Assembly: GCF_900114545.1 (NCBI RefSeq)
Contig: NZ_FOTI01000026.1
Location: forward strand, 1-39,288
Origin: Halanaerobium salsuginis
GTDB lineage: Bacteria > Bacillota > Halanaerobiia > Halanaerobiales > Halanaerobiaceae
DNA length: 39,288 bases
Direction of reading: 5' to 3'
Positions 1 to 39,288 of this stretch are shown in pieces. The translations under genes and the position numbers were made by a program. The first letter of the stretch is position 1. The number at the start of each line of letters is the position of its first letter. The notes beneath the pieces were generated by a model. The model worked only from the letters and a program-made list of their open reading frames with translations, did not search any database and was not told where the DNA came from.

Positions 1-123
1 AGGAAAGATAATTTCCTGAAAAGTATCAGCCCAGGAATCTAAAAGATATTCCTGTAGATATTTGGGCAAATCTTTAAATGAATCGTAAAGACTTAACTGC
101 TGGTGACTGTTGGGAACAAACAT
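1..123 (-). mobile_element. Transposase, N-terminal fragment (runs off the window)
   Basis: An open frame read leftward from an ATG at 121-123 to the window edge gives 41 residues, beginning MFVPNSHQQLSLYDSF and continuing through LPKYLQEYLLDSWADTFQ. This opening (a short polar start, then a helix with a SWA.TF-like stretch) resembles the N terminus of DDE transposases of the IS1182/IS4-like group common in Clostridia and Halanaerobium; that is recognition from memory, not a search. AAAGGA lies about 9 bases before the ATG. Only the 5' end is visible, so whether the element is intact cannot be judged. Its promoter region and the element end must lie between 124 and about 200. Confidence 0.6.
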
Positions 124-132
124 TCTATCATC

Positions 133-183
133 CTTTCTTTGATTCCTTAAGTTAATTATATCAAAGAAAGCCCGTCATCTAAA
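133..183 (-). promoter_or_regulatory. Candidate transposase promoter flanked by an 11-bp inverted repeat
   Basis: On the minus strand TATAAT (155-160) follows TTTAGA (178-183) at a 17-bp spacing. CTTTCTTTGAT at 133-143 and its exact reverse complement at 160-170 form an inverted repeat around the -10 element. Because transcription would begin near 148, the 160-170 arm would not be in the transcript, so the repeat looks like a DNA operator more than an RNA hairpin. It could also be part of the insertion-sequence end. Confidence 0.35.
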
Positions 184-245
184 GGGTTATGAGAGATTAA
201 TCTGATTAATTTGAGGATGATAAAAGAAAAACTTATTGTTATTAT

Positions 246-1436
246 TTGGTTATTAATGAAATTTATTTAGTCTTTTTGGGGGCAAACCTTTATTTATTTA
301 CTTTAAGTACAGATAATTTAACTATTATAAATAGTAATTATGGTTATCAAAAGGGTAATATTATTATCAAAGAAGTTTATCAACGTTTACGTAAAAGTTT
401 AGCTGAAGACTTTGTAATTGCCCGTAAAAATGATGAATTCATTTTTTATTTTGTTTCACAGAAAGATAGAGAAACAGTTAAAGAGTTTGCCAGTCAAATT
501 ATTAATAATCTTTCTTTACCTTATGAAATAGAAAATAATTTAGTTTATTTAAAAATTAAAATTGGAATTGTAGCCCGAGAAAGAGAAAATTGTCAAGAAT
601 TAATTAGAAAGTCACGTTTAGCTCTGCTATTTGTTGATGAAAAGAATAGTATTAAATTTTATCAGGATAGTATGTTAGGCCAATTATCTGGCAGGCTTAA
701 CTTAGAAAGTAAATTAAGACGAGCTATTAGCAAACAAGAATTTATTCTTTTTTACCAGCCGCAGTTAGAAACAAAGAATAATAATATTGTAGCAGTTGAA
801 GCTTTAATTCGCTGGTATCATCCAGCCGAAGGGATGATTTCTCCAGGGCAATTTATCCCACTAGCAGAAGATACCGGGATGATTTTAGAAATTGGTGATT
901 GGGTATTACATGAGTCATTAAAACAGTTAAAAAAATGGGAAAATAAAGGCTTTAATAATTTGACTATAGCTGTTAATATAGCTCCCCAGCAGTTTCAGCA
1001 GGATAAATTTGTTTTAAAAGTTAAAGAACTTTTAAATAAATATAATGTTTCTCCCTCTAAATTAGAGTTGGAAATAACAGAAAGAACTGTAATTAAAGAT
1101 GTTGAATATACAGTTGAAGTGCTTAATAAGTTAAAGTTTTTAGGGGTTAAAATTTCAATTGATGACTTTGGAACAGGTTATTCTTCTTTAGAGTATTTAA
1201 ATAGATTTGCCCTTGATAAATTAAAAATTGATAAATCATTTGTCCATGATCAAAGTAATTTGAATATTGTTCGTACAATAATTATGATGGGAAGTAATTT
1301 AGGGCTTCAGGTAGTGGCAGAAGGAGTAGAAACCGCAAGTGAATTGGAATTTTTAATTGAAAATAACTGTAAATATTATCAGGGATTTTATTATACTCCT
1401 CCAAAACCTGCTTTTGAAATTGAAAAATATTTTTAG
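246..1436 (+). CDS. GGDEF-EAL protein, likely c-di-GMP phosphodiesterase
   Basis: A 396-residue protein with a partial GGDEF domain (about 1-135) and a full EAL domain (about 150-395). The GGDEF signature is degenerate (KNDEF at 61-65), so cyclase activity is unlikely. The EAL catalytic set looks intact: EAL 185-187, N244, E276 and E279 in ELEITE, DDFGTGYSS from 306, K327 in LKIDKSF, E359 in AEGVET and QG at 379-380. It should therefore hydrolyse c-di-GMP to pGpG. The TTG start at 246 has no convincing ribosome-binding site; the frame is open back only to a stop at 207. The protein lacks a sensor domain and the usual D.LTGLPNR opening of GGDEF, so it may be 5'-truncated beside the upstream insertion sequence. 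It would be cytoplasmic. Confidence 0.85.
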   Translation: MVINEIYLVFLGANLYLFTLSTDNLTIINSNYGYQKGNIIIKEVYQRLRKSLAEDFVIARKNDEFIFYFVSQKDRETVKEFASQIINNLSLPYEIENNLVYLKIKIGIVARERENCQELIRKSRLALLFVDEKNSIKFYQDSMLGQLSGRLNLESKLRRAISKQEFILFYQPQLETKNNNIVAVEALIRWYHPAEGMISPGQFIPLAEDTGMILEIGDWVLHESLKQLKKWENKGFNNLTIAVNIAPQQFQQDKFVLKVKELLNKYNVSPSKLELEITERTVIKDVEYTVEVLNKLKFLGVKISIDDFGTGYSSLEYLNRFALDKLKIDKSFVHDQSNLNIVRTIIMMGSNLGLQVVAEGVETASELEFLIENNCKYYQGFYYTPPKPAFEIEKYF

Positions 1437-1462
1437 ATTTAATCAAAGAAAGGAGAATTAGA

Positions 1463-1903
1463 TTGATAAGTATAAAGAAATTTGAACAGTTAAGTAAAGC
1501 TGAGTTGTATGAAATTATTGTGAATCGAATTAATGTATTTGTAGTAGAGCAAAATTGTCCTTATGCTGATTGTGATAATCTTGATCAACAAGCTTATCAT
1601 TTATTAAATAAAAAATCAGGGGAAATAATTAGTTATCTTAGAATTATTCCAGCTGGACTTGTTTATAATCAGCCTGTAATTGGGCGAGTTTTAGTTAAGG
1701 CAGAATATCGCAAACAGAAAATTGCCAGTAAAATGTTAACAGAAGCAATTAACTTTATTAAAACAGAGCTGCAGGCAAATAAAATTAAATTATCGGCTCA
1801 GGAATATGTACTAAATCTTTATCGCCAATTAGGTTTCCAACAAGTTTCTGATCGTTATCTTGAAGATGGCATACCACATTATGAAATGCAGCTTGAATTG
1901 TAA
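1463..1903 (+). CDS. GNAT acetyltransferase, ElaA-like
   Basis: 146 residues. The N-terminal stretch RINVFVVEQNCPYADCDNLD is typical of ElaA-type GNAT enzymes, and IGRVLVKAEYRKQKIASKML (about 73-92) is the acetyl-CoA-binding motif A (usual form R.Q/R.x.G/A). The C-terminal LYRQLGFQQVSDRYLEDGIPHYEM matches the family ending. It is likely a cytoplasmic acyl-CoA-dependent N-acetyltransferase; the substrate is unknown for the family. It starts at TTG (1463) with AGGAG at 1451-1455, 27 bases after the EAL gene, so the two may be co-transcribed. Confidence 0.85.
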   Translation: MISIKKFEQLSKAELYEIIVNRINVFVVEQNCPYADCDNLDQQAYHLLNKKSGEIISYLRIIPAGLVYNQPVIGRVLVKAEYRKQKIASKMLTEAINFIKTELQANKIKLSAQEYVLNLYRQLGFQQVSDRYLEDGIPHYEMQLEL

Positions 1904-1971
1904 ATAAAAAATCTTTTTGATAGAATAAAATTAGTCGAATAAAAGTTTTTACTTCAGGAGGTGACTAAAAA

Positions 1972-2760
1972 CTGCTAGATTTAGAAAAAGCACTTGTATT
2001 TGCGGAAAATTGGGCTGTTAAGGTTGGTAATATACAGCAAAAAAAACTAAAAGAAAATAAATTTAAAGTTAGTACTAAAAGTACTGAAACTGATCTAGTT
2101 ACAGAAGTTGACTTATTAAGTGAAAAAATGATTAGGGCAGAAATTAAACAAAGATTTCCAGAACATAATATTTTAGGTGAAGAAATTGAATATGAAGATC
2201 AGAAAAGTGATTATACCTGGGTTATTGATCCTCTTGACGGAACGAATAATTATGCTAATTCTTATCCCATTTATGCGGTTTCTATTGCCCTGAGGGATAA
2301 GTGTGATTATTTGTTAGGGGTTATTTATTTACCAGAGTTAGATCAATTATATTCAGTTATTCGAGGACAGGGTAGTTTTAATAAACAGCAGCCGCTTAAG
2401 GTTACAGATAAAATAGCCTTAAATCAAGCTTTAATTGCAACCGGATTTCCCTATGATAAGGATAGTTCTCAATTAGATAATTTGGCTCCTTTTAATAAGT
2501 TGCTAAAAAAACTTAGAGGTATCAGACGTTCTGGGAGTGCTGCTTTTGACTTAACAGCAGTTGCAGCAGGTAAAATAGATGCTTATTGGGAATTTAAATT
2601 AAGTGAGTGGGATTATGCTGCTGGTGAGCTGCTGGTTAGAGAAGCTGGCGGAGAAGTATTTAAAACCAGCCTAGATGACAACTTACTATTGATAGCTGGC
2701 AATAAAAATTTGGTTAGACAGATAAAATCAACTATTAATGATATTTATAATTTTAGCTAA
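1972..2760 (+). CDS. Inositol monophosphatase family phosphatase (CTG start)
   Basis: Mg-dependent sugar-phosphate or inositol-phosphate phosphatase. From ATG 2128 the frame would give only 210 residues and miss the N-terminal helix and the STETDLVTEVD motif, but the frame stays open and family-like back to CTG at 1972, directly after an in-frame TAA at 1966-1968. AGGAGG at 1956-1961 lies about 10 bases before this CTG. I therefore propose a 262-residue protein, the usual family length. Metal-binding motifs (CTG numbering): GEE 69-71, DPLDGT 86-91 and WD 213-214 in WDYAAGE. Substrate may be myo-inositol-1-phosphate, fructose-1,6-bisphosphate or 3'-phosphoadenosine phosphate. It sits between the acetyltransferase and an FAH-family gene in the same direction. 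Confidence 0.85.
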   Translation: MLDLEKALVFAENWAVKVGNIQQKKLKENKFKVSTKSTETDLVTEVDLLSEKMIRAEIKQRFPEHNILGEEIEYEDQKSDYTWVIDPLDGTNNYANSYPIYAVSIALRDKCDYLLGVIYLPELDQLYSVIRGQGSFNKQQPLKVTDKIALNQALIATGFPYDKDSSQLDNLAPFNKLLKKLRGIRRSGSAAFDLTAVAAGKIDAYWEFKLSEWDYAAGELLVREAGGEVFKTSLDDNLLLIAGNKNLVRQIKSTINDIYNFS

Positions 2761-2781
2761 AAAATAGCAGAGGAGTAGATC

Positions 2782-3576
2782 ATGAAAATAATACGTTATC
2801 AAAATCAAACTGATGAAATAAAATATGGCATTCTTAAATCAAGCAAAATATTTGAACTGCAGGGTGATCTTTTTGATGATTTTTCTGCTGGTCCAGCAGT
2901 AGCTGAATTGAAAAATGTTAAATTGCTAGCTCCTATTATGCCACCTAATATTATAGCAATCGGGCTTAATTATCGTCAACATGCTTTAGAAACAGGTGCT
3001 CAAATTCCTGAAAGACCAGTTATTTTTATAAAGGCTACCAGCAGTATTACTAATCCTGATTCAGAGATTATTTTACCTAAACTTGCTCCTGATGAAGTTG
3101 ATTTTGAAGCTGAACTGGCTGTAATAATTTCTCGTCCGGCTAAAAATATTGAAACTGTTGAAGTAAGTGATTATATTTTAGGATATACTTGTGCTAATGA
3201 TGTTAGCGCGCGTGATTGCCAAAAGAAATTAGATAAACAGTGGGCACGTGGGAAATCATTTGATACTTTCTGTCCGCTTGGTCCCTGGATTGAAACAGAA
3301 CTTGATGGAATGAATTGTGAAATTAAGTCTATTTTAAACGGAAAAGTCATGCAGAAGTCGAATACTTCTGATCTGATTTTTAATATTGAACAATTAGTTA
3401 GTTATCTATCACATAATATGACCTTATTACCAGGAACTGTAATCTTAACTGGAACACCTGAAGGAGTAGGATTTGCTAGAGAAAAGCAGGTTTTTTTAAC
3501 TGCAGGTGATGAGATAGAGATAAAAATTGCTGGTATTGGTAGTTTGAAAAATAAAGTTGTCAGTGAAACTAATTAG
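2782..3576 (+). CDS. Fumarylacetoacetate hydrolase family protein
   Basis: 264 residues with the FAH fold: an N-terminal Rv2993c-like small domain (1-50), then IAIGLNYRQHALETG (59-72), VDFEAELAVI with the metal-ligand pair E109/E111, CANDVSARDCQ with D140, GKSFDTFCPLGPWI (157-170) and a C-terminal GTPEGVGFAR. This set fits a divalent-metal C-C hydrolase, decarboxylase or oxaloacetate tautomerase acting on 2-oxo acids. FAH-family members in anaerobes often act as acylpyruvate hydrolase or oxaloacetate decarboxylase; the substrate cannot be read from sequence. It begins at ATG 2782, 21 bases after the phosphatase stop, with GAGGAG upstream, so probably the same transcript. Confidence 0.9.
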   Translation: MKIIRYQNQTDEIKYGILKSSKIFELQGDLFDDFSAGPAVAELKNVKLLAPIMPPNIIAIGLNYRQHALETGAQIPERPVIFIKATSSITNPDSEIILPKLAPDEVDFEAELAVIISRPAKNIETVEVSDYILGYTCANDVSARDCQKKLDKQWARGKSFDTFCPLGPWIETELDGMNCEIKSILNGKVMQKSNTSDLIFNIEQLVSYLSHNMTLLPGTVILTGTPEGVGFAREKQVFLTAGDEIEIKIAGIGSLKNKVVSETN

Positions 3577-3611
3577 TTTATATATAAATTTTACTCTTTA
3601 GGGAGGTAGTT

Positions 3612-4073
3612 ATGAATTTTTTTAATTCTAAAACAGTAAGTTTAATAATCCCTATTCTCTTAGTTGTTCTTTTTTACTTAATTAAAAGCATTTATAATTC
3701 TATTCAGCAAAGAAGAGCAGAAGAACTATTTGGAAATTACCATAAAGATCGAATTATTTATTTTAGTAAAAAAGTTAATTTTTTTGGTCTTAGCAGTACA
3801 GGATTAACTCAAATTAGAGGTAATGGTTCTTTACTCTTAACAGCAGAAGAAATTCATTTTTTAAAATGGCTGCCTAAGTCTGAATTAATTATTCCTCTAA
3901 CAAATATAGAAAGTATAGAAAGAGTTAATTCTTTTCTGGGTAAAAAAAGAGGTAAAAATAAAGAACTATTAAAGATTGATTTTTTTAATCAGCAGGGAGA
4001 ATTAGATTCAGCTGCACTTTTACTTGATAATCTTTCTGTCTGGGAAGAAGTCTTACAGGCGAGTTTAAAATAA
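3612..4073 (+). CDS. Membrane-anchored hypothetical protein, PH-like domain possible
   Basis: 153 residues; I do not recognise a named family. A hydrophobic segment (about 9-26) is followed by a charged helix (IQQRRAEELFGNYHKD) and a beta-rich region in which GNGSLLLTAEEIHFLKWLPKSELIIPLTNIESIERV resembles the opening strands of bacterial PH/GRAM-like domains. This suggests one membrane anchor with a cytoplasmic domain. Start ATG 3612 is preceded by AGGGAGGT. It is the last gene before a bidirectional terminator, 35 bases after the FAH gene. Confidence 0.7.
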   Translation: MNFFNSKTVSLIIPILLVVLFYLIKSIYNSIQQRRAEELFGNYHKDRIIYFSKKVNFFGLSSTGLTQIRGNGSLLLTAEEIHFLKWLPKSELIIPLTNIESIERVNSFLGKKRGKNKELLKIDFFNQQGELDSAALLLDNLSVWEEVLQASLK

Positions 4074-4109
4074 TAAATTTTTAAACTTAATTATTATTAA
4101 ATAAATATG

Positions 4110-4162
4110 AAAAAACCGCTCTGATTAGAAGATAATACTCTTCAGAAGCGGCTTTTTTTATT
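4110..4162. terminator. Bidirectional terminator between convergent genes
   Basis: A run of A (4110-4115) leads into CCGCTCTGA, a loop region containing TAGAAG and CTCTT, then TCAGAAGCGG and a run of T (4153-4159). CCGCT pairs with AGCGG and CTGA with TCAG. With A on one side and T on the other it can serve the 3612-4073 gene and the minus-strand chemoreceptor. Confidence 0.75.
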
Positions 4163-4214
4163 CAGTTATTTAATAATAATGGCCTGACTTAAAAACTAGA
4201 GCTGCTAAAAGAGT

Positions 4215-6029
4215 TTAAACATTATAATTTTTAAGGCTATCCCGGAAGTTTTCAGTTAAATCTTCCATTTGTTCTATATAGCCAGTCATATCTTTGATTT
4301 TTTCAGAATAACTATTAACACTGGCACTCATTTCCTGACTAGAAGCAGAATTTTCTTCTGCAATAGCTGCCAGATTATTAAAGTTAGCAATAACTTCTTT
4401 GATTTTCTCAGTTTCAGTGTTTAATCTATTTACAATATCAACTACCTGGTCAGTAGCTTTTTCAATATCATTGGTAGCATTATTACTTGAATTAGCTACA
4501 TCTTCTAAAGCCTGATTGCTAGCTTCTAGATTAGTAAATTGTTCGCTAATATTTGAGCTTAAATTTTCAACATGTTCAGTAAATTCTCCTAGATTTTTAC
4601 GAATTGTTTCAACTGCTAATTGAGATTCTTCGGCCAGTTCTCTTACTTCTTCTGCAACTACTGTAAAGCCACGCCCATTATCAGAAGAACGAGCAGCTTC
4701 GATAGATGCATTTAAAGATAATAAATTAGTCTGACCTGCTATATCTTCAACAGTATCAACTATTTCCATAATAGTAACTATTTTTTCGGATAACTGTTTT
4801 CCCAGTTGATTAACATTAGCAAAAGCAGATCTAACTCCGCTTATTCGCTGGTTGACTTCAACTACAGCTTGCGTTGAGTTTCGAATGTTACCAACAGCTT
4901 GTTTTAAATTATCGCGACTATCTTTACCAGCATTAACCAATGTCTGAATTTCTTCTACATTTTGATTAACAATATAAGTAGATTCCTCTGTTTCATGTGC
5001 TTGAGCCTGAGCTCCCTGAGCTACTTCATCAACTACTGTGGCAATACTTTCTGATACTTTTTCCATGTCTTCAGCTAATTTCACAAAATCCTCAGTAAAA
5101 TTATACATATCATCTGTACCACCTTTAAGTAGTAAGATGTCTTCTCTTAAAGCAGATTTAATCTTCCTTAATTTATTAAATAAATTTTCAAAATCATCAG
5201 CTGTCTGCAGTCTATTTTCATCATCCAGATTTAATTTGCCAATTTTATCTAACTCATGATCAACTGTCTTTAAAGGAGAGACTAACAATTTACTTATAAT
5301 AAACATAATAACTGCCAGAGAAAAACCAGCAGCTAGATTTAGTTGCCAACCATCAGAAAACTGTGGCAAAAAGAGAAGAGCAGTCGTTAAGATAAAAGTT
5401 GTTACACTTAGTTTGGCTGGTATACTTTTAAAGATACCAAAACTCAAAAGGCGAGAAAATAAATAATTTTTTTCTGAACGAAATGATTTTTCAAATTCAA
5501 TATGTATAATTAGATATTGTTCACCATCGCTATCAGTTCCACGATCTATTTCTTCAACTTTAATTGGTGTTTTAAAAAAGCTGGAACTACCAGATAATAG
5601 TCCTAGGAAATAGTCAAACATGCCTCGCTTTGATTTATAGGTCATTTTTATTTTATGATCATTTATTTCTTCTGCTATTAAGCGTGGCGGATTTGTACCA
5701 GGCAGCATTTCTGTTAATTGAGAATGAACTGTGTCCATCAACATTAAAAAATTTTTCAAGGTACGATTGCTAAAATAAGATGGAAACCAGTTTGAAAAAG
5801 TTTCAATATTTTTTTCACCCATATCATACCAAATTTTAGCTGGCTTTTTGTGAATATCTTGTCCAATAAATTTCATGAGATCTTTTGTTTTCTGATCTTC
5901 AATAGTTGTCATTGGAGTTATAATAAGGTCCTCTTTAAAACCAGCTTTCTTTTTAGCTCTTTCGACTACATCATCACCATAACTCTTGCTAAGAGTTTTT
6001 AACCAGGTTGAAACAACTGTTCCTTTCAT
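4215..6029 (-). CDS. Chemoreceptor with N-terminal O2-type H-NOX heme domain
   Basis: 604 residues. Residues 1-183 are an H-NOX (HNOB) domain that aligns without gaps to the Caldanaerobacter tengcongensis receptor domain over the key positions: heme ligand H102 (VHSQL), P115, the Y131-x-S133-x-R135 propionate motif, and the distal-pocket W9, N74 and Y140 that in that protein stabilise bound O2. Two membrane segments (about 205-223 and 229-251) follow, with no clear HAMP domain. The rest is a methyl-accepting signalling domain with the hairpin tip [20 protein letters not shown] and [18 protein letters not shown]. It should sense O2 (possibly NO) in the cytoplasm and signal to CheA/CheW, moving an anaerobe away from oxygen. 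It is monocistronic; GGGGGT precedes the ATG. No che genes are nearby. Confidence 0.95.
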
Positions 6030-6073
6030 AAATTTACCCCCATTTTATTAAAATTTATAATTGCTCAACTATA

Positions 6074-6111
6074 AAACTTATAAAATTAATAACTTTATAA
6101 GTTTCAGTATA
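6074..6111 (-). promoter_or_regulatory. Inverted repeat and -10-like box upstream of the chemoreceptor
   Basis: AAACTTATAAA (6074-6084) and its exact reverse complement (6094-6104) are separated by 9 bases. On the minus strand a TATACT box (6106-6111) lies immediately upstream, so the repeat would overlap the transcription start or 5' leader. The matching -35 is weak. It could be an operator or a leader hairpin. Confidence 0.3.
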
Positions 6112-6252
6112 AATATTTTTGATTATTTTTTAATCATATAATTTAATTCTTGATAACTGCTTTAATACCTGCTTAATTTAGCTTTTATATATTTAATTTT
6201 AATAAAGATTAGATATTTAAATTTACATTTAATTAACATATTTGCAATCTGT

Positions 6253-6280
6253 TTGTAACCTTGATCTGTCATTATATAAC
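6253..6280 (+). promoter_or_regulatory. Candidate promoter for a short transcript
   Basis: TTGTAA (6253-6258) and TATAAC (6275-6280) are 16 bases apart. A start near 6287 would give a transcript of about 75 bases ending at the 6322-6361 terminator. Confidence 0.35.
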
Positions 6281-6286
6281 TAACGG

Positions 6287-6361
6287 AAAAATATTAATGT
6301 ATTTGTTTACTCGCTGGGGTGGCAGATGCGGCTGTTTAACAGCCGTTTCTGCTTTTTTTTA
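6287..6361 (+). ncRNA. Candidate small RNA ending in a strong terminator
   Basis: The stretch between the candidate promoter and the T run is short, contains no plausible coding frame, and turns relatively GC-rich at 6311-6352 within very AT-rich surroundings. The 3' end folds as GCAGA-TG-CGGCTG / CAGCCG-TT-TCTGC. It may be a small RNA, or a leader with a premature terminator for the methyltransferase gene starting 148 bases downstream. I match it to no known riboswitch class. Confidence 0.3.
6322..6361 (+). terminator. Rho-independent terminator
   Basis: GCAGA at 6322 pairs with TCTGC ending at 6352, enclosing CGGCTG/CAGCCG around a TTTAA loop, followed by eight T from 6353. This is the strongest hairpin-plus-T-run in the first 10 kb, and no gene lies directly before it on the plus strand. 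Confidence 0.75.
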
Positions 6362-6508
6362 GTTTCTGATTTTTTGATTACTTAGTTTAAATGTATGGTT
6401 TTTTACTTAATTAAACTTAATTTTGTTTTATAATTAAATAAATTAATCATTTGAGCAGGCATAAATAGTAAACTTACAATAACTTTTATTTAGATAGGAG
6501 TTGAGAAG

Positions 6509-7090
6509 ATGACTGATCATAAATTTAATCCAGCTAAGAGAGCTAAATTATTAGCTAAATCAAGGTTAGAAATTCTGCAGCCTTTTAATTTATTGAAAAG
6601 ATTTAATTTACAAGCAGGAGATATATTTATTGATGTTGGTGCTGGAAATGGTGCTTTTGCTATACCAGCAGCAAAGATTGTTGGCAGAACAGGTTTTGTT
6701 TATGCTGTTGATGTAGAAATTAAGATGCTGCTTGATTTAAAATATAGAGCTCAACAGCTGGATTTATCGAATAGAATAGAAATAATAAAGAGCCAGGAAA
6801 ATGATGCTAACTTGCGTCAGCCGGCTGATCTAATGCTATTTTCTTATATGTTGCATGAGGTAGATAATAAATTTATTTTTTTAGAGAACTATTTTAGATT
6901 TCTTAAAACAGGAGCACGGGTAATTTTTATTGAATGGCAAGCTGATGTTGATGATAAAGCAGGTCCACCAGCTTCTCATAGAGTTGCTAGATCAGAATTA
7001 AAAGAGCTTCTAAAAGATAATAATATTACTGATTTAGAAACTGAAGAACTCAGCTCAGAAATCTACTTAATGACAGGATTAAAAAAATAA
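6509..7090 (+). CDS. Class I SAM-dependent methyltransferase
   Basis: 193 residues. The SAM-binding motif I, FIDVGAGNGAF (about 40-50), is followed by VYAVDVEIKML with an acidic residue ending strand 2, and a later LMLFSYMLHEV strand-4 motif, as in UbiE/Methyltransf_11-type enzymes. The C terminus carries a short ELKELLKDNNITDLETEEL helix-strand unit. The substrate is not evident; similar small enzymes in anaerobes methylate small molecules or metalloids, but no cysteine cluster for arsenite is seen. ATG 6509 has TAGGAG upstream. It converges on the degV gene with a 9-base gap. Confidence 0.85.
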   Translation: MTDHKFNPAKRAKLLAKSRLEILQPFNLLKRFNLQAGDIFIDVGAGNGAFAIPAAKIVGRTGFVYAVDVEIKMLLDLKYRAQQLDLSNRIEIIKSQENDANLRQPADLMLFSYMLHEVDNKFIFLENYFRFLKTGARVIFIEWQADVDDKAGPPASHRVARSELKELLKDNNITDLETEELSSEIYLMTGLKK

Positions 7091-7099
7091 ATTTAAAAT

Positions 7100-7972
7100 C
7101 TATTTGCTTAAAAAATCACCACTTAAACCAAGAACTGCGTAGACTGTTGGGCCAACATGGCAGCCCAGGGTAGGACTGATCCGACTATTAAATAATTTTA
7201 TTTCTTTATTTTGTTTTATTTTGCTTAATAGTTTATTCTTAGTTTTATTTAGATCATTTTCTCTTCTACCGTGGGCAAAGCCCAGCCAGATATTTTGCTC
7301 ATTTTCTATTTTATTTAAAACAAGTTTAATAATTTTATCCATGGCCCTTCTTTCCCCTCTTGCCTTAGCAACTGGCTCTACTTTACCATTCTCAGAGTTA
7401 ATTGAAATTACTGGATTTATCTTAAAGATTGACCCTAAAAAAGAACTTGCCTTACCAATTCTGCCTCCCTTTTCCATATAAGTTAGATCTTTAACTGTAA
7501 AATAGAGAAAAAGATTTTGGCGTGCTTTTTTCAGCAGTGCAACTATTTCTGGAGCCGATTTATTTTGAAAACTTAATTCAGCTGCCAGATTTACTAACAT
7601 ACCTAATCCAAGTGAAATAGTTGCACTGTCTACTACTGTAATTTTCCCAACAGGGAATTCTGCAGCAGCAAGTTTGGCTGATTCAAAGGTACCACTGAGA
7701 GCTTTTGCAACATGGATTGAAATTATTTGCTCATGTTTTTTAAGTAAGTTTTTATATTTTTGAATAAATAAATTAGGTGCAGGTCGAGAAGTATGTGGTA
7801 GTTTTGTTGAATTTTTTAACAAAGAAAAAAAGCTATCTGCATTAATATCTATGCCATCTTGATAAATTTCCTCTCCGAAGTGGACTGAAAGAGGTACTAC
7901 TTCTATTTGATATTTACTAATTAGTTCTGTGTCTAAGTCACAGGTACTATCTGTTACAATTCCAATACTCAT
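7100..7972 (-). CDS. DegV family fatty-acid-binding protein
   Basis: 290 residues, the standard family length. It opens with IGIVTDSTCDLDTELISKY, has the HTSRPAP motif near residue 60, ISIHVAKALSGTFESAK near 100 and a C-terminal GCHVGPTVYAVLGLSG; these threonine/serine and histidine motifs bind the fatty-acid carboxylate in DegV/FakB proteins. In Firmicutes such proteins present exogenous fatty acids to the kinase FakA for phosphorylation and phospholipid synthesis. No fakA (DAK-domain) gene is in the window. It lies downstream of the AraC gene on the same strand with an 89-base gap. Confidence 0.93.
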   Translation of the reverse strand: MSIGIVTDSTCDLDTELISKYQIEVVPLSVHFGEEIYQDGIDINADSFFSLLKNSTKLPHTSRPAPNLFIQKYKNLLKKHEQIISIHVAKALSGTFESAKLAAAEFPVGKITVVDSATISLGLGMLVNLAAELSFQNKSAPEIVALLKKARQNLFLYFTVKDLTYMEKGGRIGKASSFLGSIFKINPVISINSENGKVEPVAKARGERRAMDKIIKLVLNKIENEQNIWLGFAHGRRENDLNKTKNKLLSKIKQNKEIKLFNSRISPTLGCHVGPTVYAVLGLSGDFLSK

Positions 7973-8061
7973 AAACTACTCCCTTCATAATTATTATAAG
8001 CTATTAAGTTATTTGTAAAAGCTATAGTTAATTTTAGCACTTAAATTTTTTGCTGTCCAAT

Positions 8062-8877
8062 TTAATATTTACTGGGAGAACAGCCCATTATTTTTTTGAA
8101 GATTTTAGAAAAAGAATATTGATCTTTATAGCCAACACTAATTGCAGCTGTTTTAACAGTTAAATGATAGTTTTTTAATAAAAAAGCTGCTTTTCTTATT
8201 CTAAATTCTATTAAATATTGCTGTGGAGACTTTTCTAATAATTGATTAAAAATTTCCCAGAGATAAGATCTATTTAAACCAACATAGGCTGCAATATCAG
8301 TTATTTTTAGATCTGGACTTGAATAATTACGGTCAATATAATTTAGAGCAACTTTTAAATAATTGTATTTAAATTCTTGTTCATTATTTCGAACAGTTTT
8401 AGCATTATTTTCAATTAGCTCAGCAAAAAATAAATAGAGCAGTCCAGTAAGTTTAATTTCTTTTGATTTTTTTAAATTTCCTGTTTCTGTCATTTTCCAG
8501 AAAAGCTGAGAGATTTGAGCAGGATTATTAACTGTAAAAAATGGTTGTTCCGGGCTAATTCCTGCCAAATTAAGATTTTTTTCTGCTTTGAGACCATTAA
8601 AACCAATCCAGGAATATTGCCAGGGGGTTTTTTTATCTGCTTGATAATAAGAAATTATTTCTGGCCAGATTACAAATCCCTGTCCTTTTTGTAAATAAAT
8701 TTTTTTTTTATTAAATGAAAAAAAACCTTTACCCTGATGAATATAATGGACTAAAAAATAATCTCTAATTGCTGGGCCATAGCTGTGTTCTGGTGGACAT
8801 TTTTGGGAACCACAAATATGAATATCAAGATCAGTTAAATTAAGACGATTAATTTGTAGATCATTTTCAACAGCCAT
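8062..8877 (-). CDS. AraC family regulator of the alpha-galactoside operon
   Basis: 271 residues. The N-terminal half is an AraC-type sugar-binding cupin (the HYIHQGKGFF and YLQKGQGFVIWP strands, about 45-75). The C-terminal half has two helix-turn-helix units: KITDIAAYVGLNRSYLWEIF and TVKTAAISVGYKDQYSFSKIFKK, ending GCSPSKY. It lies divergent from the GH4 alpha-galactosidase gene with a 137-bp shared upstream region, the usual arrangement for MelR/RafR-like activators, so it probably activates melA and the MFS gene in response to melibiose or a related galactoside. The ligand is inferred from position only. Confidence 0.9.
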   Translation of the reverse strand: MAVENDLQINRLNLTDLDIHICGSQKCPPEHSYGPAIRDYFLVHYIHQGKGFFSFNKKKIYLQKGQGFVIWPEIISYYQADKKTPWQYSWIGFNGLKAEKNLNLAGISPEQPFFTVNNPAQISQLFWKMTETGNLKKSKEIKLTGLLYLFFAELIENNAKTVRNNEQEFKYNYLKVALNYIDRNYSSPDLKITDIAAYVGLNRSYLWEIFNQLLEKSPQQYLIEFRIRKAAFLLKNYHLTVKTAAISVGYKDQYSFSKIFKKIMGCSPSKY

Positions 8878-8950
8878 TTTAAGTTCCTTTCTTCATTTAA
8901 TTTAAATAGTCAAATCCAACATTAGACTATGCTAAACTTACATAAAATCA

Positions 8951-8980
8951 TTTATATTTATATATTACTATGGATATAAT
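8951..8980 (+). promoter_or_regulatory. Candidate activator-dependent promoter of melA
   Basis: TATAAT at 8975-8980 is preceded 18 bases upstream by a poor -35 (TTTATA, 8951-8956). A good -10 with a weak -35 is common where an AraC-type activator is needed. TAGTC and GACTA (about 8909-8932) form a short inverted pair upstream that could be part of the activator site. Confidence 0.35.
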
Positions 8981-9014
8981 TAAATTACAAATTTGAGATA
9001 AAAGGAGAGATAAA

Positions 9015-10310
9015 ATGTTGAAAATTACTTTTTTAGGAGCTGGGAGTACTGTTTTTGCCAAAAATGTTTTAGGAGATTGTATTCTAACACCTGCATTACA
9101 GGAAGCAGAATTTGCTTTATATGATATTGATCAACAGCGGCTTAAGGATTCAGCAATGATGCTAGAAAATATTAATAGAAATTATGGTAATCAAGCTAGA
9201 ATTAGAAGCTATCATGAATTGAAAAAAGCTTTAAATGGAGCTGATTATATAATTAATGCGATCCAGGTGGGTGGATATCGACCTTCGACAGTAATTGATT
9301 TTGAGATTCCTAAGAAATATGGTTTACGACAAACTATCGCTGATACGCTAGGGATTGGAGGTATCTTTAGAGCCTTGCGAACAATTCCTGTATTGCTTGA
9401 ATTTGCAAAAAAAATAGAAACAGTAGCACCAGAAGCCTGGTTTTTGAATTATACTAATCCTATGGCAATTTTAACCGGTGCAATGCTCCGGGCAACTGGA
9501 GTAAAGACAGTTGGCTTATGTCATAGTGTACAGGTTTGTCATCAAAATTTATTAGAACCACTTGATATGAGCACTGATAATATTCAATATAAAATTGCTG
9601 GAATTAATCATATGGCATGGCTTTTGGAAATCACAAGAGATGGCAAAGACCTTTATCCAGAAATTAAAAAGAAGGCTTTTAATCGTACAGAGCCTCATTC
9701 TGATTTGGTACGTTATGAAATTATGAAACAATTTGGTTATTATGTAACAGAATCTAGCGAACATAATGCAGAATACTTACCTTATTTTATAAAAGAAAAA
9801 TATCCTGAACTAATAGAAAAATTTCAGATTCCTCTTGATGAATATCCTCGTCGCTGTGAAAAACAGCTGGCTGATTGGAGCGAAATGAGAGATGAACTTG
9901 TTAAAAATGAACAGATTGAACACCAGAGAACAAAAGAATATGCTTCTTATATATTAGAAGCAATGGAAACTAATAATCCTTATAAAATTGGTGGAAATGT
10001 TTTAAATAAAGGATTAATTACTAATTTGCCAGCTAAAGCAGTTGTTGAGGTACCTTGCTTAATTGATAGCAGCGGTGTTTCTCCCTGCTATGTAGGAGAA
10101 CTACCTGAACAATTAGCTGCTTTAAATAGAACAAATATTAATACTCAATTGCTAACAATTAAAGCTGCTTTAACTAGAAAAAAAGATTATATTTATCAGG
10201 CAGCAATGTTAGATCCTCATACTTCAGCAGAATTAACTATTGACGAAATTATTAATTTATGCGATGATTTGATAGAGGCCCATGGAGATTGGTTGCCCAA
10301 ATATAAATAA
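9015..10310 (+). CDS. melA: GH4 alpha-galactosidase
   Basis: 431 residues, family-length. The N-terminal Rossmann motif ITFLGAGSTVFAKNVLGD (4-21) binds NAD+; C169 (GLCHS) and H199 (NHMAW) are the expected Mn2+ ligands of GH4. The pattern DTLGIGGIFRALRTIPV and the C-terminal LTIDEIINLCDDLIEAHGDWLP match MelA-type enzymes. GH4 enzymes cleave by NAD-dependent oxidation and elimination, here predicted on melibiose and raffinose-type alpha-galactosides in the cytoplasm (no signal peptide). Other GH4 members are alpha-glucosidases or 6-phospho-glycosidases; the CHS motif and the AraC/MFS context favour alpha-galactosidase. AAGGAGAG precedes the ATG. Confidence 0.9.
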   Translation: MLKITFLGAGSTVFAKNVLGDCILTPALQEAEFALYDIDQQRLKDSAMMLENINRNYGNQARIRSYHELKKALNGADYIINAIQVGGYRPSTVIDFEIPKKYGLRQTIADTLGIGGIFRALRTIPVLLEFAKKIETVAPEAWFLNYTNPMAILTGAMLRATGVKTVGLCHSVQVCHQNLLEPLDMSTDNIQYKIAGINHMAWLLEITRDGKDLYPEIKKKAFNRTEPHSDLVRYEIMKQFGYYVTESSEHNAEYLPYFIKEKYPELIEKFQIPLDEYPRRCEKQLADWSEMRDELVKNEQIEHQRTKEYASYILEAMETNNPYKIGGNVLNKGLITNLPAKAVVEVPCLIDSSGVSPCYVGELPEQLAALNRTNINTQLLTIKAALTRKKDYIYQAAMLDPHTSAELTIDEIINLCDDLIEAHGDWLPKYK

Positions 10311-10322
10311 ATTGGGAGTGAT

Positions 10323-11483
10323 ATGGTGGCATTTTTGCAAAAAAATCGCAATAAGTTATTAATTATGGCATTTACAATTATGCTGATGAACGGAGTTGTC
10401 AATAATTTAAGGGGCCAAATTGGTCCCTTTATAATTGAACAATATAGTTTAAGTTATAGTAAATTAGGCTTTTTGTTTTCTTTTTTTTCAATTGGCTCAA
10501 TGGTGGTTTTCTTTTTTACAGGTAAATTAATAGAAAGATTTGGTTTAGTTAGATTACTTTTAGGTGGATTAGTGACAAATTTTATTGCTCTATCATTATT
10601 CTTCTGGATAAATAGCTATTATTTGTTGATATTAGCATTTACTTTGATTGGAATTGGTCTAACAATCCTTAACATTTCGGCAGTAAATTTAGTTTCAATT
10701 TCTTATAGTAAAAAGAGAGGAAAGATGATAAATCTGCTCCATTTATTTTATGGAATTGGAGGTATTTCAGCACCATATTTTGTAACAGTTTTAATAAAAA
10801 ATGGTTTTAGCTGGTCAAGCAGTTTTCTTTTTAGTCTTATTTTTGTAATTATAATTGGCTGGCAGTTTAAGTTAGTTAGTCTGCCGCAGATAGAAGTTAA
10901 AACTGGAAAGCAGCAGATGGATTCTACTTTAAAACTTCTGCAAAATAGGAGAGTTACTTTATTTGCTTTAATTGTTTTTTTACAAGTTGGAGTAGAGTTT
11001 TCTATGGTTACCTGGCTGGCACCTTTTTTAAAAAATTTTCAGGGAAGATCAGAGCTGGCAGTTAGTTTTCATTTATCATTATTCTTTATTGCTTTTACAG
11101 TAGGAAGGTTTATTGCCAGTCTATTAGTAGAAAAATTTGGGTATTATAATTTTTTGCTTTTTAACTGTGCTGCAGCTATCTTATTTATTAATACTGCAGT
11201 AATTGGTGGCTATAACTATACTATTTTATTACCACTATCGGGCATATTCTTAGCTGTTCAGGTACCAACCACTCAGGCTGCTATTTTTGATAGTTTTTCG
11301 CAAAATGGGATTAAAGTAGTTGGATTTTCTCAGACAGCAGGTATGATTGGTTCGACCGTACTATCAAACTGGTTATTAGGTTTTGTAAATGACTTCTTTA
11401 ATTTAAAAGCAAGTTTTATTGCCTTAATTTTAGTTTTAATAATCTCATTTTTAGCGACTTATCGTTTAAAACAGCTTAGTTAG
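10323..11483 (+). CDS. MFS sugar transporter, FucP-like
   Basis: 386 residues with about 12 hydrophobic helices and the MFS loop signature GKLIERFGLVRLLLGG (about 66-81), repeated weakly as SLLVEKFGYYNF in the second half. The overall shape resembles FucP/FHS-type sugar-proton symporters. It starts 12 bases after melA with GGGAG upstream, so it is surely in the same operon, and probably imports the galactoside that MelA cleaves. A drug-efflux role cannot be excluded by sequence, but context argues against it. It converges on the SprA-like gene with a 7-base gap and no visible terminator. Confidence 0.88.
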   Translation: MVAFLQKNRNKLLIMAFTIMLMNGVVNNLRGQIGPFIIEQYSLSYSKLGFLFSFFSIGSMVVFFFTGKLIERFGLVRLLLGGLVTNFIALSLFFWINSYYLLILAFTLIGIGLTILNISAVNLVSISYSKKRGKMINLLHLFYGIGGISAPYFVTVLIKNGFSWSSSFLFSLIFVIIIGWQFKLVSLPQIEVKTGKQQMDSTLKLLQNRRVTLFALIVFLQVGVEFSMVTWLAPFLKNFQGRSELAVSFHLSLFFIAFTVGRFIASLLVEKFGYYNFLLFNCAAAILFINTAVIGGYNYTILLPLSGIFLAVQVPTTQAAIFDSFSQNGIKVVGFSQTAGMIGSTVLSNWLLGFVNDFFNLKASFIALILVLIISFLATYRLKQLS

Positions 11484-11490
11484 TATAATT

Positions 11491-12183
11491 TCAGGCTGCA
11501 AAACCAGAATTTATTTCCAGACCATTGCGGGCTGCTAGTAGTTTTTGATAAGAATTTTCTCGTTTATTAATTAAGTATTTGTTATTAGGCTGAGCTTTGA
11601 AATTAGCAGCTGAATCTATTTCAGTTGAATTTTCTTGATTAAGTTCTGAACGGGCTTGCATAGCCATTCTAGCTGCTTTGGCTGCTATCTGCAAATCAGC
11701 TGAAGAAGGGTTGGCTGGCGCAGTTGCAGCTCGTTTTATTTGTTCAGCTTTTTTAATAGTTTGCTCAGGCTCTTTTTCTGGAGAAGTATCAATACTAACA
11801 GAACCTCCGACAGCATAACGTTTATTATCTGGACCAGTAGTATAACTATAAGAGGCTGAGCCAGCATACTGCCCCCCAACTGCCTGATGAGCCATCTCGT
11901 GTGCTCTAACTTCTCGATCACGCTGTTTAAGTTTATTTACTTTAGATTTTTCTTCGGGAGAAAGTTTTGCCGGATTATTTTTAGTTTGTGATTCGCTATC
12001 ATTTTTAGTCTGACTTTCAGAGCTATCAGCAGATTTCTTAACAGAGTTTATCAAAGTAGTAGCTGCCTTATCTGCAGACTTACCATAGTTATTTTCTGGA
12101 TTGAATTCAGATTTAATATTAGAGCTATTTGTCCATCCAGGTACTGGTTGACTATTTAAAGCAATCATAGTCACTACTATCAC
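11491..12183 (-). CDS. SprA-like putative zinc metalloprotease
   Basis: 230 residues. The core QRDREVRAHEMAHQAVGGQYAG (about 87-108) contains an HExxH zinc motif (H95-E96-x-x-H99), followed by YSYTTGPDNKRYAVGGSVSID and a helical ARMAMQARSEL stretch; this is the SprA-related family pattern, in which the function is mostly unproved. The N-terminal 70 residues are low-complexity, polar and contain the tandem repeat SESQTKND/SESQTKNN. No clear signal peptide is present. Starts at GTG 12183, GTG 12174 and ATG 12168 are all possible; AGGTG lies nearest the second. It is convergent with the MFS gene and divergent from the ROK gene. Confidence 0.75.
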   Translation of the reverse strand: MIVVTMIALNSQPVPGWTNSSNIKSEFNPENNYGKSADKAATTLINSVKKSADSSESQTKNDSESQTKNNPAKLSPEEKSKVNKLKQRDREVRAHEMAHQAVGGQYAGSASYSYTTGPDNKRYAVGGSVSIDTSPEKEPEQTIKKAEQIKRAATAPANPSSADLQIAAKAARMAMQARSELNQENSTEIDSAANFKAQPNNKYLINKRENSYQKLLAARNGLEINSGFAA

Positions 12184-12267
12184 CTCATTACTATTTATTA
12201 TAACTAATTATTATGTTCTAATTATACTATACTTTTTAAAATTAAATAAATTTTCACTAAATTATTC

Positions 12268-12326
12268 TTTACCAGGCTAAATAAATGTGTTATAATAAAC
12301 TTAGTTAATTTAATTAATTAACTAAG
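12268..12326 (+). promoter_or_regulatory. ROK-galE-galK promoter with XylR-like palindromic operator
   Basis: The promoter is TTTACC (12268-12273), a 17-bp spacer, then TATAAT (12291-12296). A perfect inverted repeat overlaps the start point: arm CTTAGTTAATT at 12300-12310, a 5-base centre, and arm AATTAACTAAG at 12316-12326. The inner 25 bp run from TTAGTT to AACTAA, the same length and ends as Bacillus XylR (ROK) operators as I remember them. This predicts autorepression by the downstream ROK protein, relieved by a sugar. A weaker relative (TTTAGTTA and TAACTAAA, 8 bases apart) lies at 22362-22385, after the GH42 gene. Confidence 0.7.
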
Positions 12327-12343
12327 GGTGGGGGTTAAAATCA

Positions 12344-13504
12344 ATGAAAAAAGGTAGCTTTCAAAATATGAAAAAACAAAACCAAAAAAACATTCTTTTT
12401 TTAATTAAAAGCAAAAAAGGAATTTCCCGGGCACAGATTGCTGATCAATTAGAAATTTCCCGGGCGACTGTGACTAATATCGTAAGAGAATTAATTAAAG
12501 CAGATTTAGTTCAAGAAAGTAAAGAGGGCCAATCAAGTGGAGGCAGAAAACCGATGCTGTTGGAAATTAACCCTGAAGGAGCATATGTAATTGGTTTTGA
12601 ATGGGGGATTACTCATTTAAAAGCAGTTTTACTTAATTTGGAAGCAAAAATTATTGCGCGTGATTTTATAAAAATTACTGATTCTGCACTCCAGGCTTAT
12701 TTAAAGCCTAGTTTTAGCTTAGTTGAAAAATATCAAGGTAAAATAAAAAATCCAGCTAAAATTATTGGAATTGGACTTGGAGTTCATGGCCTGGTTGATC
12801 CACAGCAGGGAATCTCTATCTTTGCCCCTCATTTTAATTGGGATAAAGTTAATTTAAAGCATTTTTTTAAAGATAAATTTTCTTACCCAATCTTTGTAGA
12901 TAATGATGTTAGAATGATGGCTGTCAGTGAAATCTGGCAGGGTAGAAAAGATTTTGCTTTTATTAACACAGGTTCAGGAATTGGGGCTGCACTTGTTTTT
13001 AAAGGAGGACTTCACTACGGAAATAATTTTGCAGCAGGAGAATTTGGACATTTAAAAATAGCGGATCAAGGTCCACTCTGCCATTGTGGCAAACATGGCT
13101 GTCTGGAAACATTAGCTGGTCAGGAAAATATTTTACAAAGTTATTTAAATCAACTAAAACAGACTTCAGCTAAACAAGGAGAAATAAAATTTATTGATTT
13201 AATTGCAGCTTATCAAAATGGAGAAAAAGCAGCTGAAAAAGCAATTTCTAAAGCAATTAAATATTTTTCCAGGGCAGTTGTTGATCTAGTAAATTTACTA
13301 AATCCAGAAGCAGTAATAATTGGGGGGCTCTTTGCTGATTATGAAAATATTTTTATTGATAAAATTTTAGCAAAAGTAAAGGCTGCTGCTCTGGAACAGG
13401 CAGCAGATAAACTTGTGATTTTGACTCCCTATTATCAAAATTTGGCTGGAGCAGTAGGTGCTGCTGAGCAAGTTTTAACCAGTTTTTTTAAATTTGAATT
13501 ATAA
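12344..13504 (+). CDS. ROK family transcriptional repressor
   Basis: 386 residues. A winged helix-turn-helix (ISRAQIADQLEISRATVTNIVRELIKADLV, about 27-56) is followed by a sugar-kinase-like ROK domain: GFEWGITHLKA (about 84), VDNDVRMMA (about 185), NTGSGIGAALVFKGGLHYG (about 207-225) and the zinc cluster CHCGKHGCLE (about 246-255). This is the NagC/XylR/Mlc layout, about 380-400 residues. It probably represses its own operon (galE, galK) through the palindrome at 12300-12326 and is released by galactose or a related sugar; the ligand is inferred from context. GGGTGGGGGT stands before ATG 12344. Confidence 0.92.
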   Translation: MKKGSFQNMKKQNQKNILFLIKSKKGISRAQIADQLEISRATVTNIVRELIKADLVQESKEGQSSGGRKPMLLEINPEGAYVIGFEWGITHLKAVLLNLEAKIIARDFIKITDSALQAYLKPSFSLVEKYQGKIKNPAKIIGIGLGVHGLVDPQQGISIFAPHFNWDKVNLKHFFKDKFSYPIFVDNDVRMMAVSEIWQGRKDFAFINTGSGIGAALVFKGGLHYGNNFAAGEFGHLKIADQGPLCHCGKHGCLETLAGQENILQSYLNQLKQTSAKQGEIKFIDLIAAYQNGEKAAEKAISKAIKYFSRAVVDLVNLLNPEAVIIGGLFADYENIFIDKILAKVKAAALEQAADKLVILTPYYQNLAGAVGAAEQVLTSFFKFEL

Positions 13505-13536
13505 TTATAATCATTAAGTTAGAAAGGGGTAATTAG

Positions 13537-14517
13537 ATGAATATTTTGGTTACAGGTGGAGCAGGTTACATAGGCAGCCATGTTTTGAAATTATTACTTA
13601 AAGCTGGCCATAAAGTTGTTACACTGGACAATCTACAAAAAGGTCATCGGCAGGCAGTGACAGGAGGGCAATTTGTTGTAGGTGATTTAGCTGATCGAAA
13701 ATTATTAAATAAAGTAATGCAAGAAAATAAGATTGAGGGAGTAATTCATCTGGCAGCAGATAGTCTGGTTGGAGAATCAATGGAAAAGCCAGCAAAATAC
13801 TATTTTAATAACTTTATTAATGGAATTAATCTGCTGGAAGCAATGGTAGCTAATGGGGTTAAATATATAGTTTTTTCTTCTACGGCAGCAGTTTATGGTG
13901 AACCAAAAGAAATTCCAATTAAAGAAGAAAATTTAACTAAACCAACCAATACTTATGGAGAAAGTAAATTGTTTTTTGAAAAAGCTCTTAAGCGTTATGA
14001 ACAAATTCATGGTTTAAGATCTATTTCACTACGCTATTTTAATGCAGCTGGTGCTGATCCTGAAGGAGAAATTGGAGAAGCTCATAATCCTGAAACTCAC
14101 TTAATACCACTTATTTTAGAAACAGCATTAGGTGAGCGAGAAAAAATATATATTTTTGGTGATGATTACCCAACTCGTGATGGTAGCTGTATTCGAGATT
14201 ATATTCATGTCAATGATCTGGCTGCTGCTCATTTATTGGCAATTGAATCTTTAGCAGTTAAAAATAAAAGTGCAGTTTATAATTTAGGCAATGGAGAAGG
14301 TTATTCAGTTAAAGAAGTTATTCAAGCAGTAAAAACTGTTACAGGTCGTGATTTCCCAGTCGAAATAGCTGCCAGAAGAGCAGGTGATCCAGCAGTTTTG
14401 ATAGCTAGTTCAGCTAAGATTAAAGAAGAATTAAACTGGCAGCCGGAATACTATCAATTAGAAAAAATAATTTCTACAGCCTGGGAATGGCATAAAAACG
14501 GTGGTTTTAATAAATAA
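13537..14517 (+). CDS. galE: UDP-glucose 4-epimerase
   Basis: 326 residues, extended SDR fold. The NAD motif TGGAGYIGSH is at 6-15, the catalytic pair is Y140/K144 in YGESK with the upstream SST at 114-116, and RYFNAAGADPEGEIGE and YNLGNGEGYSVKEVI are characteristic of GalE. It interconverts UDP-glucose and UDP-galactose in the Leloir pathway in the cytoplasm. It follows the ROK gene by 32 bases, with AAAGGGG upstream, and precedes galK, forming a regulator-galE-galK operon without galT. Confidence 0.95.
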   Translation: MNILVTGGAGYIGSHVLKLLLKAGHKVVTLDNLQKGHRQAVTGGQFVVGDLADRKLLNKVMQENKIEGVIHLAADSLVGESMEKPAKYYFNNFINGINLLEAMVANGVKYIVFSSTAAVYGEPKEIPIKEENLTKPTNTYGESKLFFEKALKRYEQIHGLRSISLRYFNAAGADPEGEIGEAHNPETHLIPLILETALGEREKIYIFGDDYPTRDGSCIRDYIHVNDLAAAHLLAIESLAVKNKSAVYNLGNGEGYSVKEVIQAVKTVTGRDFPVEIAARRAGDPAVLIASSAKIKEELNWQPEYYQLEKIISTAWEWHKNGGFNK

Positions 14518-14548
14518 GATTATTAATTTAAATGATTGGGGTGTAAAA

Positions 14549-15709
14549 ATGAATAAAGAGCAGTTATGGGAAAAATTTGCAGAAGTATTTACGAAACTTG
14601 ACTTAAAAAAAGGAATTTATGCAGCACCTGGTAGAGTTAATTTAATTGGTGAACATACTGATTATAATGATGGTTTTGTTTTACCAATGGCAATTGAAAA
14701 AGAAATAACTATGCTGGCTCAGCTAAGAAATGATCAGCAGGTTAAAATATATTCACTTGATTATGATAAATTAGTCGAATTTGATCTGCTAGATTTAAGT
14801 TATGATAAGACTAATATCTGGGTCAATTATTTAAAAGGAGTACTGACTGAATTACAGAAAGTTGAGCAACAATTGCAGGGAGTTAATTTAATGTTTACCG
14901 GTAATATCCCCCAGGGATCTGGTCTGAGTTCTTCTGCTGCACTAGAAGTAGCAACAGCTCTAGCAATTACTGATTTAAATAATATAGAATTAAATGGAGT
15001 TGAGATGGCTTTGCTGGCTCAAAGAGCAGAAAATAATTTCGTTGGAGTCCAGTGCGGAATTATGGATCAATATATTTCTCGACTAGGGCAAAAAGATCAG
15101 GCTCTTTTAATTGACTGCCGGAGTAATGAATATGAGCTTGTACCTTTTGCTAATCCAGATTATCAAATAGTAATTTGTAATTCTAAAGTAGAAAGGGGTC
15201 TGGTAGATTCTGAGTATAACCAGAGACGTCAAGAATGTAATCAGGCAGTTAAATTTTTCCAGGCAAAAGAAAATAGTTCAATTCAGGCTTTACGTGATTT
15301 AAAATTAGCAACTGTTGAACAATATAAAGCAGATTTACCAGCAAATGTTTATAAAAGAGCTCATCATGTTGTAAGTGAGAATGAAAGAGTATTAGCCAGC
15401 AAGGAAGCACTTGCCCAAAATGAAATGCTCCAATTTGGCAAGTTAATGAATGCTTCTCATTTGAGTTTAAGCCGTGATTATGAAGTTAGCTGTTCTGAAC
15501 TAGATATATTGGTAGAAATAGCACAAAAGGAAGGTGCAGCAGGTGCGCGGATGACAGGAGCTGGCTTTGGGGGCTGTACTGTTAATCTAGTTAAAAAAGA
15601 AGCTGTAGCAGAATTTACAGCTGCAATAAAAAAAGAGTATAAAAAAAGAACAAATTTAAGTGCTGATGTGTATGTAAGTAATCCTGGGCCAGGGGCACGT
15701 AAACTGTAA
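14549..15709 (+). CDS. galK: Galactokinase
   Basis: From ATG 14549 the protein has 386 residues, the family norm. The frame is open upstream to a GTG at 14501 overlapping the galE end, but GGGGTG at 14538-14543 sets the ATG as the likely start. GHMP-kinase motifs are all present: the galactokinase signature GRVNLIGEHTDYNDGFVLP, the ATP-binding GNIPQGSGLSSSAALEVA, and a C-terminal RMTGAGFGGCTVNLV. It phosphorylates galactose at C1 with ATP. The partner galactose-1-phosphate uridylyltransferase is not in the window. Confidence 0.95.
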   Translation: MNKEQLWEKFAEVFTKLDLKKGIYAAPGRVNLIGEHTDYNDGFVLPMAIEKEITMLAQLRNDQQVKIYSLDYDKLVEFDLLDLSYDKTNIWVNYLKGVLTELQKVEQQLQGVNLMFTGNIPQGSGLSSSAALEVATALAITDLNNIELNGVEMALLAQRAENNFVGVQCGIMDQYISRLGQKDQALLIDCRSNEYELVPFANPDYQIVICNSKVERGLVDSEYNQRRQECNQAVKFFQAKENSSIQALRDLKLATVEQYKADLPANVYKRAHHVVSENERVLASKEALAQNEMLQFGKLMNASHLSLSRDYEVSCSELDILVEIAQKEGAAGARMTGAGFGGCTVNLVKKEAVAEFTAAIKKEYKKRTNLSADVYVSNPGPGARKL

Positions 15710-15721
15710 GATTTATAGTTA

Positions 15722-15763
15722 AATGGGGGTTAAACAGTTAAAAAACTGTTAACCTCCATTTTA
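15722..15763 (+). terminator. Terminator-like hairpin after galK
   Basis: AATGGGGGTTAAACAGTT pairs with AACTGTTAACCTCCATT (one bulge, one mismatch), giving a long stem about 12 bases after the galK stop. The T run after it is short (TTTT then AAATTT), so termination may be partial. Confidence 0.65.
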
Positions 15764-15816
15764 AATTTAAAAATAAATTATCTGAATAATGATATTAAAA
15801 TCACTTTTGCAAAGAC

Positions 15817-15845
15817 TTGATTAATTAAATAAATTATGTTAATAT
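15817..15845 (+). promoter_or_regulatory. Promoter of the LacI-family gene
   Basis: TTGATT (15817-15822) and TAATAT (15840-15845) are spaced by 17 bases. The predicted start point falls just before the operator centred at 15865. Confidence 0.5.
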
Positions 15846-15857
15846 TTATTTAGATAA

Positions 15858-15873
15858 TTTAAATCGTTTTAAA
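15858..15873 (+). promoter_or_regulatory. LacI-type operator, copy 1
   Basis: TTTAAATCGTTTTAAA is a near-perfect palindrome with a central CG, the hallmark of LacI-family sites. It lies between the promoter and start codon of the LacI-type gene, so it would give autorepression. The same 16 bases occur in inverted orientation at 16927-16942. Confidence 0.65.
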
Positions 15874-15888
15874 AAAGGATTTGAGTAG

Positions 15889-16902
15889 ATGATTAGACTA
15901 AAAGATGTAGCTAAAAAAGCCAATGTTTCTCCTGCAACAGCTTCTCTAGCATTAAATAATAGTGATAAAGTTAATGCTGAGACTATGCGGAGAGTACAAA
16001 AAATAGCTGCTGAATTAAATTATATACCAGATGTAAGAGCAAAAGCTTTAAAAGCAAAAGAAACAAAAATTTTAGGGCTTGTAATTCCAGAAATTGATAA
16101 TCCATTTTTTTCTGAGATTGCTAAAGAAATAAAGCGGGTAGCTAAAAAAAATGGTTATAATATTATTTACTGTGGAGTTGAAAGTCAGCAGGAAGAACTG
16201 GATTATATTAATTTATTTCGAGGGATGCAGGTTGATGGAGCCATTTTTGCTTCTTCAGTTAGTAAAGTAGATGCTAACTTAGCTTTGATAGAAGAATTAG
16301 CAGCTAATTTTATTCCAGTTGTATTTATCAATCGTTTACCAAAACATACAGAAAATATAATTGCTGTAAACTCTGAATTAGAAAAAGCTCCTCAGGTAGC
16401 AATTGAGCATTTAGTTAAACTTGGTCATCAAAAAATTGCTTTTGCTGGCAAAGAGAATGAGTCCAGAATGAAAGGTTATTTAAAAGCTTTACAGAAATTA
16501 AATATAACATATAATAATCATTATACTTTTAAAAATATATTATCTTTTGAAGACGGCTATAAGTTAGGCGAAAAAATTGCTAAACAGCAGGATAGACCAA
16601 CTGCAATTATCTGTCATAATGATGAAGTAGCTATTGGTCTTATTCAATCTTTAGTTAGATTAGGTTTACAAGTACCAGCAGATATTTCAATTTGTGGTAT
16701 AGATAATATTCGTTTATCGCATTTTTATAATCCAGCTTTAACAACTGTTAATATTCCTAATAAAAAAATGGGCAGACAGGCAACTAAAATATTGCTGGCT
16801 GAGTTAAATTCTAGTCCAGAACAAAAAGCAAAGTTATTTAAAAATGATTATAATTTTTCAGTTAAATTAATTGAAAGAGAAACTACCAGAGCTTTAAATT
16901 AA
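15889..16902 (+). CDS. LacI family sugar-responsive repressor
   Basis: 337 residues. The N-terminal helix-turn-helix and hinge (RLKDVAKKANVSPATASLAL, then LNYIPDVRAKALKAK, residues 3-60) are followed by a periplasmic-binding-protein-like sugar domain (ILGLVIPEIDNPFFSEIA; later ICHNDEVAIGLI and DISICGIDNI). It should bind the paired operators at 15858 and 16927 and control both itself and the downstream ABC importer-GH42 operon, with a galactoside or galactose as the probable inducer; the inducer is inferred. An AAAGGA-type site precedes ATG 15889. Confidence 0.93.
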   Translation: MIRLKDVAKKANVSPATASLALNNSDKVNAETMRRVQKIAAELNYIPDVRAKALKAKETKILGLVIPEIDNPFFSEIAKEIKRVAKKNGYNIIYCGVESQQEELDYINLFRGMQVDGAIFASSVSKVDANLALIEELAANFIPVVFINRLPKHTENIIAVNSELEKAPQVAIEHLVKLGHQKIAFAGKENESRMKGYLKALQKLNITYNNHYTFKNILSFEDGYKLGEKIAKQQDRPTAIICHNDEVAIGLIQSLVRLGLQVPADISICGIDNIRLSHFYNPALTTVNIPNKKMGRQATKILLAELNSSPEQKAKLFKNDYNFSVKLIERETTRALN

Positions 16903-16926
16903 TAAACCAGTTTGGGTTTGTTAATT

Positions 16927-16942
16927 TTTAAAACGATTTAAA
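16927..16942 (+). promoter_or_regulatory. LacI-type operator, copy 2
   Basis: TTTAAAACGATTTAAA is the exact reverse complement of the copy at 15858-15873. It lies 25 bases after the LacI-gene stop and about 40 bases upstream of a TATAAT box (16983-16988) that probably serves the ABC importer operon, so the repressor would act on both transcription units. Confidence 0.65.
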
Positions 16943-17110
16943 TAAATTGAAAAATTACAATAAATTATATTTTTTATTTAGATATAATATTCATAATTTT
17001 TTAAATAAATTTTATCAGGCAAACCATAAATTAAATCAAGTGAGGTGAAAAAAGCAGTAAAAAGAGGCTTGCCAAATATTAAATTAAAGAAGTTATAAGG
17101 AGGAGAAAAA

Positions 17111-18388
17111 TTGAAGAAAAAATTAGCTGTTTTATTTTTAATTAATATTTTAATTTTTGCTTTTTCAGGTCTGACTGCTGCTCAAAGTGGTGATCAAGTA
17201 ACTCTAACTGTCTGGTGTTGGGATCCTTCCTTTAATATTTATGCGATGGAAGAAGCGGCTAAGCTTTATCGTGATATTAATCCAGATGTAACTATTAAGG
17301 TGGAAGAGACTGCCTGGGAAGATATTCAAACTAGACTAACAACTGCTTTAAGTGCTAATCAGGCTGCTACTTTACCTGATATTATTTTAATGCAGGATAA
17401 TGCTTTAATAAAAAATGTTTCTACTTTTCCAGATGCTTTTTATGATTTAACAAATTCAGCAATAGATTTCTCCAAATTTGCTGATTATAAAATTGCTTTA
17501 ACTACTCACAATGGGAAAAATTATGGAGTACCTTTTGATAATGGAGCAGCTATTAATGCAATGCGAGTTGATGTCTTAGAAGAAGCAGGTTATACAATTG
17601 ATGATTTTACTGATATAACCTGGCAGGAATTTATCGAAAAAGGTGCAGATGTACGTAAAAAAACTGGTAAACCTCTTCTTTCTGTAATTGCAGGTCAGCC
17701 AGATTTATTAATGGTTATGCTGCAGAGTGCTGGTACCTGGTTATTTAATGATGCTGGAGAAGTCAATATTGCTAATAATGATGTTTTAAAAGAAATTGTA
17801 GATATTTATGTAGAATTAGTTGATAAAGGAATAATGGTACAGGTTAATGACTGGGATCAATATATTAGTTCATTTAATAGTGGCACAGTTGCAGGAACAA
17901 TCAATGGCTGCTGGATTATTGGATCGATAGTTCCTCAAAAATCTCAGGCAGGTGACTGGAGAATTACCAATATTCCTCGCCTTGCTAGTGTCGATGGATC
18001 AGTAAATTATAGTAATCAGGGTGGTTCTAGTTGGATGGTAATGGCTAATTCTAAACACCCACAAATTGCGGCAGATTTTCTAAATAAAACTTTTGCTGGT
18101 AGTATAGAATTATACGAAACTATTCTGCCTTCTTCTGGTGCTCTGGCAACCTATTTACCAGCTGGAGATAGTGAAGTTTATAATATGCCACAGCCGTTTT
18201 TTGGTGGACAGAAAATTTACTCAGAAATTACAGATTATGCTGCTCAAGTACCACAGGTTAATTATGGTGTCTATAACTATGAAGCCCGGGATGCAGTTGG
18301 GGCAGCAATTACCAAAATTATTAACGGTCAAGATGTAGATAAAGCACTTCAGGAAGCAGAAGAAACAGTTAAATTCTTAATGTGGTAA
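17111..18388 (+). CDS. Sugar ABC transporter, solute-binding lipoprotein/protein (CUT1)
   Basis: 425 residues, family 1 solute-binding protein. An N-terminal signal peptide (KKK, then a hydrophobic stretch ending about residue 24 at TAAQSG) indicates export; no lipobox cysteine is seen near the cleavage site. The body shows the typical LTVWCWDPSFN start, PDIILMQDN, YGVPFDNGAAINAM and GGSSWMVMANSKHP segments of oligosaccharide binders. It starts at TTG 17111 with AAGGAGGAG immediately upstream. It heads the operon with two permeases and GH42; the likely ligand is a beta-galactoside or galacto-oligosaccharide, by context only. Confidence 0.9.
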   Translation: MKKKLAVLFLINILIFAFSGLTAAQSGDQVTLTVWCWDPSFNIYAMEEAAKLYRDINPDVTIKVEETAWEDIQTRLTTALSANQAATLPDIILMQDNALIKNVSTFPDAFYDLTNSAIDFSKFADYKIALTTHNGKNYGVPFDNGAAINAMRVDVLEEAGYTIDDFTDITWQEFIEKGADVRKKTGKPLLSVIAGQPDLLMVMLQSAGTWLFNDAGEVNIANNDVLKEIVDIYVELVDKGIMVQVNDWDQYISSFNSGTVAGTINGCWIIGSIVPQKSQAGDWRITNIPRLASVDGSVNYSNQGGSSWMVMANSKHPQIAADFLNKTFAGSIELYETILPSSGALATYLPAGDSEVYNMPQPFFGGQKIYSEITDYAAQVPQVNYGVYNYEARDAVGAAITKIINGQDVDKALQEAEETVKFLMW

Positions 18389-18398
18389 TAAGAAAAAT

Positions 18399-18436
18399 AT
18401 TAGTTTAAGAGCTGCAGCTGTAGCTCTTAAACTAAT
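18399..18436 (+). repeat. Perfect 15-bp inverted repeat between binding-protein and permease genes
   Basis: ATTAGTTTAAGAGCT at 18399-18413 and its exact reverse complement at 18422-18436 enclose an 8-base loop. No T run follows, so it is not a classic terminator. Such hairpins after a binding-protein gene often protect the upstream mRNA and lower permease expression. Confidence 0.7.
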
Positions 18437-18465
18437 AAATTTATGATTAAAGAGGTGAGTAGATC

Positions 18466-19395
18466 ATGCCCAAAATAAATTTTTTTAAAAAAAACAGCCA
18501 TTCTAAATCTAGGCAAAAACAAAAAATAGGAATTTCCCGCAAACAAAATCTAATTGGCTGGGCTTTTATTATTCCAGGTGCAATTTTAATTTTTTTATTT
18601 TATTTTTACCCAATTGGTAAGTCCTTTTTTTTATCTCTTCAAGGTGGAGCAGGTTTAAATTTAAGATTTGCTGGTTTAGCAAATTATAAGAGATTAATAT
18701 CTGACAGCTTATTTACCCAATCTTTGTTCAATGTATGTATTTATTTATTAATTCAAGTTCCAATTATGATCACTCTAGCTTTAATTTTAGCAGGTTTACT
18801 AAATGATCAACAGATAAAATTTAGATCTTTTTTTAGAACAGCAATATTTTTGCCCTGTGCAACTTCACTTGTCTCATATGCAATCATTTTTCGCTCTATG
18901 TTTGCACTAGATGGTTTTGTAAATACAATTTTATTAAATTTAAATTTGATAGCTAATCCAATCAACTGGATTGGCCAACCGTGGACTGCTAGATTGCTAA
19001 TTGTACTTGGCTTAACCTGGCGCTGGACAGGCTATAATATGATTTTTTATTTAGCTGGTTTACAAAATATTGATCCAGCTATCTACGAAGCTGCTAAAAT
19101 TGATGGGGCCTCAGCTTTTGATCGTTTAACTAAAATAACTATTCCTATGTTAAAACCAATTATTTTATTAACAACTATTATGTCTACAAATGGTACTTTG
19201 CAGATTTTTGATGAAACTAAAAATTTGACCAATGGTGGGCCCGCTAATGCGACCCTCTCTGTTTCACAATATATTTATCGACTTTCTTTTGAATATGTAC
19301 CCCGTTTTGGTTATGCGGCAGCAATTGCCTTTGTTGTTTTTATTTTAGTTGCTGTTTTAGCAATGCTACAGGTCAAAGTAGGTGATAAGCGATGA
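18466..19395 (+). CDS. Sugar ABC transporter permease (MalF-like, CUT1)
   Basis: 309 residues with a basic, lysine-rich N terminus (about 1-28), then six hydrophobic segments. The EAA loop YEAAKIDGASAFDRLTKITIPMLKPI (about 206-231), which contacts the ATPase, is intact. It pairs with the MalG-like gene that follows with a 4-base overlap (ATGA at 19392). No ATPase gene is in the operon, so a shared MsmX/MsiK-type ATPase elsewhere in the genome probably powers it. Confidence 0.92.
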   Translation: MPKINFFKKNSHSKSRQKQKIGISRKQNLIGWAFIIPGAILIFLFYFYPIGKSFFLSLQGGAGLNLRFAGLANYKRLISDSLFTQSLFNVCIYLLIQVPIMITLALILAGLLNDQQIKFRSFFRTAIFLPCATSLVSYAIIFRSMFALDGFVNTILLNLNLIANPINWIGQPWTARLLIVLGLTWRWTGYNMIFYLAGLQNIDPAIYEAAKIDGASAFDRLTKITIPMLKPIILLTTIMSTNGTLQIFDETKNLTNGGPANATLSVSQYIYRLSFEYVPRFGYAAAIAFVVFILVAVLAMLQVKVGDKR

Positions 19396-20210
19396 AGATA
19401 AGCAAATTTAAATTAGCTCTTTATGGTAAATATTTATTTTTAATTATTATTTCTTTTTTATCCATTTTTCCGCTTTTCTGGATGTTTGTTTCAGCCACTA
19501 ATGCAAGTGTTGATGTTTTAGCTGGTACACTATTACCTGGTGTTCAGTTAAAAGAAAATTTAACTAAATTACTGGCTAACACAAACTTACTTAGAGCACT
19601 CTGGAATTCATTTAAGTACGCAGCTGCAGCTACTATTTTAAGCTTATTTGTTTCTTCCCTAGCTGGTTATGGCTTTGAAATCTATCATGATAAAGGAAAA
19701 GATATTTTGATGAATATTTTGCTTTTATCAATGATGGTTCCTTTTGCAGTAATTATGGTACCACTTTATATGATGTTTGGTAATGCAAATCTGCTCAATT
19801 CAACAGCAGGTTTTGTTCTACCAACAATTTCTACTGCTTTTTTGATTTTTCTTTTTCGCCAGAGTAGTCGTAATTTCCCCCGGGAAATTATTGAGGCAGC
19901 TCGTCTGGAAGGGTTAACAGAATTTGGTATCTTTTTTAGGATGTATATTCCAGTCATGAAATCTACTTATGCAGCAGCTGCTGTTATTACTTTTATGAAT
20001 GCCTGGAATAATTATCTCTGGCCTTTAATTATTATGCAGAAACCAGAGGCTCAAACAATGCCGTTATTAATTTCTAATTTAACTTCTGGTTATGTTATTG
20101 ATTATGGGGTTTTAATGTTGGCAGTTGCAATTAGTGTAATTCCAACTATACTAATTTTTCTTGCATTACAGAAAAATTTTGCAGAAGGAATTGTTGGTTC
20201 AGCTAAATAG
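19392..20210 (+). CDS. Sugar ABC transporter permease (MalG-like, CUT1)
   Basis: 272 residues, about six hydrophobic segments, typical of the second permease of CUT1 importers. The EAA loop REIIEAARLEGLTEFGIFFRMYIPVM (about 164-189) and the NAWNNYLWPLIIMQ segment match MalG-type proteins. Its start overlaps the stop of the MalF-like gene, indicating translational coupling. It lies 97 bases before the GH42 gene. Confidence 0.92.
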   Translation: MKISKFKLALYGKYLFLIIISFLSIFPLFWMFVSATNASVDVLAGTLLPGVQLKENLTKLLANTNLLRALWNSFKYAAAATILSLFVSSLAGYGFEIYHDKGKDILMNILLLSMMVPFAVIMVPLYMMFGNANLLNSTAGFVLPTISTAFLIFLFRQSSRNFPREIIEAARLEGLTEFGIFFRMYIPVMKSTYAAAAVITFMNAWNNYLWPLIIMQKPEAQTMPLLISNLTSGYVIDYGVLMLAVAISVIPTILIFLALQKNFAEGIVGSAK

Positions 20211-20307
20211 GTATAGGTATTTAGTTGATTAATAAGACAAATATTAGAAAAATATTATTTATTCTATTAGCAAAATATTTTAAAAAATGAGGAGGAATTT
20301 ATAAAAC

Positions 20308-22359
20308 ATGAAAAAATTTAAGCTCTTTAATCAGCAGGTTGATTATCTGCTCCATGGAGCAGACTATAATCCTGATCAGTGGCTGCATAGTCCAGAAATT
20401 CTTGCTCAGGATATTGAATTGATGAAAAAAGCTAACTGCAATGTTGTTAGTCTTGGTATTTTTGCCTGGGCTGCTTTAGAGCCGTTTGAAGGTGAATTTA
20501 AATTCGACTGGCTTGATCAAGTAATTAATAATCTGGCTAGTAATGGTATTAAAATTATACTTGCAACTCCCAGTGGAGCTAGACCAGATTGGCTGGCAGC
20601 TAAATATCCAGAAGTTTTAAGGGTTAATGCTGATCGCAGTAAAAATTTGTTTGGCGAAAGGCATAACCACTGTTATACATCACCAGTTTATCGTCAGAAA
20701 GTAGCAATTATTAATCATAAATTGGCTGAAAGATATGCAAGTAATCCAGCAGTAATTATGTGGCATGTTTCAAATGAATATGGTGGAGAATGCCACTGTG
20801 AATTATGTCAGAGAGAATTTAGAACCTGGTTAAAAAATAAATATGGTGATTTAGAAACTTTAAATCAAGCCTGGTGGTCCACATTCTGGAGTCATAATTA
20901 TTCAGACTGGGAAAATATTGAATCTCCTGCTCCACAAGGTATGCAGTCCAGCCATGGTTTAACACTTGATTGGAAAAGATTTGTGACTCAGCAGACTCTT
21001 GATTTTTACAAAAATGAAATTAAACCTTTAAGAGAGCTGAATCCAGATATTCCAGTAACAACAAATTTTATGTACAGATATGATGGACTTGATTATTCAA
21101 AATTTGCAGATGAGGTTGATGTTATTTCCTGGGATAGTTATCCAAGCTGGCATAGTGATCATGAAAGCGATAGTTATAGAGGTGCAGATGTAGCTTTTAT
21201 GCACGATTATTTTAGATCGTTAAAAGATGGAAAGCCATTTTTATTGATGGAAAGTACTCCCAGTAAAACTAACTGGCAGCCGGTTGCAAAACTTAAAAGG
21301 CCCGGCATGCATCAGCTTTCTTCCCTCCAGGCAGTGGCTCATGGTTCAGATTCAGTGCAGTATTTCCAGTGGCGTAAGGGAAGAGGCGGTTTTGAAAAAT
21401 TTCATGGCGCAGTAGTTGACCATGTTGGTCATGAAAATACGAGGGTTTTTAAAGATGTTAAAGACTTAGGAGCAGATCTAAAAAAACTGAATAAAATTGT
21501 AGGTACTACAGTTGAGTCAGAAGTTGCAGTTATTTTTGATACTGAAAATCGCTGGGCAATTAATGAGGCTTCAGGGCCAAGACAGGAAAAAAGAAATTAT
21601 GTAGAAAGTTGTGTCAAACATTATCAGGCTTTCTGGGAAAAAGGTATTTCCGTAGATGTAATAGATCAGACAAAAGATTTTTCAAAGTATAAAATAGTTG
21701 TGGCTCCTATGTTATATATGCTTAAAGATGGTACTGCAGAACGTTTAAAGAACTTTGTTAAAAATGGTGGTACAGTAGTAAGTACTTACTGGACTGGTAT
21801 AGTTAATGAAACAGATCTCTGTTTTACAGGGGGATTTCCAGGTCAGCTTAAAGATCTTTTTGGGATTTGGTCAGAAGAGCTTGACGTTTTATATGATGAT
21901 GATAGAAATAAAATTACTTTTAAATCAGCCAATGAACTTGATATTACAGGAGAATATGAAGCTAGAGTATTTTGCGATTTGATTCATTTGCAAAAAGCAA
22001 CAGCTTTAGCAGAATATAAATCTGATTTTTATGCTGGGAGACCGGCTTTAACTGTTAACAACTATGGAGCTGGAAAAGCTTATTATATTGCTTCTCGTAA
22101 TCAAAAAGAATTTCTAGCTGATTTTTATGAGAGTCTAAGTAAAAAATTGGCACTCAAGAAAAATCTAGACCTTAAATTACCAGCTGGTTTAACAGCAACA
22201 ACTAGAACTGATGGTCAAAACGAATATATTTTTGTTATGAACTTTAGTGAAAAAAAACAACAGCTTAATTTAAAAGAAGAATATTTAGAATTACTAAGCG
22301 GAAGGAAAGTTAAACAGCTTAATTTTGAAGCTTACAGCAGCTTTGTTTTAAAAAATTGA
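20308..22359 (+). CDS. GH42 beta-galactosidase
   Basis: 683 residues, a usual length. The TIM-barrel domain opens with LLHGADYNPDQW; the acid/base is E157 (HVSNEYGG) and the nucleophile E315 (LLMESTPS). The zinc cluster cysteines C122, C162, C164 and C167 (CYTSP, ECHCELC) are present. A trimerisation domain (about 395-610) and a small beta C-terminal domain follow. No signal peptide, so it cleaves imported short beta-galactosides, such as galacto-oligosaccharides from arabinogalactan, in the cytoplasm. It is the last gene of the LacI-controlled operon, with GAGGAGG upstream of its ATG. The galactose produced would feed galK/galE next door. Confidence 0.95.
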   Translation: MKKFKLFNQQVDYLLHGADYNPDQWLHSPEILAQDIELMKKANCNVVSLGIFAWAALEPFEGEFKFDWLDQVINNLASNGIKIILATPSGARPDWLAAKYPEVLRVNADRSKNLFGERHNHCYTSPVYRQKVAIINHKLAERYASNPAVIMWHVSNEYGGECHCELCQREFRTWLKNKYGDLETLNQAWWSTFWSHNYSDWENIESPAPQGMQSSHGLTLDWKRFVTQQTLDFYKNEIKPLRELNPDIPVTTNFMYRYDGLDYSKFADEVDVISWDSYPSWHSDHESDSYRGADVAFMHDYFRSLKDGKPFLLMESTPSKTNWQPVAKLKRPGMHQLSSLQAVAHGSDSVQYFQWRKGRGGFEKFHGAVVDHVGHENTRVFKDVKDLGADLKKLNKIVGTTVESEVAVIFDTENRWAINEASGPRQEKRNYVESCVKHYQAFWEKGISVDVIDQTKDFSKYKIVVAPMLYMLKDGTAERLKNFVKNGGTVVSTYWTGIVNETDLCFTGGFPGQLKDLFGIWSEELDVLYDDDRNKITFKSANELDITGEYEARVFCDLIHLQKATALAEYKSDFYAGRPALTVNNYGAGKAYYIASRNQKEFLADFYESLSKKLALKKNLDLKLPAGLTATTRTDGQNEYIFVMNFSEKKQQLNLKEEYLELLSGRKVKQLNFEAYSSFVLKN

Positions 22360-22441
22360 AATTTAGTTAATCATTAATAACTAAAGTAATTAGATTTATA
22401 CTTTTAATGAAAAAGAGAGTAATTATAATTAAAAAGCTTAA

Positions 22442-22500
22442 AAACTCCCCTCTAGTCTAGCCTGATCTTAAATAAGTTTAGAAGAAGGGGAGTTTATTTT
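22442..22500. terminator. Terminator between convergent GH42 and DeoR genes
   Basis: AAACTCCCC (22442-22450) pairs with GGGGAGTTT (22487-22495); a long AT-rich loop with smaller pairings lies between, and TATTTTTA follows. Its A-rich left side lets it work in both directions. Confidence 0.6.
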
Positions 22501-22521
22501 TAGTATTGACAATATTTACTT

Positions 22522-23280
22522 TTAAATCACCTGTAAGCCAGCTGTTTCAAATTGATCAATAATTTTGATATCTGCTTTACTATCAGTTATTAATTTATTT
22601 ATGTTAGAGAAATCAACAAATTTTGCCAGAGCTATCTGATCTAATTTACTATGGTCAGTCAGTAAAATAACTTCTTCAGCCTGTTTAATCATGTTTTCTT
22701 TTACTTCAATTTCTAGTTCATTAGAATCTGTTGCTCCTTGATCAATAGAGATTCCTTTGCAAGATGCAAAAATTTTATCTGCAAAATATTTTTTGACAGT
22801 TTCATTAGCTAATGGACCGACAAAAGAAAAAGAATTATCTCTTAGAATACCACCAGTTGCAATTACAGTTACATTTTGACAATCAATAAGTTCGAGCATA
22901 ACTTTAATTGAATTAGTAATTATTGTTAAATGATTAATATTGCTTAATTCGCGGGCCAGGTACATTGAGGTTGTACTTGCATCAAGAAAAATTGTTTCTC
23001 CTTCCTTAACTAAATTAACAGCTTTTTTAGCAATTTCTATTTTGGATTTTTTTAATTTATTTTCTCTTACACTAAAGCTTAGTTCTGCTTTACTATTTGT
23101 TTCTAGAGCAACTGCTCCTCCATGAGTACGGCTCAATAAACTCCTATCATCAAGAATATCAAGATCTCGTCGAATAGTTTCTTCGGTAACATTTAATTCT
23201 TTACTTAAATTCGAAACATGAACAGTCCCCTGACTGTTAATTTTTTCCAGGATAATCTGTCTTCTTTCTTCTGCCAGCAT
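22522..23280 (-). CDS. DeoR family repressor, likely of rhamnose genes
   Basis: 252 residues, the family norm. The N-terminal helix-turn-helix reads ERRQIILEKINSQGTVHVSNLSKELNVTEETIRRDLD (about 5-41), followed by the SRTHGGAV motif and a DeoRC sugar-phosphate-binding domain (IFLDASTTSMYLAREL, near 95-110; ATGGILRDNSFSFVGP, near 140-156). Divergent from rhaB with a 496-bp gap, it most likely controls rhamnose catabolism, as the DeoR-type RhaR does in Bacillus; effectors of the family are phosphorylated sugars, here perhaps rhamnulose-1-phosphate. AGTG/AGGGGAAG lies before its ATG. Confidence 0.9.
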   Translation of the reverse strand: MLAEERRQIILEKINSQGTVHVSNLSKELNVTEETIRRDLDILDDRSLLSRTHGGAVALETNSKAELSFSVRENKLKKSKIEIAKKAVNLVKEGETIFLDASTTSMYLARELSNINHLTIITNSIKVMLELIDCQNVTVIATGGILRDNSFSFVGPLANETVKKYFADKIFASCKGISIDQGATDSNELEIEVKENMIKQAEEVILLTDHSKLDQIALAKFVDFSNINKLITDSKADIKIIDQFETAGLQVI

Positions 23281-23533
23281 TTAATTCACTTCCCCTATTT
23301 ATTTTTTATTTAATTTATTATTTCAATAATTAATAATCAGCTGAATTTTTTTACGTATTATTGATAAATAGAAAACTTATAATTAAGTAAGATAATTAAT
23401 TTAAGCATTAATTATAGTTATTTTAAAATTTAAATGATCAAATAATACATTAATTTTAACATATTTCATTTTCTATATCAATTTCATAACTGAATAAGAC
23501 AATAAAAAACAAAATTTAATTAGCAAATAAAGT

Positions 23534-23562
23534 TTGACTTTTTTTATTATATATACTAAAAT
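23534..23562 (+). promoter_or_regulatory. Promoter of the rhamnose operon
   Basis: TTGACT (23534-23539), 17 bases, TAAAAT (23557-23562): the best consensus match in the gap. It implies a leader of about 208 bases before rhaB. Confidence 0.6.
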
Positions 23563-23640
23563 AAAAATATAACAAAATTAAACCAAAAAAACAAAGAAAG
23601 ACTGGGCCTGGTTTTTGCTAAGTGGGGTAGGCAGTTTTAT

Positions 23641-23714
23641 TTTATTTTTAAGTTTAATTTTTGCAAAATTTAATCTAATTAAAATATATTTAATACTTTA
23701 TTTTTAAGTTTAAT
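23641..23714 (+). repeat. Exact 18-bp direct repeat in the rhaB leader
   Basis: TTTATTTTTAAGTTTAAT occurs at 23641-23658 and again at 23697-23714, 56 bases apart (start to start), both between the promoter and the rhaB start. Low complexity raises the chance of coincidence, but an 18-base identity inside 75 bases is notable. It may be a paired protein site or a small duplication. Confidence 0.6.
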
Positions 23715-23776
23715 AATTTTATTAAGTCAATTTTTTCAATTAGAAAAGATAAACTAACTTTAAGAGGAGGATTGCT

Positions 23777-25255
23777 GTGCAGAGTAGAGCTTTAGCAGTT
23801 GATATAGGGGCCTCAAGTGGTAGATTGATTTCGGGTTTATTAAAAGAAAATATTTTAGAATTATCAGAAATACATAGGTTTGATAATCAAATTATAAAAA
23901 AAGAGGATGCAGCTGGCTTAAAAGAGGATTGCTGGGACTTAGCTAAATTATATCGAGAAATTTTAGTTGGTTTAGAAAAAAGCAAAGCTAATTCAGTTGC
24001 AGCAGAGAGTATTGGAATTGATACCTGGGCAGTAGACTTTGTTTTACTTGATCAAAAAGAAGAAATAGTTGGTCAGCCTGTTGCTTATCGTTCTGCCAGA
24101 ACTAATGGGCAGATGGAAAAAGTTTTTAAGCTAATTCCACAGGCAGATCTTTATCAGAAGACAGGTATTCAGTTCTTACAAATTAACACTATTTATCAGC
24201 TTGCTGTTTTAAAAGAAAAATTTCCTGAACAATTAGCAAAAGCAGTTAGTTTTTTAATGATTCCAGATTATTTTAACTATTTATTAACTGGACAGAAAAC
24301 AAATGAATATACAAATGCAAGTACAACCCAACTGATTAATGTAAAAAGTAAAACTTGGGATCAGGAAATTTTAAATAAATTAGGAATTAAAAAGTCTATT
24401 TTTGAGGAACCTATTGCAGCTGGTAAAAGTCTGGGTAAACTTAAAGCCAAATTAAGACAGAAGCTAGAATTGGCTGAACTGCAGGTAATTGCGCCTGCAA
24501 CTCATGATACAGGATCTGCTATTGCAGCAGTACCGACAAATTCTAAAGATTATGCTTATATAAGTTCTGGCACCTGGTCCTTAATGGGGATTGAAACTGA
24601 CTCAGCAATATGCAGTGAAAATGCTTTGAAATATAATTTTACCAATGAAGGTGGAGTTTATGGAACCAATCGATTTTTGAAAAATATTATGGGATTGTGG
24701 TTAATTCAAGAAGTTAAAAAAGAATTAAACAATAAATATAGCTTTGCTGAATTAGTAAGTCTAGCTAAAAAAACACCTGCTTTTCGTTCTTTAATTAATC
24801 CCAATGATAATAGTTTTTTAAATCCCCCCAGTATGATTCAGGCAATTCAAGAATATTGTAGTAATAGTCAGCAGCCTGTTCCGGAACAGCCAGGTGAACT
24901 GGCTAGATGTATTTTTGAAAGTCTTGCCTGTCAGTATAAGCAAGTTTTATTAGAATTAAATGAAGTAGCTGATCAAAAAATAACTAAGCTACATATAATT
25001 GGTGGTGGTGTTCAGAATGAGTTTTTAAATCAATTAACAGCTAATATCACTGGGCTTGAAGTTTATGCTGGACCAATTGAAGCAACAGCAATTGGTAATC
25101 TAATAGTGCAGTATATTACACTTGGTCGACTTAGCTCACTGGCAGAAGCGAGAGAAATAGTTAGTAATTCATTTACAATTAAACATTATCAACCTGCTGA
25201 TTTATCTGGAAATAATGCAGCAGGCTGGCAGAAATTTTTAACATTACAAATTTAA
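23777..25255 (+). CDS. rhaB: L-rhamnulose kinase
   Basis: 492 residues, FGGY kinase family. The ATP-binding start LAVDIGASSGRLISG (residues 6-20), YRSART near 102, the central ATHDTGSAIAAVP, SSGTWSLMGIE and the C-terminal IIGGGVQNEFLNQLTANI all fit rhamnulokinase. It phosphorylates L-rhamnulose to L-rhamnulose-1-phosphate. It starts at GTG 23777, 7 bases after AGAGGAGG. It is first in the rhaB-rhaA-rhaD-rhaM series; the rhaA start lies 15 bases after its stop. Confidence 0.95.
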   Translation: MQSRALAVDIGASSGRLISGLLKENILELSEIHRFDNQIIKKEDAAGLKEDCWDLAKLYREILVGLEKSKANSVAAESIGIDTWAVDFVLLDQKEEIVGQPVAYRSARTNGQMEKVFKLIPQADLYQKTGIQFLQINTIYQLAVLKEKFPEQLAKAVSFLMIPDYFNYLLTGQKTNEYTNASTTQLINVKSKTWDQEILNKLGIKKSIFEEPIAAGKSLGKLKAKLRQKLELAELQVIAPATHDTGSAIAAVPTNSKDYAYISSGTWSLMGIETDSAICSENALKYNFTNEGGVYGTNRFLKNIMGLWLIQEVKKELNNKYSFAELVSLAKKTPAFRSLINPNDNSFLNPPSMIQAIQEYCSNSQQPVPEQPGELARCIFESLACQYKQVLLELNEVADQKITKLHIIGGGVQNEFLNQLTANITGLEVYAGPIEATAIGNLIVQYITLGRLSSLAEAREIVSNSFTIKHYQPADLSGNNAAGWQKFLTLQI

Positions 25256-25270
25256 GTGGAGGGAAAAAAG

Positions 25271-26536
25271 ATGAATCAAGCAGTTGATAAAATTAAAGCT
25301 GATTATCAGTCAGCTAAAAAACAGTATGCAAAATTAGGTGTAGATACAGAAGCCGCTCTGGCAGAGCTTAGTCAAATTTCAATTTCTATGCACTGCTGGC
25401 AGGGAGATGATGTAATTGGTTTTGAGGGAAACACAGAGCTTTCTGGTGGGATTCAGGCTACTGGAAATTATCCTGGTCGAGCTAGAACACCTGAAGAACT
25501 AATGGCTGACATTGATCAAGCTTTAAGCTTAATACCAGGCCAGCATCGTTTAAATTTACATGCTAGCTATGCAATTTTTAATGATGATAATCAGGTGGAT
25601 CGTAATCAACTTAAACCAGAACATTTTAAGGCCTGGGTCGATTTTGCTAAAACAAGAGGTTTAGGCATAGATTTTAATCCAACCTTTTTTTCGCATCCTA
25701 AAGCAGCTGAAGCTACTTTATCAAGTCAGGATGAAGATATCCGTAAATTTTGGATTGAGCATGGTCAATGTTGCTTGCGGATTGCAGAATATTTTGCCGA
25801 AGAATTGGACTCAGCCTGTACAGTAAATATCTGGATCCCAGATGGTTTAAAAGATGTACCTGCTGATCGAACAGCTCCCCGGGCCAGACTGAAGGATTCT
25901 TTAGATCAAATAATTGCAATCCCTTACGATAAAGATAAAGTTAATGTAGCAGTAGAATCTAAAGTGTTTGGAATTGGATTAGAAAGCTATACAGTTGGTT
26001 CACATGAATTTTATATGAATTATGCTGCTCAAAACAATCTATTATGTTTATTAGATAATGGGCATTATCACCCGACAGAATCTGTAGCTGATAAGATTTC
26101 AGCAATGCTATTATTTTATGATAAAGTAGCACTTCATGTAACAAGACCAGTACGTTGGGATAGTGATCATGTAGTTCTATACGATGATCGGACAAAAGAA
26201 ATTGCTAAAGAAATAATCAGAAATGGATCAGATAGGGTAATTTTAGGTCTTGATTTTTTTGATGCTAGTATTAATCGTATTTCCGCCTGGGTAGTTGGTA
26301 TGCGAAATATGCAAAAGGCATTACTTAATGCTCTCTTATTACCAGCAGATAAATTAGCAAAATTACAGGATAAAAAAGAATTTACTAAATTAATGATGCT
26401 GCAGGAAGAATTGAAATTGTATCCAGTAGGGGCTGTCTGGAACTACTTCTGTCAGCAAAATAAGGTTCCTGAACAAGAATACTGGTTTAAAGAAATAGAG
26501 CAATATGAAAAAGAGATTTTAAGCAAACGCCAGTAG
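25271..26536 (+). CDS. rhaA: L-rhamnose isomerase
   Basis: 421 residues from ATG 25271 (E. coli RhaA has 419). A longer frame from GTG 25256 is unlikely because it would contain the Shine-Dalgarno site GGAGGG (25259-25264). Strong RhaA blocks: SMHCWQGDDV, GGIQATGNYPGRAR, FNPTFFSHP, NIWIPDGLKD, AVESKVFGIGLESYTVGS, ALHVTRPVRWDSDHVVL and GLDFFDASINRISAWVVG. It converts L-rhamnose to L-rhamnulose using Mn2+ in the cytoplasm. Its place between rhaB and rhaD makes the catabolic role certain. Confidence 0.97.
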   Translation: MNQAVDKIKADYQSAKKQYAKLGVDTEAALAELSQISISMHCWQGDDVIGFEGNTELSGGIQATGNYPGRARTPEELMADIDQALSLIPGQHRLNLHASYAIFNDDNQVDRNQLKPEHFKAWVDFAKTRGLGIDFNPTFFSHPKAAEATLSSQDEDIRKFWIEHGQCCLRIAEYFAEELDSACTVNIWIPDGLKDVPADRTAPRARLKDSLDQIIAIPYDKDKVNVAVESKVFGIGLESYTVGSHEFYMNYAAQNNLLCLLDNGHYHPTESVADKISAMLLFYDKVALHVTRPVRWDSDHVVLYDDRTKEIAKEIIRNGSDRVILGLDFFDASINRISAWVVGMRNMQKALLNALLLPADKLAKLQDKKEFTKLMMLQEELKLYPVGAVWNYFCQQNKVPEQEYWFKEIEQYEKEILSKRQ

Positions 26537-26562
26537 TGGCTGGAAAGAGGTGAATGTAATAA

Positions 26563-27390
26563 ATGAAAGTATTAGCTGCAGAATTTATGCAGAATTTTAT
26601 TAGGATGGCAAATGATGGTTGGGAATTAGGCTGGCATGAACGTAATGGAGGTAATCTGAGTTATAGAATAAAAGCAGCAGAAATTGAAACAATAGCAAGT
26701 AATCTAGATAAAAATACTCCCTGGCTAGAAATTGGTACAGCTGCGCCGGAATTGGCAGGCGAATATTTTTTAGTAACAGGTAGTGGAAAATATTTTAGGA
26801 ATATTATTCTTGATCCAGAGTCTACTCTAGCTATAATAGAAATAGATAAAAGTGGAGAAAAGTATCGAATTTGTTGGGGGTTAAAAGATAATGGCCGTCC
26901 CACAAGTGAACTTCCTTCCCATTTGATGAATCATGAAGTTAAAAAAATTGCCAGCTCCGGTAAATATAGAATTATTTATCATGCCCATGCTCCAAATGTA
27001 ATTGCTCTTACCTTTGTTTTACCTCTGGAAGACAGGGTTTTTACCAGAGAATTATGGGAAATGGCTACAGAATGTCCTGTTGTTTTTCCAGATGGTATTG
27101 GGGTAGTTAGCTGGATGGTTCCTGGCGGTCGTGAGATAGCAGTTGTGACTAGTAAATTAATGGAAAAATATGATGTTGCTATCTGGGCTCATCATGGTAT
27201 TTTTTGTGCTGGTGAAGATTTTGATTCCACTTTTGGTTTAATGCATACAGTAGAGAAATCAGCGCAAATCTTAGTTAAAACGCTTTCAATTAGTCCCGAT
27301 AAGTTACAAACTATTACAGCTCAAAATTTTAGAGATCTTGCTAAAAGTTTTGAGGTCGAACTGCCAGAAGAGTTTTTATATGAAAAATAA
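26563..27390 (+). CDS. rhaD: L-rhamnulose-1-phosphate aldolase
   Basis: 275 residues, class II (zinc) aldolase family. Zinc ligands H140, H142 and H211 (YHAHAPN, WAHHGIFCAG) and acids E116 and E170 correspond to the E. coli set shifted by one. NGGNLSYR (28-35) and LVTGSGKYFRN (70-80) form the phosphate site. It splits rhamnulose-1-phosphate to dihydroxyacetone phosphate and L-lactaldehyde. No lactaldehyde-handling enzyme is in the window, so that step must be coded elsewhere. It follows rhaA by 26 bases with AAAGAGGTG upstream. Confidence 0.96.
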   Translation: MKVLAAEFMQNFIRMANDGWELGWHERNGGNLSYRIKAAEIETIASNLDKNTPWLEIGTAAPELAGEYFLVTGSGKYFRNIILDPESTLAIIEIDKSGEKYRICWGLKDNGRPTSELPSHLMNHEVKKIASSGKYRIIYHAHAPNVIALTFVLPLEDRVFTRELWEMATECPVVFPDGIGVVSWMVPGGREIAVVTSKLMEKYDVAIWAHHGIFCAGEDFDSTFGLMHTVEKSAQILVKTLSISPDKLQTITAQNFRDLAKSFEVELPEEFLYEK

Positions 27391-27430
27391 GTTTATTTTT
27401 AAATTTAATTTATACTAATAAAAGTGGTGA

Positions 27431-27458
27431 CAGCTGATCTAAATATTTAGATCAGCTG
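27431..27458 (+). repeat. Perfect 28-bp palindrome between rhaD and rhaM
   Basis: CAGCTGATCTAAAT (27431-27444) is followed directly by its reverse complement (27445-27458). As RNA it forms a stable hairpin, but no T run follows, so it is more likely an mRNA-stability or processing element, or a protein-binding site, than a terminator. Confidence 0.7.
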
Positions 27459-27516
27459 CTGTTAAGAGAAAAATTAACTGTATTTTGGCAAAATTTAAAC
27501 ATGAGGAGGAAAAAAA

Positions 27517-27843
27517 ATGCAGCGTTATGGGTTTAAATTATTTTTAAAAGATGAAGCTACAGTTCCAGAATATAAAAAAAGACATACAGAAATCTGGCCT
27601 GAAATGATAGAAGTTTTAGATAAAGCAGGCATCAAAAATTATTCAATTTGGAATTCAGGCAAAGTTTTATTTGGTTATTATGAATGTGAAGATAAAGTAT
27701 ATGCTGATCAGTTTCAGGCTGAAAGTAAAGTTGTTGCTAAATGGAATCATTATATGCAGGATCTGCTCGTAAGTGAGAAAGATGATTCAGGTAGACTGGT
27801 GCCTGTAATTGAAACAATGGAGCTGATGTTTTATAAGAAATAA
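27517..27843 (+). CDS. rhaM: L-rhamnose mutarotase
   Basis: 108 residues, close to E. coli RhaM (104). The family core YKKRHTEIWPEMIEVLDKAGIKNYSIW carries the active-site His (H23), and the C-terminal KWNHYMQDLL and ETMELMFYK segments match. It speeds conversion of alpha and beta anomers of L-rhamnose, supplying the form used by RhaA. GAGGAGG is 7 bases before ATG 27517. The hairpin upstream may set its level separately from rhaBAD. Confidence 0.95.
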   Translation: MQRYGFKLFLKDEATVPEYKKRHTEIWPEMIEVLDKAGIKNYSIWNSGKVLFGYYECEDKVYADQFQAESKVVAKWNHYMQDLLVSEKDDSGRLVPVIETMELMFYKK

Positions 27844-27931
27844 TGATTTGAAATATTTAAGAATATTATGATATAAAGCATTAGGAATTTATTGCAAAGA
27901 ATATAATTATACTAATATGGAGGATACATAT

Positions 27932-29416
27932 ATGAAAAAAACAAAAAAAGGAAGAATAGGTTTATATACTGTAGGCCATCCTCATTACTGGGATCAGTTT
28001 GAAGGACTCCAAGATAGGTTGCTAGAGTATGCTAGTTTTATTGAAAAAAAAATGTCACAGTGGGGTGAAATATATAATTATGGTATGGTTGATACAGAAA
28101 AAAGGGCTAAAGCAGCAGGGGAATGGTTTAATACAAAAAATGTAGATCTTTTATTTTGTTATTCTGCTACTTATGCAATGAGTGGTTCTCATATTGCTAT
28201 TCCACAGATAACTGGAGTACCTGTAATTGTTTTAAATTTACAACCAACAGCAAGAATAAATTATAAAGAAACAACAACGGGGGAGTGGTTAGCACATTGT
28301 GGAGCTTGTTCAGTTCCAGAAATTTCTAATGCATATCAGCGTTGTGGAATTGAATTTAGAGCTGTAAATGGGTTACTTGGTCTTGATTATACTCCAGAAA
28401 TATCTAAAACTGATGAGAATACAAGTAATTATCCTGATGCAATTGCTGCTTGGAAAGAAATTGAAGAATGGATAAAAGCAGCTACTGTAAAAAGAAATTT
28501 GCAATCAGCAAAAATGGGTTTTTTAGGACATACATATCCAGGGATGCTTGATATGTATAGTGATTTTACAATGATTACTTCAGAAACTGGAATGCATGTT
28601 GAAGTTCTGGAAATGTGTGATCTGGATCGATTATTTGAAACAATACAAGAAGATGAAATAAAAGAAAAATTGGAAGAAATTAAAAAAATGTTTATTTTAA
28701 GTGAAGATTCGACAGCTGATCCTCTTGCTAAAAAACCAACAGAAAAACAATTAGACTGGTCTGCAAGAGTTGCAATTGCTCAGGATAAGTTGGTAGATGA
28801 GTTTGAGCTGGATGCTTTGACATATTATTATCGCGGAGCAGAAGGTAATAAATATGAACATCTTCAGTCTGGTTTCATAGTAGGAAATTCTTTACTTACT
28901 GCTAGGGGAATTCCCTGTGCCGGTGAAGGAGATATGAAAACTGCTCTAGCTATGAAAATTGCTGATACACTTGAATTAGGAGGAAGTTTTTGTGAAATAG
29001 TAGTTACAGATTTTAAAGATCAAACTATATTATTAGGACATGATGGTCCTTTTCATATTGGAATAGCTTCTCAAAAGCCAGTTTTAAGAGGTATGGGACT
29101 TTATCATGGTAAATGGGGAACAGGTGTTTCGGTAGAAGCAAAAGTAAAAAAAGGTCCTATTACTACTTTAGGAGTTACACAGACAGCTGGGGGAAGTTTA
29201 AAAATGATAATTAGTGAAGGTATGGCAACTGATGGTCCTGTGATGGAAATTGGTAATACAATGACTCCCGTAAAATTTGATATTTCACCAAAAAAATATA
29301 TGGATAGGTGGTTTAAGTCTGGTCCGACTCATCATTTTGCAATGTCAATTGGTCATAATAAATCTCAGTTTAAAAAAATTGCTAAACTTCTGGATATTGA
29401 TTATGAGATAATTTAG
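27932..29416 (+). CDS. Arabinose/fucose isomerase-like protein, substrate unknown
   Basis: 494 residues from ATG 27932; an ATG at 27917 is in frame but overlaps the Shine-Dalgarno GGAGG (27919-27923). The protein resembles the L-fucose/L-arabinose isomerase superfamily: an N-terminal Rossmann-like half (GRIGLYTVGHPHYWDQFEGL, VDLLFCYSATYAMSG), and a C-terminal half with CAGEGDMKTALAMKIAD, TDFKDQTILLGHDGPFHIG and GPTHHFAMSIGHNKSQF, whose Glu, Asp/His and His residues are plausible metal ligands. It lies between rhaM and the importer genes although a full RhaA is present, so it may handle another deoxysugar or pentose, or act as a second isomerase. Cytoplasmic. A specific function cannot be assigned. 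Confidence 0.8.
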   Translation: MKKTKKGRIGLYTVGHPHYWDQFEGLQDRLLEYASFIEKKMSQWGEIYNYGMVDTEKRAKAAGEWFNTKNVDLLFCYSATYAMSGSHIAIPQITGVPVIVLNLQPTARINYKETTTGEWLAHCGACSVPEISNAYQRCGIEFRAVNGLLGLDYTPEISKTDENTSNYPDAIAAWKEIEEWIKAATVKRNLQSAKMGFLGHTYPGMLDMYSDFTMITSETGMHVEVLEMCDLDRLFETIQEDEIKEKLEEIKKMFILSEDSTADPLAKKPTEKQLDWSARVAIAQDKLVDEFELDALTYYYRGAEGNKYEHLQSGFIVGNSLLTARGIPCAGEGDMKTALAMKIADTLELGGSFCEIVVTDFKDQTILLGHDGPFHIGIASQKPVLRGMGLYHGKWGTGVSVEAKVKKGPITTLGVTQTAGGSLKMIISEGMATDGPVMEIGNTMTPVKFDISPKKYMDRWFKSGPTHHFAMSIGHNKSQFKKIAKLLDIDYEII

Positions 29417-29596
29417 AAAATTATATTAATATTAGAATATACTTAAAAATTAATACTATTAGTTTAGTAATAATAAAATAAGTAATATTATAATTAAATT
29501 ACTTTTAAAATATGAATTTATTTATAATTATTGTTTTGAAAATAGTTTTAATATTTTTAATTTACTTATTGGACGAATAGTCTAAAAGGAGAGATA

Positions 29597-31096
29597 ATGA
29601 TGTCCAAATATATACTCGAACTGAAGAATATAACTAAAACTTTTCCAGGAGTTAAAGCTCTAGATAATGTAAATTTTCAATTAAAATCCGGAGAAATTCA
29701 TGCACTTATGGGTGAAAATGGTGCTGGTAAATCTACTTTTATAAAAGTAATAACTGGAGTACATCAGCCAGATCAAGGAGAAATTTTTTTAAAAGGTAAA
29801 AAAGTAAATATTAAAGATCCGAACGATTCAAAAAAACTTGGTATAGCAGCTATTTATCAACATGCAACGAGTTATCCTCATTTAAGCGTAACTGAAAATA
29901 TTTTTATGGGTCATGAAAAAATAGATATAAAAACTAAACGGATTCTCTGGGAAGATATGCATCAATCAGCAGAAAAATTTTTGAAAGAATTGGGGGCAGA
30001 ATTTGATCCTAAAAGGCGAATGAGTACTTTAAGTGTAGCTCAACAGCAGATAGTTGAAATAGCTAAAGCAATTTCAACTAATGCAGAAATTATAATTATG
30101 GATGAACCTACAGCTTCATTAACTAAAACAGAAAGTGAAGATCTTTATAGAATTACTGAAAAGCTGCAGGAAATTGGCACCTCAATAATTTTCATTTCTC
30201 ACCGTTTTGAAGATATGTATAGGTTGGCAGGGAGAGTTACAGTATTTAGAGATTCTAAATATATTGGTACCTGGGGAGTTAATGAAGTCTCTAATCAAGA
30301 TCTAATTAAAGCAATGGTTGGTCGAGAAATTACTCAGATGTTTCCGAGCAAGAATGCAGAAATTAGTGAAGAAATATTTAGAGTAGAAAAGTTGAGCAGA
30401 AAAGGATATTTTAAAGATATTTCCTTTACTTTGCATAGTGGTGAAATACTTGCCATAACAGGATTAGTTGGTGCAGGCCGTACTGAATTATGCCAGTCTT
30501 TATTTGGAATTGAAAGATATGATAGTGGTAAGTTATATTTTGAAGGTAATGAAGTAGAGATTAAAGAGGTTCAAGCTGCAATGAAACTTGGTATTGGTTA
30601 TTTACCTGAAGATAGACAGGAACAGGGATTAATTCTGGATTGGGAACTTGATAAAAATATTTCTTTAACATCTTTAGATAAAATTTCACAATATAGTTTT
30701 ATTGATCGCAAAAAAGAAAAATCAATGGCTAAAAGATTAGCAGAACTAGTTAATGTAAAAGCACGCTCAATTTTTAATTTAGCTAAAGAGCTTTCAGGAG
30801 GTAATCAGCAAAAAATAGTTGTAGCAAAATTATTAACTTCTGATTTGAAAGTTATAATTCTTGATGAACCAACTAAAGGGGTTGATGTAGGAGCAAAATC
30901 AGCAATTTTTAAAATAATGGCTGATCTAGCAGCTCAAGGTTATGCAATTATTATGGTTTCTTCAGAAATGCCAGAAGTATTAGGTATGGGAGATAGAATT
31001 TTAGTAATGAGAAATGGAGAAATCACTAAAGAAATGGCTGTTGAAGAGGCAAGTCAAGAAAAAATACTGGCAGCAGCGATGCAGGAAAAAATATAA
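29597..31096 (+). CDS. Sugar ABC transporter ATPase, two NBDs (CUT2), likely rhamnose
   Basis: 499 residues with tandem ATPase domains, as in RbsA/RhaT. The first half has Walker A GENGAGKST (about 39-47), signature LSVAQQQ and Walker B IIIMDEPTAS; the second half has the usual degenerate Walker A GLVGAGRTEL, then LSGGNQQK and VIILDEPTKG. It energises sugar import with the two permeases downstream. The start may be either of two adjacent ATGs (29597 or 29600), after AAGGAGAG. A 180-bp AT-rich gap before it shows no clear terminator, so it is probably transcribed with rhaBADM. Confidence 0.93.
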   Translation: MMSKYILELKNITKTFPGVKALDNVNFQLKSGEIHALMGENGAGKSTFIKVITGVHQPDQGEIFLKGKKVNIKDPNDSKKLGIAAIYQHATSYPHLSVTENIFMGHEKIDIKTKRILWEDMHQSAEKFLKELGAEFDPKRRMSTLSVAQQQIVEIAKAISTNAEIIIMDEPTASLTKTESEDLYRITEKLQEIGTSIIFISHRFEDMYRLAGRVTVFRDSKYIGTWGVNEVSNQDLIKAMVGREITQMFPSKNAEISEEIFRVEKLSRKGYFKDISFTLHSGEILAITGLVGAGRTELCQSLFGIERYDSGKLYFEGNEVEIKEVQAAMKLGIGYLPEDRQEQGLILDWELDKNISLTSLDKISQYSFIDRKKEKSMAKRLAELVNVKARSIFNLAKELSGGNQQKIVVAKLLTSDLKVIILDEPTKGVDVGAKSAIFKIMADLAAQGYAIIMVSSEMPEVLGMGDRILVMRNGEITKEMAVEEASQEKILAAAMQEKI

Positions 31097-31124
31097 TAAA
31101 CTATATAACTAGAGGTGAATATAT

Positions 31125-32132
31125 ATGTCTGAAAAAAGCTCTAAAAATAAGATTAGTTTAGAACGAATCCAACAAATTAGAGAGTTTAGTTTGATTGGTT
31201 TTATAATTGTTCTTTCAATATTTGTACAATTTCGTAATAGTAATTTTTTAACAATGTCAAACATTGATGACCTTTTGACAAATACAGCTATACTTTCAAT
31301 TTTAGCTGTAGGAATGATGATGGTAATAATTACTCGAGGAATTGATCTTTCTATAGGTGCTACTCTTGCCTTATCAGGTATGGTAACTTCAATGACTGTA
31401 TCTAATTATCCATCACTTCATCCATTAGTAGCATTATTAATTGGTATATTTATTGGGTTAATTAGTGGTGCAATAATTGGTCTTTTAGTTGCGAAGTTTA
31501 ATATCTTACCTATAATTGCTACTCTTGGGATGATGAATGTTTTTAGGGGAATAACTTTTCTAATTAGTGGTGGCAAATGGGTTAGTGCTTATCAGATGTC
31601 AGATAGTTTTAAAGCTATTTCAACTGGGAGTATTCTGGGAATTAATAATTTAATTTTAATTGCGATTATTATTTATCTAGTTTTTTATTATTTTATCAAT
31701 TATACTAGAACCGGTCGTAAAATATATGCTGTAGGTAGTAGTCCGGAATCAGCAAAAATTAGTGGAATTAATGTTGATCGTATTACCTGGCTCGTTTATT
31801 CAATTATGGGAGGATTAGCAGGTTTATCAGGGGTTTTATGGGTTTCCAAGTTTGCTTCTGCGCAGAGTAATACTGCTTCTGGTTACGAGATGAATGTTAT
31901 AGCTGCTTGTGTAATTGGTGGAGTAAGTATTGCTGGTGGGGAAGGTAAAGTTACGGGATTAATTTCTGGGGTTTTACTTTATGGTATTTTAGAAAATGCC
32001 CTACCAATGATTAATGTTTCTCCTTTCTGGCAGAATGCAATTCAGGGAGCTGTAATTCTAATTGCAGTATTGGTAAGTGCTTTAATTAAAAGAAGAATTG
32101 GAAGCTCTAATAAAATAAGGAGGGAAGATTAG
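31125..32132 (+). CDS. Sugar ABC transporter permease (RbsC-like, CUT2)
   Basis: 335 residues, about 8-10 hydrophobic segments after a charged N terminus. ITRGIDLSIGATLALSGMV (about 69-87) and GKVTGLISGVLLYGILENAL (about 273-292) are RbsC/BPD_transp_2 hallmarks, as is RKIYAVGSSPESAKISGINVD. It is one of a permease pair in the rhamnose-type importer and lies 28 bases after the ATPase gene with AGAGGTG upstream. Confidence 0.93.
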   Translation: MSEKSSKNKISLERIQQIREFSLIGFIIVLSIFVQFRNSNFLTMSNIDDLLTNTAILSILAVGMMMVIITRGIDLSIGATLALSGMVTSMTVSNYPSLHPLVALLIGIFIGLISGAIIGLLVAKFNILPIIATLGMMNVFRGITFLISGGKWVSAYQMSDSFKAISTGSILGINNLILIAIIIYLVFYYFINYTRTGRKIYAVGSSPESAKISGINVDRITWLVYSIMGGLAGLSGVLWVSKFASAQSNTASGYEMNVIAACVIGGVSIAGGEGKVTGLISGVLLYGILENALPMINVSPFWQNAIQGAVILIAVLVSALIKRRIGSSNKIRRED

Positions 32133-32135
32133 ATT

Positions 32136-33146
32136 ATGGTAAATAATTCTAACAATGGAATCACTTTAAATAGAGAAATAAAATCAGAAAAAGAATTTAG
32201 TTTAAAAAAATTCTTTTTTCAATGGGAATGGTTGCTATTTTTAATTTTTATAGCTATTCATATTATAAACTCCCAACTATCCCCCTATTATTTAAACACC
32301 TATACTTTACTTGATGCAACGATGACTTTTCTGGATAAAGCTTTTATTGCTCTTTCTATGACTTTTGTTATTATTTTTGGGGATATTGATATTTCTGTAG
32401 GATCAACTATTGCACTTGCTTCTGTAATTATGGCAGTTTTATATAATGCAGGTTTACCTATGCCATTAGCTATACTTGTTTGTCTTTTAGTTGGAGTTAT
32501 TGCTGGTTTTATTAATGGCATTTTAATTGTTAAGTTCAAAGAGTTATCAGCCGTAATTGTTACTTTATCAACAATGATTTTATATCGAGGAATTGCCTAC
32601 ATTATTTTAGAAAATCAGGCTTCAGGTGGATTTCCGATGTGGTTTAATTTTCTTGGTTGGGGATATATTAAAACTATAATTCCCTTTATTTTAGTTGCCT
32701 TTATAATAGCAGCTGTAATATTTTATGTTTTATTACATAAAACAACTTTTGGTCGAAAAGTTTATGCGATTGGAAATAATGATGTAGCCAGTTTATTTTC
32801 TGGAGTTAAAGTAGATAAAATAAAAATTATTGTTTTTACTTTAAATGGTTTAATGGCGGCTATAGCAGCCTTGTTTTTAACTTCAAAAATGGGCAGTACC
32901 AGACCTAATATAGCATCAGGTTATGAATTAGATGTAATTGCTATGGTTGTTTTAGGTGGAGTGAGTACTTCAGGTGGAAAGGGTCGGATGATTGGAGTCT
33001 TACTTTCAATTTTTATTATAGGTTTTTTACGTTATGGACTTGGTTTAGTAAATGTACCAGATCAGGTAATTCTAATTGTAATTGGTATTCTGCTAATTTT
33101 TTCAGTTATGCTGTCAAATTTAAAGTTATTTAGTAATAAATCTTAA
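32136..33146 (+). CDS. Sugar ABC transporter permease (RbsC-like, CUT2), second
   Basis: 336 residues; same family as the preceding permease but with its own divergent N terminus. FGDIDISVGSTIALASVIM, GRKVYAIGNNDVASLFSGVKVD and GGVSTSGGKGRMIGVLLSIFIIG are present. Two different RbsC-type permeases are the layout of RhaP/RhaQ rhamnose importers and of Lsr systems. Its start is 3 bases after the previous stop, with AAGGAGGG inside the end of that gene. Confidence 0.93.
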   Translation: MVNNSNNGITLNREIKSEKEFSLKKFFFQWEWLLFLIFIAIHIINSQLSPYYLNTYTLLDATMTFLDKAFIALSMTFVIIFGDIDISVGSTIALASVIMAVLYNAGLPMPLAILVCLLVGVIAGFINGILIVKFKELSAVIVTLSTMILYRGIAYIILENQASGGFPMWFNFLGWGYIKTIIPFILVAFIIAAVIFYVLLHKTTFGRKVYAIGNNDVASLFSGVKVDKIKIIVFTLNGLMAAIAALFLTSKMGSTRPNIASGYELDVIAMVVLGGVSTSGGKGRMIGVLLSIFIIGFLRYGLGLVNVPDQVILIVIGILLIFSVMLSNLKLFSNKS

Positions 33147-33177
33147 AGAATATTATTAAATAACTTATTTATAAATT

Positions 33178-33207
33178 TTATATCGGAATATTTTTGATCC
33201 GATATAA
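33178..33207 (+). repeat. 10-bp hairpin upstream of the binding-protein gene
   Basis: TTATATCGGA (33178-33187) and TCCGATATAA (33198-33207) pair around a 10-base loop. No T run follows. It separates the second permease from the more highly needed binding protein and may mark an mRNA processing point. Confidence 0.6.
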
Positions 33208-33245
33208 TTTAATATATTAATAATCTACTAAGGAGGAATTTATTT

Positions 33246-34247
33246 ATGAAAAAGTTTTTGATTAGTTTTATGGTTTTAGTAAGTATTTTTATGCTGGTGG
33301 GAAATGTTACTGCTCAAGAAGGAAAGTATGCTATAATTGTTAAAAATGCTGGTAATCCTTATAATGAAAAAGAAATGGATGGCTTTGAAAAAGCAATTAA
33401 TGAAATTGGCGGTGAAGTAATACTTAAAGCCCCAGCTGAGCCAACTGCTGAATCACAAATTATTATGATTGAACAGCTAATTACTCAACATGTTGATGCA
33501 ATAGCTATTGCTGGTAATGATCCTGATGCTTTACAACCAGCTTTAAAGAAAGCAATGAGCAGGGGAATTAAAGTTTTATCACTGGATTCTGCTGTTAATG
33601 CACAGAGTAGAATGGTTCATATTAATCAGGCTGATCCAGAGCAAATTGGTCGAGTTCAGATTCAGGCAATTTCAGAAATGATTGGTGGTTCAGGTCAAAT
33701 TGCAGTTTTAAGTGCTACTTCTCAAGCAGCAAATCAAAACACCTGGATTGAATGGATGAAAAAAGAACTAGAAAAACCAGAATATGATCAAATAGAATTA
33801 GTCAAAGTTGCTTATGGTGATGACTTAAGAGATAAAAGTGTCTCAGAAACAGAAGCGCTGCTTAAGTCATATCCTGATTTAAAAGGTATTATAGCCCCAA
33901 CAACAGTGGCAATTGCAGCTGCTGGAAAAGTACTTACAGATAGAGGTTTACAGGGAGAAATAGAATTAACTGGTTTAGGTCTTCCTAGTGAAATGGCCGA
34001 ATATATTAAAAATGGTGTTTGTGATTGGATGTATCTCTGGAATCCAATTGATGTTGGTTATTTAGCTGGCTATGCTGCAGAAGCTTTAGTGACTGAAAAA
34101 ATAACTGGAAATCCTGGTGAAACATTTGAAGCTGGTAGACTTGGTTCAAAAGAAGTAATTCAGGCTGGTGATGGAACTGAAATTATGCTGGGAGCTCCTT
34201 TTAGATTTGATAAAGAAAACATTGATCAGTGGAAAGATGTCTATTAA
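33246..34247 (+). CDS. Sugar ABC transporter binding protein (RhaS-like, CUT2)
   Basis: 333 residues. A signal peptide (MKKFLISFMVLVSIFMLVG, cleavage near VTAQEG at residues 21-26) precedes a family-4/7 periplasmic binding domain: YAIIVKNAGNPYNEKEMDGFEKAI, VDAIAIAGNDPDALQPALKKAMSRGIKVLSLDS and a C-terminal CDWMYLWNPIDVGYLAGYAAEAL resembling LsrB/RhaS. It binds the sugar outside the cytoplasmic membrane for the two permeases. Position at the end of a rhamnose operon suggests L-rhamnose; autoinducer-2-type ligands are an alternative for this subfamily. AAGGAGGAA precedes the ATG. Confidence 0.92.
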   Translation: MKKFLISFMVLVSIFMLVGNVTAQEGKYAIIVKNAGNPYNEKEMDGFEKAINEIGGEVILKAPAEPTAESQIIMIEQLITQHVDAIAIAGNDPDALQPALKKAMSRGIKVLSLDSAVNAQSRMVHINQADPEQIGRVQIQAISEMIGGSGQIAVLSATSQAANQNTWIEWMKKELEKPEYDQIELVKVAYGDDLRDKSVSETEALLKSYPDLKGIIAPTTVAIAAAGKVLTDRGLQGEIELTGLGLPSEMAEYIKNGVCDWMYLWNPIDVGYLAGYAAEALVTEKITGNPGETFEAGRLGSKEVIQAGDGTEIMLGAPFRFDKENIDQWKDVY

Positions 34248-34252
34248 AAGTT

Positions 34253-34276
34253 TGTTTATCTAAATTTAGATAAACA
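34253..34276 (+). repeat. Perfect 24-bp palindrome after the binding-protein gene
   Basis: TGTTTATCTAAA (34253-34264) is followed at once by its reverse complement (34265-34276), six bases after the stop codon. Without a T run it is probably an mRNA 3' protective hairpin upstream of the true terminator at 34300. Confidence 0.6.
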
Positions 34277-34299
34277 ATTATATAATAATTAGGTTATTA

Positions 34300-34331
34300 A
34301 ATCCAGCTCAATTATTGAGCTGGATTTTTTT
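34300..34331 (+). terminator. Terminator of the rhamnose operon
   Basis: AATCCAGCTCAA pairs perfectly with TTGAGCTGGATT around a 3-base loop, followed by TTTTTT. It cleanly separates the rhamnose and MurNAc units. Confidence 0.9.
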
Positions 34332-34354
34332 AATTAAACAATAGTAAAAACTCA

Positions 34355-34413
34355 GAAAAATATTTTCATATAAACAAAAAATACTTGAAAAAATTTTTCT
34401 AAAATGGTAGACT
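34355..34413 (+). promoter_or_regulatory. murQ operon promoter with two matching palindromes
   Basis: The promoter is TTGAAA (34385-34390), 17 bases, TAGACT (34408-34413). Two 13-base palindromes, GAAAAATATTTTC (34355-34367) and GAAAAAATTTTTC (34387-34399), have centres 32 bp apart, about three helical turns; the second overlaps the -35. These are good candidate sites for the MurR/RpiR regulator encoded at the end of the operon. Confidence 0.6.
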
Positions 34414-34462
34414 TAAAATAATAAAAGCAAGAATATTATGAACAGAAGGAGGTTAGTAATTT

Positions 34463-35359
34463 ATGGAGAGAGCTAATTTAGTTACAGAATCAGTAAATCA
34501 AAATTCAAAGCAGATTGATCAAGTAGAAACAGCTGAAATTATTAGAATAATAAATCAGGAAGATCGTAAAGTTGCCCTGGCAGTTGCTGCAGAAAAAGAA
34601 AATATTGCAGCAGCTGTTGATGAAATTACAAATGTTTTAAAAAATGGAGGACGTTTAATTTATATGGGGGCTGGTACCAGTGGCAGACTAGGTATCCTGG
34701 ATGCCTCAGAATGTCCTCCTACTTATGGTGTGGATCCTGAACTAGTACAAGGTTTGATTGCTGGAGGAGAAGCTGCAATTAAAAGTTCTATCGAAAATGC
34801 TGAAGATAGTAGAACAGAAGCAGTTGCAGATTTAAAAGAAATTAATTTTTCTGCTCAAGATATTCTAGTTGGAATTGCAGCAAGTGGAACAACCCCTTAT
34901 GTAATAGCTGGCTTAAAATTTGCCAGTCAGCTGGGAGCTTCAACAGTCGCATTAAGCTGTAATCCTGAATCCCAAATAGCTCAACAGGCAAATATTTCGA
35001 TTTCTCCTATTGTCGGCCCGGAGGTCATTACTGGTTCAACCAGAATGAAAGCTGGTACAGCACAAAAAATGGTTTTAAATATGTTAACAACTGCTGCAAT
35101 GATAAAGTTGGGAAAAGTTTATCAAAATTATATGGTAGATCTACAGGTAAAGAATAAGAAGTTGGCCGAAAGAGCTAAAAATATGGTAGTAACTTTAACA
35201 AAAGCAGATTACAAAACAGCAGAAAAATATCTAACAAAAACTGATTATAATGTAAAGTTAACAATCATGATGTTAAAGACAGGACTTAAGCAAGTAGAGG
35301 CAGAAGCTGAACTTGCTAAATTTGAAGGACGGTTGGCAGAAGCAATTGCAAATAATTAA
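34463..35359 (+). CDS. murQ: N-acetylmuramic acid 6-phosphate etherase
   Basis: 298 residues, SIS-domain family. The signature GAGTSGRLGILDASECPPTYG (about 69-89) contains catalytic E83, and E114 occupies the second known catalytic position of E. coli MurQ. GPEVITGSTRMKAGTAQKMVLNML is the other family block. It cleaves the lactyl ether of MurNAc-6-P to give GlcNAc-6-P and D-lactate. First gene of a four-gene MurNAc operon; GGAGG lies before ATG 34463. Confidence 0.97.
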   Translation: MERANLVTESVNQNSKQIDQVETAEIIRIINQEDRKVALAVAAEKENIAAAVDEITNVLKNGGRLIYMGAGTSGRLGILDASECPPTYGVDPELVQGLIAGGEAAIKSSIENAEDSRTEAVADLKEINFSAQDILVGIAASGTTPYVIAGLKFASQLGASTVALSCNPESQIAQQANISISPIVGPEVITGSTRMKAGTAQKMVLNMLTTAAMIKLGKVYQNYMVDLQVKNKKLAERAKNMVVTLTKADYKTAEKYLTKTDYNVKLTIMMLKTGLKQVEAEAELAKFEGRLAEAIANN

Positions 35360-35412
35360 AATAAAGATAAGTTTTAGCTGCTATTTACTTAATAAAACTG
35401 AGGAGGAGTATT

Positions 35413-36837
35413 ATGAGTAATGAAAAATTAGTTAAAGAGATTATTGAAAAAATAGGCGGCACTAAAAATATTATTAATGCTTCAAATTGTATGACCAGAT
35501 TAAGAATTGATTTAAAAAACTATGATAAAGTAGATTTGCCAGGTTTAAAAGCAGTAGATGGAGTAATGGGAGTAGTTGAAGATGAGACAATTCAGATAGT
35601 TGTCGGACCTGGTACAGCTAAAAAATGTCTTGATATACTAAAAAGTAAGTATTTAAGTGATTCGAAAATGGCAGTAAATGATGATTGGCAGAAAAACAAA
35701 GCTGCTATTAAAGGAAAGCAAAAAGAAAGCAAATTAAAAAGAGGTTTAAAAACAATTGGCAAGATATTTATTCCACTAATTCCTGCTATTATAGCAGCAG
35801 GTATTTTTAATGGATTTGCCGGTTTAATAACTAATTTGCAGGATACAGGCAGCTTACCAATTAATCAATTCTGGAATTTAACTCAGCTTGTACTTTCATT
35901 ATTGGGAGGTTCATTTCTGGGTTATTTTACAATTTTTACCGGGATCAATGCTGCTAAACAATTTGGTGCTACTGAAGGTCTTGGCGGAATGATTGGTGCC
36001 TTAACTGTAATGAGTCAGATAAATAATATTTCACAGTCAATTGGGATGTTTGATACAGCTTCTCCTTTAAATTCCATTCTCCGTTCCGGTAAAGGGGGAA
36101 TTATTGGAGTCATTATTGGAGTCTATATTTTAGCTATAATTGAAAAAAGAGTTAGAAAATTTGTTCCTGATGTACTTGATTTAATTATAACTCCTGTTGT
36201 AACTATGCTGGTTATGGCTTTAGCAATGATCTTTGTGATAATGCCTTTATCAGGTATTATTTCTGATATAGTAGTAGGTGCTTTGACATTACTTGTTGCT
36301 TCTGAAAATCCAGTAGTAAGTGTAATTTCTGGTTATGTTTTATCAGCTGTTTTTTTACCGATGGTTTTACTTGGTTTACATCATGGCCTAATTCCAATTT
36401 ATGCTTTACAGTTAGAAAATATGGGAGGAGTTTCTCTGTTTCCAGTTTTAGCTATGGCAGGTGCAGGTCAGGTAGGAGCATCAATTGCAATTTATTTTAA
36501 AGCTCGCAAAACAGGTAATTTGAAATTAAAGCAAATTATTTCTGGGGCACTTCCAGCTGGAATATTAGGAATAGGTGAGCCGCTGATTTATGGTGTTACA
36601 CTTCCATTAGGAAAACCTTTTATTACTGCTGGACTAGGGGCAGGTTTTGGAGGAGCATATGTAATGCTGCAGCATGTTGTTGCAGGTGCCTGGGGACCAT
36701 CTGGTATTTCTGCTATTCCTTTAATGCAGCCTGGCTCAATGCTTAATTATTTTCTAGGGCTAGTTATCGCTTATCTGGGCGGATTTATTATTACTCAGAT
36801 TTTTATTAAAGAACAAGATATTGCCGAATTAGAATAA
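35413..36837 (+). CDS. murP: PTS EIIBC, MurNAc type (MurP-like)
   Basis: 474 residues. The N-terminal EIIB domain (1-80) has the phosphorylated cysteine C26 in ASNCMTRLR; a charged linker (about 85-115) leads to an EIIC domain of about 8-10 membrane segments, with GIGEPLIYGVTLPLGKPF (about 392-409) as the glucose-superfamily EIIC signature. No EIIA is fused, as in E. coli MurP, so a separate EIIA(Glc) must donate phosphate. Next to murQ it is expected to import MurNAc, or MurNAc-GlcNAc as in Staphylococcus, as the 6-phosphate. GAGGAGGAG precedes the ATG. Confidence 0.9.
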   Translation: MSNEKLVKEIIEKIGGTKNIINASNCMTRLRIDLKNYDKVDLPGLKAVDGVMGVVEDETIQIVVGPGTAKKCLDILKSKYLSDSKMAVNDDWQKNKAAIKGKQKESKLKRGLKTIGKIFIPLIPAIIAAGIFNGFAGLITNLQDTGSLPINQFWNLTQLVLSLLGGSFLGYFTIFTGINAAKQFGATEGLGGMIGALTVMSQINNISQSIGMFDTASPLNSILRSGKGGIIGVIIGVYILAIIEKRVRKFVPDVLDLIITPVVTMLVMALAMIFVIMPLSGIISDIVVGALTLLVASENPVVSVISGYVLSAVFLPMVLLGLHHGLIPIYALQLENMGGVSLFPVLAMAGAGQVGASIAIYFKARKTGNLKLKQIISGALPAGILGIGEPLIYGVTLPLGKPFITAGLGAGFGGAYVMLQHVVAGAWGPSGISAIPLMQPGSMLNYFLGLVIAYLGGFIITQIFIKEQDIAELE

Positions 36838-36842
36838 TTTTT

Positions 36843-36873
36843 TCTCCAGTCTAAAATCTTTTTAGGCTGGAGA
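36843..36873 (+). terminator. Hairpin between the PTS gene and mupG-like gene
   Basis: TCTCCAG-T-CTAAAA pairs with TTTTAG-G-CTGGAGA (one T-G pair), followed by TTTTAATT. It may attenuate transcription into the last two genes instead of ending it fully. Confidence 0.6.
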
Positions 36874-36934
36874 TTTTAATTAGCTATATCTTATGAATAA
36901 AAATAAATTTGGGTCGTTAGAGAGGAGCAAAATA

Positions 36935-37999
36935 ATGTTAGGGATTTCTGTTTATGCAGGACTTGATTTAAATTTAGCTGATAATATTAATTATTTAAAA
37001 AGAGCAAGAGAGTTAGGTATAACTGATTTATTCTTTTCCCTTCATATTCCAGAAGTTAGAGCTGATTTTTTGTCAGAAGCAGAAAAATTATTAACTGAAA
37101 TAAATAAACTTAACTTCCGGGTAACAGCTGATATTTCTAAAAAATATTTTAAGAAATTAAATTTAGCTAAGTTTGAGTTTGCATCTCTCAGACTTGATTT
37201 CGGATTTAGTAATGCCGAAATTGCTGATCTCAGTCGTCAAAATAATTATAAAATAACTTTAAATGCCAGTACTATTAATCAGCAGGCTTTAACAGAAATT
37301 ATTTCTGAAAAAGCTAATTTAAATAATCTTGAAGCTCTTCATAATTATTATCCTCGCCCTGAGACAGGGCTAGGAGCAAAATTGCTGCAACAGAGAACAG
37401 AGCTTTTTCATAGCTATGGAATTGAAGTAGCTGCTTTTGTACCAGCAAAGTTTAAACAGCGTCTTCCTCTAAAAGCTGGTCTGCCAACTTTAGAAGCTCA
37501 TCGTTGCTTATCTCCTTTAGTAGCTGGCCAGGATTTACTTAAATTAGGAATAGATAGAGTTTATATTGGTGATAGTCAAGCCAGTAAATCAGAATTAGCT
37601 GATTTTGCTTTAATAAATTCTGAATACACTATTATTCCAATTGAAACTTATCCTGGTTTAAGCCAGATAGAAAAGAATCTTTTAAAAATTCCACATTATA
37701 ACCGCTATGATCCCGGGGAATATATAATTAGATCAGCAACGGCCAGATCTGCCTGCAGACAGGCAATAGAGCCATTTAACAATAATAAAAAGCGCTTTAA
37801 ATATGCAGTAACAATAGATAACCAATTTTATCAGCGATATCAGGGTGATCTGCAGATCCTCAAAAAAGATTATCCAGCAGATAAAAAAGTTAATTTAGTT
37901 GCAGAAGCAGGAAAAGCAGCTCCACTTATTGAAAAAATAAGTGCAGGGGAAAAATTTAAATTTAAAATTGCAGCTAAAAAAAAGCAAATTACTGATTAA
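36935..37999 (+). CDS. DUF871 protein, MupG-like 6-phospho-N-acetylmuramidase
   Basis: 354 residues from ATG 36935, which has GAGGAG at 36923-36928; an upstream in-frame ATG at 36893 has no such site. The TIM-barrel start MLGISVYAGLDLNLADNINYLKRA, the LHNYYPRPETGLG motif and LPTLEAHRCLSP are those of the DUF871 family, whose S. aureus member MupG hydrolyses MurNAc-6-P-GlcNAc to MurNAc-6-P and GlcNAc. The C-terminal 100 residues form the small cyclophilin-like domain. Being in one operon with murQ and murP strongly supports this role. Cytoplasmic, no signal peptide. Confidence 0.88.
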   Translation: MLGISVYAGLDLNLADNINYLKRARELGITDLFFSLHIPEVRADFLSEAEKLLTEINKLNFRVTADISKKYFKKLNLAKFEFASLRLDFGFSNAEIADLSRQNNYKITLNASTINQQALTEIISEKANLNNLEALHNYYPRPETGLGAKLLQQRTELFHSYGIEVAAFVPAKFKQRLPLKAGLPTLEAHRCLSPLVAGQDLLKLGIDRVYIGDSQASKSELADFALINSEYTIIPIETYPGLSQIEKNLLKIPHYNRYDPGEYIIRSATARSACRQAIEPFNNNKKRFKYAVTIDNQFYQRYQGDLQILKKDYPADKKVNLVAEAGKAAPLIEKISAGEKFKFKIAAKKKQITD

Positions 38000-38029
38000 T
38001 TAAGTGATTTGATAGTAAGGAGTTTAAGC

Positions 38030-38884
38030 ATGAAAGTATTGTTAAAAATTAAAAATATCTATGCTGATCTGACAGCAACTGAAAAGAAAATTGCTGATTA
38101 TATTTTGGCTAATAGCCAAGAGGCAGCAGAACTTGCTGTAACAGAATTAGCTCAGGCTAGTCAGAGCAGTCCTGCTTCAGTAGTTCGTTTTTGTAAGAAG
38201 ATAGATTATCAGGGCTTTCAAGATTTTAAGTTTGCTTTAGTTAAAAACCTTAGTGAGTTAGATTCAGCTGATCAACAGCAGATATATGATGATATTGCAG
38301 TTGAAGATAGTTTAACTGAAATTATGGATAAACTAGCTCATGATAATATTAGAGTAATTGAAAATACAGTTGAACTGCTTTCAGCAGCAGAGTTAGAAGC
38401 AGCAGTTAATGCGCTGCAGACTGCAGAAAATGTTTATATCTTTGGAATTGGTGCTTCCGGCCTAGTTGCTAAAGATTTACAACATAAACTGATGCGAGTA
38501 AAGAAAACAGTAATTTATTATTCAGACACTCATGCTCAACTTGCTTCAGCTGCTAACATAGAAGCTGGTGATCTGGCAATTGCTATTTCCTATAGTGGTC
38601 AGAGTAGAGAAGTTTATAAAGCTCTGACCACCGCGCAAAAGCGAGGTGCTCAAACAATTTCCATTACTAAATATTCGGCTAATCCTTTAGCTAAAATTAG
38701 TCAGATAAAACTTCAGGTGGCTGGTAGTGAAAAAAATTTACGTCTGGGAGCAATAACTTCCCGGATTGCTCAGCTAACAGCTGTTGATATTTTGTTTGTT
38801 GCCTATGCTCGTAAAAATTTTGCTCAAATTACTGAATATCTTAAAAATACTAGAGATAGTGTAGAAGAATTCAAATTAAATTAG
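38030..38884 (+). CDS. murR: MurR/RpiR family transcriptional regulator
   Basis: 284 residues from ATG 38030 (AAGGAG at 38017-38022); a TTG at 38009 in frame is less likely. The N-terminal RpiR helix-turn-helix (LTATEKKIADYIL; SPASVVRFCKKIDYQGFQDFKFAL, about 14-75) is followed by a SIS domain (NVYIFGIGASGLVAKDLQHKLMRV; AIAISYSGQSREVYKALTTAQKRGA). In E. coli MurR the SIS domain binds MurNAc-6-P, and the same effector is likely here. It would control the operon from the paired palindromes near 34355-34399. Confidence 0.9.
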   Translation: MKVLLKIKNIYADLTATEKKIADYILANSQEAAELAVTELAQASQSSPASVVRFCKKIDYQGFQDFKFALVKNLSELDSADQQQIYDDIAVEDSLTEIMDKLAHDNIRVIENTVELLSAAELEAAVNALQTAENVYIFGIGASGLVAKDLQHKLMRVKKTVIYYSDTHAQLASAANIEAGDLAIAISYSGQSREVYKALTTAQKRGAQTISITKYSANPLAKISQIKLQVAGSEKNLRLGAITSRIAQLTAVDILFVAYARKNFAQITEYLKNTRDSVEEFKLN

Positions 38885-38899
38885 GTGTTTAATAATTAG

Positions 38900-38933
38900 A
38901 ACTCTGTTCATGATCATGAACAGAGTTTTTTTG
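38900..38933 (+). terminator. Terminator of the MurNAc operon
   Basis: AACTCTGTTCATGA (38900-38913) pairs perfectly with TCATGAACAGAGTT (38914-38927), then TTTTT. This is a strong rho-independent terminator 16 bases after the murR stop. Confidence 0.9.
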
Positions 38934-39124
38934 ATTAAAATTTATATTATAAGCGAATTTCATAATACGCTTAATTTAGTTTAATTCAAAAAAATATTGT
39001 CTGCGAATCATAAAAATAAGCCTTTTAACTTGAAATAGTAGATTTTAATGATTTACCATAGATTTACTGCTAAATTTAGACGCACTTAGCTTGGGTAACT
39101 TAAAATCATGCTTTAAAATGCTTT

Positions 39125-39288
39125 TTAAGCAGCTAAAACCTGATTTTGCAGTTTGATTTTCTCGGCTGCAATTCTTGCAGCGATCAAACTGATAGAACTT
39201 AATAGCAGATGAGTTTTAACTTTTTTAGCTCCCATTACAGTTAAGTTTTCTAAATTAAGATGCTCTTTAAGTCTGGAAAAAGTTCTTT
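39125..39288 (-). mobile_element. Transposase, C-terminal fragment (runs off the window)
   Basis: An open frame entering from the right edge on the minus strand ends at TAA (39125-39127). Its 53 residues begin RTFSRLKEHLNLENL and continue with VMGAKKVKTHLLLSSISLIAARI, the C-terminal end pattern of DDE_Tnp_1 (IS4/IS5-type) transposases, where the catalytic Glu lies just before the RTFSRLKEH helix. Family identity is by recognition only. Whether this is the same element type as at 1-123 cannot be told because the two fragments cover different ends of the protein. Confidence 0.6.

Follow-up and report, generated by a model that had tools for sequence, protein, structure and literature searches.

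A gene for an isomerase-like protein of the AraA/FucI fold was found inside the rhamnose operon of Halanaerobium salsuginis, and its homologues in several phyla were found to form a clade of their own, whose members commonly accompany a canonical rhamnose isomerase instead of replacing one. The gene (27932..29416, forward strand) and its homologues are labelled X; L-numbers denote loci, G-numbers denote genomes, and G000 is the genome of the window, which is the whole stretch of 39,288 nucleotides that was analysed. The fold, the ligands, the clade, the rhamnose linkage, the co-occurrence and the optionality of X were computed. The reading that we prefer, to which we give an even chance, is that X is an accessory metal-dependent aldose-ketose isomerase that would feed a second sugar into RhaB-RhaD.

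The rhamnose operon around X

The operon was found to contain rhaB-rhaA-rhaD-rhaM-X-ABC-permease-permease-rhaS in this order, preceded by a divergent DeoR gene and followed by a terminator-like hairpin. X lies 88 bp 3′ of rhaM and 180 bp 5′ of the ABC ATPase gene. The features are as follows:

22522..23280, reverse strand: divergent DeoR-family regulator, probable rha repressor (PF08220/PF00455), whose homologues lie 5′ of the rha genes in G001, G004 and G025
23777..25255, forward strand: rhaB, L-rhamnulokinase (TIGR02627, 630 bits, over cut-off)
25256..26536, forward strand: rhaA, canonical L-rhamnose isomerase (PF06134, 641 bits; TIGR01748 and NF002203 over cut-off)
26563..27390, forward strand: rhaD, L-rhamnulose-1-phosphate aldolase (NF002963, 323 bits, over cut-off; TIGR02624 below cut-off)
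27431..27458, no strand assigned: 28-bp palindrome without mismatches in the rhaD-rhaM gap, candidate operator or RNA hairpin, absent from the list of terminator-like sites
27517..27843, forward strand: rhaM, L-rhamnose mutarotase (PF05336 over cut-off; TIGR02625 below cut-off)
27932..29416, forward strand: X, AraA/FucI-fold isomerase-like gene (494 aa; predicted metal ligands E332, E355, H370 and H468)
29597..31096, forward strand: sugar ABC transporter ATPase (PF00005), sharing 86% identity with its counterparts in three congeners whose rha operons lack X
31125..32132, forward strand: sugar ABC transporter permease 1 (PF02653)
32136..33146, forward strand: sugar ABC transporter permease 2 (PF02653)
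33246..34247, forward strand: rhaS, substrate-binding protein of the rhamnose ABC transporter (391 bits with TIGR02637, over cut-off)
34299..34327, forward strand: terminator-like hairpin with a T tail 3′ of rhaS, likely the operon end (consensus match; the region holds 8 such sites against 4.3 expected)

The preliminary description had placed a 494-residue arabinose/fucose-isomerase-like protein between rhaM and the importer, beside a complete rhaB-rhaA-rhaD-rhaM set. Both statements were confirmed, the protein by its ORF, its Pfam matches and the neighbour profiles, and the neighbours by NCBIfam (RhaB, RhaA, RhaD and RhaS) and Pfam (RhaM).

The 28-bp palindrome was considered as a regulon operator and rejected; no second copy of 27431-27458 was found genome-wide at up to 3 mismatches, and the single occurrence therefore rules out a regulon by that exact motif.

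Reading frame and family matches of X

The frame of X was found to be intact from the ATG at 27932 to the stop at 29416, with a translation of 494 aa. An alternative in-frame ATG at 27917, which is the start given in the ORF list, would give a product of 499 aa. The ATG at 27932 is favoured because a GGAGG motif at 27919-27923 is overlapped by the ATG at 27917 and is well spaced for the start at 27932. A chance ORF was excluded because homologues with 40-77% identity over near-full length were found at 34 of 35 loci, mostly in other phyla according to the record labels.

X was found to match PF02952, PF11762 and PF24856 in Pfam, the C-terminal and central domains of L-fucose/L-arabinose isomerases, each slightly over the cut-off. 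The score against the NCBIfam AraA model was 52.9 bits, about one twelfth of the cut-off of 622, and that against NF048012 (SftI) was 38 bits over residues 174-492 with a cut-off of 700. No match at E <= 0.001 was found to TIGR01089 (FucI) in the NCBIfam scan, or to PF06134, TIGR01748 and TIGR02635 (RhaA/RhaI) in the Pfam and NCBIfam scans, and none of the NCBIfam models exceeded its cut-off in the four X members that were scanned.

Fold and metal site

The AlphaFold2 model of X (pLDDT 91.6, pTM 0.92) was found by Foldseek to be most similar to L-arabinose isomerases (E 3.8e-32, TM 0.81), followed by L-fucose/D-arabinose isomerases. The same order was obtained with VIA-align, in which AraA gave Z 34-36 and an rmsd of 2.6-2.9 A over 451-458 residues with 15-17% identity, and FucI/D-arabinose isomerase gave Z 28-29, followed by the next chain at 9.9. 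A profile built from 25 X-family sequences was found to match eight distinct sequences among the solved structures at E up to 1, all of them L-arabinose isomerases (best E 7.6e-9). As modelled, X is a whole-length member of the AraA/FucI structural superfamily.

The metal ligands of E. coli AraA, which we take to be E306, E333, H350 and H450, were found to correspond to E332, E355, H370 and H468 of X in the HMMER and MAFFT alignments; the pairing of E333 with E355 is that of the HMMER alignment, the MAFFT alignment being one column off there. In the E. coli sequence, E306 is the Glu of the AGEGD motif. An alignment of 43 rows was made from the window protein, its counterparts at all 35 loci and seven members of a distant sub-clade. 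E355, H370 and H468 were found to be invariant in it (43/43), and E332 was invariant in 42/42, the fragment L059 ending short of it. The ligands proposed in the preliminary description as plausible are thus all kept, with four counterparts in the window protein and in the aligned homologues, and the constancy of the four makes it likely that the isomerase chemistry is conserved. By analogy with the characterised enzymes, we infer that X would act through a cis-enediol with two acids as acid/base.

The ligands Glu337, Asp361 and His528 are given for Raoultella FucI in the accessible text of its description (PMC6894278); these residues were found to align with E332, E355 and H468 of X, D361 by position. 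The second acid was Glu in all X rows versus Asp in the FucI and SftI-like rows. The residues Y298, Y299, H375, H392 and K394 were found to be constant across the X rows and missing at the aligned AraA, FucI and SftI-like positions, and AraA Q125, H128 and F279 were replaced by C123, C126 and Y300 in the window protein.

Phylogeny and distribution of the clade

When species-representative genomes were scanned, relatives of X (40-77% identity; L059 is a fragment) were found at 35 loci, in records whose labels include Planctomycetota, Verrucomicrobiota, Hydrogenedentota, Bacillota and Bacteroidota. The nearest homologue (L026, 77% identity) was found in a metagenome bin labelled Verrucomicrobiota, and its dN to X was 0.16, the synonymous sites being saturated so that no dS was obtained.

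In a tree of 68 rows, X was found to form one clade of 30 rows with support 99/99, and AraA formed a separate clade of 9 rows with support 100/100. The X side of this tree comprises the window, 25 of the 35 loci and four sub-clade rows (L090, L091, L096 and L097); FucI, four long-branch rows and the sub-clade rows L092, L093 and L094 were omitted from it. A quick tree that also included FucI and the long-branch rows, and that was likewise drawn from the window plus 25 loci, supported the 26 X rows at 75 and a core of 22 rows at 100. The check named beforehand, whether copies from rhamnose loci group together, thus gave a single clade, and placement within the L-arabinose isomerases, named beforehand as the result that would speak against the idea, was not observed, X lying outside the AraA clade. 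Judged by sequence, X is neither AraA nor FucI.

The planctomycete sub-clade, 38-46% identical to X, was found at L101-L107 (G429, G349, G402, G366, G078 and G383). L101 lies amid GH78, GH106 and sulfatase genes and is the only rhamnosidase-bearing locus of the seven; L104 adjoins a sodium:solute symporter gene, L102 is near a URO-D-family gene, and the remaining surroundings were matched by no query. A RhaT-X fusion in L049 (849-aa open frame) was considered and rejected. The RhaT homology stops at frame residue 313, and the fusion is attributed to a frame slip in one metagenome assembly because the frame of RhaT itself runs to a stop before X.

Rhamnose genes near the homologues of X

A rhamnose-specific gene was found within 10 kb of X, or up to the contig end, at 25 of the 35 loci as a raw count. 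RhaT was near X in 17 loci, within 400 bp in 12 of those, followed by an alpha-L-rhamnosidase of GH78/GH106 in 15 loci, the rha ABC importer in four, and RhaI with RhaB in two; the categories overlap, and most rhamnosidases were detected by similarity to a few Pfam-checked ones. No rhamnose genes were found by the queries in the other 10 loci (L027, L033, L036, L037, L041, L042, L045, L052, L053 and L059), some of which are on short or cut contigs; a weak match to part of RhaEW in L037 was left uncounted. AraC-type regulators were found near X in 12 loci, several of them adjacent and divergent.

In G086, X (C28:198314-199312) and RhaA (C28:212953-214203) were found on one contig 14 kb apart, with ABC, permease, RhaS, RhaM, RhaEW and RhaB genes between them. 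In L046 and L051, X was found to be separated from the rha ABC genes by genes for an additional binding protein with 31-35% identity to RhaS, for a histidine kinase and for a response regulator of the AraC type. This set resembles a sugar-sensing three-component system; the content of L051 was assigned by clustering.

Rhamnose operons without X

The rha clusters of the congeners G001, G004 and G005, and of G025 of the same order, were found to contain rhaM directly followed by the ABC gene, without X. These clusters share the RhaB, RhaA, RhaM and importer genes with the window and differ in some other genes; the ABC and permease proteins were 86-90% identical to those of the window in the congeners and 72-80% identical in G025. 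In G019, also of the same order, only an 86-aa C-terminal ORF of X was found, between the RhaI gene and rhaM. The absence of X from the congeners was established by a protein search, which may miss distant relatives, and for the rha operons also by synteny. Because of these X-less clusters and the remnant in G019, the core rhamnose pathway does not seem to depend on X.

Some further differences were found in these clusters. In G005 (L126, G005:C12:53000-70000), the rha genes follow an EutN/CcmL gene for a microcompartment shell protein, a gene for an aldehyde dehydrogenase and several ORFs of 87-102 aa, and no RhaD match was found within this stretch. In two congeners (L127 and L128), an iron-containing alcohol dehydrogenase gene, perhaps for a lactaldehyde reductase, lies between rhaD and rhaM, whereas this gap in the window is only 126 bp.

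X and the canonical isomerases in carrier genomes

Profiles of RhaA and RhaI were searched in 35 carrier genomes, with the genome of the window included and that of L059 left out. RhaA was found in 20 and RhaI, at 400 bits or more, in 11, six of them over the model cut-off; one or the other was present in 30 of the 35, and both only in G081, so that RhaA and RhaI rarely occur together (1/35; Fisher p 1.5e-4, shared ancestry ignored). Of the other five, G066 was found to contain an incomplete RhaI at a contig end, and neither RhaA nor RhaI was detected in G073, G074, G075 and G080. The loci L038-L040, from G073-G075, were found to contain RhaT, X and GH106 together in genomes without detected RhaA, RhaI or full-scoring RhaB, so that X could be the rhamnose isomerase there.

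RhaA alone was surveyed in 179 genomes of one planctomycete family, taken from a larger group, with an X threshold of 300 bits or more, after G406 (X 50 bits) and G470 (RhaA 28 bits) had been excluded. RhaA was present in 12 of 12 carriers of X, seven with core X and five with only the 38-46% sub-clade, versus 46 of 167 non-carriers (p 5.8e-7, shared ancestry ignored). Without the six seed genomes already known for X the comparison was 6/6 versus 46/167 (p 6e-4), five of the six carrying only the sub-clade. X thus usually occurs alongside a rhamnose isomerase, with RhaA or RhaI in 30 of the 35 carriers and RhaA in all 12 family carriers, and the same counts disfavour X as a substitute for RhaA/RhaI.

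The host was found to contain its own AraA (C16:287-1771, 823 bits, over cut-off) and its own FucI (C25:6380-8140, 1047 bits, over cut-off), the latter inside a fucose operon. AraA, FucI, RhaA/RhaI and X coexist in seven of the 35 carriers, the genome of the window among them. The fucose operon, a second sugar operon of the host (L112, G000:C25:1-20000, at 5803-10391), contains a fucose mutarotase-like gene followed by FucI, a kinase and a fuculose-phosphate aldolase. The kinase scored 487 bits with the rhamnulokinase model, below the cut-off of 528, and only 164 with the fuculokinase model; a RhaB-like kinase apparently serves the fucose pathway of this host.

In the accessible text of Rodionova et al. 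(2013; PMC3870299), RhaA and RhaI are the two isomerase types of rhamnose regulons, with one type per lineage, Bacillales excepted, and that text contains no third isomerase-like gene.

Proposed function of X

In the preferred reading, a second aldose would enter through the rhamnose importer or RhaT, or would be freed by alpha-L-rhamnosidases, X would convert it into a ketose with a metal that is probably Mn2+, and the ketose would then be processed by RhaB and RhaD. We infer that the second sugar uses the rhamnose importer. Among aldoses, the 2,3-threo ones (L-arabinose, D-galactose, L-fucose, D-arabinose and sulfoquinovose) are generally favoured by the characterised enzymes of the AraA/FucI fold, and L-quinovose (6-deoxy-L-glucose) is the 2,3-threo 6-deoxyhexose with L-rhamnulose as its ketose; on these two grounds the substrate of X is guessed to be L-quinovose. 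The preference is not a strict rule, since Raoultella FucI has some activity on D-mannose according to the accessible text (PMC6894278). The suggestion in the preliminary description that X widens the operon to another sugar held in part: by elimination another sugar would fit, as the host owns RhaA, AraA and FucI, whereas the four carriers without detected RhaA/RhaI would fit a rhamnose isomerase.

That last case is the main rival, in which X represents a third type of L-rhamnose isomerase, not orthologous to RhaA and RhaI but an isoenzyme of them that differs in kinetics, metal need or regulation. We regard it as possible though doubtful. It would account for the tight linkage of X to RhaT, the rhamnosidases and the rha ABC genes, for those four genomes, and for the RhaI gene beside the C-terminal remnant of X in G019, which looks as if RhaI had made X dispensable; but RhaA or RhaI is already present in most carriers (30/35), the isofunctional pair RhaA/RhaI was found in only one of the 35, RhaA was found in 12 of 12 carriers of the family survey, and RhaA and X stand together in the window and in the G086 locus. 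Quite unlikely, in our judgement, is a role in which X keeps the fold and the metal and does something else, such as epimerising a rhamnose derivative or sensing sugar for a regulator. The four constant catalytic ligands point to conserved isomerase chemistry and away from such a role, even with the clade-constant Y298, Y299, H375, H392 and K394 missing from the AraA, FucI and SftI-like rows, with AraC-type regulators adjoining X in several loci, and with X standing ahead of the binding-protein/histidine-kinase/response-regulator set in L046 and L051.

The weak matches to the NCBIfam AraA model and PF02952, together with an alpha-L-fucosidase gene two genes downstream of X in L028 and with clustered counterparts in L029 and L032, would suit a diverged L-arabinose or L-fucose isomerase acting on those sugars. 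With an AraA and a FucI already in the host, FucI in its fucose operon, and with X in a separate clade at one twelfth of the AraA cut-off, this was considered highly improbable. The claim in the preliminary description that X is not a relic stood in this genome, where the frame is intact and all metal ligands are kept; a relic in the course of loss, as might be read from the lone 86-aa C-terminal ORF in G019 and the rha operons of three congeners without X, is extremely improbable given that frame, the constant ligands and a dN of 0.16 to the nearest homologue.

Returning to the preferred accessory isomerase, a bolder form of it would give the cross-phylum AraA-fold clade the dedicated role of bringing a second deoxyhexose into the pathway, with conversion of L-quinovose to L-rhamnulose as the best guess; we think this unlikely as a whole. 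If true, X and RhaA together would also interconvert L-rhamnose and its 2,3-threo epimer by epimerisation at C2, and the rhamnose pathway would be opened to glycans so far not assigned to it. Among the literature matches listed, whose coverage mostly leaves out subscription papers, no description of this clade in rhamnose operons was found in the accessible texts. An orthologous rhamnose-linked enzyme across several phyla marks a gap in deoxysugar metabolism; its assignment could keep such proteins from being annotated as L-arabinose or L-fucose isomerases and might bring to light an overlooked sugar that bacteria use from rhamnose-rich glycans. Synthesis, too, could benefit from a new isomerase acting on rare deoxy sugars.

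Comparison with known systems

AraA (COG2160; PDB 2AJT and 4F2D) was found to share with X the full-length fold, the E/E/H/H metal set and a length of about 500 aa, whereas it differs in the structural-alignment identity of 15-17%, the separate clade, the Q125/H128/F279 residues and an arabinose context in place of the rhamnose context of X. FucI/D-arabinose isomerase (PDB 1FUI and 4C20) shares the fold, with E337 and H528 aligned to E332 and H468 of X, whereas its second acid is Asp instead of Glu, E. coli FucI exceeds X in length by about 100 residues, and a separate FucI copy is present in the host of X. SftI (NF048012) was found to resemble X in a weak profile match (residues 174-492, 38 bits) and to differ in its separate branch and in the Asp second acid of six SftI-like rows, which are themselves below the cut-off of 700. 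RhaA and RhaI, which are xylose-isomerase-like TIM barrels, share with X the operon or genome and, as assumed here, the reaction type, whereas neither family's Pfam/NCBIfam models match X.
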